Positions 1 to 64,000 of a stretch of 64,000 nt of DNA are shown here, piece by piece (within the stretch, counting starts at the first letter, position 1; each line of letters starts with the position of its first letter). The translations under genes were made by a program, and so were the position numbers. The stretch spans positions 1 through 64,000 of the forward strand of contig JAFPVR010000064.1 in the NCBI GenBank assembly GCA_017395245.1. The letters run 5' to 3'. The notes under the pieces were generated by a model. It was not told where the DNA came from, did no database searches, and worked only from the letters and a program-made list of their open reading frames with translations. The DNA comes from Bacteroidales bacterium. Lineage in GTDB: Bacteria; Bacteroidota; Bacteroidia; Bacteroidales; WCHB1-69.

Positions 1-71
1 ATCACCAATCACCAATCACCAATCACTATTCACCAATCACCAATCACTATTCACCAATCACCAATCACCCT
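1..71. repeat. Heptamer tandem repeat upstream of the ATP-grasp gene
   Basis: The first 71 bases are made almost entirely of the 7-base unit ATCACCA and the variant ATCACTATTCACCA, ending directly before the start codon at 72. The array continues to the window edge, so its full length is unknown. It occupies the region where the promoter or translation signals of the next gene should lie. Confidence 0.85.
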
Positions 72-1211
72 ATGGTAATATTAGAAAGACCTTTCGTGTC
101 GGACCTGATGGTCGATACGTTGATAAAAAACAACATCCCCGTGTTGCGTAATGCGATGGCTGAAGAGTGCCTTGCGGACGGAACGGTCCTTTCGGACCAG
201 GAATTCAGTGAGGAGTACGGCAAGCGTGGCAAGCTGTACACCGTGTCTGAGAACGCCCTCGGATGGATTTACGAGCACATTGACGACAAGCGGTTCATCG
301 ACAGCATTTCCCTCGTGAAAGACAAATACGCGTTCCGTCGTATCTGTCGCGACATTTATCCCGACTTTTTCTTCAAAGAGGTGAACCTCAATGAAATGGC
401 GGAATTGGATACGGACAGCATCACCTTCCCCTGCGTCATCAAGCCTTCGGTGGGCTTTTTGAGCAAGGGCGTGTTTGTGGCCAACAATGCAGAGGAATAC
501 CGTCAGGCCGTGGCCTCTTTACAGCGGGATTTCGCCACTGCCGGCGCCGGATTTCCGGAATTTGTAGTCGGCAGGAGCCGTTTCCTCATCGAGGAGTACA
601 TCCACGGCGAGGAGTATGCGGTGGACACCTATTTCGACGAGAACGAGAATCCGGTCATCCTGAACATCTTCCATCACAAGTTCATGGACGAATCCGACAC
701 CTCCGACCGCCTCTACATGACCAGTCGGCGTTTGTTCGACCTCTACGAGGAGTCGTTCATGCAGTTCCTCACCAGTTTGAACAAGACGCTGCATTTGCGC
801 AACTTCCCCATGCACATCGAGTTCCGCTACGACGGACGGAAGGCCGTGCCGATTGAGATCAATCCCTTGCGTTTCACGGGATTCTGTCTCAACGAGCTGC
901 AAGTTTTCGTCAGCGGTCAGCACCCGATGCTCTCCTACCTGCGCGGCACGCATGTCACGAAGGAGGAGATGTGGCGCGGCAAGGAGAACCTCACCTACGC
1001 CTTCACCGTACTGGATCTTCCTTCCGGCTGTGAGGACAAAACGTTCAATGAGGAAAAGTTCCGTGCGGACTTCCCCTACGTCATCGACGTACGCCTCGTG
1101 CCCGACAAATCCTCCGGTGTGGCGGCCACCGTCTTCTTGTGCACGGAGACGGCCAACGAGGCCGCGTTTGACCCGATCATGGGGTTGGATATGCGGGAAT
1201 ACATGCGGTAG
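72..1211 (+). CDS. ATP-grasp domain enzyme
   Basis: This 379-residue protein looks like an ATP-grasp ligase, a family that uses ATP to join a carboxylate to an amine or thiol nucleophile through an acyl-phosphate. Visible signs are the central ATP-grasp sequence with a conserved lysine in FPCVIKPSVGFLSKGV (about residues 117-132), the segment FLIEEYIHGEEYAVD that normally contacts the adenine and metal (about 173-187), and the C-terminal metal-binding EINP (about 262-265). The N-terminal part does not show an obvious substrate-binding signature, so the substrate cannot be named; carbamoyl-phosphate-synthase-like and biotin-carboxylase-like members are the nearest types. It stands alone: heptamer repeats precede it, and a 26-base tandem repeat begins nine bases after its stop. 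The start at 72 is the first ATG after the repeat. Confidence 0.8.
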   Translation: MVILERPFVSDLMVDTLIKNNIPVLRNAMAEECLADGTVLSDQEFSEEYGKRGKLYTVSENALGWIYEHIDDKRFIDSISLVKDKYAFRRICRDIYPDFFFKEVNLNEMAELDTDSITFPCVIKPSVGFLSKGVFVANNAEEYRQAVASLQRDFATAGAGFPEFVVGRSRFLIEEYIHGEEYAVDTYFDENENPVILNIFHHKFMDESDTSDRLYMTSRRLFDLYEESFMQFLTSLNKTLHLRNFPMHIEFRYDGRKAVPIEINPLRFTGFCLNELQVFVSGQHPMLSYLRGTHVTKEEMWRGKENLTYAFTVLDLPSGCEDKTFNEEKFRADFPYVIDVRLVPDKSSGVAATVFLCTETANEAAFDPIMGLDMREYMR

Positions 1212-1219
1212 GAGATGCG

Positions 1220-1335
1220 GCATTCTTGCCGCTGAGACCTTGAACGCATTCTTGCCGCAGAGACCTTGAACGCATTCTTGCCGCAGAGACCTTGAACGCA
1301 TTCTTGCCGCAGAGACCTTAAGCCATTCTTGCCGC
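1220..1335. repeat. 26-bp tandem repeat, about 4.5 copies
   Basis: Four consecutive units of the form GCATTCTTGCCGCAGAGACC plus TTGAAC start at 1220, 1246, 1272 and 1298, followed by a partial copy to 1335. The units are almost identical (one T/A change in unit 1, changes at the end of unit 4). There are no spacers, so this is not a CRISPR array. It lies between the ATP-grasp stop and the next promoter. Confidence 0.95.
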
Positions 1336-1402
1336 AAAATATGCGCCGGCCAGGGTGCTGTGGTGTTCCTTCGGAGTTTTCTCTGTGACACAAATATTTT
1401 TG

Positions 1403-1410
1403 TATCTTTG
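1403..1410 (+). promoter_or_regulatory. Promoter -7 element (TATCTTTG)
   Basis: TATCTTTG matches the Bacteroidota housekeeping -7 consensus TAnnTTTG and is followed after a few bases by the structured leader at 1416-1712. The upstream -33 element is less clear in the T-rich sequence around 1377-1387. Confidence 0.6.
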
Positions 1411-1415
1411 CACCG

Positions 1416-1712
1416 TTGTTCCGCCGCAAGGCGGGGCAGCGGTTTTTTATTGGAAAGAAAGCGTGTTTTCGCTTATCCGGCTGAGTGAACATGGACAATT
1501 CACGAACGATTGTACGGGTATTCGGGAACCAAGCTTGCCTATTGAGTATGCATTGCCAAATAGGTGGGGCTTGGTCTTCAGTATCTTACAATCGGGGAGT
1601 CCATGCCCTACTCAGAGGATGCTGGCTGACTAATGCTCCACTTTCTCGTTTAAACGTGTCTGAGGGGAGCTTTTGCGAGGAGCGAGATACTGCTTTCACG
1701 CTTATGCAAAAT
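1416..1712 (+). ncRNA. Candidate structured non-coding RNA or long leader
   Basis: About 300 bases between a good promoter and a small regulator gene carry no convincing protein. They contain pairable segments: AAGCGTG near 1459 can pair with CACGCTT near 1697-1704, enclosing the whole region. GCCTATT near 1536 pairs with AATAGGT near 1558, extended by AAGC/GCTT. AGTATCTT near 1580 pairs with GAGGATGCT near 1615, with an inner GAGT/ACTC pair. A long closing helix with internal helices is reminiscent of 6S-type RNA, and Bacteroidales have their own 6S-like family, but no diagnostic sequence is recognised. It could equally be a regulatory leader of the downstream HTH gene. Confidence 0.4.
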
Positions 1713-1714
1713 CG

Positions 1715-1963
1715 ATGGCGATGGACAAGAATGAACCCCAACCCGTAACTATGCTGCACCTCGGACGGCTGATCAAAGCCGAACTGGCGCGACAGGGCCG
1801 CACGGCCGTCTGGTTAGCCAAGCAGGTGGACTGTACACCGGAGAACCTCTACAAGGTCTTCCGCACCCAATGGCCCACCCTGCACCTTCTCTTCAAGATT
1901 AGCAAGGCTCTGGACCATGATTTCTTCAAGGATTGTTCGGAATATCTGGACATCAAAGGGTAA
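1715..1963 (+). CDS. Small helix-turn-helix DNA-binding protein
   Basis: A protein of about 82 residues with an XRE-like helix-turn-helix pattern: LGRLIKAELARQGRTAVWLA followed by KQVDCTPENLYKVFR and WPTLHLLFKISKALDHDF, the usual spacing of scaffold, recognition and closing helices. Small regulators of this kind occur widely in Bacteroidota, often beside mobile or accessory loci. In-frame ATGs occur at 1715 and 1721 and a further one at 1751; the domain needs only the last. The gene follows the structured leader directly and precedes the secretion locus, so it may be a regulator of either, but this is inference. A perfect palindrome lies 20 bases after the stop. Confidence 0.7.
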   Translation: MAMDKNEPQPVTMLHLGRLIKAELARQGRTAVWLAKQVDCTPENLYKVFRTQWPTLHLLFKISKALDHDFFKDCSEYLDIKG

Positions 1964-1983
1964 CGGTGATGGATTCACGCCCT

Positions 1984-2011
1984 GTAGAGACGTTGCGCGC
2001 AACGTCTCTAC
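1984..2011. repeat. Dispersed palindrome (GTAGAGACG family), copy 1
   Basis: A perfect 28-base inverted repeat with arms GTAGAGACGTTGCG and CGCAACGTCTCTAC. Variants of the same element occur in five further intergenic regions in this window. It lies between the HTH gene and the T6SS locus; the rest of 1964-2222 is AT-rich, without a gene, and presumably contains the clpV promoter, for which no clear TAnnTTTG is seen. Confidence 0.95.
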
Positions 2012-2222
2012 TTTCTCCATTTAATCGGTAATAGTTTCTGACCTATATTGAAATCAAACTGTAATTATCACTTTTTATGGAAAACAAATCATATTTTTTG
2101 AGAAAACAAGTTAGTTTGCAGTTGCTTAACGGATAAGGGAATTTTGTTCTTTTGTAGGGCGTAATCACAAAGAATGTTGATTTGCTGATTAGGAAAAAGA
2201 AAGTAGTCCCAAATAAACGAGT

Positions 2223-4661
2223 ATGACAGATAAGTTACGCTATATTGCGGGTCAGGTTGCCAAAGAGAATATGAATGCGGAAATCGAGCCCGCACATTTG
2301 TTTAAAGCCTTGCTGAACAAGGATTTCGGTCTTGTCTCTGTCATAGAGAAAGATCTCAACAGCGATTATTATTACCTTGTGGATTGGGCGGACATGCAAA
2401 TTCGCAGCTGCGAAAAGTCCTTGTCAGCTGTTTCCGAGCCGTCCTTGTCGGATGCTTCCGAGGCCGTGTTCCGCGAGGCTGACAACTATCGGTTGAAGCT
2501 GGGCGAGGAAGACCTTACCCCGCTCTGCTTTTTCGCCTCACTGATAACGCCGGGTGTAGGTTTCTCCTTCGAGCAACTGAAGACGTTCCCCATCAGCGTC
2601 AACCAGTTGTTGGCGTTGAAAGGGGCACCTGTTAATAATAATGTCGTGGACACAAGTCCCAAAAAGGAAAATTCATCATCCTCGCGCGGGAAATACTGCA
2701 TTTGCAAAAACGAGGAACGCAAGGATGCCCAAAAACAGACGGTCATTGGCTTTGAACACGAGATTTCCGTCTTCTTTGAGATATTAGGCCGGAAAAGCAA
2801 GTCCAATTTGATGATTACAGGCGAATCAGGTGTAGGTAAGTCCGCGCTTGTGAACGGTTTTGTGGATCGTATCCTTAGCGGTGATGTCCCTTCCTTCCTG
2901 AAAAATGCCCAAGTTTATGAGCTGGATCTGGCTCTTCTTTCAGCCGACGCCAACTACAAGGGCGAGATGGAAGACCGTTTTAAAGGCGTGCTCAACGAGA
3001 TCCGGCAGCAGGAGTGCGCCATCCTCTTCATCGAATCGGTCGATAAACTCATGGACAAGAACGGCATGTTCTACGGACTGTCCAATCTTTTGAAACAGGA
3101 ACTGAACCGACAGAGCCTGATGCTGATATGCACCTCATCCATAGACGGTTATACCAAAAATATTGAAACAGACAAGGAGTTTGTGCGCAAGTTTGAGGTC
3201 ATCCGGCTCGAAGAACCCAATGCCGAACAGTGCTTCCGCATTATCCGCGGCAGTGTGGACACGTTCGAGAAGTACCACGGAATAACCATCGCCGACAGTG
3301 TTATTCACGATGCTATCCGCTTGGCGAAACGGTACTTGAATGACAAATCGCTTCCCGATTCCGTGTTCGACCTGATTGACCGCACCATGGCGCTGATCAA
3401 GACGATGAACGATGTTTCGGCGCAGGATATTGCCGCTTTGCAGCAGAAATTGGACACGTTGGCGGCGCAGGAACCCTCAGAGACTACCGCTACGGAGTTG
3501 GACTGGCTGCACTACGAGATTTTCAACAAAGTCAGCTGCCTGCTACTGGCGCAGTTGGACGATGAAACCGACTTTGCGAAAATTGGCAGCGTGCAAGACA
3601 AAATCGCATACCTTAAAGAGACTTTGTCTACGCTTGCACACTTGAGCGAGGCAAAACGCAACTCACTGGAAAGCAGCGATCTGTATGCGGTTGTTGCGCG
3701 GCAGACAGGCATTCCGATGGGCAAGGTGCAGTCGAAGGAGCGCGACAAACTCGCCAACGCCGAGGCAACTCTCAAGAAGCGTGTCGTGGGACAGGATCAC
3801 GCCATCAAGGTCATCCTCGATGCCGTCTATGAGTCCCGCTCTGGCTTGAACAAGAAGGGCCAGCCCATGGGATCGTTCTTCTTCCTCGGCCCGACGGGTA
3901 CAGGTAAGACAGAGCTGACGAAGGCGCTCGCGGAATTTCTTTTCCAAGAGGAGGCCGCCATGATTCGTTTCGACATGTCCGAGTTCAAGGAGGAGCACTC
4001 CGTTGCGTTGCTCTATGGTGCGCCTCCGGGCTACGTGGGCTACGAGGAGGGCGGTTTGCTGGTCAACAAAATCCGTCAGAAACCCTATTCGGTGGTCCTT
4101 TTCGATGAGATTGAGAAAGCGCACCGCTCGGTCTTTGACCTGTTCCTGCAAATTTTGGACGAGGGCAAGCTGCACGACCGTCTCGGTAGGGTAGGCGACT
4201 TTTCCAACGCTCTCATCATTTTCACCTCCAACATCGGAAGCCAGTTCATTGTGGATTCCTTTGGTAAGGGAGAAATTCCGAAAAGCACGGATTTGATGGA
4301 GATTATGCAGGGCAACTTCCGTCCCGAATTCTTAGGCCGACTGACCGAAATCGTGCCGTTCTCGCCCATCACCGAGAAGATTGTCACCATGATTTTCGAC
4401 ATCCACCTCAAAGGGTTGGTGAAGCTGCTTGACGAGCAGAACATCCGTTTGCAGATGGATGACGACACCAAACGCACGATTGCGATGAAGGGTTACAACG
4501 CCCAGTTTGGTGCACGTCCCATCATCGGTATCATCCGCAAGGAGTTGCGCCGCCCGCTGTCGAAGATGATTATCTCCGGGCAGTTGGAGAGCGGCGACAC
4601 GGCGGTGGTGACGGCGCAAGACGACGAAATTGTCATAACCGCGCAGAAATGCAAGCAATAA
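2223..4661 (+). CDS. tssH: T6SS disassembly ATPase ClpV/TssH (double AAA+)
   Basis: An 812-residue ClpB-type protein with two AAA+ modules. The family disassembles contracted TssB/TssC sheath for reuse. Module 1 has Walker A GESGVGKS (200-207); module 2 has Walker A GPTGTGKT (556-563) and an intact Walker B VVLFDE (about 624-629). The N-terminal 140 residues resemble a Clp N-domain. The Walker B of module 1 reads ILFIES (267-272) where ClpB-type proteins have hhhhDE, so the catalytic glutamate is replaced by serine and ATP hydrolysis there is doubtful. It is shorter than proteobacterial ClpV, as usual for Bacteroidota T6SS. It heads the locus and overlaps tssB by 13 bases. Identification as ClpV rather than general ClpB rests on this context. 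Confidence 0.9.
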   Translation: MTDKLRYIAGQVAKENMNAEIEPAHLFKALLNKDFGLVSVIEKDLNSDYYYLVDWADMQIRSCEKSLSAVSEPSLSDASEAVFREADNYRLKLGEEDLTPLCFFASLITPGVGFSFEQLKTFPISVNQLLALKGAPVNNNVVDTSPKKENSSSSRGKYCICKNEERKDAQKQTVIGFEHEISVFFEILGRKSKSNLMITGESGVGKSALVNGFVDRILSGDVPSFLKNAQVYELDLALLSADANYKGEMEDRFKGVLNEIRQQECAILFIESVDKLMDKNGMFYGLSNLLKQELNRQSLMLICTSSIDGYTKNIETDKEFVRKFEVIRLEEPNAEQCFRIIRGSVDTFEKYHGITIADSVIHDAIRLAKRYLNDKSLPDSVFDLIDRTMALIKTMNDVSAQDIAALQQKLDTLAAQEPSETTATELDWLHYEIFNKVSCLLLAQLDDETDFAKIGSVQDKIAYLKETLSTLAHLSEAKRNSLESSDLYAVVARQTGIPMGKVQSKERDKLANAEATLKKRVVGQDHAIKVILDAVYESRSGLNKKGQPMGSFFFLGPTGTGKTELTKALAEFLFQEEAAMIRFDMSEFKEEHSVALLYGAPPGYVGYEEGGLLVNKIRQKPYSVVLFDEIEKAHRSVFDLFLQILDEGKLHDRLGRVGDFSNALIIFTSNIGSQFIVDSFGKGEIPKSTDLMEIMQGNFRPEFLGRLTEIVPFSPITEKIVTMIFDIHLKGLVKLLDEQNIRLQMDDDTKRTIAMKGYNAQFGARPIIGIIRKELRRPLSKMIISGQLESGDTAVVTAQDDEIVITAQKCKQ

Positions 4662-5197
4662 AAGCCATGTTTTTTCAGAAATTACGCCAACTGTTCACAC
4701 ATAAGTCCAAAAAGAAAGTTCAAAAACCCAAAAATATGTTAAAAGAGAATTTCATTTCACAAGCTCCAGATGAAGAATCCAATGCGAAAGTGACGCCATT
4801 GGATAACAACAAAACCATCATTATCGACCAATACACCTCCGATGTGGAGGTGGGTAACTCCGAACTGTTCGAGGCTCCCAAGACCATGCAGGATGTTTTC
4901 GCCCACTTCAAACCCACCGTTGACGTGGAGTTTGAAGATGAGATGGGCGGCATCGTCTCCGAGAAGCTCCATTTCAACGAGATGCGCGACTTCGAGGCCA
5001 ACGGCGGCAAGGGTAACTTGGTTACAAATAGCCCGTTTCTCTCCGGCGCGAAATCGAAAGTGGATGTCGCCGCCAAAATCCGCAAGCAGATTGAGCAGAA
5101 TCGCCGCCTGCGTGATATCCTGAAGGATGAAGAAGGCAAGGCCGAACTCAAAGAGCTGTTGGAAGCTTTGTTACAAGAGATTAAAGAACAAAAATAA
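4649..5197 (+). CDS. tssB: T6SS sheath small subunit TssB (VipA)
   Basis: This 182-residue protein, directly before tssC, is the expected TssB: residues about 55-125 carry the DVEVGNSELFEAPKTMQDVF region and the acidic core, and the C-terminal part has the charged helix IRKQIEQNRRLRDILKDEEG typical of the subunit. TssB and TssC form the contractile sheath around the Hcp tube. The reading frame opens inside the end of clpV. A later ATG at 4736 would remove a lysine-rich tail of about 29 residues and gives a length closer to other Bacteroidota TssB proteins, so the start is uncertain. The gap to tssC is 8 bases. Confidence 0.88.
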   Translation: MQAIKAMFFQKLRQLFTHKSKKKVQKPKNMLKENFISQAPDEESNAKVTPLDNNKTIIIDQYTSDVEVGNSELFEAPKTMQDVFAHFKPTVDVEFEDEMGGIVSEKLHFNEMRDFEANGGKGNLVTNSPFLSGAKSKVDVAAKIRKQIEQNRRLRDILKDEEGKAELKELLEALLQEIKEQK

Positions 5198-5205
5198 ACA
5201 CGATT

Positions 5206-6573
5206 ATGAGCGAACCCAAATTACAAGAGCAGAATGTGCAGTCCACCCAGCAGACTGCTGAATATAAGGGCGAATCGAAGGAAAGGAAAGACATTTCGTC
5301 GCTGTTGTCGAAGTTCGGCGGTTTTCTGGCCGTCAAGAGTTTCATCCCGGCTGCGGAGGATCTGAATCCCGCCAAGAAGGCTGCCCGCAACGTCTTCTTG
5401 ACCGAGAGTCGTTTCAAGGATAAACGCGAAAGCCTTGCCAAAGAGTTGGAGGGCTGGATTGAGCTGTTAGACAGCGGCAAGACCACGGCCACGGAATATG
5501 TGGATGCCTGCAAGGAGAAAGAGGCTAAATACCAGCAACTTCTGAGCAAGGGTATCACCGTCGCGTTGGACGAGACCCGCAAATTAGAGACCTCTTACCG
5601 CGCGTTGGACACCTTCTTCAAGAATGCGGAGACCGACCGTGTGGACAACCTCAAACTTATCAACGTCAACAAGGAAGAGATCGCCGACCCCAACTCCGAG
5701 TTCGCCGGTGAGGTTGACCAGCTGCTGAAGAACGCCTTCGACCGCCTGAGCCTGAAGGACAGCTACAGCCTCTTGGTGGTGCCCGGCTACGTTTTCCAAG
5801 ACAAGCCGACCTTGCTCAAATGGGCGAAGATTGCCTTCAAATACAAAGTGCTGCTCATCACCGATCACGCCGACGAAATGAGCTTCGAGGACTTGCGCGA
5901 CAACACGCAGGATTACCGCGACAGCGACCAGGCGTTACAGAATGTGGTGATGACCGCCAACTGGATTGTGGGTCGCGATTCCGAGAAACTCTCCGACCTG
6001 GAGCGCGATGATCCCGCTTTCTTCATCCCGCCGGCCGCTGCATTGGCAGGCAAACTCTACGACGAGAGCGCGAACATGGCCCAGGGCGCGGGCGGTAAGA
6101 AATATGGTACTCTCAGCGAAGTGAAGGGCGTGCGCAACGACCTGCTCAAATCCGAAATCGCCGCGCTGATGGACAACCAGGTGGTTCCCATGGTCTTCTC
6201 CGAGGGCCGCGTCATGGCGTTCAACAACACCACCCTTTACAACGGCGACAACGACGCGATGAAGGAGTACCCCATCGTGCGCGTGTTCGACTGGGTGAAG
6301 AAAGTGCTGATGAACTACGTCCATGAGGTCGCGTTGGAGAACTGGGATCCCTACAACTCACCCGACAATCTCAGGAACAAGATTCAGGACTTCCTGAACC
6401 AATACCAGGGTTACGGCAACCTGTTCCAGCGCTACGAGATTAAGGAACCCAAGCAGGATCCCGTCACCAAGCGCATCACCGTGGACATCTCGCTGACGCC
6501 TTACTACGCCGCCAAGAACTTCATCATCAAGCTCGCCGCGGACAAAAAGACCAAAGAGTGCGAAACCGAATAA
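5206..6573 (+). CDS. tssC: T6SS sheath large subunit TssC (VipB)
   Basis: A 455-residue protein of normal length for a Bacteroidota TssC. The central segment holds the typical order of an acidic helix, FFIPPAAALAGKLYDES near residues 264-280, and the C-terminal DNLRNKIQDFLNQYQGYGNL region, followed by a final strand with TVDISLTPYYAAKNFIIKL that is needed for interlocking of subunits. It builds the sheath with TssB. It lies 8 bases after tssB and 43 bases before the first Hcp gene, as in other T6SS loci, so co-transcription is expected. Confidence 0.93.
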   Translation: MSEPKLQEQNVQSTQQTAEYKGESKERKDISSLLSKFGGFLAVKSFIPAAEDLNPAKKAARNVFLTESRFKDKRESLAKELEGWIELLDSGKTTATEYVDACKEKEAKYQQLLSKGITVALDETRKLETSYRALDTFFKNAETDRVDNLKLINVNKEEIADPNSEFAGEVDQLLKNAFDRLSLKDSYSLLVVPGYVFQDKPTLLKWAKIAFKYKVLLITDHADEMSFEDLRDNTQDYRDSDQALQNVVMTANWIVGRDSEKLSDLERDDPAFFIPPAAALAGKLYDESANMAQGAGGKKYGTLSEVKGVRNDLLKSEIAALMDNQVVPMVFSEGRVMAFNNTTLYNGDNDAMKEYPIVRVFDWVKKVLMNYVHEVALENWDPYNSPDNLRNKIQDFLNQYQGYGNLFQRYEIKEPKQDPVTKRITVDISLTPYYAAKNFIIKLAADKKTKECETE

Positions 6574-6616
6574 ATGCCAATTAATCACCTTTTTATAAAC
6601 CTAAATTTTAATCATT

Positions 6617-7009
6617 ATGGCAACTACACCAGTTCAATTAAAAGTTGACGGCTTCACCGATCGTGAAGTGATGATGGTAACCTATTCCTTCAACCAGGCT
6701 ACCGACACCGAAGGACAAATGGCCGGCATCCCGAGAGGCGGCCGCATCACAGTACGCTGCAAAGCACTCAACGACGGCAATCCCGACCTGTTGAAGTGGA
6801 TGACCTCCCCGAACCTTGGCAAGAACGGATCCATCATTTTCAACGAGACCAAGACCGGCAACCAGATGAAAACCATCGATTTCACCGATGGATACTGTGT
6901 CGATTTTGTCGAATATTGGGAAGATAAGATGGGTCACTATGAGGAAATCACCATTTCCTGCCGTGAAATCAAGAACGGCCCCGTCTCTTATCACAACCAA
7001 TGGGCGTAA
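6617..7009 (+). CDS. tssD: T6SS tube protein Hcp/TssD, copy 1
   Basis: A 130-residue Hcp-like beta-barrel protein whose hexamers stack to form the inner tube pushed out by sheath contraction. The sequence pattern MVTYSFNQATDTEGQMAGIP near residues 20-39, then GGRITVRCKALNDGNPDLLKW, is that of Bacteroidota TssD. It contains no fused toxin domain. It follows tssC and is followed 78 bases later by a divergent second copy; the two share the order DREVMMVTYSF / KEYNILECEYEF and the late YCVDFVEY / YCVRLYEY segment. Confidence 0.9.
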   Translation: MATTPVQLKVDGFTDREVMMVTYSFNQATDTEGQMAGIPRGGRITVRCKALNDGNPDLLKWMTSPNLGKNGSIIFNETKTGNQMKTIDFTDGYCVDFVEYWEDKMGHYEEITISCREIKNGPVSYHNQWA

Positions 7010-7087
7010 CGTCTTTTATTCAAATACTGCAAGTGGCTATAATGTAGTCACTTGCAGTTGTTTTCTCATTCAAAAAACATTCAGATT

Positions 7088-7486
7088 ATGGCATTGGCAG
7101 GCAGTTTGAAAATTGAAAGCAAGGAATACAACATTCTGGAGTGTGAGTACGAGTTCACGCAGGCGGTGGATCACACTGGGAGGCCTACGGACCGAACCCG
7201 GGGCGGGCTCATCAACATCGTGATTGTCGCGCCCGACGACACCGACCTTCAGTTGCACGAATGGATGCGCGACAAGGATGCGGTGAAGGACGGCACCATC
7301 AGTCTGACCGTCAACAGCGAAAATGTGGACAAGCCCAAGACTATCCAGTTCAAAGATGCCTACTGTGTCAGGCTGTATGAATACTTTAACAACAACAATT
7401 CCGTGCAGATGTACTTAAAGCTGTCGATTATGGCGGGCACCGTCATCTTTGGCGACAGTTGCGAGTTTACATTGATAGACAAATAG
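7088..7486 (+). CDS. tssD: T6SS tube protein Hcp/TssD, copy 2
   Basis: A 132-residue second Hcp-like protein starting at MALAGSLKIESKEYNI. It shares the domain plan of the first copy (EFTQAVDHTGRPTDRTRGG against FNQATDTEGQMAGIPRGG) but differs at many positions, so the pair is not a recent duplication. Several Hcp genes per locus are usual in Bacteroidota T6SS, where one copy may build the tube and others carry cargo. The open frame extends upstream to 7052, but the ATG at 7088 gives the family's normal start. The gap to vgrG is 8 bases. Confidence 0.87.
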   Translation: MALAGSLKIESKEYNILECEYEFTQAVDHTGRPTDRTRGGLINIVIVAPDDTDLQLHEWMRDKDAVKDGTISLTVNSENVDKPKTIQFKDAYCVRLYEYFNNNNSVQMYLKLSIMAGTVIFGDSCEFTLIDK

Positions 7487-7494
7487 TTACTGTT

Positions 7495-9516
7495 ATGCCC
7501 GTACCTACCGAACAACTGTTTTCCATTACCATTGGCGGCAAAAGCTACGATGACTATGTCTTCACGGATTTTGTGCTGACCAAGGAACTGCTGAAACCCA
7601 ACGAGCTGCGGTTTTCCATGCGCAAGAAGTCCGTGCTGAAAACCGAGCAGGATGTGGCATTTGCCATTTCCAATGAATTATTGGACGCGGTGGTCAAGTT
7701 GCAAGTCAAGACCAACCGCCGCGACCAGTCGCAAAATATCAAATCGGAAGAGCTTGGTTTTGAAGGTGTTATCTGCAATCTTACCTCGCAGCGCGACACG
7801 ATGTCGCAGGGGATGCTGATTCAGGTTACGGCATTCAGCCCCGACTACTTCCTTATTGACAATCCGCACTGCTGCTCCTTTGAGAACAAGACCTTGAGCA
7901 CCATCGTCACGGAGGCGGTGGATGAGCCCGCGCACAAGATCAGCCTTTGTATCCAGCCGAAAATGGACAAGGCGATTCCGTATGTGGTTCAGTATAACGA
8001 GAACACGTACCAATTCATCGCGCGGTTGGCACAGCGTTACGGCGAGTTTTTCTACTACGAGGACGGCAAACTGGTCTTCGGGAAGGTGGATGCCAAGCCG
8101 TCGGTGACACTGCATCCCGACACGGACGTGCTCGCCTATCATTACGATTTGGCGATGGACCACACGAATTTCGTACACGGGCATCATGAATATTTGGAGT
8201 ACGAGAACTACGTTGACGAGGCGATGCGCTACCCGGGGGAGTCGCAGCACAAGCTCACCGACTATGTGTATGCCCACTCCAAGGATGCGTTTACCAAGCC
8301 GACGCTCCAGAACCTGCACGCCAGTGTGCAGGAAGACAACGACATAGACCAACTGCAAGAGTCGGTGAAGGCGCAAGGTTTCGGGTCGAGGTCGATGATG
8401 ATGACCTGCACGCTGACCACCAACCGCGCCGACCTCAAGTTGGGTTCCAAGATCACTATTTCGGAGGCTGCGGATCAGAACGGCGGTTCGGTGAAAATCA
8501 CGAACCATGAGGAGTTGTTGGTGGTTCGGGTGGTTTGCCGCGGCACCCTCAACGGCCATTTCGAGAACGAACTGACGGCCATTCCCGCCAAAGCCGAATA
8601 TCCGCCCTACGCCAATTGCGATGTCTATCCCGTCACGGAGATGCAGCGGGCGATAGTGAAGGACAACAAAGATCCCGAGGCCTTGGGGCGCATCCGGGTG
8701 CAGTTCTCGTGGCAGGAGCTGCAGGACGAGAATATGTGGACTCCGTGGTTGCGTATCGCGCAGGCGCACGGCGGCAACGACAAGGGCAGCTACATCATCC
8801 CCGAAATCGACGAGGAGGTGATGGTGGGTTTCGAGAACGGCAATGCCGAGAAGCCCTACGTAATCGGCACCTTGTACCACGGCATGCAGCGTCCCGGCGA
8901 CGGCTGGTACAGCAACAGCAACGACATCAAGGCGTTCCGCACGCGCAACGGCCACACCGTGGAGGTACACGACGTGGACAAAGGCGGTTTTATCCGCATC
9001 TACGACAGCGGAAAAGAAAACTACATCCTCACGTACTCTACCGACGAGAAACTCATCAAGCTCGAGTCCAAGGGCAATATCGAGCTCTACGCCGACAACG
9101 ACATCATTATGGAGGCGGGGAACGACATGAAAATCAAGGTGGGGAATAACAGGACGCTGGATGTGGGGAATGACGACACAACAGATGTGAAGAACAATCA
9201 AAAGTTGGATGTGGGGAATGATCAAGACACCACGGTGGGGAATAACCAAAAACTGCGTGTGAAAGCTGACCAAAGCACAACGGTAGAGAATGTGCAGGAA
9301 CTCCGTGTAGGGGAGGATCAGAAGAATACTATCACGGGCAATCAGGAGACTAAAGTGGGTAAAAAATCATCCCTTAAAGCTGATGAAATTGAAAGTAAAG
9401 CCACCCAAAAGATGCAACTTTCTTCCAATACCCATGAGCAAAAATCCAGCAGTTCCATGAAGATAGACGGTGGCGGAATGATGGATATCAAAGCTGGAAA
9501 TGTTAAAATAAATTAG
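7495..9516 (+). CDS. vgrG: T6SS spike protein VgrG/TssI
   Basis: This 673-residue spike protein trimerises at the tip of the Hcp tube. The N-terminal two thirds match the gp27-like region (for example RLAQRYGEFFYYEDGKL near 190). The OB-fold follows with DPEALGRIRVQFSW and PWLRIAQAHGGNDKGSYIIP near residues 400-440. From about 545 to 640 the C terminus shows the short beta-helix repeats of the spike needle, with many VGN steps. There is no extra enzymatic domain. The start at 7495 (MPVPTEQL) lies 8 bases after the Hcp stop; the frame opens slightly earlier inside that gene. The next gene is a PAAR-like tip. Confidence 0.93.
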   Translation: MPVPTEQLFSITIGGKSYDDYVFTDFVLTKELLKPNELRFSMRKKSVLKTEQDVAFAISNELLDAVVKLQVKTNRRDQSQNIKSEELGFEGVICNLTSQRDTMSQGMLIQVTAFSPDYFLIDNPHCCSFENKTLSTIVTEAVDEPAHKISLCIQPKMDKAIPYVVQYNENTYQFIARLAQRYGEFFYYEDGKLVFGKVDAKPSVTLHPDTDVLAYHYDLAMDHTNFVHGHHEYLEYENYVDEAMRYPGESQHKLTDYVYAHSKDAFTKPTLQNLHASVQEDNDIDQLQESVKAQGFGSRSMMMTCTLTTNRADLKLGSKITISEAADQNGGSVKITNHEELLVVRVVCRGTLNGHFENELTAIPAKAEYPPYANCDVYPVTEMQRAIVKDNKDPEALGRIRVQFSWQELQDENMWTPWLRIAQAHGGNDKGSYIIPEIDEEVMVGFENGNAEKPYVIGTLYHGMQRPGDGWYSNSNDIKAFRTRNGHTVEVHDVDKGGFIRIYDSGKENYILTYSTDEKLIKLESKGNIELYADNDIIMEAGNDMKIKVGNNRTLDVGNDDTTDVKNNQKLDVGNDQDTTVGNNQKLRVKADQSTTVENVQELRVGEDQKNTITGNQETKVGKKSSLKADEIESKATQKMQLSSNTHEQKSSSSMKIDGGGMMDIKAGNVKIN

Positions 9517-9522
9517 AGAATT

Positions 9523-9897
9523 ATGGCATCGTATGTATGTAGTAGTGCACAAATGAAGTGCAGTATGGGATCTTCCCCGGCCGCATTGACTGTTCTGCCT
9601 ATTAGAACCATATTTTTAACGGGCAAGCCAAAAGCGAACATTTCCGATCACCAGCCACTGGTCAATATTGCTCCGTTTGGTTTGTGCCGATCTTTGGCAA
9701 ATCCTACGGTGGCTGCTGCAACTGCCGCCAATTTGGGGCGTTTGCAGCCGATGCCGTGCATCCCCAATACGCCTGCTCCTTGGTTAGGCGGGAAGATGGA
9801 TGTGATAGAAAAAGGACAACCGGCTTTGCTTGACACCTGCAAGTTGCAGTGTGTGTGGGCGGGAACTATTTCTTTCATAAACAATGGACAAATCTGA
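9523..9897 (+). CDS. PAAR-like spike tip (DUF4280-type)
   Basis: A 124-residue protein with the features of the DUF4280 PAAR-like family: the N-terminal MASYVCSSAQMKCSMG, the IRTIFLTGKPKANISDHQPLVNI segment, and regularly spaced Cys residues (including PFGLCRSL, MPCIPNTP, LDTCKLQC) that could hold a metal at the apex. PAAR proteins cap the VgrG trimer and can carry effectors. It begins 6 bases after vgrG and ends 2 bases before the next gene, so these are tightly coupled. No toxin domain is fused to it. Confidence 0.87.
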   Translation: MASYVCSSAQMKCSMGSSPAALTVLPIRTIFLTGKPKANISDHQPLVNIAPFGLCRSLANPTVAAATAANLGRLQPMPCIPNTPAPWLGGKMDVIEKGQPALLDTCKLQCVWAGTISFINNGQI

Positions 9898-9899
9898 CT

Positions 9900-10637
9900 A
9901 TGGCAGGTCAATCGGCGATAGGTGCACAAGGCTTGGACGACTCCCGCAAAAATCCTGACGAATTGGTTTTGGTGGATGCGTATTGGATAAAAATGCATAA
10001 CGGGAAGCCGATGAAAATCCGCGTACTTCCACATCAAAAAGTGGTGGATCTGTATGTGGAGTTTGTCTACAAATATGACGATGACGGTCACGACAAGACT
10101 ACCGCCCCCGTTTATACGATAAAGTTCGACATCCCCAACAGCTGTTACGATGGGAAAACCAAAATCTCCGTCAATTCAGGGATGCTTCAGAAGTGGGATC
10201 CTGTACAGAAATACGATGGAGAGCTTCAAAGTCAGAATGGTAAGGAGGTCTATTACTACAAAATTCCGAAATTCACTTCTGATTTATATTATGTCAAACA
10301 CCGTAGTACCATTGACGAAATCGTCCTGAAAGATGCGTATTGGGAGAAAGACGGCATGAAAATCCGCATTTTGCCGCACCAGAAACAAATCACGCTGAAG
10401 GTGGTATTTGGCTTTAAGTACAACATCCCCAGTTGCAATAAGGAACAGGCCGTATTCCATTTGAAAGTTGCTGTTCCTAATTCTGTTTTCCCTTTTAACA
10501 AGGAAATAAAAATTACAGGCAGCGATCTCCTACAATGTGAAAAGGCCGATGTAAAAGACGAAGGCGGTAACGACTGCTACATATATGAAATCGAGAATTT
10601 CACTTCAGACCTGTCTGAGGTTGAATTTGACAATTAA
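9900..10637 (+). CDS. Adaptor-like protein with internal domain duplication
   Basis: A 245-residue protein of no recognised family. It contains two copies of a domain of about 110 residues: copy 1 begins at LVLVDAYWIK (about residue 20) and copy 2 at IVLKDAYWEK (about residue 138). Both continue with MKIRVLPHQK / MKIRILPHQK, a KFDIPNS / KVAVPNS strand and a final FTSDL. No signal peptide or membrane segment is seen. It lies between the PAAR-like tip and the effector, 2 bases after the former and 10 before the latter, the place where effector adaptors or chaperones are usually encoded. Function as an effector-loading adaptor is inferred from position only. Confidence 0.6.
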   Translation: MAGQSAIGAQGLDDSRKNPDELVLVDAYWIKMHNGKPMKIRVLPHQKVVDLYVEFVYKYDDDGHDKTTAPVYTIKFDIPNSCYDGKTKISVNSGMLQKWDPVQKYDGELQSQNGKEVYYYKIPKFTSDLYYVKHRSTIDEIVLKDAYWEKDGMKIRILPHQKQITLKVVFGFKYNIPSCNKEQAVFHLKVAVPNSVFPFNKEIKITGSDLLQCEKADVKDEGGNDCYIYEIENFTSDLSEVEFDN

Positions 10638-10647
10638 AGAAAGAGTT

Positions 10648-13380
10648 ATGAATACGCATAATCATCATAGGATAATCAAGGAATTTGCTAAAAAACAGAA
10701 CTTGGCAGAAAGTTCTGATGAATATAAATGTCTCATCGAAGCAAGCAATTTCACTGATGACCTTGCAGGAGAGTCGAATCTCTCAAGTGACAATTCAGCA
10801 CTTCTAACCCAAAAGAATTATTTCTTTTTTCATTATTACTACGATATTGAATGCAACGGCGATACTATTGTGCTGAACAGAAGCAAGCACAATGAATCCC
10901 GCTATCAAGCCAGTATGCGGAAATGCGAGTATAATGAGAGCGACTTCAAACGGAATCCGAACGACTATGACTACATGCTTTTGATAACGGAGCTTACAGA
11001 CAGCCCCATCAACTATAAGAAATTCTACAATACGATTAACGACAGGGAGAGCTTTAGGGAGACATATTTTAACAAATATGTGAATGTCAAACCAGAAAAA
11101 GGCAAGGGAATTATGGCTCTTCTTGAGCACAAGGTTAAAAGCAAGAAGTTAGACAGTGCCAATCAGAGTGATTGTGTCGCATTCCTTCACGCCATGAGCG
11201 CATACGAGGAGAGCGACACAAGTGCCATGGATGCCTTCAGAAACCATTTAATCAATTGTTTCGCAGAATACCTCTTCCTTCAAGACACCAAAGAGGCAAT
11301 GTATATGTTAGGCATCGCCTTTCATGGCATAATGGATAGTTTCACCCCTTCGCACACGGGTTTCAAGAATTACGTGAAACAAGACATGGCGTTGCATTCG
11401 CAAGGAGATGTCATTGTTTTTGAAGGTGACTCAACCGAGTTTTCTCCCGGTCAGTTTGAAGATGATTTGAAAGCTTCGGGCGGTAAGACATTTATTCCCT
11501 CGATTATTAAAGGTTATAATGGGGACGACCATGTGAACAACACTGAATTTGAAATGCTTAAAGTGTATCTCAAATGCTTCATGGACATTGGGAATGGGAC
11601 AACAGCGAATAAGTTGCTGAACGGGGAAATGGAATTCCCCGGAAAGAACGTTCTGACTGGAAAACCCGTAAACAGGTCTAAAAAGGAATTGAATAAGATA
11701 TTAAAAGCTGAGGTTCGATTTTCTCCGACTGCTGTAAATTATTCCAAAAATGCACTGGAAGTGTTGTCAAATCTTTATACGGATTTGGCAGAGAAAAGAA
11801 AGAAATGTACGAATAATTATGAAAATTACAAACAGGCGAAAAAAGAATTAGCAAATATTCTCAAGGGTAAATGGGATCCACTCTATAATGCCATTCAGGA
11901 AACCCAGAAAGACGCGAACAATCAAGTTATGTACTTGGGTTCAAAAAAAGAGACATACCTCTATGCAAGAGCTCAAGGTGATGAAGATGTTGACATCAAC
12001 TCTTTAGAGGATTTTATTTGTGATTCGGCCAACGATATTGCCAAGTTGGTCTATAATTTGAAAAATTCAAACGCAGGCAAATACATTCAAGATGTTTTTT
12101 TGGACAAGATAAGTGCTGCCGCCGGGCAGATTTCCAGTTTGATGGGGAATTCAAGCCCAGAAGCCAATCAAGCTGTGCAAGCAGGTACTGAAAAACTAGC
12201 CTCAAAGTGTGAAAAAGTACTCACAAAAACTCAGGAAATCATCAGCAGCGCCGATGGAGCACTTGCCGACTTAGCAGAGCATGCCGTTGAAAACAAGCCG
12301 AAAGTGGACGCGGCGCTCGGAACGGCCAAAAAATTCTGCGGAACTATAAAGGGTATGGCGACCGACATCAAAGATGCTACGAAAACTATCCAGAATAATC
12401 TCGGAGAATATGCGAAAAAACTCACAGACACCGTAGATAACACGGCTACCAAAGCATCTTCATTGGTGGAGAAGGCACGGACGAATGTTACCAATTTCAG
12501 TCAGAACATTACGCAAATGGCTACCGATAAGGTTGACGAATTCAACAAAAAAGTGACTGGTGGTTGTGAAAAAGTACAAGGGGCGGCAAAAACCATTATC
12601 GTAGTAACGAATTTTGCCCAGACGAAGTTGGGCGGACTTGTGCCACCAAGCGTGTTTGACAAGATACGGGGATGCGCAAACACCATTAACGACACTGCGG
12701 AGGTTTCTAAAAACTATGTGAATGATGTAACAGGGGAAGTGGATGAAAAGCTGAAGGAGGGCAATGAGCTAGTGAAGAAAAAAGCACAGGAAATTGCTAA
12801 AAGTGCCAATGATGTGGTGGAAAAAGTGAAGACGAAAGCCAACGGCTATATCAATTCAGCAAAAGATCAAGCCGAAAAATGGCTTCAGTCGGCACAGGAT
12901 TATTGTGAGACAGTCATCAAGGAGGTTCAGGACATTGAAAACACTATCGATGGTATTCAAACAACAGTTGACGATTACATGAATATTCTCAACTCCCTTG
13001 CTGGAAACACGCAAGACCAGCCTGGACAAGCAGGGCAGGTGTCAGGGGCTGCCGATTCTGCTGGAGAACAGGACGGGCTGTTGGGCGATGTTAACAAGTG
13101 GCTGGACTCCACAGGCAAAAAGTTCAGTGAATCCGTCAAGGAGAAAACAACGTCATTGGATGATAAGATTAACACAACGCTTGATTCCGTGCAGAAAACT
13201 GTTGGTGAAAAAGTTGATAGTGCCACCGACCAGATTGGCGGTCACATTGATGATTTATTCGGCTCCTTAGGCACTTCTGGCGAGATTGGGGGTGGAAACA
13301 CGCCCGGACAGGGTGGCGGTCAGAACGCGGAGCTGGCGAATGCTGTAAATGAATCTTCAGAAAATGTGAATGGGATTTAA
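10648..13380 (+). CDS. Candidate T6SS effector: zinc-dependent phospholipase C-like domain with long helical tail
   Basis: A 910-residue protein without a signal peptide, encoded in the effector position after VgrG, PAAR and adaptor. Residues 1-260 show the zinc-ligand pattern of the phospholipase C / S1-P1 nuclease superfamily: His7 in an HxxIxxxA helix, FTDD near 35-38, His62, and then H226-x3-D230-x5-H236-x13-H250-x3-D254. The spacing equals that of the Bacillus cereus enzyme (His118, Asp122, His128, His142, Glu146), except that the last ligand is Asp instead of Glu and the N-terminal Trp ligand is absent. Residues about 480-850 form amphipathic, Lys/Ala/Thr-rich helical repeats like LEA proteins, ending in a Gly/Gln-rich tail. 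Expected action is cleavage of phospholipids, or less likely nucleic acid, in a target cell. The next frame is a broken small gene. Confidence 0.65.
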   Translation: MNTHNHHRIIKEFAKKQNLAESSDEYKCLIEASNFTDDLAGESNLSSDNSALLTQKNYFFFHYYYDIECNGDTIVLNRSKHNESRYQASMRKCEYNESDFKRNPNDYDYMLLITELTDSPINYKKFYNTINDRESFRETYFNKYVNVKPEKGKGIMALLEHKVKSKKLDSANQSDCVAFLHAMSAYEESDTSAMDAFRNHLINCFAEYLFLQDTKEAMYMLGIAFHGIMDSFTPSHTGFKNYVKQDMALHSQGDVIVFEGDSTEFSPGQFEDDLKASGGKTFIPSIIKGYNGDDHVNNTEFEMLKVYLKCFMDIGNGTTANKLLNGEMEFPGKNVLTGKPVNRSKKELNKILKAEVRFSPTAVNYSKNALEVLSNLYTDLAEKRKKCTNNYENYKQAKKELANILKGKWDPLYNAIQETQKDANNQVMYLGSKKETYLYARAQGDEDVDINSLEDFICDSANDIAKLVYNLKNSNAGKYIQDVFLDKISAAAGQISSLMGNSSPEANQAVQAGTEKLASKCEKVLTKTQEIISSADGALADLAEHAVENKPKVDAALGTAKKFCGTIKGMATDIKDATKTIQNNLGEYAKKLTDTVDNTATKASSLVEKARTNVTNFSQNITQMATDKVDEFNKKVTGGCEKVQGAAKTIIVVTNFAQTKLGGLVPPSVFDKIRGCANTINDTAEVSKNYVNDVTGEVDEKLKEGNELVKKKAQEIAKSANDVVEKVKTKANGYINSAKDQAEKWLQSAQDYCETVIKEVQDIENTIDGIQTTVDDYMNILNSLAGNTQDQPGQAGQVSGAADSAGEQDGLLGDVNKWLDSTGKKFSESVKEKTTSLDDKINTTLDSVQKTVGEKVDSATDQIGGHIDDLFGSLGTSGEIGGGNTPGQGGGQNAELANAVNESSENVNGI

Positions 13381-13556
13381 GCTAACTTTGAATGGAAAGG
13401 ACAAATACGATGAAAACGTCATATCCCCCCCCCCAATGGATTGACATATTATTGTACGATAAATGGTGAAGAAATTTCTTTTATCAAGCAATTCATGGCG
13501 GATTTGATTATGAATTAAAATGAATTGAGTTTGAAGATGTTGGTGCAACTACAGTA
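13370..13556 (+). pseudogene. Broken small gene after the effector, interrupted at a C10 tract
   Basis: An ATG at 13370 overlaps the effector stop and opens a frame reading MGFKLTLNGKDKYDENVI, which runs into ten cytosines at 13425-13434 and stops soon after (TGA). With 8 or 11 cytosines it would continue as NGLTYYCTINGEEISFIK. Further on, another frame gives HGGFDYELK and, after a TGA, IEFEDVGATTVR, so at least one more frameshift is needed to restore a full protein. The position immediately after a toxin candidate suggests a former or switchable immunity gene. Homopolymer sequencing error is an alternative for the first break but not easily for all of them. Confidence 0.5.
13425..13434. repeat. 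Homopolymeric C10 tract
   Basis: Ten consecutive cytosines, the longest C or G run noticed in the window, lie inside the small frame that starts at 13370. Such tracts slip during replication and can switch a gene on and off. Confidence 0.9.
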
Positions 13557-13616
13557 AGGTGAAATATTGTATAAAATAATCAATGCTCTCTATCGGCTGT
13601 TATAAAATTTATTGTA

Positions 13617-14678
13617 ATGCAGAAAAAGGACGATACACAACTGGTTCCAAGATCAACGAAAAAAAAAGATCTTGAGGATTTCTTTCCGCGAACAAAGAAA
13701 GAACTCCCTGGTTATATATGTAAAGAGTGTTTTAAGAATCAGTTGACTAAAATTTTTGAAATCGTATTGGCTGAGCAAAATTTGGCCGATCAGTGGGAGA
13801 ATAAGGCATTTCAAAGCCAAGAAAGTGGATTTTGTTTGCCTGTTTCTGAAATGAAAAAATATCATTTTTCACAGGAAGATCACAGTTTTAAAAATAGAAA
13901 TAGCAAATCGGACTTAAAAGAGAAAGTTTTGGCGTTTATAGAAATATCGGAATGGTATTCTTTTGAAAAAATGGAGATGGCTGATAAAATGTTTGAGGAG
14001 AGCAAAAAATATGGAGAAGCCGTTGCGCTGGAATTGATATCGTTAGGAGCTTCTGGACTTTTCTCGCAGGTGTCTAAAGACACAAAATTTCTGTCAAAAA
14101 TTGGAATAGGAAAGAATGTTCAGAAATTTATACAGGCAGAACCAATAAAAGGAAGTTTTGGGGTTTTTGAATATGCTTTAAGCCCATTTAATATTGGTTT
14201 CACGCATGTTGCAACGGCTGCCAGCAAAATCGGAATGGATAAATGGATTGATACTCCCTCTAAAGATGACGGACATGTAAATGAGAATAATTCCAATCAA
14301 AAGTTCGAAGCTGTAGATTGTATGAAGGCCCCAAAAAACATAAAGACTCCCAAAGGAATTATTGGTATGGGAGCATCATTTTTGGGGAATGTAGGGCGTC
14401 TTTTTTCACCGCATCTTAATTTTGCCGCCGCCGTTGTTAATATGGGCTATAATGCTCTCCTTAGTAACGAATACTTTACTACAGGCAAGCGCATTCGTGC
14501 CATAGAAGAAGAAACTAATCGAAAAAATGCGGAATTTCTTTCCAAATTGAAACAATATATATATGATGATTTCTCTGAATTGCGAGATGATGAAATTGAG
14601 AGTCTTATAGAACTTTTATGGAAAAATAAAAAAAATAACGAATACAAACCTTTATGGATAAACTTTACCAAATGCTAG
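13617..14678 (+). CDS. AT-rich hypothetical protein in the effector region
   Basis: A 353-residue protein that I do not recognise. Its DNA is clearly richer in A and T than the surrounding T6SS genes, which points to separate acquisition. The N-terminal part is charged and has a CKECF pair; residues about 138-160 and 255-285 contain Gly/Ala-rich hydrophobic stretches (ELISLGASGLFSQV; GIIGMGASFLGNVGRLF) that could insert in or lie on membranes. There is no signal peptide. Location after the effector makes it a candidate immunity protein or a second, membrane-active effector. It overlaps the next gene by 25 bases, although that gene belongs to the T9SS-secreted type. Confidence 0.6.
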   Translation: MQKKDDTQLVPRSTKKKDLEDFFPRTKKELPGYICKECFKNQLTKIFEIVLAEQNLADQWENKAFQSQESGFCLPVSEMKKYHFSQEDHSFKNRNSKSDLKEKVLAFIEISEWYSFEKMEMADKMFEESKKYGEAVALELISLGASGLFSQVSKDTKFLSKIGIGKNVQKFIQAEPIKGSFGVFEYALSPFNIGFTHVATAASKIGMDKWIDTPSKDDGHVNENNSNQKFEAVDCMKAPKNIKTPKGIIGMGASFLGNVGRLFSPHLNFAAAVVNMGYNALLSNEYFTTGKRIRAIEEETNRKNAEFLSKLKQYIYDDFSELRDDEIESLIELLWKNKKNNEYKPLWINFTKC

Positions 14679-17600
14679 CCTTGTTTTTGTTGCTGGCGGT
14701 GGCCGGCGGACAGCTCGGGTTCGCGCAGGATGTCAATACCGAAACCATCCCACCGGTTTCAGAATCGACTATATGCGAAAGCGCACTTCCGTTCACTTGG
14801 AACGACGTGATATTCACGGCGGCAGGCGACAGCACTATTACTCTTGTGTCTTCTGCCGGAGCAGATAGTATGGTGACAATGCGCTTGTACATCACCAAAA
14901 CTGACACCGTGCATCTTTTCGACACCCTCTGCGCTGGCGAGACGTTTGACAGCCTTGGTTTCAATATCGTGGCTAATATCGATATTGATACCGCTACCAC
15001 CTTTTCTTCCGCAATCACGGCTTGTGACAGTGTCACGATACTCCACCTCACAGTCCATCAACCATCATACTCTACCTACTCTCATGATGCTTGCGACAGT
15101 TTCACCTGGATCGATGGTGTCACCTATACGGAAAGTACTAACACGCCAACTATTACACTAACCAACGCAGCGGGTTGCGACAGCGTGGTGACTCTAAATC
15201 TGACGATAAACCCGACCTATTTCTTCGAGACAGACGCGGCCATTTGTGCCGGTGACACTTTTAGTTGGCAAAGAAACAGCTACATGACGGAAGGCGTCTA
15301 TTGGGACAGCCTTCAAACGGCTGCCGGTTGTGACAGCATCTACAAATTGCACCTCACCGTCAACCCGCTTCCCGTAGTAACCATCATCGCCACTGCCGAC
15401 ACGGTTTGCGGAGGCGAGGTGGTACTGATGGCCAACGGAAACACCAACTACAGCTATCAATGGAGCAATGGTTCCAGTAACTCGTGGATTAGCGTGGATT
15501 CAACAGGATCTTACTCCGTCACAGCAACAGATCCGAATGAATGTTCCAATACCGTGTCGAAAGCAATCACGGTCAACCAACCTTGTCATACAATGATCGA
15601 TACCACCATCTGTCAGGGCGAATCTTTTGATTTCTTTGGGGAATCGAAAACATCCACAGGTGTGTATGTGAACACCGCCACAGCGACAAACGGCTGCGAC
15701 AGCATTGTGACACTGGTTTTGGCGGTTAACCCCGCATACTATATCACACGTACTGTGACCATCTGCGAGGGGGAGAGCCATCTGTTCAATGGAGAACTAC
15801 TCACCCAAGGCGGCACGTATTACGACTCTCTTGAAACTGTGAACGGTTGCGATAGCATTATTGAACTTAAACTGACCGTTAACCCGCTGCCGAAAATAAA
15901 TGTCGTAGCCGCCCCCGACTCCATTGTTTGTGAGGGGGGTAGTATTACCTTGATTGCTGAGGTAGAGAAAACAGGAACATATCTCTGGAATACGGGTGAA
16001 ACCGAGCGTAAAATTACCGGTATCAATTCAACAGGCACATACACGGTCACTTTTACTGAGACTGCCACCGGTTGTAAGAATACGGCCTCGAAAAAAGTCA
16101 TTGTTAATCCTGTCACATACGGCGACACTACGGCGGTGGCTTGCGAATCATTCACATGGTACGGCATAGAATACAGTTCGACTCCTGAAATCGCCCCGAC
16201 ACACACTTTTAAAAACCATAACGATTGCGACAGTGTCGTTACGCTGCACCTGACCATCCTTCACGGCACGCATAGAGTTTTCGTTGATACAACCTGCGAG
16301 AGTTACACTTGGCATGGCATCAAATACGATACCACAGGTATCTATATCCATTCAGATACGAATGCTGATGGATGTCTGAATGTTGATACACTGCACCTGA
16401 CTATTTATAAACCGATACATCAATCTTACACAATCACAGAATGTGAAAGTTACGTGTGGGAGGATGGAGATGGACACGAATACACTGCATCTGGCACATA
16501 CACGTACGCTCACGAAGACGAACACGGCTGCTGGCAGGTGGATACGCTGCACCTGACGATTAACCATCCAACCAATACAGCTGTTACTGTTTCAACGTGT
16601 GAATCTTACTATTGGGCGGCCAATGGGCTCACCTATACCACTTCTGGCAATTACTACTATTCCCATGAGGGTTCCAATGAATGTACGCAAGTCGACACGC
16701 TGCATCTCACCATTAAGAATCCGACACACACTTCCATATCGCAAAGTGCATGCAATTCCTTCACATGGAATAACACAACCTATACGGAATCAGGAGATTA
16801 TGTTCAGACTTTCCAGAGTGCGAATGGCTGCGACTCGGTGGTGACCTTGCACCTCACCCTCTATCACGACACCGCCACATCTTGGAGTGCGACAGGCTGC
16901 GAGTCGTTTGTTTGGAACGATTCAACGTATACCGAATCTGACACTTATGTGCAGTATTTCAAAACCGTTCACGGATGTGATTCTGTGGTAACCTTAAACT
17001 TGACTATCCTGCATGGTACACATAATGTCGAATTCAAGACAGTTTGCGAGAGTTACACATGGCATGGTACGACTTATACTATATCCGGTACGTACCTCTA
17101 CCCATATACTAATGCTGCTGGCTGTGCAAGCGTGGATACGCTGCACCTGACGGTGAACTATGGCACACACAATGTTGAATTTGGTTTTGCCTGTGAAAGC
17201 TATGAGTGGCATGGCGCGATCTACACTACATCAGGAACATACACGTATGCCTATAACAACGCCGATGGTTGCCCAAGCGTGGATACGCTGCACCTGACGG
17301 TGAACTATGGTACGCACAATGTTGAAACCGAGACTGTTTGCGAAAGTTACACATGGCATGGCACGACCTACACCACATCGGGAACATACACGTATGCTTA
17401 TAACAACGCCGATGGTTGTCCGAGTGTGGACACGCTGAAGTTGACGGTGAACTATGGAACACACAATGTTCAGATTGAAACTGCCTGTGAGAGTTACACC
17501 TGGCATGGCACGACATATACCATATCCGGTACGTACCTCTACCCATATACCAATGCTGCTGGCTGTGCAAGCGTGGATACGCTGCACCTGACGGTGAACT

Positions 17601-18895
17601 ATGGCACACACAATGTTGAATTTGGTTTTGCCTGTGAAAGCTATGAGTGGCATGGCGTGATCTACACTACATCAGGAACATACACGTATGCCTATAACAA
17701 CGCCGATGGTTGTGCAAGCGTGGATACGCTGCACCTGACGGTGAACTATGGTACGCATAATGTCGAAACCGAGACTGTTTGCGAAAGTTACACCTGGCAT
17801 GGCACGACCTACACCACATCGGGAACATATACGTATGCTTATAACAACGCCGATGGTTGCCCAAGTGTGGACACACTGAAGCTGACTGTGAACTATGGAA
17901 CTCACAATGTTATAAATGAAACAGCCTGCGAGAGTTATACTTGGTATGGGGTGACTTATACGGTATCGGACATTTACACGCATTCATACACGAACACCTA
18001 TGGGTGTGCCAGCGTGGACACGCTCCACCTCACCATCAACAACCCAACGCATACGGCAATTCGTGTTGACACTTGCGACAATTTCACATGGTTGAACGGC
18101 ACGGGACAGAATTATACAACTACTGGAACCTATACCTATGCCCACATAGATGCCAACGGATGCACACAGGTGGACACTCTTTATCTCACTATTTACCCGC
18201 TCCCCATCCCCCTGATTACCGGCGACAATACTTTCTGCCCCGATGAGGTGGCCACCCTCGTTGCTGGCGGCGGCACCGACTACGTGTGGTCCACTGGGGA
18301 AACCACCAACCAAATCCAAGTGGGGACTCCCGACACCTACACGGTGACGGTGACGGATGCCTATGGGTGTTCGGCTGACGCAAGCTTTACAGTGACCTAC
18401 GCCCCGATGAGCCTGGAACAGTTGCCCATTGTTGCCAAGCGCCACGCCGACGGCACTCCCTACATGCTCGTCTACCCCCAGGCCGGTCTCCGCTACCAGT
18501 GGTATAAGGGCGGCGACCCGATACCCGGTGCGACGCAGCAGTATTATGCCCCCGACGGCGGACTGCTGCCCAATACTTCCTACAAAGTGCATGTCGCCCC
18601 CATGGATCCTGACAGCTGCGGCCTTTTCTCCGACGAATGGACTTACAGCGGCACGGCATCCACCAAGGTGCGCATCCTCCCCAACCCCAACAACGGTCGT
18701 TTCAAGCTTCTGCTGCCCGAAGGCACCGTGGACGTGCAGATTCTCAACGCCAACGGCCAGCTGGTGCTGTCGCGGAAGACCGACGGGGCGACCGAACTGG
18801 AAATGGACACCGGCCTCGCCAACGGACTCTATTTTGTGAAAACGTTCCGGAAAAATGGAAGTTCAAATGTTGAAAAATTGATTATTAACCGATAA
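14654..18895 (+). CDS. Giant Cys-rich repeat protein secreted by the type IX system
   Basis: A 1413-residue exported protein. A signal peptide (hydrophobic core LALFLLLAVAGGQLGFAQ) is followed by about twenty repeats of roughly 40-49 residues with the pattern C-[ED]-S-[YF]-x-W, a Thr/Tyr-rich strand, GC, and a closing DTLHLTV strand; two Cys per repeat could form a disulfide. The last 75 residues are a T9SS type A sorting domain (KVRILPNPNNGRFKLLLPEG to the C-terminal KLIINR), which directs export and surface attachment by the por system encoded at 52896-58872. Near-identical 147-bp units at 17045-17926 show recent expansion. It overlaps the previous gene by 25 bases. A surface adhesin or contact protein is the likely role, inferred from architecture. 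Confidence 0.85.
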   Translation: MDKLYQMLALFLLLAVAGGQLGFAQDVNTETIPPVSESTICESALPFTWNDVIFTAAGDSTITLVSSAGADSMVTMRLYITKTDTVHLFDTLCAGETFDSLGFNIVANIDIDTATTFSSAITACDSVTILHLTVHQPSYSTYSHDACDSFTWIDGVTYTESTNTPTITLTNAAGCDSVVTLNLTINPTYFFETDAAICAGDTFSWQRNSYMTEGVYWDSLQTAAGCDSIYKLHLTVNPLPVVTIIATADTVCGGEVVLMANGNTNYSYQWSNGSSNSWISVDSTGSYSVTATDPNECSNTVSKAITVNQPCHTMIDTTICQGESFDFFGESKTSTGVYVNTATATNGCDSIVTLVLAVNPAYYITRTVTICEGESHLFNGELLTQGGTYYDSLETVNGCDSIIELKLTVNPLPKINVVAAPDSIVCEGGSITLIAEVEKTGTYLWNTGETERKITGINSTGTYTVTFTETATGCKNTASKKVIVNPVTYGDTTAVACESFTWYGIEYSSTPEIAPTHTFKNHNDCDSVVTLHLTILHGTHRVFVDTTCESYTWHGIKYDTTGIYIHSDTNADGCLNVDTLHLTIYKPIHQSYTITECESYVWEDGDGHEYTASGTYTYAHEDEHGCWQVDTLHLTINHPTNTAVTVSTCESYYWAANGLTYTTSGNYYYSHEGSNECTQVDTLHLTIKNPTHTSISQSACNSFTWNNTTYTESGDYVQTFQSANGCDSVVTLHLTLYHDTATSWSATGCESFVWNDSTYTESDTYVQYFKTVHGCDSVVTLNLTILHGTHNVEFKTVCESYTWHGTTYTISGTYLYPYTNAAGCASVDTLHLTVNYGTHNVEFGFACESYEWHGAIYTTSGTYTYAYNNADGCPSVDTLHLTVNYGTHNVETETVCESYTWHGTTYTTSGTYTYAYNNADGCPSVDTLKLTVNYGTHNVQIETACESYTWHGTTYTISGTYLYPYTNAAGCASVDTLHLTVNYGTHNVEFGFACESYEWHGVIYTTSGTYTYAYNNADGCASVDTLHLTVNYGTHNVETETVCESYTWHGTTYTTSGTYTYAYNNADGCPSVDTLKLTVNYGTHNVINETACESYTWYGVTYTVSDIYTHSYTNTYGCASVDTLHLTINNPTHTAIRVDTCDNFTWLNGTGQNYTTTGTYTYAHIDANGCTQVDTLYLTIYPLPIPLITGDNTFCPDEVATLVAGGGTDYVWSTGETTNQIQVGTPDTYTVTVTDAYGCSADASFTVTYAPMSLEQLPIVAKRHADGTPYMLVYPQAGLRYQWYKGGDPIPGATQQYYAPDGGLLPNTSYKVHVAPMDPDSCGLFSDEWTYSGTASTKVRILPNPNNGRFKLLLPEGTVDVQILNANGQLVLSRKTDGATELEMDTGLANGLYFVKTFRKNGSSNVEKLIINR
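17045..17926 (+). repeat. Higher-order DNA repeat: two 441-bp blocks of three 147-bp units
   Basis: Repeat units starting at the conserved Cys codon lie at 17045, 17192, 17339, 17486, 17633, 17780 and 17927, exactly 147 bases apart. Units 1-3 and 4-6 are near-identical in the order A-B-C-A-B-C, showing that a three-unit block was duplicated as a whole. The array is in frame, so unequal recombination would change the length of the surface protein without breaking it. Confidence 0.92.
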
Positions 18896-18934
18896 ATTCA
18901 TCAAAAAAAAAAACATGGAAAGAGACGACTTTTA
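18788..18934 (+). repeat. Direct repeat, left copy (sorting domain end to ATG codons)
   Basis: About 147 bases covering the last 36 codons of the giant repeat gene, the intergenic A-run and the first 20 bases of the next gene. A nearly identical copy lies at 20076-20225, with an indel of 3 bases in the A-run. The two copies flank the 422-residue paralogue. Confidence 0.93.
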
Positions 18935-20183
18935 CCTTGTAGCATTATTTATCCTTATAGCCGTTGCCTCGCCTGTTTTGGGTGTGGCCCAGAACAGTGG
19001 CGGTGTGATTATCGACACAACCGTATGCGGGCAATTTGAATGGCATGATTCGACTTATACACTGTCAGATACGCTTGTGTTTAACTCGTTGGACCCTGCC
19101 ATCGGGGACACCACCATATATTTGACAGTGTATCAGAATATCGAAACCTCATGGGAACACACAGCTTGCGAGAGTTACACCTGGCTCGACTCAACTTACA
19201 CGGAGTCGGGTGACTACACGAGGACTTTCACGAATGTCAATGGCTGCGACAGCATTGTCACCCTGCACCTGACCGTGAACTACGGCACACACACTTCCGT
19301 AACGGTGAACGCCTGTGACAGTTTTACTTATCATGGGGTGACGTACACATCCAGTTATTACTATACGCCTCTTGTCTTTCACGACACAAATGATTTCGGT
19401 TGCGTAAATACGGACACGCTCCGGATTAACTTGGCACACTCCTTTTCTAGGGTCAGATACGATACCGCGTGTGTTGCCTACCTCAACTGGCAGGAATATG
19501 ACTGGGAAACGGGAGAATATATTTACCTGGAGTATCCGGGGTTAACGACTTCCGGCATGTATACAACAATAATACCTGGTTATGAGTGGATGACCCCGGA
19601 CTCCGCATGCCCGCTGAGGGACACCCTGTACCTCACTATGCTTGGTACTTTTGAACCAATGGACATCATAGGAGTGATTAACACGGACGGGACGTATGAA
19701 ATGCTGTATTATCCTGATAATAGTTTTAATTTCTATACGTGGTGGAAGAATAGCCAACGTATTGAGGGGGCCCGAAAGTATTATTACGATCCCAGAGAGT
19801 ATGATTTCGAGGAATATTTGGATACGAGTGCCTGCTATAGAGTGGAGATGTTTGGTCAATCAGGGGGAGATTGGGATGACTGCTATAGCCACTCGGCAGA
19901 CTGCTGGAAGCCCTCCATGGTTCAATCCATCAATTCTACAGTCCAGTTCGCCAAGGTGCGCATCCTTCCCAACCCTAACAGCGGACATTTCCGGTTGCTG
20001 CTCCCCGAAGGGACGGCGAACGTGCAGATACTCGATGCCAACGGCCTGACCGTGATGGCACGCACGACCGATGGCGCGACCGAACTGGAAATGGACACCG
20101 GCCTCGCCAACGGACTCTATTTTGTGAAAACGTTCCGGAAAAACGGAAGCTCAAACGTTGAAAAATTGATTATTAACCGATAA
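18915..20183 (+). CDS. T9SS-secreted repeat protein, short paralogue
   Basis: A 422-residue paralogue of the preceding giant protein. It has a signal-like hydrophobic core (LVALFILIAVASPVLGVAQ), two to three of the same Cys-containing repeats (residues about 30-180), a divergent Tyr-rich middle, and a T9SS type A sorting domain almost identical at the DNA level to that of its neighbour. The first seven codons, MERDDFY, are the same as in the ubiquitin-like gene at 20206. They give an acidic instead of the usual basic n-region before the hydrophobic core, so export efficiency is open to doubt. The gene appears to have been created by a duplication whose right end lay in the Ubl gene. Confidence 0.82.
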   Translation: MERDDFYLVALFILIAVASPVLGVAQNSGGVIIDTTVCGQFEWHDSTYTLSDTLVFNSLDPAIGDTTIYLTVYQNIETSWEHTACESYTWLDSTYTESGDYTRTFTNVNGCDSIVTLHLTVNYGTHTSVTVNACDSFTYHGVTYTSSYYYTPLVFHDTNDFGCVNTDTLRINLAHSFSRVRYDTACVAYLNWQEYDWETGEYIYLEYPGLTTSGMYTTIIPGYEWMTPDSACPLRDTLYLTMLGTFEPMDIIGVINTDGTYEMLYYPDNSFNFYTWWKNSQRIEGARKYYYDPREYDFEEYLDTSACYRVEMFGQSGGDWDDCYSHSADCWKPSMVQSINSTVQFAKVRILPNPNSGHFRLLLPEGTANVQILDANGLTVMARTTDGATELEMDTGLANGLYFVKTFRKNGSSNVEKLIINR

Positions 20184-20225
20184 ATTCATCAAAAAAAACA
20201 AAAACATGGAAAGAGACGACTTTTA
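20076..20225 (+). repeat. Direct repeat, right copy (sorting domain end to Ubl start)
   Basis: Right partner of the repeat at 18788-18934. It ends within codon 7 of the ubiquitin-like gene. Recombination between the two copies would remove the 422-residue gene exactly and leave the giant repeat gene followed directly by the Ubl gene. Confidence 0.93.
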
Positions 20226-20526
20226 TCTCAGAGTGCATTACAAGAACAAGACAATCCGTTACAAACTGATTGATCCGAACGCCACCCTGAACGTGTTGAT
20301 GCAGAACCTGCGCCACAGTACGGACGAGAACGGCAAGGCCATCTTCGACCTGCCCAACGTTGACAAGGACGGTGTGGTGGTGGAATATTTCTTCGGCAAG
20401 AAGGACGAGAACGACAATTTCATCATCCTGAACCCGAAAATCGGAAAAACAGAGTGCTGTCTGCGCGACTACAACGTGAAAAGCGGCGACACCTTGGAAG
20501 TGATTATGGATCCCATAGCCGGTTAA
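20206..20526 (+). CDS. Ubiquitin-like protein (beta-grasp) with C-terminal Ala-Gly
   Basis: A 106-residue protein that reads as a beta-grasp ubiquitin-like modifier. It opens with a strand (FYLRVHYKNKTIRYKLID), then a helix (TLNVLMQNLRH), and closes with YNVKSGDTLEVIM, the usual last turn and strand. It ends in PIAG, so a terminal glycine is already exposed and no propeptide needs removal. In such systems an E1 adenylates the terminal Gly and an E2 passes it to a target amine. The E2 gene starts 7 bases downstream and the E1 and JAMM peptidase genes are in the same strand run. The fold call is from pattern and context; overall identity to ubiquitin is low. It lacks internal duplications (not a polyubiquitin). 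Confidence 0.75.
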   Translation: MERDDFYLRVHYKNKTIRYKLIDPNATLNVLMQNLRHSTDENGKAIFDLPNVDKDGVVVEYFFGKKDENDNFIILNPKIGKTECCLRDYNVKSGDTLEVIMDPIAG

Positions 20527-20532
20527 TAACTT

Positions 20533-21132
20533 ATGAGAGAGGTAGATAAATACAAAGACAAACATTTTGTCGGCCGGAACGCCCGGCTGCTGAACGAGTG
20601 GATGTCCATTGACGAAAGGTACATGCATAACCCTGAGGTGAGCTACATCATCCGCAAACGGAACGCGGAAGGGCTGCCCATCATCTATGAGATTATCTTC
20701 AATATCAAGTCGTTCTGCGGGGTGGAGGAACCAGATGCCGACGGTCTGCAGCGACCGCTTTTCCACGACGAGTTCGTGATGCGCATCATTATCCCCAACA
20801 ACTACCCTGGCGTCGACTCGAAACTGGAGTTCAAGTTTCTCACGAAGACGGCTACGGGCATGGAGCTGCCGCACCCCTGGCACCCCAACATCCGCTATTT
20901 CGGGGATTTTGCCGGGCTAGTGTGCCTCAACACCAATGCCTGCGGAAGTTACACCGACCTGTCGTTCTACATTAACCGCGTGGTCTCCTACCTGAAATTC
21001 GAGAAGTATCACGCGCTCAACACGCCGCCTTATCCGCAGGACAACAAGGTGGCCGACTGGGTGCTCGAACAGGCAGAACCCAACGGTTGGATTGAAGAGT
21101 TGCAGAACTACCATATTTCACGGAATTCATAA
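20533..21132 (+). CDS. E2-like ubiquitin-conjugating enzyme (UBC fold)
   Basis: A 199-residue protein with the conserved centre of E2 enzymes: IIIPNNYPG (about residues 86-93) and the LEFKFLT strand, then HPNI (117-120), and 11 residues after Asn119 the sequence GLVCLN with candidate catalytic Cys131. In E2 enzymes the HPN Asn supports catalysis and the Cys carries the modifier as thioester. A PPYPQDN loop and a C-terminal helix follow, as in UBC domains. It lies 7 bases after the ubiquitin-like gene, which is the expected substrate, and 21 bases before the next ATG. No RWD-only degeneration is seen: both HPN and Cys are kept, so activity is expected. Confidence 0.83.
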   Translation: MREVDKYKDKHFVGRNARLLNEWMSIDERYMHNPEVSYIIRKRNAEGLPIIYEIIFNIKSFCGVEEPDADGLQRPLFHDEFVMRIIIPNNYPGVDSKLEFKFLTKTATGMELPHPWHPNIRYFGDFAGLVCLNTNACGSYTDLSFYINRVVSYLKFEKYHALNTPPYPQDNKVADWVLEQAEPNGWIEELQNYHISRNS

Positions 21133-21153
21133 TTGTTTCGAAAAACCAAAAGG

Positions 21154-22578
21154 ATGAAAAAATTACTACTTGTTCTTGTCGCCATATTCGCACTTTCGGG
21201 TGCTTTCGCCCAAAAGGAGGTCCCCCTTTCCTATGTGCTGAATCCCCAGACAGAGATCGCGTTCCCCGTTTATCTCAGAGGGCCTGCGTCGACCTGCCAG
21301 CCGGTCAAGTTGGAGTTGAAGGCGGCCTACCAGCCGGAATACGACATGATTACCGTGAAAATTCGTCCGGAATACGAGAAGCCTATGCTGAAAAAGGAAC
21401 AGTACACGCATCTTTGGTTTCCGATGTCGTGGGGCGCGACCCCATACAATCAGCTCAAGTTCGACGAGCACTTCCGCAGCAACTACCGCTCGAAAGTTAG
21501 TTTGGGTGGCGCGATCAAGGACCAGATTACCGTCAACCAGACCACCGACACCCTCAAGCCGGCTTTCCAGTGCCTGCACGGGGAGTTTGTGAACCAGAAA
21601 GATTTGGATGTCATGCTGTCCTTAAAGGAGAATAAAACCATCGTGTTGAAAATCAAGGCGCATGACAACAAACAGCCGGTTGTGCTGAAAATCAACAATG
21701 TGATCCCGCTTCGGGCCCGATTCAATTTCCCGATGATTTTCAACAAGGCTTTCCTGCAATATATCTCCAACAGTTACACCATCACGTTGCGGCTTCCCGA
21801 GGGCGGTTGCTACGGCCTGAATGAGACCATCAGCCAGTACAAGAAGTGGAATGATGAATTAAAGGTGGATTATCAGAATCTGCTCGACTATCTGATTAAC
21901 AACGGCACTTCGCAGGCGGAACGGAATGCGGCACTGCGCAAGCGACTGGAGATACTCTCCAAGTACGAGCCGGCCCGCAAAGGAATCACCGAGGTTGAAT
22001 GCGAAGAGTTGCTTCGCGAGTATGCCACTTTCCACGAATATTACAACAAAGTTGCCAAAGGGGTGATTTCGGGCGATTCCATCCAGAAAATGATTGCGCA
22101 GATGGACGAACTTATCGACAACATCTCCATTGCCAAAAACAAGGGCGACGGCAGAACGTGCTTGAAATACAAGGCGGAAGCGCAGAAATTCAATGAAGTG
22201 GGCATCGACGCGAGCGTGTATGACGAGTTTCCGGATATGAAGAAGCTGGCAAAACTTTTTACCAGCAGATTGGAGACCTTGAACACGATTACCTGTCCGA
22301 ACAGCGGAAGAAAGGTCGTCACCGGGGGTGGGGGCGGCGGTGGCGGTTGCAACATCGATGTGGAGAAAATCAAGGCTGCCACAAGGGAAATCAACGAGCT
22401 GTTGAACAAGTACCGCGTCAGTAAAAACAAAAACGAGCAGAAGTACTACAGTATTGTGAAAGAGACAGATGCCTATCTGAAGACTTTTTCGGATGCCTGT
22501 AAGAAAAACAAGAAGTACAAGACGATTATCCATCAGTATCAAGATGCCAAACAAACCTATCAGAACGCTGTAAAATAG
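21154..22578 (+). CDS. Periplasmic protein of the T6SS/Ubl locus, unknown family
   Basis: A 474-residue exported protein with a clear signal peptide (MKKLLLVLVAIFALSGAFAQ). The N-terminal 200 mature residues appear beta-rich; residues about 215-380 are helical and charged. A run of nine glycines broken by nothing (near residue 390) precedes a Cys and a C-terminal helical segment of about 75 residues. I recognise no family. It is placed where Bacteroidota T6SS loci encode replacements (TssN, O, P, Q, R) for the TssJ-L-M envelope complex, so a structural role in the periplasm is plausible. The gap to the next gene is 5 bases. Confidence 0.6.
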   Translation: MKKLLLVLVAIFALSGAFAQKEVPLSYVLNPQTEIAFPVYLRGPASTCQPVKLELKAAYQPEYDMITVKIRPEYEKPMLKKEQYTHLWFPMSWGATPYNQLKFDEHFRSNYRSKVSLGGAIKDQITVNQTTDTLKPAFQCLHGEFVNQKDLDVMLSLKENKTIVLKIKAHDNKQPVVLKINNVIPLRARFNFPMIFNKAFLQYISNSYTITLRLPEGGCYGLNETISQYKKWNDELKVDYQNLLDYLINNGTSQAERNAALRKRLEILSKYEPARKGITEVECEELLREYATFHEYYNKVAKGVISGDSIQKMIAQMDELIDNISIAKNKGDGRTCLKYKAEAQKFNEVGIDASVYDEFPDMKKLAKLFTSRLETLNTITCPNSGRKVVTGGGGGGGGCNIDVEKIKAATREINELLNKYRVSKNKNEQKYYSIVKETDAYLKTFSDACKKNKKYKTIIHQYQDAKQTYQNAVK

Positions 22579-22583
22579 TCGTT

Positions 22584-23357
22584 ATGAGAACGAAAACCTT
22601 GTCAGTCATCATTTGGTTCATCCTGTTGGCCGCCATTCCCGCGCGGGCGGTGTCGCAGAGCGGTCATGCGGATTCGATCAAAGCCATCAAGAACGAACTG
22701 AAGACCTATCAGTCGCAGTTGGAGACCATTGAAAGGAATCTCGTTACTTACGAGGATTATGACCTCTATTCCAGCACCTACCGCGACTGCGTGGAGCGGA
22801 TGGATGTTTTCTACGAGGCGAACAAGGCCACCATCGCGTTACAGAACCCGATGCTGTTTGAGATCTGGTCGGGCATCAAGGATTTGCGAGAAGATATTGA
22901 CGAGAAAATCGAGATTCTCAGGAAAGAGGCCGAAGCGGAAGCCCTGGCGCGCAAGTTAGAGACGGAACTGACCCTAACCTCAATCCAATACGAGCAGATG
23001 AATGCGAAGTTCCAGCAACTACCCCAAATGAAACGGAAAATCGCCAAGGATACGCTTGCCGCATTGAAAAGCAGGGATATGGAACTCTATCCGATTTATG
23101 CTGCCAGTAAAACCCAGCACAAAGACCTCATTGCGAGAAACCCTCTCTTGGACTCCCTCTGCGGCCGAATCGACATTTGCCATAAAACCATCAGCGAAGC
23201 GCCGAATATCGAAACCGTCAAATGGGGCGACATTATCTTCAAGGTGACGATTGTGGCTGCCCTGTTGGCGTTTCTGATTAATCTTGTAGTCAGTAAGAAA
23301 AAACTTAATACCCAACTCAATGGAAAGAAAAAGAAAAAATATACCCCGTCCATTTAG
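22584..23357 (+). CDS. Exported coiled-coil protein with C-terminal membrane anchor
   Basis: A 257-residue protein with a signal peptide (core VIIWFILLAAIPARAVSQ), a long helical/coiled-coil region (residues 28-205, rich in E, K and L with heptad spacing, for example the segment around LREDIDEKIEILRKEAEAEA), and one membrane helix near 218-237 (IIFKVTIVAALLAFLINLVV), followed by a lysine-rich cytoplasmic tail. The topology places the coiled coil in the periplasm anchored in the inner membrane. This resembles a T6SS envelope-spanning subunit, but no family is recognised. It sits between the periplasmic protein and the JAMM protein with gaps of about 5 bases. Confidence 0.6.
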   Translation: MRTKTLSVIIWFILLAAIPARAVSQSGHADSIKAIKNELKTYQSQLETIERNLVTYEDYDLYSSTYRDCVERMDVFYEANKATIALQNPMLFEIWSGIKDLREDIDEKIEILRKEAEAEALARKLETELTLTSIQYEQMNAKFQQLPQMKRKIAKDTLAALKSRDMELYPIYAASKTQHKDLIARNPLLDSLCGRIDICHKTISEAPNIETVKWGDIIFKVTIVAALLAFLINLVVSKKKLNTQLNGKKKKKYTPSI

Positions 23358-23361
23358 TGCG

Positions 23362-24987
23362 ATGAGGCGGTGTCTGCGGGTTTTAGTCGCCTGCGTCCTG
23401 TTGCTGTGCACGGCCTTGGTGTCGTCGGCGCAGAGCAAAGGGGTGACCGCTGTGTATGATGCCCAAACAGGCGAACTGACGATTGACAACCAGCAGAATC
23501 TGTGCAAACTCGTCTATGAAGAGGGAATGCCGGCCTCTTTCCAGCGTTTTGTCGGCGATTCCGCTATCATATTGGAGATGGGGAAACAATATGTTGTTCC
23601 GGACATTCTTCCCGAGGAGATGGACGGATTGGAGTCCTTCCAGGTCTATTTCCGCGATGCGCGGGGAAACTACAACCAGCCCTACGCGGTGAGTGTCAAA
23701 GTCATCAATCTGCCGCTCGAAGAGGAGACTGCCGTCGGGTCGGGCAGGAAGCCCTTCTATATCAAATGGTTTGAGTTGGGCAAGTCGCTGATATTTTATG
23801 CGTCGGGAGCTTTGCTGCTGCTCATCGTGCTGGTGGTGGTGCTGTTGCTCTTGCGAAGGAAACGGAAAGTGAAGGATGTCGCCGATGAAGAAACCCAGCA
23901 TGTGATGCAGGTGATTGAAGAGGAGAAAAATGACTTTTCGGTCGGATTGGACTACATCCGGCAGCACCCAGAGCAATATTTTTCCGTGGATATGGAGGAG
24001 TTCAGTCTTGACACGGCGGTGAAGAAGGTCTATTTTTCCCGGGAGGCGGTCAAAAATCTCAACAGCTATTACAAGTCTTTTCTGGAACAACCCGAGCGCA
24101 CCAATGAGACGGGTTGTTACCTGATTGGCGGCTGGGAGACGGTGGACGGGAACGACGAACAATACAACATCAGTGTCGAAGAGATGGTAATTCCCGGCGA
24201 CGATGCGGTGTACGACGAGTATTCGCTCAATTTCGGGCTCAAGATCGGCATCAAGTTGGGCAGTGCCATTCGCAATCTTTGCGAGAAGACAGGACGGGAC
24301 TATGTGCATACGGTGTGGATGCACTCCCATCCGGGGCTTGGGCTGTTTCTCTCCTCCCACGACCTTGTGGTGCAGAAACAGCTTGCCTACCCCGATGCCC
24401 CCAAACGCATGGTGGCCATCGTGATTGACACCAACACCCCGAACTGGCAGATGGCTTTCTTCACAGCGAAGAACAGCGGCGTGATGAACAACAAGGACGA
24501 TTTGCTCAAAACCATCTCCTTTGATGTGCTGAACGAGTGGAGCCGTCACAAAACCGTCGCCACGCAGGCTACGGCGACGGTGGAGAACAGTTTCATCGTC
24601 TCGACGGAGGATTTGAAGGATGAGTTTGCCTTTTCCGCCAAGGCCATCAACCAGATTGATGACGCCATCTATGCGGAAACGCCGAAGGAAGCCTATCCGC
24701 TCTACGGGACTATCCGGCGGAACGGGGATCTCAAGACCCGTATCGTCACCTCCTGCGACGCTGCCGGCGATGACATGGAAATCGGCTGTCTCGTGATGGA
24801 CGCTGACAACGACGAAGCCTTTGACGCGCACCGCTGCGATGCACGGCTCGGCCAAACGGACTTCTGTCTGGTTTACCGGTCGGAGCAGGAGTGCTATTTG
24901 GTCTGGTACAACACCGACCGAAAAATCCGGTTCATCCACACCTCCCTCAAGGAGATGAAGGAGTGGACCCGAAGAAAAAGAATATGA
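23362..24987 (+). CDS. Membrane-anchored JAMM/JAB isopeptidase-like protein
   Basis: A 541-residue protein starting MRRCLRVLVACVLLLC; an upstream ATG at 23320 overlaps the previous gene and adds 14 residues. After a signal-like segment comes an extracytoplasmic part of about 115 residues, one membrane helix (about 144-164, LIVLVVVLLLL core) and a large cytoplasmic part. The latter contains a JAB/MPN domain with a complete metalloprotease motif: H321-x-H323-x7-S331-x2-D334, with upstream Glu273/274 in VEEM. JAMM enzymes remove ubiquitin-like proteins from targets or mature them using zinc. Since the Ubl here already ends in Gly, deconjugation is the more likely role. The last codons overlap the next gene (ATGA). 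Confidence 0.85.
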   Translation: MRRCLRVLVACVLLLCTALVSSAQSKGVTAVYDAQTGELTIDNQQNLCKLVYEEGMPASFQRFVGDSAIILEMGKQYVVPDILPEEMDGLESFQVYFRDARGNYNQPYAVSVKVINLPLEEETAVGSGRKPFYIKWFELGKSLIFYASGALLLLIVLVVVLLLLRRKRKVKDVADEETQHVMQVIEEEKNDFSVGLDYIRQHPEQYFSVDMEEFSLDTAVKKVYFSREAVKNLNSYYKSFLEQPERTNETGCYLIGGWETVDGNDEQYNISVEEMVIPGDDAVYDEYSLNFGLKIGIKLGSAIRNLCEKTGRDYVHTVWMHSHPGLGLFLSSHDLVVQKQLAYPDAPKRMVAIVIDTNTPNWQMAFFTAKNSGVMNNKDDLLKTISFDVLNEWSRHKTVATQATATVENSFIVSTEDLKDEFAFSAKAINQIDDAIYAETPKEAYPLYGTIRRNGDLKTRIVTSCDAAGDDMEIGCLVMDADNDEAFDAHRCDARLGQTDFCLVYRSEQECYLVWYNTDRKIRFIHTSLKEMKEWTRRKRI

Positions 24988-27428
24988 AAAAAGTAAAAGA
25001 TAGAGCTATGAAAAAGCAGTTCGTTTTCTTGATTACAGCTATGTTGCTTCTCGGCGCAGCATGTCAGCAGGGACAGCAGCAGGGACAGCAAAACCCGTCC
25101 GGGACCAGTACATCGGACACCATATCCGTTGTGCAGCTTTCCAAATCCGACAGGGCCGATACGCTCTTCGTGGATTTCAAGATCCTGGATGCTTCGGGCA
25201 AGAAGAAATTTGTTGACAACCTTCACAAAGGCAGTTTCACGGTGTCGGATGTCGGGGCCTTGGGACAGGATATCCCGCCCCAAGTGGACTCCATCATAGA
25301 CATCCGGGAGCGGAAAATCATTTCCGACCAGATTTCCATGCTCTTTTTGGTGGACAGGAGCGGCAGTATTTCGCAGGACGAATTGCTGGAGCAGTATGCC
25401 CAGATATGCCGTATTATTGAGATTCTGCCGAACACCAAAATCTATCTGTCGTTCATGGACAGCACCGTGACGCCGAGTCTGTTGGCCACACAGGAGAACA
25501 TGAAGTTCAAGTTCTTTGAAGAGTTTGAAGTCAAAACCGGCACGGAAAAGTATCTCTACAAGGCGATTATGGCGAAGATGGAGGAGCTTTCCGGCGCAAT
25601 CGGCACGCACTACCCGGAAATCCCCCACAATCCTGCCTTGCAAGACTCCACGCAGAAAATGCTGTTTGTGTTTACGGACGGCCGTGTGGTGAATCCTGAC
25701 GGCACGTTCATCGGTGCCGACTTCTTCAAGTGGAAGGGCGAGATTTGGGACCTGTCGGAAAAGCAGGCGCATTCGGAAATCCCATACGTGCCGATTCACT
25801 GTATCTACATTGGCGACCCGGCTGCCACTGCCAACATTAAGGACGAGATGGAGGCCCTTTGCGCGTCCGCGCCTACCAAAGATGCACTGAAAGGACAGTT
25901 CCACACCCTGTTTGATGTCGCGCAGCTGCAGGAGACTCTGATGGGGACCATCGACTCCATAGCGGCGGACTACAGGCTGGTGCTGCTGAATCCGGACGGC
26001 AAAACATACGACGGCACACAGCACACGCTGACGGTTACGCTTCGCGACAATGCCAACATGCTGGCACAGGGAATCGTGGACTATGCATTTGGCAATCAGC
26101 ATGTTCCGATTGTCGTGGCATCGGATCCGACAAGCACCTCCAACAGCCATACAATTCTTTCAGGATTGCTCTATGGCTTGATTTTCATCTTGCTGGTGTA
26201 TCTGATTCTGCAATATTTGGTCCCGTGGATTCAGTATAAGATGTTCTGCAAGAAATACATTGTGGAATATCGGAGAGGCAGTGGCAATTCATCGGTAGAG
26301 CGGCAGCACTGCTATCACTGCAAGGAACCGTTCGAGGATGGCGACAAGATTGTGGTGAAGTGCGAGCATGTGGTGCATCTGGAATGTTGGGAGGAGAACC
26401 GGAACCGTTGTCCGGAGTATGGCATCCATAACTGCTCCAAAGGTATCCACTACTACAACAAGGAGCATCTCTCTGACCCGCGCAACGCGCCCTACTTCGT
26501 GCCATGGCTGGTCTATGGTCTGGCAACGGGCCTCGTGTCCTGGCTCTTTATGAGGTTGTTCTATTCGGAAATCTTGTTCGCCCCAATGATTACCAAGCTT
26601 GTGGTGCTTATGCGGCCGATTGATGCCCAGATGGGATTAACCGCGTCGTATGTCTCCAAAATCCAGTCCATGTTGCTTTGCGGCCTCTTGCTTGGATTCT
26701 TCATCACCTTGTTTTTCAATTATCAGATTGAGTTCAGGAAGAAGAACCTCAAGATTTGGGGACAGATGCTGTTGCGTGCCCTGATTGGTAGTGCGGTCGG
26801 TTTTGTCGCTTTCCTGCTCGGAGCCATCGTGATTATCCTTTTGGGCAAGAGTGCCAACTGTATTTACACCGACTGGATTCCCTGGGCATTGTTCGCGGTC
26901 GGCATTGCCTTCACCCTCTCGTTCAAGACAGACATCAACCTCCGAAGTGCCTTGATTGGCGGTTTGATTTCCGTGCTGATTAGTTTTGTGGTGCTCTATA
27001 TGGCCACCTTTGCCAAAGAGGTAATTAGCATGTTCAGCTATATGATTTATGCCGCCGGTTTCGGTATCGCTGTCGCGGTGGTGCATTTCGTCTCCGAGAA
27101 ATACTTCCTGCGCATCTCCGGTCCCGTCAAGGAACGCGATATCGCCATTTACAAGTGGATGAGTGTGACGGGTGGTTTCAACAGGGTGACCATAGGCAAG
27201 TCCATCGACTGCATTCTGGAGATGAACTGGGACAATGCCGAGAATATCGCCGACAAGCAGGTGGAGATTTACTTAGAGAATGACCGGCCGTATTGTAAGG
27301 CACTTAGTGACGGGACGCGCCTGGCCAGCGGTCAGATGTTGCAGAAAGGACAGACCATCCTGCTGAACCATGGCACGGAATTCACAATCGGCAATACGTT
27401 GTTTACCTACATCGAAAAAGATAAATAG
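24984..27428 (+). CDS. Candidate membrane E3: vWA, RING-like finger, seven TM helices and FHA-like domain
   Basis: An 814-residue multidomain protein (alternative start 25008, MKKQFVFLI, with lipoprotein-like LGAAC). In order: a vWA domain (about 115-330) with MIDAS DRSGS at 124-128 and FTDG near 230; a membrane helix (391-412); a zinc finger with C443-x2-C446-x13-C460-x-H462-x2-H465-x2-C468-x7-C476-x7-C484, close to a RING-H2 ligand order; six further membrane helices (505-703); and a C-terminal FHA-like beta domain (732-810, with VTIGKS, LSDGTRL and GTEFTIGN). The order predicts an external vWA and cytoplasmic RING and FHA. RING domains recruit charged E2, so this is the E3 candidate; FHA modules in T6SS bind phosphothreonine. 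The last Cys pair spacing (x7) is longer than the classical x2. Confidence 0.75.
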   Translation: MKKVKDRAMKKQFVFLITAMLLLGAACQQGQQQGQQNPSGTSTSDTISVVQLSKSDRADTLFVDFKILDASGKKKFVDNLHKGSFTVSDVGALGQDIPPQVDSIIDIRERKIISDQISMLFLVDRSGSISQDELLEQYAQICRIIEILPNTKIYLSFMDSTVTPSLLATQENMKFKFFEEFEVKTGTEKYLYKAIMAKMEELSGAIGTHYPEIPHNPALQDSTQKMLFVFTDGRVVNPDGTFIGADFFKWKGEIWDLSEKQAHSEIPYVPIHCIYIGDPAATANIKDEMEALCASAPTKDALKGQFHTLFDVAQLQETLMGTIDSIAADYRLVLLNPDGKTYDGTQHTLTVTLRDNANMLAQGIVDYAFGNQHVPIVVASDPTSTSNSHTILSGLLYGLIFILLVYLILQYLVPWIQYKMFCKKYIVEYRRGSGNSSVERQHCYHCKEPFEDGDKIVVKCEHVVHLECWEENRNRCPEYGIHNCSKGIHYYNKEHLSDPRNAPYFVPWLVYGLATGLVSWLFMRLFYSEILFAPMITKLVVLMRPIDAQMGLTASYVSKIQSMLLCGLLLGFFITLFFNYQIEFRKKNLKIWGQMLLRALIGSAVGFVAFLLGAIVIILLGKSANCIYTDWIPWALFAVGIAFTLSFKTDINLRSALIGGLISVLISFVVLYMATFAKEVISMFSYMIYAAGFGIAVAVVHFVSEKYFLRISGPVKERDIAIYKWMSVTGGFNRVTIGKSIDCILEMNWDNAENIADKQVEIYLENDRPYCKALSDGTRLASGQMLQKGQTILLNHGTEFTIGNTLFTYIEKDK

Positions 27429-27434
27429 TCGAAT

Positions 27435-28742
27435 ATGAGATACTTGAAATGCATATTGGTGCTTCTTCCTTGCCTGTGCTGTTTGAATGTTGTATTAGGT
27501 CAGACGGAGGTTACGGGCAAGTATAAGGGGCACATTGTCAAAATGAAGTACTATAGGGGCAGTCCTGACGACATCCAGTATTTGGAATATGGTCTGGTGA
27601 CGGACCTGAACAAGCAAATCAAAAAGCTTGAGGGCGACATAGCCAAAAAGGAGAAGGAACTGGAGAGGTTGAGAAAAAAGCAGCTGGTCTCCGAGAATGA
27701 CGATTTGGAGCGGCAGCTGATGATTAAGGAGCGCGATTTGCTTGCATGTGAGCGCAGTGTCGATTCGCTGAAACGGCGGGTGGTCACGGTTCTTGATTCC
27801 CTGGTGGCGCGTGAGAACATGCTCAACGACTCAGTGAGGGTGCTCCATGCCCAGTTGGATGAGGCACGAAAGACCGGATTTCGGACATTTTCGCCGGGCG
27901 GTCCGTATTTCGGGGTGGGGTACAGCATCGGAATGCCGCTGATATTCAGCTCTCTCCTGAACCAGAAAATGGATTCAGGAGAATCGGTCTGGAAACGCCG
28001 GGTGACGTTTTCCCATCAGGTGGGTATCTATTGGGGCAGCCGTTCTTTGGTGAAAAAGGGATCGCTGTCGTTAGGCATCGGTCTCGAATACAGTCGGTTG
28101 AAGTTTGCGGCAGGCATCGGCCAGCTTTCGGATACCGTTCGTCAGGCTACGGATTCAGACCAGTGCAACTACACGGCCTTCCTCTCTTATCGGAATGTGG
28201 AGGAGTCGGCCACCCTGCATTACATCAGCATTCCGCTTACGCTCTCGTTCGGTCAGCCGTATCGCGACCGGATCAGCGGCTATGCGCAAATCACGCTGAC
28301 CCCCTCTTTCTGTATCGGCTCATCCCTGAGCGCGTCAGGAAATTACAGCCATAAAGGATACTACAGCGACCTTTACGGCAATTCCGTGAATCTCACCTTG
28401 GATGATTTTTCGGCGTTGGGCTTCGGACCGAACCGTCAGGTGTCGGACTGTGGCAAAACCGCCGAAATCAACCGTTTTTTGTTGACTGGACGCTTGGCCG
28501 GCGGTATTTACTTGCCCATGTGCCGGGTCCAGCAGGGCAAAACCTCGCCGTGGGTGTTCAAACTGGGTGTCAAGATGGATTTTGCCATCACGCCGGTGGC
28601 AAAAGGCATGTCTGACGATACGATGCTTCCGGAAGCGACCTATCGGCTGAACCAGTTCAACCTCATGTCGGGCGACGGCTGCCGTTTTGTGAGCTTCGGA
28701 TTAGAAGCTGGAATCATGTATGTCTTTGGTAATAAAAACTGA
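27435..28742 (+). CDS. Outer-membrane beta-barrel protein with coiled-coil stalk
   Basis: A 435-residue exported protein. The signal peptide (MRYLKCILVLLPCLCCLNVV) is followed by a short domain, then a strongly heptad-like coiled coil (about 58-145, QIKKLEGDIAKKEKELERL onward), then alternating hydrophobic/aromatic strands to the C terminus (for example GPYFGVGYSIGMPLIF, VGIYWGSRSLV, GLEAGIMYVFGN), as in OmpA/PorT-like barrels of Bacteroidota. It could be the outer-membrane anchor of the T6SS, a place filled by lipoprotein TssJ in Proteobacteria, with the coiled coil reaching across the periplasm. That role is inferred from topology and from its position between the RING protein and the E1. 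Confidence 0.65.
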   Translation: MRYLKCILVLLPCLCCLNVVLGQTEVTGKYKGHIVKMKYYRGSPDDIQYLEYGLVTDLNKQIKKLEGDIAKKEKELERLRKKQLVSENDDLERQLMIKERDLLACERSVDSLKRRVVTVLDSLVARENMLNDSVRVLHAQLDEARKTGFRTFSPGGPYFGVGYSIGMPLIFSSLLNQKMDSGESVWKRRVTFSHQVGIYWGSRSLVKKGSLSLGIGLEYSRLKFAAGIGQLSDTVRQATDSDQCNYTAFLSYRNVEESATLHYISIPLTLSFGQPYRDRISGYAQITLTPSFCIGSSLSASGNYSHKGYYSDLYGNSVNLTLDDFSALGFGPNRQVSDCGKTAEINRFLLTGRLAGGIYLPMCRVQQGKTSPWVFKLGVKMDFAITPVAKGMSDDTMLPEATYRLNQFNLMSGDGCRFVSFGLEAGIMYVFGNKN

Positions 28743-28747
28743 TAAAA

Positions 28748-29947
28748 ATGGCAAACGAACATAAAGAATGGGGTGCGGGCGTTTTTTCGCTGCTCTCCTG
28801 GTTTAGGCAAGAGAATGTCAAGAAAGCCAAGGTGATGGTTGTCGGGGCGGGCGCTTTGGGCAACGAGGTGTTGAAAAACTTGGCCCTGTTTGGGGTGGGC
28901 AACATCTTCATCGTCGATTTCGACACCATCGAGTACTCGAACCTCACCCGTTCCATCCTCTTCCGGGAATCCGATGCCGACAAGGGGTTGTATAAGGCGG
29001 AAGTCGCCGCAAGGCGCATCCGGGAAATCAACCGGAACATCAACGTGCAGTACATCGTCGGCAATTTGAGCTCGGATGTCGGGTTGGGTGTCTACAAGCA
29101 AATGGACGTGGTGATTGGTTGTTTGGACAGCCGTTTGGCGCGACTCCAGCTGAACCGCCAGTGTATGCGCGCCGGTGTGCCTTGGGTTGATGGCGGCATC
29201 GAGGATCTCAACGGCGTGGTGAAAGTCTTCAAACGCGGCGTGAACTGTTACGAATGCGGGCTTTCGGACACGGCCAAGCACAACCTTTTCCAGAAAATGT
29301 CGTGCGCGGGTGTGGCCAAGCGCAACGAGGATGCGGGCCGCATACCCACGACACCCGTCATAGCCTCCATCATTGGGGCCATACAGACCCAGGAGGCGAT
29401 GAAACTGCTTCATCCAGAGGAACTTTACAAGGGAAACTTGGCCTCCCTGTGTGGACAGTGGTTCCACTACGAAGGTATGCACAATAACGTGCGGGTTTAC
29501 AAATCTTCGGCCTACAATAGCGACTGTCCCTCTCATGAGTATTGGAAGCCGGTGTTCAAGATTCCGCAGCTGTCGGCCGACATCACGGTGGAGGCATGCA
29601 TCGCTCTGCTCAAGGATCTGCTCAATGTGGAGAGTGTGGAAATCAATCTTCGCAACGACCGTTTTGTGGACAAAATCGTGACGCGCAACGACAACCAGTG
29701 CTTCCGCCCGATGCTTCCCGAGTCCAAGATTCCGGACTATATCGACTCCGACCCGTTGCTCTACCGCCGCCTCAAGATGGATTTGAACCAGAACACCTAC
29801 GAGAATATCGACGAGGAGTTCCCCTATCCGCATCTCACGCTTCGAGAGATTGGCATCCCGTACTATGACATTCTCCAAATCACCACGGAGTCTGGCTATT
29901 TCTATGTGGAGCTGACCAAAGACGAGAATCGATATCCGTTTGTGTAA
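28748..29947 (+). CDS. E1-like ubiquitin-activating enzyme (ThiF/UBA family)
   Basis: A 399-residue ThiF-fold protein. It has the nucleotide-binding VVGAGALGNE (31-40), an acidic pair in VDFDTIEYSNLTR (56-68) with the conserved Asn65/Arg68, Lys83 in GLYKAEVAA, and DSRLARLQLN near 127-136. CYEC (167-170) could bind zinc together with Cys260. Cys186 in MSCAGVAKR, followed by RIPTTPVIASIIGAIQTQEA, is the candidate catalytic cysteine, as in MoeB/UBA-type enzymes. The C-terminal 130 residues form a separate domain that might recruit the E2 or Ubl. It should adenylate the C-terminal Gly of the 20206 protein. It stands directly before the baseplate genes, 16 bases from the next start. Confidence 0.87.
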   Translation: MANEHKEWGAGVFSLLSWFRQENVKKAKVMVVGAGALGNEVLKNLALFGVGNIFIVDFDTIEYSNLTRSILFRESDADKGLYKAEVAARRIREINRNINVQYIVGNLSSDVGLGVYKQMDVVIGCLDSRLARLQLNRQCMRAGVPWVDGGIEDLNGVVKVFKRGVNCYECGLSDTAKHNLFQKMSCAGVAKRNEDAGRIPTTPVIASIIGAIQTQEAMKLLHPEELYKGNLASLCGQWFHYEGMHNNVRVYKSSAYNSDCPSHEYWKPVFKIPQLSADITVEACIALLKDLLNVESVEINLRNDRFVDKIVTRNDNQCFRPMLPESKIPDYIDSDPLLYRRLKMDLNQNTYENIDEEFPYPHLTLREIGIPYYDILQITTESGYFYVELTKDENRYPFV

Positions 29948-29963
29948 CGTTTGTCCAGACATT

Positions 29964-30761
29964 ATGAGACTCAACGAGCAGCATATTCCAATTGGGGAGT
30001 TGAAAGCCGAAACATGGCTTAACACCTGTCTTCCGGACGCTCTTCCGCCCCATGTCAGCACGAAAGGAATCTTCTACAGCAACTATAGTGAGGATCTGTT
30101 GGAGGTAGAGGCGGCCGGTGACGGTTCCCGTCGCGTTACGCTGTCACGCGATGGGCTGTTCCATCTTCTACCGGAAGCTCTTTTCGTGGACGAGAACCGT
30201 CTGCAGGATCCTAAAAAGAAGAACATGCCATTCAAGCCCGAGAAAGAGCGGATTCTGAACTTTTTCGTTCCTTTTGACACGGAATACTTCAAAACCAGTC
30301 TCGAACTGGACAAGACGATAAGCGATATAGAGCGCGGCACGGTAGACTTGTTGCTGGAAACGCTCTGTGGCATAGACATGCGGACGGTTCAGAACCCGCT
30401 TGTTCGGAAAGCCGCTCCGTTTTTGTTGCAGGCGGCGGAAATACGTGGGGATTTCACGCTGCTCTCTCGCCTGATGACTGCAATTTCCGGATATAATACA
30501 GACATTCAGCCGGTTATGCGCCGGGTGACATTGTCGTCGGGACGGCGCATAAGCCGGACGGAGATCAGGGTCGTTTTTAACATTCCCGGCCTGAGCAATG
30601 CGGAGTACAACCGGCAATATGACGCGATGGGGGAATTTGTGGCGTTTATGGCGGAATGGTTTTTTCCGGCCGACATGCCCTGGCAATACGCCATTAAGGA
30701 CAAAAACCATCCGTTTAAGCTCGATGGCTCAATTACGTTGGATTATAATACCTATCTTTAA
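29964..30761 (+). CDS. Probable T6SS baseplate protein (TssG-like position)
   Basis: A 265-residue soluble protein beginning MRLNEQHIPIGELK. I see no strong motif; segments such as VTLSRDGLFHLLPEALF (about 60-76) and the C-terminal LSNAEYNRQYDAMGEF region are compatible with a tail-wedge protein. It is encoded directly before TssK, TssE and TssF, with a gap of 6 bases to TssK, and TssG is the one conserved baseplate component otherwise missing, so it is proposed as the TssG counterpart. This is based on context more than on sequence. The frame opens at 29940 inside the E1 gene, but the ATG at 29964 is the natural start. Confidence 0.5.
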   Translation: MRLNEQHIPIGELKAETWLNTCLPDALPPHVSTKGIFYSNYSEDLLEVEAAGDGSRRVTLSRDGLFHLLPEALFVDENRLQDPKKKNMPFKPEKERILNFFVPFDTEYFKTSLELDKTISDIERGTVDLLLETLCGIDMRTVQNPLVRKAAPFLLQAAEIRGDFTLLSRLMTAISGYNTDIQPVMRRVTLSSGRRISRTEIRVVFNIPGLSNAEYNRQYDAMGEFVAFMAEWFFPADMPWQYAIKDKNHPFKLDGSITLDYNTYL

Positions 30762-30767
30762 AATATT

Positions 30768-31676
30768 ATGCCTAAATTGAACAGAATAGATTGGAAGCGA
30801 GGCATGGAAATCATGCCGGAAACGTTCATTGGCGCGGAGGAATACCATGACCAACTCAGTATGATAAACCGCCAGCTCGTGGTGCCGCTTGCATACGGGC
30901 TCGTGCCTCTGCAGGAATTCGAACTGAAATGCACGGTTCTTGACCAGCACATTATACTTGAGAAAGTGAAAGCCACCATCATGAACTGTGACGGACAGCT
31001 CATTCATCTTACCGAAGGTGCGAAAATTCCGTTGCCGAGGGATGCCCATGGCATCTATTATCTGGCCGTTTCCATCGAGGGTGACAAGCATATAGAGGAA
31101 AATGGGGTGCCGTATCTCGAAAAGGAGTACCGTTATCAAATCATAAATTTGCTGAATCCGTATACGCCATCGCTGTTCCCCATCTTGAAATTGCATGCCG
31201 CTCACGGAGATTGGGAGGATATGGACTTCATCCCGCCTTGCTGCACGGTTAGCGCACATCCGGAATTTGCGAGAGTGTCTGAACTTTGCATACAATGGTT
31301 GAAGAAAATACTCTCCATTGCAGGCCAGAAAGATTATGGAGACCTTTGTTTTCACTTGGGCAATCTGTTGATTGACATGGCCAATACAACACAATGTGGC
31401 ACCTCTTCCATGCTGATTACCAGTCTGAAGAAGGCCGTGCTCATCCTTTTGACGTATCATTTGCTTGACGAGTCCGACCAGGAGCTGCTGACGAAGGCAG
31501 AAGAGTTCGTCTGGCGCGATTATAACCCGAATACCCTCTTCGAGACCATGCAGGATGCGATGTCCCTGATCCATTGCTCCATCGAATTTCTCGAACGTGC
31601 CGAGCCGAAGCCCGCGCCTGTGGTGGAGAAACCCAAGCCGGAGCCGGAAGAGGAGGAACTCACGTATATGCTGTAA
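30768..31676 (+). CDS. tssK: T6SS baseplate protein TssK
   Basis: A 302-residue protein whose N terminus matches the TssK signature: IDWKRGMEIMPETFIGAEEYHDQ corresponds to the W-x2-GM-x-L-x-P-x2-F of TssK, the shell domain related to phage receptor-binding proteins. It is followed by the LVVPLAYGLVPLQEFEL strand pair. TssK links the baseplate wedges to the membrane complex. At about 300 residues it is shorter than the proteobacterial protein of about 440, as usual in Bacteroidota. The C-terminal end is Pro/Glu-rich (residues 280-300). In a system without TssL/M, its membrane partner must be one of the new envelope proteins in this locus. Confidence 0.75.
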   Translation: MPKLNRIDWKRGMEIMPETFIGAEEYHDQLSMINRQLVVPLAYGLVPLQEFELKCTVLDQHIILEKVKATIMNCDGQLIHLTEGAKIPLPRDAHGIYYLAVSIEGDKHIEENGVPYLEKEYRYQIINLLNPYTPSLFPILKLHAAHGDWEDMDFIPPCCTVSAHPEFARVSELCIQWLKKILSIAGQKDYGDLCFHLGNLLIDMANTTQCGTSSMLITSLKKAVLILLTYHLLDESDQELLTKAEEFVWRDYNPNTLFETMQDAMSLIHCSIEFLERAEPKPAPVVEKPKPEPEEEELTYML

Positions 31677-31679
31677 ACG

Positions 31680-32114
31680 ATGAATATCAAAATACCTTTT
31701 CAACTGGTAAACGGAAGCGTGGAATTGGAGACGGATGTGAAAAAGTCCGTCGACAAGTTCATCGATTTGTTGGTGGCTACCCCGTTCGGTCAGTTCAAGG
31801 CAGATCTCGATTTCGGGTTTGTCTTCAAGAACTACCGGTTTCAGAATTTTGATGAAAAGAGGCGCACGGTGGCGTATTTGAAGGAAGAGGATTCCATGTG
31901 CGATTACAAAATCACGGGCACCAGCAAGAACCCCAAAAATTTCGCACACGCCCTGAAACGGAATATAGAAAGTTATGAGCCGCGTATGCTCGTCAGCGAG
32001 GTCACAATGGATTACAATGCCAAGAAACACAATGTCAAACTGTTGATTTTGGGCCAAATCAAAGGGGACAAACCGCAACCCTACAGCCACGAGATCAACT
32101 TCTATGTATGGTAA
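31680..32114 (+). CDS. tssE: T6SS baseplate protein TssE (gp25-like)
   Basis: A 144-residue protein of the gp25/TssE lysozyme-like wedge family. It contains the region ELETDVKKSVDKFIDLLVATPFGQF followed by ADLDFGFVF (about 18-56), equivalent to the helix and the R/K-F-x-PDFG-type turn of gp25, and a C-terminal beta segment. TssE is a wedge component that nucleates sheath assembly. It starts 3 bases after tssK and overlaps tssF by 7 bases. Confidence 0.82.
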   Translation: MNIKIPFQLVNGSVELETDVKKSVDKFIDLLVATPFGQFKADLDFGFVFKNYRFQNFDEKRRTVAYLKEEDSMCDYKITGTSKNPKNFAHALKRNIESYEPRMLVSEVTMDYNAKKHNVKLLILGQIKGDKPQPYSHEINFYVW

Positions 32115-33925
32115 AGATTATGGACAATTATATGAACCAGCAAACAGGGAAAGAACTGCTCGAAAAGGCGATCAAACAATGGACCGAGGACGGGGTGTTG
32201 GACAGCTATGACGGTGGCGGTATGTCCACCGGCAAGAAATTCGACAAGGAGGAAGAGGAAGCGATTGCCCAAAACCTGAGGAAAGATCCCGTCATCAATC
32301 TGTTCATGACGGCGTTGGCCCATCAGACCAATCTGCTCCAGGAACAGATTGCCGGATTGCGGACTGATTTGGTCAACGAGTTTATCCGAAAGACGGTGCC
32401 GTATTCTCTTACGCGCCCCGTGCCCGCGATGACCCTTATACAAGCCAAGATGGTGGAGGGTGCGGAGCCTTATTGCCTGTTGGACGACTCCCATGTAATT
32501 CAGTTGGAAAAACGCTCGAAAACCAAGATGAGGTTCAAAGAACTTGAAAAATTCTCGTTTGTGCCTCTTCTGAAAACCAAGATTCTTGACGCGGCAATTA
32601 CTTCGGTCAGGAAAACCGGTCAGAACACGTTTGAACTGACGGTCTCCGGCACATCCACCGTTGGCGGACTGTCGGGTTGCTCGCTGTTCTTCCCCAACGT
32701 TAATCCTGCACGGGTTTCGCTCTCAATTGGCGGGGTCTCGTTGCCGGTTTTATCCATGATGGATTACGAGCGTTTGCCGATTTGCGCAGCCTTCGACATC
32801 AACCACTGCGTTTTCAACCGTTCGTTGCTTTACGGCACCACCGAGAGCTGGATGGATATGCTGGCTCCGTTTCAGCGCAGGCTTTTCTACGTGGGGGATT
32901 ATGACGAGGCCAATACCGCTTCTACTCTCACAGTCCAGCTGGTTTTGGATATGGCGGAGAATGTGAATTTGGCACCTCAAGATGTCTTGCTTAATTGTGT
33001 GCCGGTTGTGAATGTGGAGAAGGGTGCCGTAACGTTAACCGCCGACGAACCCATCAAGCAAATCGCCACGGAGAAATCTGCGGATATCCAATCTCCTAAA
33101 GCTTCCGAATCGCATAAGAAGGCGGATAAGCGGAAGTCGTTTCTGCAATTGCTGGCACCGGCAGAGTCATCGTATTCGCCGGAGCAAATCATGCTTCGCC
33201 GTTTTGGCGCAGAACGTTTTCATGCTGGGGAACTGTTGCAAAAAGCACAGGCGCTTGTACATCATTATTCCTCCGATTTCTATGCCTTCAGGGCCTTTGC
33301 GGATGTCGATTTTGATGACAAAATGAATCTGTTGCGGCTTCAGTTGAATGAGATTGAGGGAATCATCGGTGATGGCCGGACTGCCCATTCCGGTGTGTAT
33401 GTCATGTTGCAGAAACGAGATCAGGATTGCTTTACATGTGGGCAGCAGCGGATTGAGGTCGCCTATCTGCTCACCGACGGCCCGCGTGCCAACGACATTG
33501 GCGAAGGTGGGGCAATTATCCTTCCTCCTATGCTGGATGCGAAGGAAACCCGAATATTAATGCCCACGTTCGGGGGAACCGACGAAATGACGGACGAGAG
33601 TTCCCTGGATTTGACGGCGAAGTATTATCATCTGTCAAAAGACAGAATTATTACCAAGGCGGATGTCAAAAACTTCTGTATTAAGGAGTTGGTCTGTTTC
33701 TATCGTTTAAGAAGCGACCAAATCAAAGGCATTGATGTGACGCGGGACGATGAGGCTTCGTCGCAAACCATGGTGGTTACGGTTACAATAGAACCAAATC
33801 CCAATCAAGAGATTCCTGACGATCAGCTGAAAAGGATGGCTTCAGAATTGGCGCAGAAAATCAACCTCCGTACTACTGGATTTTGTTCATATACGGTTGT
33901 AATCAAGGAACTTGATGTATGTTAA
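32108..33925 (+). CDS. tssF: T6SS baseplate protein TssF
   Basis: A 605-residue protein with the TssF plan. The N-terminal helical region includes MTALAHQTNLLQEQIAGLR (about 63-81), and near residue 295 there is VLLNCVPVVNVEKG, equivalent to the NCTPVxNLF motif of TssF. Late in the chain there is a gpJ-like wedge domain with LTAKYYHLSKDRIITKADV and a final beta-alpha-beta unit. TssF with TssG forms the baseplate wedge. A Lys/Ser-rich insert (about 325-345) is not part of the usual family. The start overlaps tssE by 7 bases (alternative ATG at 32120); the end overlaps the hydrolase gene by 7 bases. Confidence 0.85.
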   Translation: MVKIMDNYMNQQTGKELLEKAIKQWTEDGVLDSYDGGGMSTGKKFDKEEEEAIAQNLRKDPVINLFMTALAHQTNLLQEQIAGLRTDLVNEFIRKTVPYSLTRPVPAMTLIQAKMVEGAEPYCLLDDSHVIQLEKRSKTKMRFKELEKFSFVPLLKTKILDAAITSVRKTGQNTFELTVSGTSTVGGLSGCSLFFPNVNPARVSLSIGGVSLPVLSMMDYERLPICAAFDINHCVFNRSLLYGTTESWMDMLAPFQRRLFYVGDYDEANTASTLTVQLVLDMAENVNLAPQDVLLNCVPVVNVEKGAVTLTADEPIKQIATEKSADIQSPKASESHKKADKRKSFLQLLAPAESSYSPEQIMLRRFGAERFHAGELLQKAQALVHHYSSDFYAFRAFADVDFDDKMNLLRLQLNEIEGIIGDGRTAHSGVYVMLQKRDQDCFTCGQQRIEVAYLLTDGPRANDIGEGGAIILPPMLDAKETRILMPTFGGTDEMTDESSLDLTAKYYHLSKDRIITKADVKNFCIKELVCFYRLRSDQIKGIDVTRDDEASSQTMVVTVTIEPNPNQEIPDDQLKRMASELAQKINLRTTGFCSYTVVIKELDVC

Positions 33926-34422
33926 GGCATTGTTTTCGTGTTTTGCTCGTTTCAGTGATGCTTTTGTGGACGGCACCTCCAGTTTCAGCGCAGACTGATG
34001 CTACTGCTGAAAACTGTGAAAAGCTGATCGACGAAGTCATTATGAATGCCCGTTTGAAATTGGGCTGTCCGTACGAGTGGGGTGCTACTGGCCCTAACCG
34101 CTACGATTGCTCGGGGTTGGTGAATTATGCGTTTCGCCAGGTGGGTGTTGTGGTTACGCGAACCACCAGTACGTTATGCATTGAAGGGGAACGGGTGTTT
34201 TTGACCAACATCAAGCGCGGCGACCTGATTTTTTTTGTGTCGGGGGAATATCCTAACCGGAATATCTCGCATGTGGGCATCGCTCTTACGGATTACGATA
34301 ATGGGGATTTCAAGTTCATTCATGCCTCGGCGGGCAACGGCTGTGTGGTGGTGAGTCATTTCACCGACTCGAACTACCAGAAAACCTACGGGGGTGCCAG
34401 AAGGATTATCAGCTGCGAATGA
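33919..34422 (+). CDS. NlpC/P60 peptidoglycan hydrolase of the T6SS locus
   Basis: A 167-residue exported cysteine peptidase. After a signal peptide (core VLLVSVMLLWTAPPVSAQ) comes an NlpC/P60 domain with the catalytic Cys64 in RYDCSGLVNYAF, His118 in NISHVGIAL and polar His135 in KFIHASAG. The family cuts peptide cross-links of peptidoglycan. It is the last gene of the run and overlaps tssF, so it is probably the local wall-remodelling enzyme that lets the apparatus cross the cell wall, although an effector role cannot be excluded. Phage tails also combine NlpC/P60 and JAB domains. Palindromes follow 6 bases after the stop and may act as terminator. Confidence 0.88.
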   Translation: MLRHCFRVLLVSVMLLWTAPPVSAQTDATAENCEKLIDEVIMNARLKLGCPYEWGATGPNRYDCSGLVNYAFRQVGVVVTRTTSTLCIEGERVFLTNIKRGDLIFFVSGEYPNRNISHVGIALTDYDNGDFKFIHASAGNGCVVVSHFTDSNYQKTYGGARRIISCE

Positions 34423-34428
34423 TACCCT

Positions 34429-34483
34429 GTAGAGACGCACGGCCGTGCGTCTCGGGTGGAGACGCGCCACGGCACGTCTCTAC
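34429..34483. repeat. Dispersed palindromes (GTAGAGACG family), copies 2 and 3
   Basis: Two adjacent inverted repeats: GAGACGCACG / CGTGCGTCTC with centre GC at about 34432-34453, then GGAGACGCGCC / GGCACGTCTCTAC at about 34457-34483. They follow the last T6SS gene and begin a segment that is repeated at 35129. Confidence 0.9.
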
Positions 34484-34496
34484 ATCATCAATAATA

Positions 34497-34720
34497 CTAC
34501 GCACTTCCCCGCCACGCCTCCATGCAGTACGCATCGCTGTCGTGGTCGCAGCCACGGTCGCAGAAGGTTTCGCGCACGATGGGGATGAACTCCTCGACGG
34601 TTTCCGTCCAGCACCAGCCGCCATAGTCATGTTTGACCTCCTCAACCCGCATCAACGCCCGCTTCTTTTCGCTGTGCAGAATGGTATACTTTGTGATGAT
34701 GATTTTGTTTTGATTGTACA
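34497..34720 (-). pseudogene. Duplicated 3' end of the 35189-37639 gene
   Basis: On the minus strand this segment encodes the last 60 or so residues of the large protein at 35189-37639 (TILHSEKKRALMRVEEVKHD and CDRGC regions are shared), with scattered differences and a stop three codons earlier. The rest of the gene is absent: upstream of about 34700 the sequences diverge. It is a fragment left by a segmental duplication together with the adjacent palindromes, not a complete gene. Confidence 0.85.
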
Positions 34721-34842
34721 ACAAGTTGTAAAACAGTCCTTTGCGCGAATTAGGGCTTGTCAAAATGTGCTTTAACGGTGCCGAATCTTATAAAATTTTG
34801 CACTTTCGGCATGAGTTCAGAATACTTTTCGGAAAAAGATAG

Positions 34843-34850
34843 TATCTTTG
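34843..34850 (+). promoter_or_regulatory. Promoter -7 element (TATCTTTG) before a gene relic
   Basis: TATCTTTG, followed by GCACCGACAAAAATG, has the form of a Bacteroidota promoter close to a start codon. What follows is only the remains of an ATPase gene, so the promoter may no longer serve a gene. Confidence 0.45.
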
Positions 34851-34869
34851 CACCGACAAAAATGAACTC

Positions 34870-35111
34870 GTCTATGGCAGAAAATCACGGACCATGTTAT
34901 TGATTTATGTGAGATGAAGTATTGCCAGTCTGAATTTGTTGTCAGCGGTAGCTATGAAGAAAATCTCCGCCAGCGCAATTCTACCTTCGCCCATTTTACC
35001 AAAACGAAGGATGCGCTTCACACGGTACTCATCACCACATACGGGCTTAAGCGCAACCTCTATTCAGATAGCATTTACGCCACAGTGACGATGAATGAGC
35101 TTTTTGCGTAA
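34870..35111 (+). pseudogene. C-terminal relic of an AAA ATPase gene
   Basis: The frame reads KITDHVIDLCEMKYC at 34879-34923 and ends in LHTVLITTYGLKRN (about 35019-35060) and VTMNELFA. This is the typical end (nuclease-like C-terminal domain) of the ATP-binding proteins with DUF4143-like or restriction-like tails that are abundant in Bacteroidales. The preceding 300-400 residues, including the Walker motifs, are missing and there is no in-frame start before 34914. It is a 5'-truncated pseudogene, which could translate at most a 65-residue fragment. Confidence 0.65.
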
Positions 35112-35128
35112 CTTATGCTGTACCCGTG

Positions 35129-35184
35129 ATGCGCCACGCCGTGAGACGCGCCACGCCGTGAGACGCACGTCCGTGCGTCTCTAC
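35129..35184. repeat. Dispersed palindromes (GTAGAGACG family), copies 4 and 5
   Basis: A run of the modules ATGCGCCACGCCGTGAGACG, CGCCACGCCGTGAGACG and GCACGTCCGTGCGTCTCTAC. The last has the arms AGACGCACG and CGTGCGTCT. It lies between the ATPase relic and the end of the minus-strand gene, at the equivalent place to the copies at 34429, so it marks the second end of the segmental duplication. Confidence 0.88.
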
Positions 35185-35188
35185 CGCA

Positions 35189-37639
35189 TCAATAATACCA
35201 CGCACTTTTCCGCCATGCCTCCGTGCAGTACGCATCGCTGTCGCCATCGCAGCCACGGTCGCAGAAGGTTCCGCGCACGATGGGCAGGAACTCCTCGACG
35301 GTTTCCGTCCAGCACCAGCCACCATAGTCGTGTTTGACCTCCTCAACCCGCATCAACGCCCGCTTCTTTTCGCTGTGCAGAATGGTACATTTCAAGGTGA
35401 AGACGCGATCTTCGTCGTAACACAGGGCCTTGTCCAACCAGCCGTCCACCCGTCGGTGTACGTCCGCCTCAATGGACTGTTCGTCATAGTATTCTTCCCC
35501 GTAGTTGTGGTAGCTGTAGTTCCAGCCGTTTTCGTAGTAACATAACGCCCACGCGTTGCCGATAGTGCTTCGGAAGAGTCCCACCGCGTAGGCGTAGGCG
35601 GCCTTGGCGCGGATTTCCGCCGAGGTGTCTGTCTCCGCTAACTTCCGCAACTGCAACATCAGTTGGCAGAAGGTGGCTTTGCGCGGGTTCCGGTCGTATT
35701 CCGCTGCCGGGTTGAACGACAGCCCGAAGTTGGCCTTGTGCTCCTTCATGCTGATCCACCCTTCGGCGAACGGGTTGCGGTGTTCCCCGTTGATATAGTC
35801 GGCAATGTTTTGTTTTTCAGGGAAATCCGGCGACACCTTCCGCAGATAGACGAGCGCGGAGTCGTACCTCTCCAACCGCATGTATTTGGTTGCTATTAGC
35901 TCATTGTAGAAACTGAGGTCGCGGTAACTGTTTTGGAGGACGAACTTTTCCGCCGCCGTCCGGCTGCCCGACCGCAGAAACCGTACATATTGCTGTACAT
36001 TAGCGATGCTGGTCGTGTCCATATAGTTGAAAAACTGGGTGTTGTAGTCGAAATTCTTCTGCCAGGTGATGGAGTCGGCCACAAGCACAAGCTTGCCGTT
36101 TGTCGTGTAAGAGTGGTCGTAATCGTATTCGGAGAGATACTCCTCCCGGTAAATCGGCGGGTGGAAATAGACGGTGCTCCCGAACAGTCCGACCCCTTCT
36201 CGGAGCATCCCTTTTCGTGCATAATTCCGTACTTTCTTCATGTTGTCATCCGCCATGAACTCTTCGTAGAAGTTCAGGTAGGCCATGCTTTTGAACGCCA
36301 TTCCGCGCTGCTCGAAGTGAGGGATGATCCCCAACAGGATGGTGCGGCGCAGAATCTTGATGTGGTGCAAGGCGGTGAAACTGGTATCCTCTGGGATGGC
36401 GCCGCCGATGTCATACTCCCACCAACAGGGCACGCCTTCTTTCTCAATTTTGCGCACCAACCACTGCAGGTCGGGGAGGAGCACGGTTTCGTAGTTCGCG
36501 TCAATGTCGTTGCGGGTGCTGTTGAACACGAGTCGCATCATGCGGATGTTGTCCTTCACGGCGGGCGTTCCGCGCAGTTTATCGGCCTCGCTGATGAGCC
36601 GGTTGGCGGTGGCGTTCTCCCCATTGATGTAGGCGAGTGCGGCCTTCGCAGAGACCCACAAAGCGGGATTACGGTTCTTCCCGTCACGCAGGATCTCGTC
36701 AGCTAACGCGTTGAATGCCTCCGACTTCCGCGTGTCGGGAATGAGATAGCCTGCCGGGTCCGAGTAGTCAAAGTCGGGGGAGTACCGTCTTCGGCGGCTT
36801 TGGTCGAAGTAGGTGTTGACAAATTCCTGCACCATGAATTCAAAAGCCTTGCTGTCAGGCTCTTTCTCGTAGATTTTTCGCAATACCTCCACATCGTAGT
36901 GCAATCTTGGGTCATAGAATCCGATGCCCGCATAGACGATGGCGGCCTCCGCGTCGCGGTCGATCCGCCGCAACGCCCCCGCGTAGTAGTTCAGGCACTG
37001 CTTCCGCAAAACGCTCTCCGGAACCGCCTTGCCATAACGTTCCCAAAGGACAATGCAGCCTTGATAATCTCGGGCATAGAAACATTTTCGCATCACCTGC
37101 AACAGAAAACGGTTGCGGATCTCCTTGTCTTTGCAGCTGCGGATCGCGCCCTCGTCTAACGTCTCCACCTGCGAGATGCTCAGGTCATATCGGGGCAATT
37201 CGTCATCGTCATACCAATAACGCTCACCCGTCTTCTCGCTGTAATACCACTCCGACCGCTCCCACACCGCCTGATGGATATAGTCCGAATCGGAGGTCTT
37301 CAGCAACGTCCAGTAGCCAAGCGCTTCCTTGTCGTTGTGGTCATACAGGTAACGGAAGAACTTGTTATCGGTCTGTTCATTAAGTATATACAGATCATAC
37401 AACGCCGCCTCTACCTCTTCGCGCGACACTTTCCCCTTGACACGATTATGCCAAAAGGTGATGTTCTCCTCGCGGAACGCCTGGTTGAGCTGCTGTTGCC
37501 ACGCTTGGGCCGGACTGTTGTATCCCGTGTAGAAAAACCAGTGCCACTGCGGTTCGATGGGGTCGGGATAACCGCAAGGGAAGGCGGTCATGCAGTTGAG
37601 CAGCAGGATGCCGCTAATCAAAAAAAGCCTTGATTTCAT
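35189..37639 (-). CDS. Large exported hypothetical protein
   Basis: An 816-residue protein with a signal peptide (MKSRLFLISGILLLNC, then CGYPDP). The rest is helical and rich in Tyr, Arg and Glu. There are recurring patterns of paired helices (ALAYINGENATANRLISEAD, AKAAYAYAVGLFRSTIGNAW), which suggest TPR-like solenoid structure, but no defined family is recognised. The start at 37639 lies within the upstream lipoprotein gene (26-base overlap), so the two form one transcription unit. Related proteins are common in Bacteroidales without known function. The C-terminal 60 residues are duplicated at 34497-34720. Confidence 0.72.
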   Translation of the reverse strand: MKSRLFLISGILLLNCMTAFPCGYPDPIEPQWHWFFYTGYNSPAQAWQQQLNQAFREENITFWHNRVKGKVSREEVEAALYDLYILNEQTDNKFFRYLYDHNDKEALGYWTLLKTSDSDYIHQAVWERSEWYYSEKTGERYWYDDDELPRYDLSISQVETLDEGAIRSCKDKEIRNRFLLQVMRKCFYARDYQGCIVLWERYGKAVPESVLRKQCLNYYAGALRRIDRDAEAAIVYAGIGFYDPRLHYDVEVLRKIYEKEPDSKAFEFMVQEFVNTYFDQSRRRRYSPDFDYSDPAGYLIPDTRKSEAFNALADEILRDGKNRNPALWVSAKAALAYINGENATANRLISEADKLRGTPAVKDNIRMMRLVFNSTRNDIDANYETVLLPDLQWLVRKIEKEGVPCWWEYDIGGAIPEDTSFTALHHIKILRRTILLGIIPHFEQRGMAFKSMAYLNFYEEFMADDNMKKVRNYARKGMLREGVGLFGSTVYFHPPIYREEYLSEYDYDHSYTTNGKLVLVADSITWQKNFDYNTQFFNYMDTTSIANVQQYVRFLRSGSRTAAEKFVLQNSYRDLSFYNELIATKYMRLERYDSALVYLRKVSPDFPEKQNIADYINGEHRNPFAEGWISMKEHKANFGLSFNPAAEYDRNPRKATFCQLMLQLRKLAETDTSAEIRAKAAYAYAVGLFRSTIGNAWALCYYENGWNYSYHNYGEEYYDEQSIEADVHRRVDGWLDKALCYDEDRVFTLKCTILHSEKKRALMRVEEVKHDYGGWCWTETVEEFLPIVRGTFCDRGCDGDSDAYCTEAWRKSAWYY

Positions 37640-38627
37640 CGGGATTGTATTTTGAGAGTTGAACGGAATCCAGATGGTAGAGCACCACGGGCATCTTGCC
37701 GTAGTTCTTTTCCACCAACGCCTTGACATCCAAGATGGTTTTGGCGGAGACCTCCTCATGACGGATGTACTTCACCGCTTTCTCGGGAACGTCCCCGGTG
37801 ATTTCATACATCCCGTAGCCCAGTTTTTTCAGTTTTGCGGTGTCGTAGTAGCAGTTGTAGCGGTCCAGCCGCACGAACGACTTGTTGCCGTCGAACTCCA
37901 CGTCCCAACTGTAGTCGGGCAGGGCGAGCTTTAGCGGGAGCTTGTATTGCTTGAGGTATTTCACGTAAGGTTGCACATCCTTGAGGTCGAGGATAGCGTT
38001 CTGGGTGTTGAAGTCCTTGAAATCGCCGGTGTTGTAGCACATCAGCACCCCGTAATCGACATCGGGCGGCGTTTGCGCGAGTTGGTGCAGCCGGATGGTG
38101 GAGGATATCTTGATGTCCTTTTCGAAGTAAGTTTTCAGCGCTGTCCGCACATCCACAAGGAATTGGAAGTAAGCCTCTCGGGTGCTCGTGGTCCAGTCGC
38201 AGTCGAACTGCACCTCGTTGATAGTGATGTTGTTCTTCTTGCACATCGCGTAAATCCGGTGCGCCAGATGGTCGGTGAACGATTCATACTCCATAATCGC
38301 CTCGGGGGTGATGAACACCACGGGCACGATGTGGAAATCGCCAAAGGTCTCGTCCCTGTCGAACGAGATGGTGGCCACGGGCACGCATTTGTCCTCGTCG
38401 CGCCAGCCCCGGTTGGGCTCCACGTCGAAGAAGCGGATGTACATCGTCTGGATGTGGTTGTCGGTGAGAAACTGTCGTTCGTAATCGTTGGTGCTGTACC
38501 AGGTGCGCCAGAAATAGACGGCATTTTCGCCGTTGTACAGCGTGTTGTTGGGGTTCTTGTGCCGACAGCCGGCCAGCACGACCAGCAGCATGGTGGCGAG
38601 AGCAATGGGTTTTGCGATGCGGTTCAT
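37614..38627 (-). CDS. Lipoprotein of unknown function
   Basis: A 337-residue lipoprotein with lipobox LVVLAGC (Cys21) after MNRIAKPIALATM. The mature part has a TIM-barrel-like run of strands: YIRFFDVEPN, INEVQFDCDWT, YGVLMCYNTGDF and LPLKLALPDYSWD, with Asp/Glu-rich loops at strand ends. This is the pattern seen in glycoside-hydrolase-like proteins (DUF3142-type). An enzymatic role on carbohydrates is possible but not demonstrated. An ATG at 38732 would extend it, but the promoter at 38652 lies downstream of that, so 38627 is the start. It is the first gene of a two-gene minus-strand unit. Confidence 0.72.
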   Translation of the reverse strand: MNRIAKPIALATMLLVVLAGCRHKNPNNTLYNGENAVYFWRTWYSTNDYERQFLTDNHIQTMYIRFFDVEPNRGWRDEDKCVPVATISFDRDETFGDFHIVPVVFITPEAIMEYESFTDHLAHRIYAMCKKNNITINEVQFDCDWTTSTREAYFQFLVDVRTALKTYFEKDIKISSTIRLHQLAQTPPDVDYGVLMCYNTGDFKDFNTQNAILDLKDVQPYVKYLKQYKLPLKLALPDYSWDVEFDGNKSFVRLDRYNCYYDTAKLKKLGYGMYEITGDVPEKAVKYIRHEEVSAKTILDVKALVEKNYGKMPVVLYHLDSVQLSKYNPDEIKAFFD

Positions 38628-38651
38628 AACGGTGCGGTTTGAAATCGGCGG

Positions 38652-38659
38652 CAAAGGTA
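38652..38659 (-). promoter_or_regulatory. Promoter -7 element (TACCTTTG), minus strand
   Basis: The complement reads TACCTTTG, matching TAnnTTTG, 25 bases before the lipoprotein start codon at 38627. It decides the choice of start for that gene. Confidence 0.65.
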
Positions 38660-38758
38660 GGAATTCCGCCGATGGCTTGCGCATGCCGGAAACATCTTTT
38701 GTATGAAATGCCGGGTTTGTTGTATGAAGCACTGTTTATTCGCCTATGTTCGAGAGCA

Positions 38759-38822
38759 AACGCCGGTGCAGGAATTCGCAAACGCCGGTGCAGGAATTGC
38801 CCAACGCTGGTACAGGCATGCG
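38759..38822. repeat. 22-bp tandem repeat, three copies
   Basis: Units AACGCCGGTGCAGGAATTCG plus CA (38759), the same with a changed end (38781), and a diverged third copy (38803, AACGCTGGTACAGGCATGCG). It lies in the gap between the lipoprotein promoter and the palindrome at 38882; no gene is seen in 38660-38924. Confidence 0.9.
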
Positions 38823-38881
38823 TCGACGAGACATTCTCTGACGAAAAAGGGGAACCCTCCCGGATTCCCCTTGCATTCAAC

Positions 38882-38909
38882 GTAGAGACGTGCCATGGCG
38901 CGTCTCTAC
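38882..38909. repeat. Dispersed palindrome (GTAGAGACG family), copy 6
   Basis: GTAGAGACGTGCCA followed by TGGCGCGTCTCTAC, an inverted repeat with one mismatch. It lies just after the stop of the minus-strand M16 peptidase gene and may serve as its transcription end. Confidence 0.93.
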
Positions 38910-38924
38910 AATTCGGTAATCGGA

Positions 38925-41834
38925 TTAGTACCCGAAAATCTCCTCCAGGCTCAGCGTCGTCACCTTGCCGTATTTCTCCAAGCCCTTCAGGTCGACCTCG
39001 TCCTTGTTGCCGAGGACCACGACCACGCGCTTCTGGCCCTTGATGTAGTTCGCGTTGAAGGCCTTCACATCGTTGAGGGTCATCTTTTGGATGAGGTTGA
39101 AGTTGGTCCTGTCAAGAGGGGTCTTCAAACCCATCTCCTCGCAGGTGAGGTAGTAGTTGATGATGCTCATCTTGCGGGTGCGGTTGGTGCGGTACTGCGA
39201 AATCAGGGAAGTCTTGGCCAGGTCAAAGTTCAGTTCAGAGACCGGCATGTTGTCCAACAGGTCGGTGAAGGCCTCCATGGCGTCGATCAGCTTGTCGTTC
39301 TGCGTGCCGATGTGCGTCATGTTGTAGTTCAATTTGCCCTTCTCGCTCGGCTCCACATAGTAGGCGGCGGCGGAATAGGCCAGGGAACGCTTCTCGCGGA
39401 TCTCCTGGAAGACGATGGAGTTCATGCTGCCGCCGAAGTACTCGTTGTACATCTCGATTTGCGGACTCAGCGCCCAGTTGGCCGGAATGGAGGTCGTGAG
39501 CTGACGGCACAGCGACTGCTTGGCGTCGTAGTGCGCGAAATAGACCTTGTTCTCCTTCGTGGCGAGACGGTCGTAGTCGGCACCCATCTTCGCGGGCTTC
39601 TTGGCCGGATGCACACTGTGCTTCTCGGTGATGACCTTCTGCAAGTCGTTGAGGCTCAGGTCGCCGTAGTAGAGGATGCGCTGCGGCTGGGAGGTCATCG
39701 TGTTGATTTGGTTGACGACATCCTGGGCTTTGATCTTCTGCACTTCGTCGTTGGTGACGAAATATCTGCGGATGTTGTCCTTGCCGAAGGAAGCATAACG
39801 CAGCATGTTCTGGAAGATGGTCTGCTGGCGCGATTTGGCGTCGTTACGGGATTTCAGCACGTCGCTGATGGAGTTCTGCACGGATTCCTCGGAAATCTTG
39901 GGATGGCTGAGGATGTCTTCCACGATGGCCATGGCCTTCTCCATGTTCTCGCTCAGACCGGAGATGCGGACAGTGGCGTATTTGGTGCCGAAACCGATGC
40001 TGTAGTCGCAGGCGAGGTCGTACATCTGGCGGTTGATTTGGCTCAGCGTGCGGTTCTCGCTCTCCAATTGATCGAGGAAGTTGTTGGTGATGCCCGCCTT
40101 CTTGTCATAGAAGGAGCCGTAGTTGTAGCGATACACCAGCGTGAAGCGGCCGTTGTCGGTGTTCTTCACATAGAGAATCTCGTTGCCGTTGGCCTTGCCC
40201 TTCTGCATGTCCTTGTTGAAATCCACAAATACGGGCTCGATGGGATCCACCTTAATGTCCTTGACCTGTTTCAGGAAGGCGCTCTCCACGTCGCGGTTCA
40301 TCACCACGGGCGTGATTTCGGGCTTCTCGACTTTCTGCACGTTGCGCTGCTCGCCCTGACGTTTGTAGACAATCACGAAGTTGTCTTTCTTGAAGGTGCG
40401 GTTAGCGAAATCGATGACATCCTGCTTGGTTACATAGCTCATGTTCTCGGTTTCGTTGATGACATCCTGCCAACTGCGGTGGGCGAGGTAGGCGAAGGCC
40501 ATCGCCATGGCGCGGTTCGTGTTGCTCTCAAGGGAGGTCATGTCGCTGAGCTTGCGGTTGTTGATGGCGGCGGTGAGCAGATCGGCATCCCAGTTGCCGG
40601 ATTTCAGAATCTCGATTTGTTCCAGCAGAAGGTCTTTCAGCTGCTCTAAGGTCTGCCCCTCTTTCGGTCTGCCGTAGAGGCGGAAGTAGGCGTAGTCGTT
40701 GAGGTCGCTCACGCCGGAGGATGCGCCCAGCGCTAACTGCTTCTGGTTGATGTTCTCGTCGATAATACCGCAGGAACCGTTCATCAGCACGGCGTCGGCC
40801 ATCTCGGCCAAGAGGACGTCGCGGGAACCGGTACCGGACTCGATGCGGTAGCCGATTTGCACGTTCTCGGGCTCAAGACCGTACACTTCCACTACTTTCA
40901 CCTCACGGATCGGTTTCTCATGCACGTAGGTGAAGTCGGGGATGTATTTCGGCTGAATCTTTCCGAAGTATTTGTCAATCAGTTTGATGGCTTGTTCGGG
41001 GTCGAAGTCGCCCGCCATGGCGATACAGTAGTTGTTCGGCACATAGTAGGTGTTGAAGTGTTTGTTGATGTTGGTCAGTGACGGGTTTTTCAGGTGCTCG
41101 ATAGTGCCGATGGTGGTCTGCGTGCCGTAAGGATGATTCGGGAACAGTGCCAAGTTCATCTGCTCGTAAGCGGTGCGGCTGTCGTTGGCCATGTTCATGT
41201 TCTTCTCCTCATAGACGGCCTCTAACTCGGTGTGGAAGAGACGGAAGACGGGGTTGGCGAAACGCTCGCCCTCAATCATCAGCCAGCGCTCCAGCTCGTT
41301 GCTCGGAATGTCCTCCTGATAGACGGTCATGTCGTTGGAGGTGAAGGCGTTGGTGCCTTGTGCGCCGATCATCGACATCATCTTGTCGTACTCGTTCGGG
41401 ATGGCGTACTTGGAAGCCTCGTACGACACGGAGTCGATCTGATGATAGATGGCCTTGCGCTTGGCGGGGTCGGTGGTGTGGTTGTACACCTCGTAAAGCT
41501 CCTCGATTTTCTTGAGCTCTTTCTGCTCCTTGGCCCAGTCGAGGGTGCCGAAGTGGTTGGTGCCCTTGAACATGAGGTGCTCCAAGTAGTGGGAAAGGCC
41601 CGTCGATTCGGCCGGGTCGTTCTTGCTGCCCACGCGCACGGCGATGTAGGTCTGGATGCGCGGCACGTCCTTGTTCACGGACATGAAGACCTGCAGCCCG
41701 TTATCCAGTGTGTAGTGGATGACGTTCATCGGGTCATTCTGATAGGTCTCCTTGTGGTAATTCTGCGCGAAAGTGCTGAAGGTCAGGAGACAGCAGACCG
41801 CCAGCAGCAGCGTTGCGATAAAGTTACGTTTCAT
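38925..41834 (-). CDS. M16 family zinc peptidase (pitrilysin-like, two-domain)
   Basis: A 969-residue exported peptidase. A signal peptide (MKRNFIATLLLAVCCLLTF) is followed by an active M16 domain with the inverted zinc motif HYLEH (about residues 82-86) and a downstream Glu in the LEAVYEEKNM helix. Three more M16-type domains follow, the last with the family's R/Y pair region near MSIINYYLTCEE. The length is right for periplasmic M16 proteins of Bacteroidota, which degrade peptides in a closed chamber. It is transcribed alone; the gap to the next gene upstream is 78 bases. Confidence 0.9.
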   Translation of the reverse strand: MKRNFIATLLLAVCCLLTFSTFAQNYHKETYQNDPMNVIHYTLDNGLQVFMSVNKDVPRIQTYIAVRVGSKNDPAESTGLSHYLEHLMFKGTNHFGTLDWAKEQKELKKIEELYEVYNHTTDPAKRKAIYHQIDSVSYEASKYAIPNEYDKMMSMIGAQGTNAFTSNDMTVYQEDIPSNELERWLMIEGERFANPVFRLFHTELEAVYEEKNMNMANDSRTAYEQMNLALFPNHPYGTQTTIGTIEHLKNPSLTNINKHFNTYYVPNNYCIAMAGDFDPEQAIKLIDKYFGKIQPKYIPDFTYVHEKPIREVKVVEVYGLEPENVQIGYRIESGTGSRDVLLAEMADAVLMNGSCGIIDENINQKQLALGASSGVSDLNDYAYFRLYGRPKEGQTLEQLKDLLLEQIEILKSGNWDADLLTAAINNRKLSDMTSLESNTNRAMAMAFAYLAHRSWQDVINETENMSYVTKQDVIDFANRTFKKDNFVIVYKRQGEQRNVQKVEKPEITPVVMNRDVESAFLKQVKDIKVDPIEPVFVDFNKDMQKGKANGNEILYVKNTDNGRFTLVYRYNYGSFYDKKAGITNNFLDQLESENRTLSQINRQMYDLACDYSIGFGTKYATVRISGLSENMEKAMAIVEDILSHPKISEESVQNSISDVLKSRNDAKSRQQTIFQNMLRYASFGKDNIRRYFVTNDEVQKIKAQDVVNQINTMTSQPQRILYYGDLSLNDLQKVITEKHSVHPAKKPAKMGADYDRLATKENKVYFAHYDAKQSLCRQLTTSIPANWALSPQIEMYNEYFGGSMNSIVFQEIREKRSLAYSAAAYYVEPSEKGKLNYNMTHIGTQNDKLIDAMEAFTDLLDNMPVSELNFDLAKTSLISQYRTNRTRKMSIINYYLTCEEMGLKTPLDRTNFNLIQKMTLNDVKAFNANYIKGQKRVVVVLGNKDEVDLKGLEKYGKVTTLSLEEIFGY

Positions 41835-41912
41835 ACTGTTTGGGATTTATTACTGTTTGATGAATTTTTCTGTGTAGCGCTCGTTTTCCATGAAATCATC
41901 ACAATTCCGGAA

Positions 41913-42158
41913 TTACAAGGTTAACCACTGGTCCGGATCAATGGCCGAACGGATGAAATAGCAGTTCTGGTGGTCCGAAGAGGCGTTGCTGTTTAGGACA
42001 TAGTGCCCGTCCATCGTGATTTCAGCGGGCTCGTCAACGATACCTATGAACTTGTATTTGATGATGGAGGGTACCTGCTGCAGGTTGTTCTGCGCCATCT
42101 GGTCCCAAAGCCCGAGCAGGACAACCATGTTAAGCAATAAAAAAAGTAGTCTTCTCAT
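41913..42158 (-). CDS. Small exported or membrane-anchored protein
   Basis: An 81-residue protein starting MRRLLFLLLNMVVLLGLW, a signal anchor or signal peptide, followed by about 60 soluble residues with VPSIIKYKFIGIVDEPAEITMDGHYVL, a beta-rich pattern. No family is recognised. The open frame extends to 42302, but that overlaps the divergent promoter of the MBOAT gene; 42158 is the natural start. It precedes the M16 peptidase on the same strand and may be co-transcribed with it. Confidence 0.6.
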   Translation of the reverse strand: MRRLLFLLLNMVVLLGLWDQMAQNNLQQVPSIIKYKFIGIVDEPAEITMDGHYVLNSNASSDHQNCYFIRSAIDPDQWLTL

Positions 42159-42256
42159 AATTTTACCTACTTCTGAAAATCTGATTGCAAGCGAGCGCAA
42201 AAATATACATTTTGTATATTCGGCGTGTCGGTGTTGATAAATATTGAGAAAAACAC

Positions 42257-42264
42257 TACCTTTG
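42257..42264 (+). promoter_or_regulatory. Promoter -7 element (TACCTTTG) of the acylation module
   Basis: TACCTTTG matches TAnnTTTG and lies 27 bases before the ATG at 42292. It excludes the earlier frame opening at 42244 as the true start. Confidence 0.6.
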
Positions 42265-42291
42265 CCGCCGTTTTTACCAAACCACCATCCG

Positions 42292-43488
42292 ATGATGTTC
42301 ACCGACTATGTGCTCTTTTTCGAGATTCTGCTGTTCACGCTGCTTTTCGCAGGATGCCGCTCACTTTTTCGGAAAGAAGGACTCAACCATATCCTGCTGC
42401 TCGGTGGCAATGTCTTGATACTGACGCATATAGTTTCTCCAAAGTCGCTCTTTCTGCTCTTCATCGTGGCACTGTTGGCCTACGGCGCGGGGCTGCTTTT
42501 GCGGAAACGGCACTCGGGCATACTGCTCGCGATAACCCTCACGCTGTTGATTCTCTTCTTTGCCGTCCGCAACTATCCGCTTGTGCAGTCGTGGCTTGGC
42601 AGCTGGTGGACCGACACCCTTGGCAAGCATTTTCTCTCGGTGGAGAAAATAGGGCTTTCCTACATCCTTTTTCGTGTAATTCATTGGTTAGTTGAAAGTT
42701 ATCGTGGTACGCTCCGTACCCGAAACTTCTTGGCATACGTCAACTACCTCTTCTTTTTCCCCACCTTTATGGCGGGACCTATTGACACGCTCAACAACTT
42801 TCACTATTGGATGTCGCACACGCATGTACGCCTCAATGTGCGGCGTATGCTCGCGGGTGTCGGCCGTATCTTCTACGGCGCGGTTAAAACGCTACTTGTT
42901 GTCCCGCTGATAAAACCGTATGCGGTTGATTACCAGATGCTTATTCCGATATTTGGGCCGTGGGGCGCTGTCTGCTCCGCCGCGCTGCTTTACTCATTCT
43001 ACATCTACATCGACTTTTCCGGCTATTGCGACATCGCCATCGGGATGGGCGGCATGCTTGGGGTGCGCGTGCCCGAGAACTTCAACCGCCCTTACCTTTC
43101 GGATAATATTTCCGAATTTTGGAAACGTTGGCACATCACATTCTCCACATTCTTAAGGATTTACGTCTTCAAGCCCGTCATTGCGCTGCTCAACCGAACC
43201 TTTTTGCGGGAATATCGGATGGTGGTGTCGGTGACGGCCTATATGGTCACCTTCCTCGTCTGCGGTCTCTGGCACGGCAGCACGTTGAATTTCGTGTTCT
43301 GGGGGCTGTGGCACGGATTAGGACTCTCTGTCTATAAGCTGTTTATACATAACAGAATGCCGAAAACGCCTACTTTGGTTCGAAAAATTTCCGCCACACT
43401 GTTCACATTTCTCTTCGTGACCGTCGGGTGGGTGTTTTTCAACTATCCTGTTGATAAATTGTTGATAATGTTTAAGTTGTTGTTCTGA
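42292..43488 (+). CDS. MBOAT family O-acyltransferase (DltB/AlgI-like)
   Basis: A 398-residue polytopic membrane protein of the MBOAT family, which moves acyl groups from the cytoplasm to extracytoplasmic polymers. The characteristic parts are the NFNRPYLSDNISEFWKRWHI segment with the conserved Trp/His (about 262-281) and the catalytic histidine in VCGLWHGSTLNFV (about 323-335). Eight or more membrane helices are visible. It is the first gene of a tight module: its TGA overlaps the ATG of the SGNH/DltD-like gene, and a microprotein follows. The substrate polymer is not evident; lipopolysaccharide, capsule or exopolysaccharide are options, since teichoic acid is absent from this type of bacterium. 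Confidence 0.9.
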   Translation: MMFTDYVLFFEILLFTLLFAGCRSLFRKEGLNHILLLGGNVLILTHIVSPKSLFLLFIVALLAYGAGLLLRKRHSGILLAITLTLLILFFAVRNYPLVQSWLGSWWTDTLGKHFLSVEKIGLSYILFRVIHWLVESYRGTLRTRNFLAYVNYLFFFPTFMAGPIDTLNNFHYWMSHTHVRLNVRRMLAGVGRIFYGAVKTLLVVPLIKPYAVDYQMLIPIFGPWGAVCSAALLYSFYIYIDFSGYCDIAIGMGGMLGVRVPENFNRPYLSDNISEFWKRWHITFSTFLRIYVFKPVIALLNRTFLREYRMVVSVTAYMVTFLVCGLWHGSTLNFVFWGLWHGLGLSVYKLFIHNRMPKTPTLVRKISATLFTFLFVTVGWVFFNYPVDKLLIMFKLLF

Positions 43489-44606
43489 TGAAAGAGGTTT
43501 ACCGGTTGAGATTTCTGGCCCGGATAGGGGTCGTGGTGATGGTTGCCGTTGCCTTCTGGCTCGTTGTTGCGCGGTTCATCCCGACGTTCCACGCTCCGCA
43601 GTGCCCGGAATGGGAAGGGCAGCTTTATACCATCCGCCACCAAGACCTTCGCGACAACAACCCGCTCTATACCAATCTGTTGCTGACAAGTGTAAAACGA
43701 AACGATGGCTGGTTGGTGCTGGGCACGTCAGAGACGAATGCGCGACCCAACGGCAACTATTACGACTTCCTGAACACCGACACAGCACTTCGGTGCGGAT
43801 TTTCGGTCATCGCAGGCGCGGGCCGCACAGCCTGCACCTACTTCCCACTGATTCAGAGTAATGAAAACGTTCGCGGGCTCAAGGTCCTCTTCTTCCTTAA
43901 CCCCTCCTACGGTTGCGGAAAGCTTGCCTACAGCAATGAGGACTACTTTTCCCGCTACGTCTCGTCAGCCGTCTGTCGGGAAGTCAACCGTCCTGTGAAT
44001 GAGGATGTTGAACGTATTCTGCAGGCGAATCTGTCGAAGCTGAACTGGGGTGTCAGGGTAGGGGAGTGGCTGGCTTGCCATACCGACCGCCTGCGTCGCA
44101 AGTATTCCCAGGATCTTGCTTTCTCACTCAATCCCAGCAAGTTCGGGGAAACACTGACTTGGCTCGACTCGGCCATGGTGTCTCGCCTTCCCGACAGTTG
44201 TGCCCGCCCCGACAGCAGCCGTTACAATTACGAGCTGAATGTAGGAGCCTCCTTCGACGTGCATTCCTACAAACTCAGGCCGCATCCCGAGTCGTCCTAT
44301 CGCGCCGACGAGTTGCGCACGATGATACGGCTTTGCAAGGCTCGGGGCGTGGACATCGTCTACATAGCCGGACCCTACAACGAAATCGCGTACCGCAAGG
44401 TTTATCCGCAGGATCTGCCTGATATACAGCAGGTTTCAGCAGAGATATTGAAAGTCTTGGACGAGGAGGGCGCCGCATATATCGATTGCACGGATCTTTC
44501 CGCAGAGCCGGGTGTCTTCGCCGATTGGCAGCACCATACGAGCTACGGTGCGTATCGTATCTATCAGAAAATCAAGAATTATGTTTTGGAAAAGGAAAAC
44601 CGTTAA
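43488..44606 (+). CDS. SGNH/DltD-like membrane-anchored acyl-transfer partner
   Basis: A 372-residue protein with an N-terminal membrane anchor (about 11-30, core IGVVVMVAVAFWLVV) and an extracytoplasmic domain. The block LVLGTSETNARPNG (about 76-89) resembles the Ser-containing first block of SGNH/DltD proteins, and the late FADWQHHTSYGA (about 344-355) gives the Asp/His pair. KVLFFLNPSYG and VDIVYIAGPYNE are strand-loop elements. In the Dlt and alginate systems such a protein completes acyl transfer begun by the MBOAT. The tight overlap with the MBOAT gene supports that role. Sequence similarity to true DltD is moderate, so DltD-like is a structural suggestion. Confidence 0.72.
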   Translation: MKEVYRLRFLARIGVVVMVAVAFWLVVARFIPTFHAPQCPEWEGQLYTIRHQDLRDNNPLYTNLLLTSVKRNDGWLVLGTSETNARPNGNYYDFLNTDTALRCGFSVIAGAGRTACTYFPLIQSNENVRGLKVLFFLNPSYGCGKLAYSNEDYFSRYVSSAVCREVNRPVNEDVERILQANLSKLNWGVRVGEWLACHTDRLRRKYSQDLAFSLNPSKFGETLTWLDSAMVSRLPDSCARPDSSRYNYELNVGASFDVHSYKLRPHPESSYRADELRTMIRLCKARGVDIVYIAGPYNEIAYRKVYPQDLPDIQQVSAEILKVLDEEGAAYIDCTDLSAEPGVFADWQHHTSYGAYRIYQKIKNYVLEKENR

Positions 44607-44700
44607 GGTCTTGGTGGTGGTTGCCGTCTTCGCGCTGGTGCTGCTGTTGCTGATGCATCGCGTGGAGGGCGACATTTCATGCCTGTATACAACATTCTAA
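44581..44700 (+). CDS. DltX-like membrane microprotein
   Basis: A 39-residue protein that overlaps the end of the SGNH gene by 26 bases. It has a basic start (MFWKRKTVK), one membrane helix (VLVVVAVFALVLLLLM, about 10-25) and a short extracytoplasmic tail ending in CLYTTF, with Tyr36 near the C terminus. In Dlt-type systems a microprotein of the same size and topology, DltX, carries the acyl group on a C-terminal tyrosine between MBOAT and SGNH protein. The match here is in size, topology, tail and gene context; there is no long conserved sequence, so the assignment is an inference. Confidence 0.55.
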   Translation: MFWKRKTVKVLVVVAVFALVLLLLMHRVEGDISCLYTTF

Positions 44701-44701
44701 T

Positions 44702-44780
44702 GTAGAGACGTGGTGCACCGCGTTTCTACCTTAAATTGTGGTGCACCGCGTCTCTACATTGAATCGTGGCACATCGCGTC
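44702..44780. repeat. Dispersed palindromes (GTAGAGACG family), copies 7-9
   Basis: Three successive, partly decayed copies: GTAGAGACGTGGTGCACCGC plus GTTTCTAC (44702-44729), GTGGTGCACCGCGTCTCTAC (about 44738-44757), and GTGGCACATCGCGTCC (about 44766-44781). They lie between the acylation module and the end of the convergent minus-strand gene. Confidence 0.88.
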
Positions 44781-44836
44781 CTTATGGCGTAAAAGAATTT
44801 CCGCATATTTCCGCGGTTTCCGCAGTTTTCCGCAAT

Positions 44837-44863
44837 AAAAAAGAGGCGTCGCACTGACGCCCC
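44837..44863 (-). terminator. Rho-independent-like terminator of the hydroxyacyl-CoA dehydrogenase gene
   Basis: On the minus strand GGGGCGTC, loop AGTGC, and GACGCCTC form an 8-bp hairpin (one G-U pair) followed by six T. It starts 8 bases after the stop of the gene ending at 44871. Confidence 0.8.
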
Positions 44864-44870
44864 TTTTCGA

Positions 44871-45707
44871 TTAATACTTGTAGAAGCCTTCGCCTGTCTT
44901 GCGGCCGAGCAGACCGGCACGCACCATCTTGCGGAGCAGCGGGTGAGGACGGTACTTCGGGTCGCCGAACTCCTTGTAGAGCACCTCCATGATGGCGAGG
45001 TTCACATCGTTGCCGATGAGGTCGGCCAATGCGAGCGGGCCCATGGGATGGTTGGCACCCAACATCATGCATTTGTCGATGTCCTCGGCGGAAGCGATGC
45101 CGTCGGCCAAAATGCCCACAGCCTCGTTAATCATCGGGATGAGGATGCGGTTGACGACAAAGCCGGGAGCCTCGTTCACGGGAACGGGGGTCTTGCCGAT
45201 TTCCGTGGTCAGATCGACGATGCACTTGGCGGTTTCGTCGGAGGTGAGCTGGCCCTTGATGACTTCCACCAACGCCATTCTGTCGGCGGGGTTGAAGAAG
45301 TGACAGCCGATGAACTGGGTCGGACGGCTCGTGCAAGCGGCAATCTCCGTGATGGAGAGTGAAGAGGAGTTGGTGGCGAAAATCGTCTCCGGCTTGCAGA
45401 TTTTGTCGAGCTCCATGAAGACCTCCTTCTTGAGCTGCATATCCTCCACGGCGGCCTCAATCACGAGGTCGGCGTCCGCGAATGTGGTGTAGTCGGTGGT
45501 GGTGGTGATGTTTTTCAGCAGAGCATCGACAGCCTCCTGGGTCATCTTGCCTTTTTCCACCAGTTTGCCATAACCTTTGGAAATGGAACCCATCGCCTTG
45601 TCGAGGCTGGCTTGGGTCCGGCTCTTCATGACCACGGGCATCTTAGCGGCAAACGCTTTCACAATACCCTTGGCCATAGTACCTGTACCTATAACACAAA
45701 TTTTCAT
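44871..45707 (-). CDS. hbd: 3-hydroxybutyryl-CoA dehydrogenase
   Basis: A 278-residue NAD-dependent dehydrogenase converting 3-hydroxyacyl-CoA and acetoacetyl-CoA. The Rossmann motif is GTGTMA (7-12); [12 protein letters not shown] (about 113-124), the catalytic histidine in [13 protein letters not shown], and [11 protein letters not shown] follow. The C-terminal domain has [17 protein letters not shown]. Length and motifs match the single-function enzyme of butyrate or amino-acid fermentation. It lies 33 bases after the crotonase gene on the same strand, giving two consecutive steps of the crotonyl-CoA route. Acetyl-CoA acetyltransferase and acyl-CoA dehydrogenase genes are not in the window. 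Confidence 0.93.
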
Positions 45708-45740
45708 AATAATGATTTTAAGTTATTGATTGATAGATTG

Positions 45741-46520
45741 TTATTTGTTCTTAAACTGCACATCCTGCTTGTTAAGGAAGGCGTACATGCCGGCTTTCTG
45801 GTCTTTGGTGGCGAAGCACTTCCCGAACATGCGGCTCTCGTAGGCAATGGCCTCGTCGGCGGGCAGGTCATACTCCTCGTTGATGCATTCCTTGGCGTAG
45901 CGCACGGCGATGGGGGCGTTCTTCACAATACGGTGGGCCATTCGAATAGCCTCTTTCATAAGCTCTTCCGGCTCATAAACGGCATTCACCAACCCGACAC
46001 GCAGAGCCTCGTCAGCCTTGACGGCGCGGCCGGTGAAGATGAGCTCCTTGGCAACGCCCATGCCGGCAATCTTGGCCAGACGGTAAGTGCCCGAGAAGCC
46101 GGGAATAATGCCGAGGCCGACTTCGGGCTGTCCGAATTTGGCGTTGGAGGAGGCGATGCGGATGTCGCAGGCCAAGGCTAACTCGCAGCCGCCGCCGAGC
46201 GCGAAACCGTTCACCGCCGCGATGACGGGAATCGGCAAGGTCTCGATCTTGCGGAAAACGCCCGCCCCAATGGCTCCAAAGCGTTCGCCCTCCTCGGCGT
46301 TCAGCGGTTGCATCTCCGAGATGTCCGCGCCTGCCACGAACGATTTCTCGCCGTCGCCGGTGATGATCAGCACACGGATGCCGGGGTCAAGGTTTGTCAG
46401 GAAATCGTCCATCTCCTTCAGAAGGTTGGAGTTCAGCGCGTTGAGCGACTTCGGCGCGGAGATGGTCAGCGTGCAGACCGCATCCGCCAGGTCTATTTTC
46501 AGGAATTCGTATTCTTTCAT
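45741..46520 (-). CDS. Enoyl-CoA hydratase / crotonase
   Basis: A 259-residue crotonase-fold enzyme hydrating crotonyl-CoA to 3-hydroxybutyryl-CoA. Visible family elements are the oxyanion-hole segment FVAGADISEM (about 63-72) and GFALGGGCELALACDIRIAS (about 102-121) with the first catalytic Glu, and FGQPEVGLGIIPGFSGT (about 126-142) with the second. The start MKEYEFLKID at 46520 is set by a promoter at 46542-46549; an upstream extension to 46571 would overlap it. It is the first gene of the two-gene unit with the dehydrogenase. Confidence 0.92.
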   Translation of the reverse strand: MKEYEFLKIDLADAVCTLTISAPKSLNALNSNLLKEMDDFLTNLDPGIRVLIITGDGEKSFVAGADISEMQPLNAEEGERFGAIGAGVFRKIETLPIPVIAAVNGFALGGGCELALACDIRIASSNAKFGQPEVGLGIIPGFSGTYRLAKIAGMGVAKELIFTGRAVKADEALRVGLVNAVYEPEELMKEAIRMAHRIVKNAPIAVRYAKECINEEYDLPADEAIAYESRMFGKCFATKDQKAGMYAFLNKQDVQFKNK

Positions 46521-46541
46521 AACCGTTATTTTTACGAGGGG

Positions 46542-46549
46542 CAAAGATA
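46542..46549 (-). promoter_or_regulatory. Promoter -7 element (TATCTTTG) of the crotonase unit, minus strand
   Basis: The complement reads TATCTTTG, 22 bases before the crotonase ATG. It lies directly after the T-run of the previous gene's terminator. Confidence 0.68.
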
Positions 46550-46550
46550 C

Positions 46551-46578
46551 AAAAAAAGTGCCTTTCGGCACTCTTTTT
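46551..46578 (-). terminator. Terminator after the Spy-like gene, minus strand
   Basis: The complement reads AGTGCC, loop GAAA, GGCACT and then seven T, a compact 6-bp hairpin with a stable tetraloop, immediately after the stop codon at 46579. The next gene's promoter follows within a few bases. Confidence 0.85.
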
Positions 46579-47091
46579 TTAACGTTTCTTCTTGCCCGTG
46601 TTCACGGGGCCGGTGTTATCTTCTTTTTTTACGGCATCTTTCTTTCTGGCGGTCAGCTGCCGTTTGTACTGATATTCAGCGTTGTACAAGTCCTGGAGAT
46701 GTCTCGGCGTCAAGATGGTTTTGTATTTCTTGTAGTACGTAGTCTCAAGATTCAGCAGGGTTTTGCGCAACTCGAACTTCTGGTCCTGCAGGTAAGTGAG
46801 TTGTTTGTCACTCAACTTTTCGATGATTTCCTTGTTGGTGCCCGGAGCCCCCAAGACAATCTCCTGCTTCTGTAAGTTCTTGTGGTAGGTCTCCATCGCC
46901 TTCGCCTCGGCGTTGAGGTATTCCTCGTACACTTTCCAGAAACTTTGCGTCTCCTTGCCGCTCAACTGGACATGCGCTTTCATGTATTCGATGCGTTTTT
47001 GAATCATCGCCTTGGCGTTGCTCTCTTGGGCATAGAGGGCAGTCGTCGCGCATAACGCCAAAACGGTCAAAGTAATCCAAAGTTTTTTCAT
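46579..47091 (-). CDS. Spy/CpxP-like periplasmic helical protein
   Basis: A 170-residue exported protein with signal peptide MKKLWITLTVLALCATTALYA. The mature part is helical: IQKRIEYMKAHVQLSGKETQ, KLSDKQLTYLQDQKFELRKT and KYKTILTPRHLQDLY. The last is an LTxxQ-like element (here LTPRHLQ) typical of Spy/CpxP sensors and chaperones. The C terminus is Lys-rich. It is the third gene of a unit with an ECF sigma factor and a probable anti-sigma factor, an arrangement seen often in Bacteroidota for envelope-stress control. Confidence 0.75.
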   Translation of the reverse strand: MKKLWITLTVLALCATTALYAQESNAKAMIQKRIEYMKAHVQLSGKETQSFWKVYEEYLNAEAKAMETYHKNLQKQEIVLGAPGTNKEIIEKLSDKQLTYLQDQKFELRKTLLNLETTYYKKYKTILTPRHLQDLYNAEYQYKRQLTARKKDAVKKEDNTGPVNTGKKKR

Positions 47092-47109
47092 TGCAATAAC
47101 GTTTATAGG

Positions 47110-47439
47110 TTAATAAATGTATTGGTAATAATCCATCATGGCAAGCTCCTCGCTGTAGTATTCTGTGGCCACGGATTCGAGGATTTCCTCCTCGGCGGTG
47201 CTCGCTGCAATCTGCTGCGTTTGCGTGATGTCCGTACCCTCGTTGGGCGTGTTGTACGTGAAGAATATGCCGGCTGCGATGGCAATCACTGCAACAGCGG
47301 CGATGGCGGAGGAGATAATGGTTTTTCTTTTATGCTGCTCACGCTTAATGTTTTGCATGACCCGGCCAGGCAACTCTTCGAAATAATTCTCCGGTACCTG
47401 GTAACGCTCAGTCTTCTCTAAATTATCTAAATCAAACAT
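47110..47439 (-). CDS. Probable anti-sigma factor (single-pass)
   Basis: A 109-residue protein with a soluble N-terminal part (residues 1-39, containing VPENYFEELPGRVMQNIKRE), one membrane helix (about 41-62, core IISSAIAAVAVIAIAAGIFF) and an acidic extracytoplasmic tail ending in MDYYQYIY. The N-terminal pattern xVPENYFExLPxRVM recurs in small Bacteroidota proteins encoded after ECF sigma factors. It lies 38 bases after the sigma gene and 18 bases before the Spy-like gene, so an anti-sigma role is inferred. It lacks a recognisable zinc anti-sigma motif. Confidence 0.65.
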   Translation of the reverse strand: MFDLDNLEKTERYQVPENYFEELPGRVMQNIKREQHKRKTIISSAIAAVAVIAIAAGIFFTYNTPNEGTDITQTQQIAASTAEEEILESVATEYYSEELAMMDYYQYIY

Positions 47440-47477
47440 AACGAATCAAAAATTACAATACAGTGACTGCGGTAACC

Positions 47478-48035
47478 TTAAAAGGTTAAACGCTCCGTGA
47501 TATTTTTTTTGATTTTTTCGGCGGCGAAGTGGTAGGAGGCCTTGAGGGCGCTCTCGGAGGTGTCGAAAATTTTCGACATTTCCGCGTACGGAGTCTCGTC
47601 GTAGTAGCGCATGGTGAACACGGCGCGTTGTTTCGGCGGCAGCTTGGTGATTTCCTCCTGCAACACCTGCTCGATCTGACTCGGCGTGAAGGTGCTGTTG
47701 TCAGCCTGGCTCACCAACATGAAATCCGTGTAGGAATCGTCGTCGAGGTTCAGCAACTTTTTCTTCTTTTCGATATATGTCAGTGCTTCATTAACACAAA
47801 TCCTTGTTATCCAAGTTTTTAAGCTGGATTCGCTTCTGAACCTGTCGAGGTTTCGCCAGATTTTGATGCACACGTTCTGGGTCACATCGTCGGCATCCTC
47901 GTGGATGGTCACGATGCGGCGCGCACTGTAATAGATGAGCTTCTGGTATTTCTTCAGCAGCAGCTCGAAGGCTTTTTCTTTGGTCTTCTCGTTGTTGAAG
48001 AGCGACAGGATGAATTCGTCGGTGATTTCGGGCAT
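47478..48035 (-). CDS. ECF RNA polymerase sigma factor
   Basis: A 185-residue sigma-70 family protein of the ECF group. Region 2 has LLKKYQKLIYYSARRIVTIH and DADDVTQNVCIKIWRNLDRF (about 45-71), with the acidic DDVTQ typical of region 2.2. Region 4 has ITKLPPKQRAVFTMRYYDETP and the helix-turn-helix YAEMSKIFDTSESALKASYH (about 133-172). It is the first gene of a unit with the anti-sigma and Spy-like genes. Target promoters are not visible. It starts at 48035, 16 bases after the end of the transketolase gene, so it may also receive read-through. Confidence 0.93.
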   Translation of the reverse strand: MPEITDEFILSLFNNEKTKEKAFELLLKKYQKLIYYSARRIVTIHEDADDVTQNVCIKIWRNLDRFRSESSLKTWITRICVNEALTYIEKKKKLLNLDDDSYTDFMLVSQADNSTFTPSQIEQVLQEEITKLPPKQRAVFTMRYYDETPYAEMSKIFDTSESALKASYHFAAEKIKKNITERLTF

Positions 48036-48050
48036 TCTGTTGATTGTTTG

Positions 48051-49004
48051 TTATTTACGGCTTATGGCCTTCCGGCAGGCCTCCATGATGTGGTCTTTGT
48101 CGAGTCCGAAATGCGCCATCAGTTCGTCGGGGGTGCCGCTTTGGCCGAAGACATCGTCCACGCCGACCATTTCCACGGGGGCGGGCAGGTTGCGGCTGAG
48201 GCACTGGCAGACGGCGTCGCCCATGCCGCCGTTGAGGAAGTGCTCCTCGGCGGTGACGGCGCAACCGGTTCTGCGCACGCTGTTGATGACGGTTTCAACA
48301 TCCAACGGTTTGATAGTCGCGATGTTGACAACTTCCACGGAGACGCCTTGCTCGCGCAGCGTGTCGGCGGCTTGCAGGGCCGGGAACACCAGATGGCCCG
48401 TGGCGAAAACCGTGACATCCGTGCCTTCCCGCATCATCTCCGCCTTCCCGATGACGAACGGTTTGTTCTCTTCGGTGAAGTTCGGTACGGCTGGGCGGCC
48501 GAAGCGCAAATAGACGGGGCCGTTGTATTCGGCCGCCGCGATGGTCGCCATCTTCGTCTGGTTATAGTCGCAGGGGTTGATAACCACCATGTTGGGCAAC
48601 ATCCGCATCAGTCCGAGGTCTTCCATCATCTGGTGCGTGGCGCCGTCTTCGCCCACGGTGATGCCCGAATGCGACGCGCCAATCTTGACGTTCAGGTTCG
48701 AGTAAGCCACCGTCATGCGGATTTGGTCGTAGACGCGGCCCGAGACGAAGCCTGCAAAACCGGCGGCGAACGGAATCTTGCCGCTCAACGCGAGACCGGC
48801 TGAGATGCCAATCATGTTGGCCTCGGCAATGCCGCACTGGACGAAACGCTCCGGATAGGTGGCCTTAAAGTCGCCCATCTTCACGCTCCCCGTGACGTCG
48901 GCGGTCAGAGCGAAAATATTGTCATTGTGCTGCGCCGCTTCCATCAAGCCGGCGCCAAAACCCGAGCGGGTGTCTTTCATCGTGTAATTCTCCAAATTTT
49001 CCAT
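48051..49004 (-). CDS. Transketolase C-terminal subunit
   Basis: A 317-residue protein covering the pyrimidine-binding and C-terminal domains of transketolase. It contains RFVQCGIAEANMIGISAGLA (about 49-68) with the ThDP-activating Glu, SHSGITVGEDGATHQ (about 107-121) and RFGRPAVPNF. In split transketolases it pairs with an N-terminal ThDP-diphosphate-binding subunit; that partner is not on either side here (the upstream gene is divergent), so it must be elsewhere or this is an orphan half. The start MENLENYTMKD at 49004 is 17 bases from a TATTTTTG element on the same strand. Confidence 0.87.
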   Translation of the reverse strand: MENLENYTMKDTRSGFGAGLMEAAQHNDNIFALTADVTGSVKMGDFKATYPERFVQCGIAEANMIGISAGLALSGKIPFAAGFAGFVSGRVYDQIRMTVAYSNLNVKIGASHSGITVGEDGATHQMMEDLGLMRMLPNMVVINPCDYNQTKMATIAAAEYNGPVYLRFGRPAVPNFTEENKPFVIGKAEMMREGTDVTVFATGHLVFPALQAADTLREQGVSVEVVNIATIKPLDVETVINSVRRTGCAVTAEEHFLNGGMGDAVCQCLSRNLPAPVEMVGVDDVFGQSGTPDELMAHFGLDKDHIMEACRKAISRK

Positions 49005-49020
49005 GCCAAAAAATTTGCGG

Positions 49021-49057
49021 CAAAAATACGAAATTTGAGAAAAGAGAGTTATCTTTG
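49021..49057. promoter_or_regulatory. Divergent promoter pair
   Basis: On the minus strand 49028-49021 reads TATTTTTG, for the transketolase gene. On the plus strand 49050-49057 reads TATCTTTG, 28 bases before the ATG at 49085. The upstream elements of the two promoters must overlap in the 20 bases between them. Confidence 0.6.
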
Positions 49058-49084
49058 CCCCCAAATTCTTTTGGATTATTTTTG

Positions 49085-52000
49085 ATGAGGAAAAAGCTGC
49101 TTGTCGTATCGTTTGTCATCTCCCTGCTGATTCCTTCCGCGCTATTGGCGCAGACGGAGGGCACATGGCGGGTGCGACACGTTGTGGCCGATACCTTTAT
49201 CTTGAAGTTGGATACCTTGTCGATAGTTCCGCAATCCTTTCAGATACAGGAAGTTGATAGAAATCAATACCGACTTGACCCGCTGACGGCCACCCTCATT
49301 CTTCTGGACTCGAACCTTATAGGCAAACGGCTTTTCTTTCAATACGAGGTCTTCCCGAATGACCTTTCGCGCCCCGTCACGCACAGGGGCGCACAGCTCA
49401 TCGAGCCGCGAAGGAATGTGCACGAAATCATAGCACCGCCTTCCACGTCTATTCGTGATGTATTGAACGACAATGCGTTATATACCAACGGTGCCATTTC
49501 GCGCGGCGTGTCGGTGGGCAACAACCAGGATCTTGTGCTCAACTCCTCCCTGAACCTGCAGATTTCCGGCAAACTATCTGAGGATGTGGAGATTATGGCT
49601 TCCATTTCTGACAAAAACATTCCGATGCAACCGGAAGGGAACACGCAGACGCTCCAAGACATCAGCAGTATCTTCATTGCGTTGAAAATCAAGGAGATGG
49701 CGAAGATAAACGCGGGCGATGTGGTTTGGACGATGACCGACGACAAGTTCCTGCGCGTCTCGCGGAATATGCTCGGGTTGGATGCCCGGGTGGCGTACAG
49801 CCCTTCGCAGAAGACGCGGGTGTTGAATGAGGCGGGGGGCGGCGTGGCCAAGGGCCGGTTCGCGCGGCAGACCCTCACCGTGCAGAACGGCGTGCAAGGT
49901 CCATATAAGCTCTACGGTGCCGACGGCGAGGTCTCTATCGTGATGATTGCCGGTTCCGAGCGCGTCTACGTTGATGGCCAGCTGATGACCCGAGGTGCGG
50001 AGAACGACTACACAGTCGATTACAACACGGCCGAGGTGACGTTCACACCGAAGATGCTCGTCTCGGCAGAGAAACGTATCATTGTGGAGTTTGAATATAG
50101 TAACCGTCATTATTCACGATATAACCTATTTACACATAACGAGTTGGAGATTTCCGGGAAGCACCCTCTCAAACTCTATGTGAATCTTTTCCATGAGCAG
50201 GATTTGAAAAATCACTCCATCCAGCCCGAGTTGACGATGGAGAACATGCGCTTCTTGGCTGAGCTTGGTGATGCGGGCGGCACGGCCCTTTTTCCCTATT
50301 TTGACAGTGTTGCCTTTTCCCCTGATCGTGTTCAGTATGAAAAAGTGGATACTTTATATAATAATAATATATATACTATTTTTAAATATTCAACGAATAT
50401 TGATGCGACCCTTTATAATCCCGATTTCAGCTATATGGGGCAGAACAAGGGAAACTACCGGCTTGTGAGCAGTACGGCCAACGGGCGCGTGTTTGCCTGG
50501 GTGGCACCAGAAGACGACGTTCCGCAAGGTGATTATGAGCCGGTATTGGTGCTCACCGCCCCGACTTCGCAGCAGATGGCCACTGTCAGGCTGGATTTCG
50601 CTGCGCGTGAGAACACGCGTATACAGACGGAGGTGGCCGTGTCGCATTATGATAAGAACACCTTCTCCAAGAAAGACAGAAACGACGATATCGGATTCGC
50701 GTACTTTCTGAATGTCAGCGATGTGGAGACATTTGCTTCTAAGATTGACTCCTTGCCGTGGAAGTTGGAGAGTCAGGCGCAGCTGCAGTTCCTGCACAAG
50801 AACTTCACCCCGTTTGAATCGTTCAGGGATGTGGAGTTCGCCCGCCAATACAATCTCGCCACCGACTATGCCGTCAACCGGGCGGAATGGATGGCGCAGG
50901 CCGGCATCGCACTGACAAAGCCTGGACGGCACCGCATCCAGTACGGGCTGAACTACTTCAACCGCGTCGGGGAGGTCAACGCGCTGCGCAACGAACTCAA
51001 CACCGACGACCGCTGGCGCGATTGGTGGCTCCGCACGGGCACAAGCTTCCTGGCCACCCGCGACTCTGTTCAGAAAAGCCGCTACACGGTTTCGCGCATA
51101 CAGCTTTCGAAGCAATGGAAACCGTTGACCCTGAATATTGACAATTTGCTGGAGTACAACGTATTCAGAGATTCGAAAAACGATACGCTGCGGTTGAACA
51201 GCTATGCTTTCAACGAATTGAATGCCGCTATTCAGAGTCCGGACAAGGCGAAGCACCAGTTCCTCTTGGGGTATAAGAACCGTGTGGAGTTCGCGCCTGA
51301 TTCGCAGCAGTTGCGCCATCGGATGACCATACACGAGGTGCGGACGCAGTATCGGTTCACGCAAATCCAGAACCAGAGTTTCACGCTCAACGCCACCTAC
51401 CGTTACCAGTCGCTTTTAGATTCTCTTAGCAAGCCAGCAGGTGAGCACTATTTCGTTGGGAATGTGCAATATACTGGCCGATTCTTTCGCAACGCACTGA
51501 TTCTCAATACGTACTACGAAACGGGCAGCGGTATGGAACTCAAAAAGACCTTCACGTTCATCAAGGTGGCGAAAGGGCAGGGGACGCACGTCTGGAACGA
51601 CTACAACGGCAACGGTATCGAGGAACTTGACGAGTTTGAGGTGGCTGCCTTCCCCGACGAGGCGGAGTACGTGAAAGTTTGGATTGCCGGCACGGAATAC
51701 ATCAATGTGTGGCAAAGCCAGTGGACGCAGAGTGTCCAGCTGCGTCCGGCGGCGGTGTGGGCGAACAAGAAAGGCTTCCGCAAGTTCCTCTCCCGCTTCT
51801 CCAACGTCTTGACACTCAACGCTTCCCTGAAACACAAGACCCGCATGTTCGTGCCGTTTGCCTGGAACGCCACAGAAGACACCAACCTTGTTGCCCAGCG
51901 GCTGACATTTACCAACACCTTCTCCTTCAACAACAGCAGTTCGCCCTTTGCATTTGACTTCATCGTGCAGAAGAATGCCAACACCCAGTGTCTCTATTAT

Positions 52001-52537
52001 GGCCTCGAAACGAATACAGTTGATTACCAAGAGCTTGTTCTGAAAAGTACGCCCACACCGCCCTTGTATCTGCAAACCTCGTTACAACATCGGAACACGC
52101 GCAACAGCTCCAACTGCTTCCCGACCAGGCAGTATTTGGTTGAGGCGTGGTTGGCTGAGCAGATGGTTCAGTTGCAGTTCCAGAACCGCTACACCGCTTC
52201 CCTGAAGGGCTTGTACGTGTACAAGAACAACCGTCAAGGGGTGGAAAAAGTACAGCGATATAATGCGGAGATGTCCTTCATCTACCGCATGTTGAATCTT
52301 GGAACAGTCTCATTGTCAGCTGAATATGTCTATCTAAAGGGTAATGTCGGGGAAAACTCAACCGTCTCCTATTTCATGTTGGACGGGCTGACGCTGGGGC
52401 GCAATCTCCTTTGGACGGTTTCGGGTCAGATTGCAGTCACGCAGTTCCTGCAGCTCGCTGTGCAGTATCAAGGTCGTGCCTTGCAGGGCCACCCGGTCAT
52501 CCACACAGGCTCTGTCACGTTCAATGCTGTCTTCTAA
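49085..52537 (+). CDS. Large outer-membrane beta-barrel protein
   Basis: An 1150-residue exported protein with signal peptide MRKKLLVVSFVISLLIPSALLA. The N-terminal 250 residues resemble the start of Bacteroidota outer-membrane proteins with SIRDVLNDNALYTNGAISRG and a DVEIMASISDKNIPMQPEGN segment. The remainder is a long series of alternating aromatic strands ending in GSVTFNAVF, with a terminal Phe. An acidic loop WNDYNGNGIEELDEFEVA recalls the loops of SprA-like barrels. It precedes the T9SS operon by 358 bases. A transport or T9SS-linked role is suggested by those features, but it is less than half the size of SprA and no plug or TonB box is seen. Confidence 0.65.
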   Translation: MRKKLLVVSFVISLLIPSALLAQTEGTWRVRHVVADTFILKLDTLSIVPQSFQIQEVDRNQYRLDPLTATLILLDSNLIGKRLFFQYEVFPNDLSRPVTHRGAQLIEPRRNVHEIIAPPSTSIRDVLNDNALYTNGAISRGVSVGNNQDLVLNSSLNLQISGKLSEDVEIMASISDKNIPMQPEGNTQTLQDISSIFIALKIKEMAKINAGDVVWTMTDDKFLRVSRNMLGLDARVAYSPSQKTRVLNEAGGGVAKGRFARQTLTVQNGVQGPYKLYGADGEVSIVMIAGSERVYVDGQLMTRGAENDYTVDYNTAEVTFTPKMLVSAEKRIIVEFEYSNRHYSRYNLFTHNELEISGKHPLKLYVNLFHEQDLKNHSIQPELTMENMRFLAELGDAGGTALFPYFDSVAFSPDRVQYEKVDTLYNNNIYTIFKYSTNIDATLYNPDFSYMGQNKGNYRLVSSTANGRVFAWVAPEDDVPQGDYEPVLVLTAPTSQQMATVRLDFAARENTRIQTEVAVSHYDKNTFSKKDRNDDIGFAYFLNVSDVETFASKIDSLPWKLESQAQLQFLHKNFTPFESFRDVEFARQYNLATDYAVNRAEWMAQAGIALTKPGRHRIQYGLNYFNRVGEVNALRNELNTDDRWRDWWLRTGTSFLATRDSVQKSRYTVSRIQLSKQWKPLTLNIDNLLEYNVFRDSKNDTLRLNSYAFNELNAAIQSPDKAKHQFLLGYKNRVEFAPDSQQLRHRMTIHEVRTQYRFTQIQNQSFTLNATYRYQSLLDSLSKPAGEHYFVGNVQYTGRFFRNALILNTYYETGSGMELKKTFTFIKVAKGQGTHVWNDYNGNGIEELDEFEVAAFPDEAEYVKVWIAGTEYINVWQSQWTQSVQLRPAAVWANKKGFRKFLSRFSNVLTLNASLKHKTRMFVPFAWNATEDTNLVAQRLTFTNTFSFNNSSSPFAFDFIVQKNANTQCLYYGLETNTVDYQELVLKSTPTPPLYLQTSLQHRNTRNSSNCFPTRQYLVEAWLAEQMVQLQFQNRYTASLKGLYVYKNNRQGVEKVQRYNAEMSFIYRMLNLGTVSLSAEYVYLKGNVGENSTVSYFMLDGLTLGRNLLWTVSGQIAVTQFLQLAVQYQGRALQGHPVIHTGSVTFNAVF

Positions 52538-52539
52538 CA

Positions 52540-52563
52540 GTTAGTAGTTAGTAGTTAGTAGTT
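52540..52563. repeat. 7-bp tandem repeat (GTTAGTA)
   Basis: At least three GTTAGTA units follow directly after the stop at 52537, then two TCAACGG units near 52579-52592. The rest of the gap to 52895 is AT-rich, with no gene and no clear promoter match, and precedes the T9SS operon. Confidence 0.85.
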
Positions 52564-52895
52564 GGCGCATGACCTTATGTCAACGGTCAACGGTCAAAAT
52601 CATCTAAACACCACGAAATCAGCAAAATATAGCTATATTTACTCTTAAAACGCTGATATACAGTTATTTGTTCGTAAGTTTGTAACATTTTTTCAAAAAG
52701 GCGATTTTGTATGGGAAAGATTTCAAAAAATATGCTATTTTTGGCACTTCAAAAAATTAGGCTAGAAGTGTAAGGTGTAACTTTTTGCTTCGAAGGGTCG
52801 TATAAGTGGGGAAATGTATGAATAAAAAGCAATCAAGAGTTGTACAATACATTGATAGCCAAAGTATTAGTGTATAAAACAATTCGATATAGAAT

Positions 52896-53945
52896 ATGAG
52901 GAAAGAGATACAAAAAGTTGGTCTGTTGGTGCTTCTGGCAATGTCCGCGATGGTGTCGGGTTTTGCACAGGATGATGCACAATTTACCTTTTTTCCGTGG
53001 GTGACCTCCTATTACAACGCCGGCGGAATAGGTGAACAGCATAACACGTTGTGCTTTACCGCCGACTACAGCAACAAATATCTGGGTTGGAGCGACCTCC
53101 CTTCCACAGCCATTACGACAGATACAGCGAAGCACACGGCACCGCAAGATTTCCTCTTCAGCATTGAATCCTACCTCAGGAAACTGCATGGTTCCCTTGG
53201 TGTGACGTTGGTGCGCGACCAGCTTGGCTACTACAAGAACACGGGTGTGAAGATTGGCTATGCGTACAAGCTGCGCGTGGGCGGAGGCCATCTCGGAATT
53301 GGTGCTCAAGTCTCTCTTTACAACCAGAAAATTGATGCCTCCGGCTTTAACCCCACTCAGGAAGGTGACCCCACACTTCAAGGATTGTCGGAATCTACAT
53401 TGGATCTGGATTTCAGCTTCGGTGTGATGTACAAGTCCGACCAATGGTATGCCGGCATCGGCTGGAACCAGATTACAGCCGCATTTGACACTTCCCAAGC
53501 CATGATTCGTTTGTCTGGCAACAGGGGCTCTCATCGTACGTCCCAACTTTATGTCCATGGTGGTTACGATTGGGTGGTGCCGTTCAACCCGAACTGGGAG
53601 ATTCTGCCACAAGCCCTTGTGAAGACCGACTTCAAGACCTTCCAGTGGGAGATCCTTGCGTTGGCACGCTACAACGGTGTCTATTGGGGTGGTATCGGCT
53701 ACCGTTTCCAAGATGCTGTCTCACTCGCTTTCGGTGCGCGTCCTTTCTACAACTCCTCCAACATCTATCTGAAGGGACTTGATGTGGGTGTCTCCTATGG
53801 ATTCACGGCTAACTCACTTGGCTACAAGAAGAACCGCAGCTTCGGCGATGTGGAGGTCGTAGTGCGCTATTGCTTTGATATTTACAAGCCTGAGGTCTTC
53901 TCCGGCTACGGCAATTCGAGGTATATTTATAAGAATAGATACTAA
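52896..53945 (+). CDS. porP: T9SS outer-membrane protein PorP/SprF family
   Basis: A 349-residue exported protein: signal peptide (core VGLLVLLAMSAMVSGFAQ), then the PorP/SprF pattern QFTFFPWVTSYYNAGGIG near the N terminus and GGIGYRFQDAVSLAFGARPF near 268-287. The beta-rich C-terminal half ends at KNRY. Members form an outer-membrane barrel needed for type IX secretion and gliding. It stands directly before porK/L/M/N in the order known from Porphyromonas gingivalis. The gap to porK is 53 bases. Confidence 0.88.
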   Translation: MRKEIQKVGLLVLLAMSAMVSGFAQDDAQFTFFPWVTSYYNAGGIGEQHNTLCFTADYSNKYLGWSDLPSTAITTDTAKHTAPQDFLFSIESYLRKLHGSLGVTLVRDQLGYYKNTGVKIGYAYKLRVGGGHLGIGAQVSLYNQKIDASGFNPTQEGDPTLQGLSESTLDLDFSFGVMYKSDQWYAGIGWNQITAAFDTSQAMIRLSGNRGSHRTSQLYVHGGYDWVVPFNPNWEILPQALVKTDFKTFQWEILALARYNGVYWGGIGYRFQDAVSLAFGARPFYNSSNIYLKGLDVGVSYGFTANSLGYKKNRSFGDVEVVVRYCFDIYKPEVFSGYGNSRYIYKNRY

Positions 53946-53998
53946 AATTAACAATCCTGCGTTAATAACCAAGTTATTGAAATTTAAAATCGAAAAAT

Positions 53999-55429
53999 AT
54001 GAAACGGGTAATCATTTTTCTATCAGCGGCATTCTTGTTCATGGTGTCGTGTAAAAACGGCGGCGACGGCCAGCTCGTCGGCGTTCAGGACCGTCCGGAG
54101 TTCGCCGATCTGGAACCTTACGGCATGGTCTACATCCCCACCGGCCAATACATCATGGGTGGCGGCGACCAGGATGTCCCCTTCGCGTTGACCCAGCAGT
54201 CGCGCAACGTGACTGTCGCGGCCATCTGGATGGACGAGACCGAGATCACCAACAACGAGTACCGCCAGTTTGTCTACTGGGTTCGTGACTCCATTGCCCA
54301 CACCTTGCTCGGTGACGCCGAAATCACCGAAGAGGAAAAGTATGGCCATTACCTGAAATACCAGAAAGGTGAGAACGAGGGTGAGATTATAGAGCCCAAG
54401 GTGATCAACTGGAAGGAGAAGATTCCGTGGAATTCTGAGAATGAGGAAGTTCAGTCGGCTCTTTCCCCGCTGTTCAGCAAGCTCAACACCCGCTTCTACC
54501 ATTACAGCCAGAACCGCTTGAACGTCTCCATGCTCAATTATGAGTACTGGTGGATCGACTATCGCAACTACCGGGATCCCAAGAATCCCGATGAGTTCGG
54601 CGCCTCCACCAAGGAGTTCGAGAAGGAAGGCAGCGACCTGGGTGGCATCTACGCCAACCGTCCCAGCAGCATGGGCAACGGCTGGCAGCGCTTCATCAAG
54701 CATGAGGTGGTCAACATCTATCCCGACACGCTGTGCTGGGCCCACGACTTCGTCTATTCTTACAACGAGCCGATGATCCTGAACTACTTCAACAACCCGC
54801 AGTTCGACAATTACCCGGTTGTCGGTATCAGCTGGCGTCAGGCGAAGGCGTTCTCGAGCTGGCGTACTCAGTTGCGTATGTCCTGGCTGGCCGGTAAGGA
54901 ATACGCCAATGAGCAGGAGTTCCGTCTGCCCACCGAGGCAGAGTGGGAATGGGCTGCCCGCGGTGGTAACTCGCTCGCCTCCTACCCGTGGGGCGGCCCG
55001 TACACCACCAACCGCAATGGCTGCTTCTTGAGCAACTTCAAACCGCAACGCGGTAACTATATCGCTGACGACAACTTCTATCCCGGCATCGTGGCCCACT
55101 ACCATCCCAACGATTGGGGTTTGTTCGACATGAGTGGCAACGTGGCCGAGTGGTGCGAGGACGCATACGACGAGTCCGCCACCAACTTCACCCACGATAT
55201 GAACCCGACTTACGTCTATTATGCCTCCAAGGACGACTCTCCCGTCAAGAAGAGAAAAGTCATCCGCGGCGGTTCCTGGAAGGATGTCAGCTACTACACC
55301 ACGGTTTATGCCCGTACGTTCGAGTATCAGGATACCTGTAAGTCCTACGTCGGCTTCCGCAACGTGCAGTCCTTCATGGGCCGTCAGCGCGGCGACAACA
55401 ACAGCAAGAGTGCCTCGCACGTTTACTAA
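53999..55429 (+). CDS. porK: T9SS lipoprotein PorK/GldK
   Basis: A 476-residue lipoprotein (lipobox FMVSC, Cys18) with an FGE-sulfatase (SUMF1-like) domain: MVYIPTGQYIMGGGDQDVPF near 43-62, DETEITNNEYRQFV near 80-93, RLPTEAEWEWAARGG near 311-325 and MSGNVAEWCEDAY near 379-391. PorK forms with PorN the periplasmic ring of the type IX secretion system under the outer membrane. The conserved motifs and full operon context make the call firm. A central insert (about 125-245) with Tyr-rich sequence is usual in the family. Confidence 0.95.
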   Translation: MKRVIIFLSAAFLFMVSCKNGGDGQLVGVQDRPEFADLEPYGMVYIPTGQYIMGGGDQDVPFALTQQSRNVTVAAIWMDETEITNNEYRQFVYWVRDSIAHTLLGDAEITEEEKYGHYLKYQKGENEGEIIEPKVINWKEKIPWNSENEEVQSALSPLFSKLNTRFYHYSQNRLNVSMLNYEYWWIDYRNYRDPKNPDEFGASTKEFEKEGSDLGGIYANRPSSMGNGWQRFIKHEVVNIYPDTLCWAHDFVYSYNEPMILNYFNNPQFDNYPVVGISWRQAKAFSSWRTQLRMSWLAGKEYANEQEFRLPTEAEWEWAARGGNSLASYPWGGPYTTNRNGCFLSNFKPQRGNYIADDNFYPGIVAHYHPNDWGLFDMSGNVAEWCEDAYDESATNFTHDMNPTYVYYASKDDSPVKKRKVIRGGSWKDVSYYTTVYARTFEYQDTCKSYVGFRNVQSFMGRQRGDNNSKSASHVY

Positions 55430-55483
55430 AATCGGAAATTATTACAAAATTCATAAAATCATTAACTTAAAAATTTCAAACAA

Positions 55484-56230
55484 ATGAGTAAATTAGATCA
55501 AATCGTTAGATCGAAAGCGTACAAGAATGGTATGGCGAAATTGTACGGCTGGGGCGCTTCAGTCGTCATCATCGGTGCCTTGTTCAAGATTCTGCACTTG
55601 CCTGGCGCAAACATCATGCTGATTTTGGGTATGGGTATTGAGGCCGTCATCTTCTTCTTCTCCGCTTTTGAGCCTCTGCATGTGGAGTACAACTGGGCGC
55701 TGGTTTATCCCGAACTGGCCACCGGTACGGACATTGAGTTGGAAGAGGGCGAAAAGAAATCTCGCCGCGACAAGAAACAGCAGGTGAAGACCGACTCTCT
55801 GACCCCGACCCAGGCTCTCGACAAAATGCTTGAGGAAGCCAAAATTGGCCCCGAATTGATGGAAAGCCTCGCTTCCGGTATGCGCAACTTGAGCGACAAC
55901 GCCCACAAACTGGCCGGTGTCTCCGACGCTGTGGTTGCCGCCGACAATTACACTGCCAGTCTGCAGAAAGCTTCCGAGTCCGTTCGGAATCTGACTTTGA
56001 AATATGACAAACTCGCCGCTAACCTCGATTCTGATGGCGGTGCCACCGCCGCTTACATCGAAAGCGTGAAGAAAGCTACCACCTCTGTCAACCAACTGGC
56101 GACCGCCTACGAGCAGACAGCCAAATCCATGGCACAGTCCGGCAGCTTCAAGGAAGAAATGGACAAACTCACCGCTAATATCTCCAAACTGAGCAACGTG
56201 TATGGCAACATGCTCGCTGCCATGAAGTAA
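55484..56230 (+). CDS. porL: T9SS inner-membrane motor subunit PorL/GldL
   Basis: A 248-residue protein with two N-terminal membrane helices (about 21-38, GWGASVVIIGALFKILHL; and about 43-60, IMLILGMGIEAVIFFFSA) and a cytoplasmic helical part. The first helix keeps the pattern G-x4-VIIGALFKIxHxPG known from GldL, and a Glu in the second helix (Glu53) is the residue thought to carry protons. PorL with PorM forms the rotary motor that powers type IX secretion. It lies 54 bases after porK. Confidence 0.95.
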   Translation: MSKLDQIVRSKAYKNGMAKLYGWGASVVIIGALFKILHLPGANIMLILGMGIEAVIFFFSAFEPLHVEYNWALVYPELATGTDIELEEGEKKSRRDKKQQVKTDSLTPTQALDKMLEEAKIGPELMESLASGMRNLSDNAHKLAGVSDAVVAADNYTASLQKASESVRNLTLKYDKLAANLDSDGGATAAYIESVKKATTSVNQLATAYEQTAKSMAQSGSFKEEMDKLTANISKLSNVYGNMLAAMK

Positions 56231-56280
56231 TTCTACTCAGTTCCATTAACCAAAATCACTAACTAAAATTTCATTGAGAT

Positions 56281-57909
56281 ATGGGTGCAACAAATTGTCC
56301 GGAAACCCCGAGACAAAAAATGATTCAGATGATGTACCTGGTGTATACCGCCATGTTGGCCTTGAATGTTTCTGCAAACATTCTGGACGCTTTCGTGGTT
56401 GTGGATGACACCTTGGTAACCTCCACCACCATCTCCGCCAACCAGAACAACAAGGACTATGCTTGGTTTACCCAGCAGAAGACCCTTCTGGGTGCCAAGG
56501 TTGAAGAGGCTGACAGTAAGGCCCAGCAACTGCGGAAGGAGACTAACGCTATGGTGAAATATATTGAGAAGATGCGCAATGACCTCATCTTCGCCGTCGA
56601 CGGTGACTCTTTGGTTGAGAAAACGGTCGATGGCAAGAAAGTCAAAGTGGCCAAGGCCGTGGGCGATATCAAAAAGAAAGACAATTTCGATATTCCCACC
56701 GACTTCATGATTAACAAAGGCAATGCCAAGAAGCTGAAAGAGGAAATCAAGAAGTACAAGGCCAACATCTTGAAACTCGCCAAGAAGGAAGACCAGAAGC
56801 ACCTCGAAGAGGCTATGGGTCTGAATGTTGACGCGAAATACCTGAGCAACGACAAGAAGGAACAGGATTGGGAAACCCACAATTTTGACCACATCATCGC
56901 AGCAGCCAGCGTTACACTGCTCAACAAGATGATTGGTGAGGTCAAGAATGCCGAGTCCAACATGCTTACCTATCTGAAAGCTTCCATCAGCGCTGACGAC
57001 TTCAAATTCGACAACGTGACCGGCCGTTCTATCCCGAAATCCCAGATGGTGTTCTCGGGTGACTCCTACGAGGCCGATATCATCGTGGCTGCCTACGACA
57101 GCAAGTCCACTCCCGAGGTTTGGTACAAAATGGGTGTCGACACCCTTACGGAAGCCGGTCTCGGCGGTGCCACCAAGCTGGAAGGCGAGAACGGTCTTGT
57201 GAAACTGAAAATTGGAACCAGCGGCACGGGCGAGCAGAAATATGCTGGTGTGATCAAGATTATGGATCCGAGCGGTCAACCGAAATACTACGGTTTCAAG
57301 GATAAATACACGGTGCTGACACCGTCCGCCACCATCGCGGCCGACAAGATGAACGTGCTCTACGCCGGTATCGCCAACCCCGTGTCTGTGTCCGGTCCCG
57401 TCGCTCCCGACAAGTTGAGCGTCTCCTTCCCGGGATGTAACGCCACTTCCACAGGCGGCGGCAAATTCAACGTGACGGTTCCCGCTTCTATGATTGGCAA
57501 GACCGTGACGGCCACCGTGGCTGCGAAAGTGGGCGAGACCACCAAGACGATGGGCAGCACCACCTTCCGCGTGAAGAAAGTTCCGGATCCGCGCGGCGTT
57601 CTGGGTGCCGGTATCCGCGGCGGCAAACGCTCTAAAGCTGAGCTGCTTGCCAACCCGATGATCCGTGCCACCATGGGCGACGACTTCGTCTATGACCTCA
57701 AATGGAATGTCAACTCATATCGCGTGATTATTATCAACAAGGGTATTGAGGAACCGGCTATCGTTTGTCAGGGTGCCGCGTTGAGTGACAAGGCCAAGGC
57801 CGCCATTCAGAAGGCTTCATCCAATGCGTCGATTTATTTCAGCGACATCAAGGTCTCTTCCGAGGCCGGTCCGCGTACGTTGGATGAGTTCTCTGTCCGT
57901 ATCAGATAA
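56281..57909 (+). CDS. porM: T9SS motor and stator protein PorM/GldM
   Basis: A 542-residue protein with the characteristic N terminus GATNCPETPRQKMIQMMYLV, one membrane helix (about 17-38) containing the family's VYTAMLALNVSANILDAF, then a periplasmic part of four domains reaching the ring. It begins with a helical bundle (about 60-220), and beta domains follow. It is the full length of PorM/GldM. It transmits motor force from PorL to the PorK/N ring. The gap from porL is 50 bases and to porN 21 bases. Confidence 0.95.
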   Translation: MGATNCPETPRQKMIQMMYLVYTAMLALNVSANILDAFVVVDDTLVTSTTISANQNNKDYAWFTQQKTLLGAKVEEADSKAQQLRKETNAMVKYIEKMRNDLIFAVDGDSLVEKTVDGKKVKVAKAVGDIKKKDNFDIPTDFMINKGNAKKLKEEIKKYKANILKLAKKEDQKHLEEAMGLNVDAKYLSNDKKEQDWETHNFDHIIAAASVTLLNKMIGEVKNAESNMLTYLKASISADDFKFDNVTGRSIPKSQMVFSGDSYEADIIVAAYDSKSTPEVWYKMGVDTLTEAGLGGATKLEGENGLVKLKIGTSGTGEQKYAGVIKIMDPSGQPKYYGFKDKYTVLTPSATIAADKMNVLYAGIANPVSVSGPVAPDKLSVSFPGCNATSTGGGKFNVTVPASMIGKTVTATVAAKVGETTKTMGSTTFRVKKVPDPRGVLGAGIRGGKRSKAELLANPMIRATMGDDFVYDLKWNVNSYRVIIINKGIEEPAIVCQGAALSDKAKAAIQKASSNASIYFSDIKVSSEAGPRTLDEFSVRIR

Positions 57910-57930
57910 TCACTACAAAAAAATACAATT

Positions 57931-58872
57931 ATGAAAAAGTTCACATTATTCGCCATGATGCTGTTAGCCGCCTGTTTCGCATTCGCACAGGATGATGAAG
58001 TTGACGGCAGCACGCTGGAGCAACCTGTCCGCAGGCCGGTCGAAACCCCTTGGGAACAGGTCAACACCGGTGATTTCACCGAACCCATCGCCTACACGCC
58101 TGTCCGCCAGGCTGACGTGATGTACTATTGGACAATCTGGCGCATCATCGACCTGCGCGAGAAAGTCAACCATCCGCTCTACTTCCCGGCGGATCAAAAA
58201 GGAACTTGGAGAAGCCTCGGCCAGACCATCTTCGATGCCATCGATATGAGCAATCCCGAGAAAACGGACGATGTGCTCCCGGTCTATCAAGATGAGATGT
58301 GCACGATGCCCTACTCGCGCGATGAGCTTCAAGGTCTTGTCTCCATGACCCAAACCATTTCCGATTACGATATTGAAACGGGTGAGGAAATCGGTACCAA
58401 GGAGCTTATCATCACCTTCGAGCCCAAGCAGATCACGCAGTACCGCATGAAGGAAGTTTGGTACTTCGACAAGCAGTACTCCACTTTCCGGGTCCAGATT
58501 CTTCAAATCGAGCCGATGATTCAGTATGATCGCTCTGAAGGCAAATCATCGAATTATGACGACGAGAGTGAAGACAGCGAAGACGTGAAGGGTGAGCTGG
58601 TGTTGAAGAGCCTGGGACACATTTACTACAATGAACTTCGTCCCTACCTGGCCCGCCAGGAGGTGTTCAACATGAAGAACCAGGCCGCCCGTCTCTCTTT
58701 CGACGACCTGATTACCTGGAAACGCGATTTCTCCAGCCTGATCTATAAGGAGTCGAATGTGTATGACCGTGATATTGAGGACTATATTGCCAATTCACGT
58801 GACCAGCGTATCGAATCGGAGCGCATCACTGACAAGCTGCGCACCTTCGAGCACGACCTTTGGGAATTTTAA
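57931..58872 (+). CDS. porN: T9SS ring protein PorN/GldN
   Basis: A 313-residue exported protein with signal peptide MKKFTLFAMMLLAACFAFA and the PorN signature YYWTIWRIIDLREKVNHPLY (about 65-84) and IFDAI (near 100-104), then the ITQYRMKEVWYFDKQYSTF segment (about 169-187). A variable acidic loop (about 205-225) precedes the C-terminal LVLKSLGHIYYNELRPYLAR. PorN makes the periplasmic ring with lipoprotein PorK. It ends the operon, with a terminator 29 bases after the stop. Confidence 0.95.
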   Translation: MKKFTLFAMMLLAACFAFAQDDEVDGSTLEQPVRRPVETPWEQVNTGDFTEPIAYTPVRQADVMYYWTIWRIIDLREKVNHPLYFPADQKGTWRSLGQTIFDAIDMSNPEKTDDVLPVYQDEMCTMPYSRDELQGLVSMTQTISDYDIETGEEIGTKELIITFEPKQITQYRMKEVWYFDKQYSTFRVQILQIEPMIQYDRSEGKSSNYDDESEDSEDVKGELVLKSLGHIYYNELRPYLARQEVFNMKNQAARLSFDDLITWKRDFSSLIYKESNVYDRDIEDYIANSRDQRIESERITDKLRTFEHDLWEF

Positions 58873-58900
58873 TTCAAGAAAGACTTTTTCATAATTTCAC

Positions 58901-58933
58901 AAAAACGGACGTCGCGAGACGCCCGTTTTTTTT
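58901..58933 (+). terminator. Terminator of the T9SS operon
   Basis: ACGGACGTC, loop GCGA, GACGCCCGT form a hairpin of eight pairs with one A-C mismatch, flanked by A-run before and T8 after. The T-run merges into the next gene's promoter. Confidence 0.87.
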
Positions 58934-58940
58934 ATCTTTG
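58933..58940 (+). promoter_or_regulatory. Promoter -7 element (TATCTTTG) after the T9SS terminator
   Basis: TATCTTTG lies 14 bases before the ATG at 58954, directly after the terminator's T-run. The leader would be very short. Confidence 0.6.
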
Positions 58941-58953
58941 CCGAAAAACAAAA

Positions 58954-59763
58954 ATGATTCTAATCGTCGGAAAATACGAACCTTTGGCAACCGAAATTGC
59001 TCGGAAATTCCGCGACATGCACTGCAGTGAAGGGGTGCAGGTCAGGAACAGCACCCGCTTGCTTGACTATATTGATGCGCATTGCCACGAAATCGGAATG
59101 CTGTTCTATGTGGATAAGAAGCAGACTGGTGACGCTGATTCTTCTGCGCGTTTGGAGCATCTGCAACTGTTATGGAGTACGGCATCCAAACACGCCATAC
59201 CGCTTTTTTTTCTTTTCTTTAAGTACAAATCCGATTATGCGATTGATAATCAGTTGGATAAATATGCATTTTGGATTGATAAACAGTTTAGGAAACCGCC
59301 GTTCCACTACCTTTTCAAGATGAGCGAGCTGTATGGATTGGAAGACAATGCCTCCGTGGTAGATGACTTTTACAGACAGATTGTCACGGCAGGCGCGGTT
59401 ACGGTTTTGCGGCGGCGGGATGATGAAGATAATTGGGTTGAGCGGCAGTTGGATTATCTATATGTCACGGACGTGGGGCGTGTGCTGTATTGGTTTGCGA
59501 CCCATCGTCCTGAAAGCGGGGTCTATGAACTGGGCGGCGGTTTCCCGCGTACGGATACCGCGGTCGTCGGCGCGATTTCCCGCGTTTTGAAGTTGTCCCC
59601 GCAAATCAGTTATGAAGAAATTTGGGAAAATTTTCCCCAAAGGGAACTACCCTGTTTGGTTGTAGATTTGTCAACATTGAGGCGAATCGGTTATAAAAAA
59701 CCGTTTTATACCCTTGAAAACGGGGTGAAATCCTATCTACATAGACCATTTTTGCCCAGATGA
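58954..59763 (+). CDS. Degenerate nucleotide-sugar epimerase-like protein
   Basis: A 269-residue protein with the C-terminal pattern of ADP-heptose 6-epimerases (HldD-like): LDYLYVTDVGRVLYWFATHR followed by PESGVYELGGGFPRT (about 167-201) and AVVGAISRVLKL. The N-terminal segment has VGKYEPLATEIARKF instead of the Rossmann GxxGxxG, and the Tyr-x3-Lys catalytic pair is not obvious (YLFKMSELYG is nearest). It therefore looks like a former SDR epimerase that has lost cofactor binding. It follows the T9SS operon with its own promoter and may be a structural or regulatory relative; no function is claimed. Confidence 0.55.
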   Translation: MILIVGKYEPLATEIARKFRDMHCSEGVQVRNSTRLLDYIDAHCHEIGMLFYVDKKQTGDADSSARLEHLQLLWSTASKHAIPLFFLFFKYKSDYAIDNQLDKYAFWIDKQFRKPPFHYLFKMSELYGLEDNASVVDDFYRQIVTAGAVTVLRRRDDEDNWVERQLDYLYVTDVGRVLYWFATHRPESGVYELGGGFPRTDTAVVGAISRVLKLSPQISYEEIWENFPQRELPCLVVDLSTLRRIGYKKPFYTLENGVKSYLHRPFLPR

Positions 59764-59836
59764 GATTTTAATAAACGGCTGTTGATAAAATTATTTCAAG
59801 AATTTTTTTTTTCGCCGTGGCATATCAAATATTTTA

Positions 59837-59844
59837 TATCTTTG
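59837..59844 (+). promoter_or_regulatory. Promoter -7 element (TATCTTTG) of recQ
   Basis: TATCTTTG followed by TACG, 61 bases before the ATG at 59905, in an AT-rich stretch. It supports recQ as a separate transcription unit. Confidence 0.65.
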
Positions 59845-59904
59845 TACGTAAATTTAGAATAGATAAAAACCATTGATTTATTGTCGAATTTAGATTGTTC
59901 TGGC

Positions 59905-62106
59905 ATGAAGAGAATAACGGATAAAGCTATTTATCAGACGTTGAAATCGGTTTTTGGCTTCGATACTTTTAAAGGCGATCAGCTGAAAATCATCAAAACG
60001 TTGTTGAAGGGAAAGGACTGTTTTGTGATTATGCCCACCGGCGGCGGCAAGTCGATGTGCTACCAGTTGCCTGCATTGATGAATGACGGCACAGCCATCG
60101 TCATCTCCCCGTTGATTGCGCTGATGAAGAACCAGGTGGACGCCATCCGCACGTTTGGCACCGACCGCGGCATCGCGCACTTCCTCAACTCCTCCCTCAA
60201 CAAAGCCGAGATTACCGAGGTGCGAAACGACATCGTTTCCGGCAAGACCAAACTGCTCTATGTCGCGCCCGAATCCCTGACAAAAGAAGAGAATGTGAAT
60301 TTCTTTCAGGATATTAACATCTCGTTCTACGCCATTGACGAGGCGCACTGTATTTCGGAATGGGGTCACGACTTCCGTCCGGAGTATCGCAACATCCGAA
60401 AAATCATCCAACAGATCGGAAAAGATGTGCCGGTGATTGCGTTGACCGCGACCGCTACGCCCAAAGTACAGAGCGACATCCAGAAAAATCTCGGCATGGA
60501 AAAGGCTGAAGTCTTCATCTCCTCGTTCAACCGCCCGAACCTCTACTACGAGATTCGTGAAAAGAATAAAGATGTTGATAAAGAGGTGGTTAAGTTTATT
60601 AAGAACCATCCTGGTAAGTCGGGCATCATCTATTGTCTGAGTCGCAAGAAGGTGGAGGAACTGGCCGTGCTGCTTCAGGAAAACGGCATCCGGGCGTTGC
60701 CTTACCACGCCGGTCTGGATTCCAAAACCCGTGTGCAGAACCAGGACGACTTCCTGATGGAGAAGGCCGAAATCATCGTGGCCACCATCGCATTTGGTAT
60801 GGGCATCGACAAACCCGACGTGCGTTTCGTGATTCACTACGACATGCCGAAGAGTCTTGAAGGCTATTACCAAGAGACTGGGCGCGCCGGTCGTGACGAC
60901 GGCGAAGGACTCTGCATCGCCTTCTATGATCCCAAAGATCTCAATAAACTGGAGAAATTCTCCGCCAAGAAGTCTGTTTCTGAGCAGGAAATCGTGAAAC
61001 AGCTCCTTGCGGAGACGGCTTCCTACGCCGAATCCACCAACTGCCGCCGCAAACACCTTCTCCACTACTTCGGCGAGAATTATTTGGAGGAGAATTGCCA
61101 CAACTGCGACAATTGCAACCATCCGAAACCCAAAATGGATGCTTCCGAACAGATTCAGCTTATGTTGGAAGTCGTGCAGGCTGTGAAACAGCAGTTTAAG
61201 GAAGACCAGATTGTGGACATTATCCACGGCAATAAAACGACGTCCATCCTGAAGTTCCATCACGAGAAGCTCAAACAGTTCGGCGAAGGCATGGACTACG
61301 ACGAAAAGTTCTGGTCCAATGTTATCCGTGTTGCCATTTTTGACAATCTAATTGCCAAAGACATTGAGAATTACGGCCTTCTGAAGATAACGGATAAAGG
61401 TAAGAAATATATGACAAATCCGTATCCAATCATGGCGATAAAGCCCGTCTCCGAAGAGGACGAGGATGAGGACGAAGCGGTGGATGCCGTCGCAGGAAAT
61501 GTCGAGGATGCCTTTGACACGGTGCTCTTTAGCCTGCTCAAAGACCTCCGCAAGACTATCTCCAAGGAGGAAAACCTCCCGCCGTTCATTATCTTCCAGG
61601 ATCCGTCGTTGGAGGATATGTGCATCCAGTACCCCATCACGATGGAGGAGATGACGCGCGTGACCGGCGTGGGCCCGGGCAAGGCGCAGAAGTACGGCCG
61701 CCGTTTTATCGAACTCATCAAACAGTATGTCGAGGAAAACGAAATCGACCGACCTCAGGACTTTGTGCTGAAAACCGTTGCCAAGAAATCTGCCAACAAA
61801 CTCTTTATCATTCAGGGTATTGACCATAAAATCAGTTTCGAGGACATCGCCATTGCCAAGGGCTTGGACATGGACGAGTTGCTGACCGAAATCGAACACA
61901 TTGTGGCGTCTGGCGCGAAAATCGACATCTCCTACTATATTGATGAAGAGATAGAACCCTACCATCAGGAGGAAATCATCGACTATTTTGCCAATGCCGA
62001 TTCCGACTCCGCCGAAGAGGCGTTGCGCGAACTCGGTGAAGACGAATACACGATGGAGGAGATCCGAATTATGCGTATCAAATACCTGTCGGATGTGGGA
62101 AATTAA
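59905..62106 (+). CDS. recQ: ATP-dependent DNA helicase RecQ
   Basis: A 733-residue RecQ-type helicase that unwinds DNA 3' to 5' in recombination and fork repair. Motif I is [16 protein letters not shown] (about 40-55), the DEAH box is [15 protein letters not shown] (about 140-154), and motif VI is [13 protein letters not shown]. The zinc-binding RQC part has [12 protein letters not shown] and CHNCDNC. An RQC winged helix and a C-terminal HRDC-like domain (near [15 protein letters not shown] and [11 protein letters not shown]) follow; a second helical extension of about 100 residues is longer than in Escherichia coli RecQ. The ATG at 59905 is preferred to an upstream TTG at 59881. Confidence 0.95.
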
Positions 62107-62145
62107 GAATGCTGAATGTTGAATGCTGAATTAATAATTTAGAAT

Positions 62146-62934
62146 ATGATGGAAGAGAACGAAGAAATTGTGAATGATCCTCAGGAAACGGTTTCCGAAG
62201 AGGTGAAACAAGAAGTTGAACAAGCCGTCACGAAAGAGGAAACGGTGGCGGAAGCTACTGTGCAGGCTGCGCAAAAACTGGAACCGGAGTCTATTCCTGT
62301 GGAAGAGCCCAAGTCTTGCGAGAAAAAGTGCAACTGCCAGATGGCGCACTGGATTTTGGAGGGACTGTTAGCTGCGGCTGTGATTGCGCTGTTTATCCTG
62401 CATTTCGCCGGCAACGGAAAAAAGACCGCCGTCATAGAAAAACCGGCGGAAGTCGGCAACGGCGAAATTGTCTATATCAACATCGACACCATCAACGAGC
62501 ACTATGAATTGATCAAGATTTTGACGGATAGTATCGATGCGGACAAACAGAAGCAGGCTGTGGTGTTCCAGAACCGACAGAAGGCGCTGGAGCAGAAACT
62601 TGCTAATTTCCAGCAGAACTACAGTTCCGGTTCGCTGACCCCGCAGCAGGCGCAGTACGCCCAGCAGAGCTTGGAGGAAGAAAGTTCCCGTCTGCAGAGC
62701 GACTATGCCCAGGCATTGGAGTCGTTGGAGGCTCGCTATATCGCCGCGCAGAAGCAGATGAATGATTCGCTTCTTGCCGCTGCGAAGCGTGTAAACGCCT
62801 CGTATAATGCGTCTTACATTTTTGCCTATCAAGGCAGCGGTGGAAGCCAACTGCTATATGCGGATCCCGCCCACGACATCACCCAAGAGGTGCTCATTGA
62901 GTTGAACAAGTCGTTTAATAAGAAAAAGAAATGA
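62146..62934 (+). CDS. Membrane-anchored Skp/OmpH-like protein
   Basis: A 262-residue protein with an acidic cytoplasmic N terminus (residues 1-58, Glu-rich) and a Cys-containing segment CEKKCNCQ. One membrane helix (about 68-87, core LLAAAVIALFILHFAG) precedes a periplasmic OmpH/Skp-like domain starting VYINIDTINEHYELI, with the long coiled-coil tentacle (about 125-215) and the closing YIFAYQGSGGSQLLYADPAHDI pattern. Skp-like proteins hold outer-membrane proteins in the periplasm. The membrane anchor in place of a cleaved signal is seen in a subset of Bacteroidota proteins. The 39-base gap to recQ holds GAATGCT/GAATGTT short repeats. Confidence 0.8.
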   Translation: MMEENEEIVNDPQETVSEEVKQEVEQAVTKEETVAEATVQAAQKLEPESIPVEEPKSCEKKCNCQMAHWILEGLLAAAVIALFILHFAGNGKKTAVIEKPAEVGNGEIVYINIDTINEHYELIKILTDSIDADKQKQAVVFQNRQKALEQKLANFQQNYSSGSLTPQQAQYAQQSLEEESSRLQSDYAQALESLEARYIAAQKQMNDSLLAAAKRVNASYNASYIFAYQGSGGSQLLYADPAHDITQEVLIELNKSFNKKKK

Positions 62935-62939
62935 TTCCT

Positions 62940-62967
62940 GTAGAGACGTGACATGTCGCGTCTCCAC
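62940..62967. repeat. Dispersed palindrome (GTAGAGACG family), copy 10
   Basis: GTAGAGACGTGACA and TGTCGCGTCTCCAC, arms with two mismatches. It lies six bases after the OmpH-like stop and 21 bases before the next start; a frame opening at 62953 inside it is not the real start. Confidence 0.9.
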
Positions 62968-62988
62968 AAAAGACGTAAGGAATATAAC

Positions 62989-63549
62989 ATGGAGAAAGAA
63001 ACAAAACCTTTTGGTACACAGCATATTGTAATGCTAATTGTGGCTTTCGGCCTTTTGGCGGCGGCGTTGGCTTTTCTGGCCATCTCTAACCAAAACCAAA
63101 AGAAGCAAGCCATTGCCGACGAACAGGCTTTCTTGGATAGCCTGCACGTTTTCCCGCCTATCGATTTCGTTGATTCGCTGTATGGTCGCGTGGAGATGAA
63201 ACGTTATGAGGATGAATCGCCTAAAGTGGTGGTTTACTACGTGTTGGACAGCCTTGGCAATCCGACTGACGAGATCGCGCACGAGACTCATTTCTACGAG
63301 AACAAGCAGAAGTATATCGACGGTAACCGCGATGGGGATAGTCGTGACGGTCTTTGGTACGCCTACTTCCCCGACGGCACCGTGCAGACAAAGGCTTTCT
63401 ACGAGAACGGCAAGGAGGAAGGCCGCTATACAGTTTATTACTCCAATGGAAACGTCAGATATACAGGCGTTTATAACCATGGTGTGAAAACTGGCGAGTG
63501 GCGTTTTTATAATGAGGACGGCTCTTTGGCAAGGACTCAAACGTATTAA
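62989..63549 (+). CDS. YwqK/MORN-repeat protein with N-terminal anchor
   Basis: A 186-residue protein with a membrane anchor near the N terminus (about 14-34, core MLIVAFGLLAAALAFLAI). A beta-rich part follows with MORN-like repeats of the form G-x-W/Y-x-x-Y-x-x-G near the C terminus: DGLWYAYFPDGTVQTKAFY, EGRYTVYYSNGNVRYTGVY and TGEWRFYNEDGSLARTQTY. This arrangement is common in Bacteroidota (YwqK-type) and of uncertain function, with surface or lipid association proposed. The start at 62989 (MEKETKPFGTQ) is chosen since the earlier opening lies in the palindrome. Confidence 0.8.
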   Translation: MEKETKPFGTQHIVMLIVAFGLLAAALAFLAISNQNQKKQAIADEQAFLDSLHVFPPIDFVDSLYGRVEMKRYEDESPKVVVYYVLDSLGNPTDEIAHETHFYENKQKYIDGNRDGDSRDGLWYAYFPDGTVQTKAFYENGKEEGRYTVYYSNGNVRYTGVYNHGVKTGEWRFYNEDGSLARTQTY

Positions 63550-63605
63550 TGCACAGATTTTAGAACACGTAACAATTAAATAAATTAATAATCAAACAAT
63601 ATCTT

Positions 63606-64000
63606 ATGGAATTACCATTTGCAGAAGCGTGGAAAATCAAGATGGTGGAACCCATCAAGAAATCCACAAGAGAACAACGCGAAAAGTGGCTTGAGGAAGC
63701 CCACCAGAACATCTTCATGCTGAAGAGCGACTACGTTTACATCGATTTGTTGACCGACTCCGGTACGGGCGCCATGAGCGACCGTCAGTGGAGCGCGATG
63801 ATGATGGGCGACGAGAGCTACGGCGGTGCCCGCTCTTTCTATCACATGAAAGACACTATTACGGAACTGACTGGTTTCGAGTATGTTATCCCGACGCACC
63901 AAGGACGTGCCGCCGAGAACGTACTGTTCAGCTACTTGGTGAAACCGGGCAATATCGTTCCTGGCAACGCCCACTTCGACACCACCAAAGGCCATATCGA
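63606..64000 (+). CDS. tnaA: Tryptophanase, 5' part (cut by window end)
   Basis: The first 131 codons of a PLP-dependent beta-eliminating lyase. [34 protein letters not shown] (about 42-56), [15 protein letters not shown] and [14 protein letters not shown] match the start of tryptophanases of Bacteroidota, which convert tryptophan to indole, pyruvate and ammonia. Tyrosine phenol-lyase is close in sequence, but the N terminus and [10 protein letters not shown] agree better with tryptophanase. The frame is open at 64000; the PLP lysine and the rest of the gene lie outside the window. Confidence 0.9.

Follow-up and report, generated by a model that had tools for sequence, protein, structure and literature searches.

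A predicted membrane-anchored ubiquitin-like cascade as part of a type VI secretion system without tssN in Bacteroidales

Introduction

Ubiquitin-like systems of bacteria that comprise E1, E2 and peptidase have so far been discussed mainly as antiphage defence. The window studied here, a stretch of Bacteroidales DNA of 64,000 nucleotides, raises the question of whether a set of this kind can instead belong to an injection machine, since its genes for a ubiquitin-like protein (Ubl) and the associated enzymes lie within the locus of a type VI secretion system (T6SS).

Results

The gene set and its parts

The genes for a Ubl, an E2, a JAMM protein, a RING protein and an E1 occupy positions 20206-29947, packed together with tssG, tssK, tssE and tssF (Table 1), which confirms the set that a first, sequence-only reading had placed within a T6SS. 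This one locus holds the genes for sheath, tube, spike and baseplate as well as for ClpV; TssE, TssF and TssK match below their own cut-offs, their identity being backed by neighbours and profiles, and TssG, without a Pfam match of its own, has among its profile matches a tssN-type TssG that does match Pfam TssG.

Table 1. Genes of the T6SS locus and of the embedded ubiquitin-like set
Feature	Position	Strand	Basis and features
ClpV	2223-4661	+	Pfam
TssB	4649-5197	+	By position only; no Pfam match
TssC	5206-6573	+	Pfam, 1.8e-110
Hcp/TssD, two copies	6617-7009, 7052-7486	+	Pfam TssD, 3e-27 and 9e-31
VgrG	7459-9516	+	Pfam VgrG domains
DUF4280 PAAR-like	9523-9897	+	Pfam, 2e-31
Ubl	20206..20526	+	106 aa; beta-grasp; C-terminal ...DPIAG
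E2 (UBC family)	20533..21132	+	199 aa; HPNI 117-120; Cys131 predicted catalytic
21133 product, exported protein	21133..22578	+	C226 and C290 invariant across family; hydropathy; start likely ATG 21154 (TTG 21133 is the mechanical call)
22584 product	22584..23357	+	Hydrophobic N-terminus, helical middle, C-terminal TM; hydropathy
JAMM/MPN isopeptidase-like protein	23320..24987	+	N-terminal signal, predicted periplasmic part of ~110 residues, TM ~152-184, then JAMM
RING protein, predicted E3	24984..27428	+	814 aa; lipobox, vWA, TM, RING, helical membrane bundle, FHA
27435 product, exported	27435..28742	+	Coiled-coil part followed by a possible outer-membrane barrel (from the sequence alone)
E1	28748..29947	+	ThiF adenylation domain; CxxC...CxxH site; Cys186 candidate catalytic; C-terminal part conserved
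TssG	29940..30761	+	Start TTG 29940 or ATG 29964; profile 99.5% against TssG of tssN-type systems
TssK	30768..31676	+	NCBIfam TssK, 8.4e-9 (below cut-off); profile 98.7% against TssK of tssN-type loci
TssE	31680-32114	+	Pfam gp25, 1.4e-5 (just below cut-off); relatives in other T6SS loci
TssF	32108-33925	+	Pfam TssF, 9e-4 (just below cut-off); relatives in other T6SS loci
NlpC/P60 peptidoglycan hydrolase	33919..34422	+	PF00877, 7.5e-21; overlaps TssF

Sequence, fold prediction and comparison establish the identity of the parts. In agreement with the beta-grasp fold expected of the small protein, structure prediction returned this fold, a stronger result than the hhalign comparison with human ubiquitin, in which the Ubl family reached only 36.5%. 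The protein is under strong constraint, being identical in five congeners whose gene differs from that of the window at 32-42 bases, and the tryptic remnant that it would be expected to leave on a lysine, as predicted from its sequence, is SGDTLEVIMDPIAG. The E2, assessed by matches rather than by folding, behaved as the sequence-only reading had supposed: its closest solved relative is UBE2K, and its relatives match UQ_con (PF00179), one test being sub-threshold. The closest solved relatives of the E1 and of the JAMM protein are the SUMO E1 and Rpn11, respectively; a search of the conserved C-terminal part of the E1 for a ubiquitin-fold domain found no credible solved match. The RING protein, with a lipoprotein-like vWA/RING/membrane/FHA architecture, retains all eight metal ligands of the RING in 47 of 47 alignment rows, its nearest Pfam family being Prok-RING_1, and the JAMM protein, which qualifies as a JAMM isopeptidase in the window, is predicted to reside in the inner membrane.

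It is conceivable that the Ubl acts unconjugated, as a structural subunit in the style of EccD/YukD domains, while the enzymes keep another role. EccD5-like and talin-like folds rank level with ubiquitin among its fold matches and 2 of the 80 Ubl ORFs end in a residue other than Gly. The other 78 end in Gly, HPN and Cys131 of the E2 are invariant, as are the key residues of the E1 adenylation domain, and all this argues against a purely structural Ubl, which we regard as highly improbable.

In three loci (L077, L088 and L106), a single ORF covers the positions of both the 22584 product and the RING protein. These three fused ORFs drew RING proteins into the profile of the 22584 family, so that the 148 members counted for it and the Cys/His conservation seen in it were rejected as artefacts.

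Spread and conserved linkage

A search through 84,980 species genomes yielded 165 E2 relatives, of which the best 80 were examined for their loci. Among these best 80, the Ubl is present in all, the RING protein in 77, the 21133 family in 78 and the 27435 family in 16, and at least one T6SS gene accompanies 78 of them. The E1 gene stands immediately upstream of tssG in 70 of the 70 loci that have both. Comparison thus establishes a linkage kept across many genera, among them genera common in the gut and rumen; named carriers include Xylanibacter ruminicola D31d, Bacteroides mediterraneensis An793 and Mediterranea massiliensis. The TssC proteins of set-bearing systems form one clan, inside which a single kinase-bearing member (G322) is nested; it lacks the Ubl set and has two kinases along with FHA domains. 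The view that these genes are a coherent ubiquitin-like set belonging to the T6SS is borne out by this linkage and this clan. Related T6SSs devoid of Ubl genes were sought in a family sample: of the 8 genomes with TssC, 7 carry the E2 as well. The assembly of the remaining one (G040) contains TssC and no E2, its contig ending exactly where the Ubl would follow. We conclude that this T6SS subtype includes, as an integral component, a predicted ubiquitin-like cascade anchored in the membrane. A 'near' mode search with one locus (L060) gave no match to a plasmid home.

The same linkage bears on the idea that a Bil- or Bub-type antiphage module, tagging phage tail parts, just happens to lie in the T6SS locus. 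Bacterial E1/E2/Ubl/JAB sets are known in defence, parts of the T6SS are akin to phage tails, and PADLOC E1-E2 models match the ThiF part of the E1. However, this part is the only one matched by PADLOC, which returned nothing for the Ubl, E2, JAMM and RING proteins, and the near-fixed linkage to tssG, with overlapping genes, the single TssC clan and the lack of tssN point away from such a module; searches of phages and viral contigs for the E2 were also negative, which tells little about host defence. We hold this explanation to be very unlikely.

Deconjugation and gene order

The sequence-only reading had spoken of a complete pathway with deconjugation, which holds for the clade of the window and not in general. 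Among the best 80 E2 loci, a JAMM gene was detected beside the set in only 19 and not found in 61 (58 of the 77 loci that reach the RING gene), and deconjugation therefore seems optional. That no JAMM was found in most loci, together with the predicted membrane location of the RING protein, speaks against a role in turnover, whereby ClpV or a protease would receive tagged sheath, tube or baseplate parts once the machine has fired. Rpn11 as the nearest solved structure of the JAMM protein and the ClpV gene in the locus would suit such a role, but ClpV is also present in T6SS loci without the set, and we consider turnover quite unlikely.

Gene order also bears on a possible role at the effectors or the tip, which the set might tag so that they are loaded, chaperoned or delivered; the Ubl itself might even be delivered. 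In the window, the Ubl gene comes after PAAR and a candidate effector stretch, and a PAAR-like gene occurs in 65 of the 80 loci; moreover, a distant version of the set occurs close to an extracellular contractile injection system (eCIS) in two other Bacteroidota genomes. In one of them (G602) the set has a PAAR and an eCIS_core protein as neighbours, and its RING region has lost the first CxxC (degenerate RING). By contrast, the larger group of loci has the Ubl gene after tssF and not after tip genes, the E1 gene stays ahead of tssG, and the RING and JAMM proteins are predicted membrane proteins, so that we judge a role at the effectors or tip unlikely. To our knowledge, eCISs have no TssK; given the set in the eCIS relative G602, TssK as a target therefore cannot be a common rule.

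Absence of tssN

In T6SSiii loci with the TssNQOPR complex, tssN is expected between tssG and tssK; in the set-bearing loci, the gap between these two genes does not exceed 102 bases in any of the 56 measured. A search with the PF17555 model, which is silent in 14 control genomes and exceeds its cut-off in 7 of 392 genomes of the order, found no tssN in the genome of the window. Among 50 genomes having the set, tssN exceeds the cut-off in one, there on another contig, and two more have sub-cut-off matches of 19 bits. The carrier B. mediterraneensis seems to possess, besides, a second T6SS that does have tssN. The mutual exclusion of tssN and E2 among 16 genomes with TssC has a p value of 0.09, which is weak alone; five of the 16 are without both, one being a fragment and one residing on a 6.6 kb contig.

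The Ubl set may perform or regulate the task that falls to the TssNQOPR membrane complex in the known systems. The argument for replacement comes from the absence of tssN and from position, not from likeness: hhalign of the JAMM, RING, 21133, 22584 and 27435 families against TssN, O, P, Q and R reached 3.9% at best, with alignments from tssN-type loci of only 4 to 10 rows, one a duplicate, and homology to that complex is therefore not claimed. According to the report on the Bacteroides fragilis T6SSiii (PMC10781749), TssN has a ubiquitin-like cytosolic domain and a proposed role in baseplate docking, and TssR is a possible lipoprotein with a vWA-like domain.

Discussion

For this T6SS, with its Ubl, predicted E1 and E2, membrane RING and JAMM proteins and no tssN, we favour, at roughly even odds (about 0.5), a role of the set in attaching the Ubl, at the inner membrane, to a component of the baseplate, thereby controlling docking and assembly. 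The E1 would adenylate the C-terminal Gly of the Ubl, and Cys131 of the E2 would then take over the Ubl as a thioester. The RING protein, with its vWA domain probably in the periplasm and its RING and FHA domains in the cytosol, would answer an envelope or phosphorylation signal and bring E2~Ubl to the membrane, where a lysine of TssG, TssK or a neighbour would serve as acceptor, and the baseplate, once tagged, would dock on membrane proteins. In the clade of the window, the JAMM protein would take the tag off; where no JAMM was found, as in most of the other loci examined, the tag might last or be removed by something else. A more speculative extension, which we deem rather unlikely, is that the built-in ubiquitin-like domain of TssN became a free conjugatable docking tag, and that the transenvelope vWA/RING/FHA ligase tags the baseplate at the inner membrane and itself forms the centre of another membrane complex, unrelated to the first. 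A covalent modifier would then be an assembly part, and the same cassette would anchor or license eCISs in other Bacteroidota.

We found no published account of a Ubl set in a T6SS in the open-licence literature, including PMC10781749, PMC4714493, PMC8102008, PMC1779556, PMC3482391, PMC11354881, PMC8894135 and PMC10598620, though the subject may be covered in a subscription journal or a preprint. The predicted ubiquitin-like E1/E2 set and RING protein, wired into an injection machine of common gut and rumen genera, offer a testable case of ubiquitin-like control over a phage-tail-like machine and may bear on the origin of eukaryote-like ubiquitin cascades.

The antiphage systems Bil (BilA-D) and Bub likewise have a Ubl, E1, E2 and JAB-type peptidase in a single operon, and Bil tags a phage tail part. 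The set of the window differs from them by its RING/vWA/FHA membrane protein, by a JAMM protein that is membrane-bound or absent from the locus, by its T6SS setting and by a match to defence models only at the ThiF part of the E1. Proteobacterial T6SSs possess the threonine phosphorylation pathway PpkA/PppA/Fha, which, like the scheme proposed here, combines a post-translational switch with an FHA protein encoded in the T6SS locus, predicted Ubl conjugation taking the place of phosphorylation; yet G322, of the same TssC clan, has kinases. Prokaryotic RING operons were reportedly described by Burroughs in 2011. Like these operons and the archaeal E1/E2/RING cascade presented in PMC5654768, the window holds a eukaryote-like E1-E2-RING set in a prokaryote. 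Its RING lies inside a vWA-TM-FHA protein and its locus is that of a T6SS, an arrangement that may already figure among the operons of Burroughs. B. fragilis also has a ubiquitin-like protein of a gut Bacteroidales, a secreted antagonist according to the title and abstract of PMC5705921, and one that, as far as these tell, stands outside any T6SS E1/E2 set.

The closest comparison is with the B. fragilis T6SSiii, which shares related sheath, tube, spike and baseplate genes and the TssG and TssK profile matches, whereas the system of the window has E1, E2, Ubl, RING and JAMM and no tssN, and profiles from small alignments gave no match to TssO, P, Q or R. According to PMC10781749, the TssNQOPR complex occurs, whole or in part, in all T6SSiii found, the sole type in the phylum; the set-bearing T6SS goes against TssNQOPR as the only membrane complex of this phylum.

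A predicted ubiquitin-like cascade inside a type VI secretion locus

The Bacteroidales window encodes a type VI secretion system (T6SS) whose locus holds a set composed of a ubiquitin-like protein (Ubl), an E1, an E2, a RING protein and a JAMM protein, together with associated exported and membrane proteins. We rate it as a new subtype of T6SS, one that has its own ubiquitin-like cascade. Our search of the open-licence literature found no account of a T6SS with such an internal set; parts of this operon type may be described in Burroughs 2011. The words ThiF, RING and FHA are absent from the main text of the paper on the known Bacteroidota system, T6SSiii (PMC10781749).

In the draft genome holding the window (3.78 Mb, 129 contigs), 10.3 kb of other genes separate the DUF4280 PAAR-like gene from Ubl. 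The genes from Ubl to TssF are closely packed on one strand, as the sequence-only reading had claimed, with gaps of 6 bases or less and several overlaps. The start placed for the RING gene overlaps the JAMM stop and gives its product a signal sequence with a lipobox cysteine.

Features of the T6SS locus in the window; the genes from Ubl to the NlpC/P60 hydrolase are consecutive, head to tail, on one strand
Feature	Position	Gap to next gene (bases)	Remark
ClpV, TssB (by position), TssC, two Hcp, VgrG, DUF4280 PAAR-like gene	2223 to 9897		
Three ORFs separating PAAR from repeat genes	9849-14678		Candidate effector and immunity genes
ORF	10585-13380		One of the three ORFs above; amphipathic-helix matches, weak zinc phospholipase-like match
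First repeat protein	14654-18895		Exported-looking
Second repeat protein	18915-20183		Exported-looking; type IX sorting domain
Ubl		6	
E2		0	
Exported protein (21133 family)	from 21133	5	
Small membrane protein (22584 family)	from 22584	-38	
JAMM		-4	
RING	ATG 24984 (start as placed)	6	
Exported coiled-coil protein		5	
E1		-8	
TssG		6	
TssK		3	
TssE		-7	
TssF		-7	
NlpC/P60 hydrolase	33919-34422		Overlaps tssF

The two repeat proteins end in identical residues, and about 50 bases round the start codon of the second (codons for MERDDFYL) recur, with a small indel, at the start of Ubl. The contigs of four congeners (G018, G022, G030 and G040) break off near the repeat genes. The NlpC/P60 hydrolase could be the enzyme that opens the cell wall for the membrane complex, a step that the T6SSiii paper presents as unsettled (PMC10781749).

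Conservation of the set with T6SS genes

The E2 alignment, scanned against 84,980 species genomes, retrieved 165 relatives, and the best 80 of them were analysed in loci trimmed at 10 kb or where a contig ended (E2 in 80/80 by selection). Their hosts are named as Bacteroidales or by the genus and family names of such bacteria, and in a few cases only as Bacteroidia or Bacteroidetes. Among these best 80 of 165, tblastn detected Ubl in 80, RING in 77, E1 in 73, PAAR in 65, JAMM in 19, TssK in 72, TssG in 71, and TssE and TssF in 59 each; HMM searches on complete ORFs gave 78 for the 21133 family, 72 for E1, 60 for TssF and 57 for TssK. The counts for TssC (14) and ClpV (4) say little because of the trimming. 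The earlier proposal that the set belongs with the T6SS is borne out by these linked loci: at least one T6SS gene occurs in 78/80 (77/80 with one besides PAAR or ClpV), and the two loci without any are stretches of only 11.5 and 5.1 kb.

E1 lies downstream of E2, as in the window, in 18 of the 72 loci with both, and upstream in 54, where the order is E1-tssG-K-E-F-Ubl-E2-21133-22584-RING; genera with this E1-first order include Prevotella, Bacteroides, Alistipes and Parabacteroides. The search detected no JAMM in any of the 54 E1-first loci, nor in L051, a locus of the window-type order. In all 70 loci that hold E1 and tssG, E1 stands immediately upstream of tssG (gaps run from -214 to 46 and are most commonly -4), tssG adjoins tssK in the 56 loci measured, and one ORF covers the 22584 and RING positions in three loci.

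The Ubl protein is identical across five congeneric species, although its 321-base gene differs from that of the window at 32 to 42 positions; in the same loci the 21133 product and TssK are only about 50% identical. By analogy with ubiquitin, this constraint is the pattern of a protein that would have several partners.

Distribution and history

In the order sample (392 genomes), TssC occurs in 16, TssN in 7 over the cut-off (14 at E 0.001) and E2 in 6; TssC accompanies TssN in 6 and E2 in 5, and TssN and E2 co-occur in none. E2 is associated with TssC at p 3e-7; for exclusion of E2 and TssN within the 16 TssC genomes, p is 0.09. TssC stands without either in five genomes (G316; G322; G332, where it is on a 6.6 kb contig; G335, where it is a fragment; and G383). 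G436 has TssN without TssC, and G115 has E2 without TssC. Of the 80 E2-locus carriers, 50 genomes were searched for TssN (cut-off 30.3 bits), which exceeded it in one, B. mediterraneensis, on an 89.9 kb contig separate from the 69.8 kb contig of the Ubl locus; the genomes of L087 and L100 have matches of 19 bits, under the cut-off. In T6SS loci of G316 (L128, L129) and G383 (L132), TssC falls on the same side of the TssC tree as that of tssN-type systems; tssN was not found there with the Pfam model, and their membrane complex is possibly divergent.

The family sample (104 genomes) has E2 in 9, plus a weak match in G091, TssC in 8 and both in 7. We looked there for the same T6SS in a close relative with the set shown to be absent, a case that would have counted against the sequence-only reading, and found none: in G040, TssC occurs without E2, but the contig stops partway through a gene related to the repeat gene that stands before Ubl in the window, and G040 is therefore not counted as one.

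In a phylogeny of 29 TssC proteins, about which the program cautions that some branches are long (including L027 and L131), the 18 TssC from Ubl loci and that of G322 form one side of a branch with support 100/100. Grouping the Ubl-locus TssC alone is rejected (AU p 6e-5), since G322 branches from within them. The G322 T6SS (L130, L131) encodes two Ser/Thr kinases, FHA domains and a peptidoglycan-binding protein; HMMs detected no member of the set in this locus, and neither E2 in the genome nor tssN was found. The simplest reading is one origin and one replacement.

Outside the order, E2 relatives appeared in G602 and G696, which belong to a single genus, with a weak match in G796 (phylum sample, 296 genomes). 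Their loci (L153, L154 and L159; L155, L156, L161 and L162) encode E1, a Ubl ending in VPG or VPGGK, E2, JAMM and a vWA/FHA protein resembling the RING family, whose RING region in G602 is without the first CxxC and has instead DPIT, which we take to be U-box-like. Next to the set are a gene for a PAAR protein and one resembling ATPases, which Pfam assigns to nSTAND in G602, with a phage-type sheath on the same contig about 21 and 45 kb off; in G602, Pfam confirmed an eCIS_core protein, tube, gp25 and spike proteins of an extracellular contractile injection system. A search for TssC detected it in neither genome, and the controls of that search gave no match either. This neighbourhood suggests that what the systems share is contractile injection rather than TssK.

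A possible role in baseplate docking

The T6SSiii study presents TssN as an inner-membrane hub docking TssK and proposes that its ubiquitin-like domain serves this docking (PMC10781749). From the missing tssN, the E1 adjoining tssG-tssK and the free Ubl with its enzymes, we infer that, through hypothetical transfer steps, some part of the baseplate would be tagged with Ubl at the membrane and that this would license docking. Alternatively, effectors might be the tagged proteins, tagging might serve turnover, the set might act against phage, or Ubl might have a non-conjugating role.

TssG and TssK have profile matches of 99.5% and 98.7% to their counterparts in tssN-type systems, and profile comparison of set members with TssN, O, P, Q and R gave no match. 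Unlike T6SSiii of the TssNQOPR type, the present systems are without tssN; tssG lies next to tssK, with E1 beside the pair, and a free Ubl is accompanied by conjugating enzymes and by two partners predicted to sit in the inner membrane.
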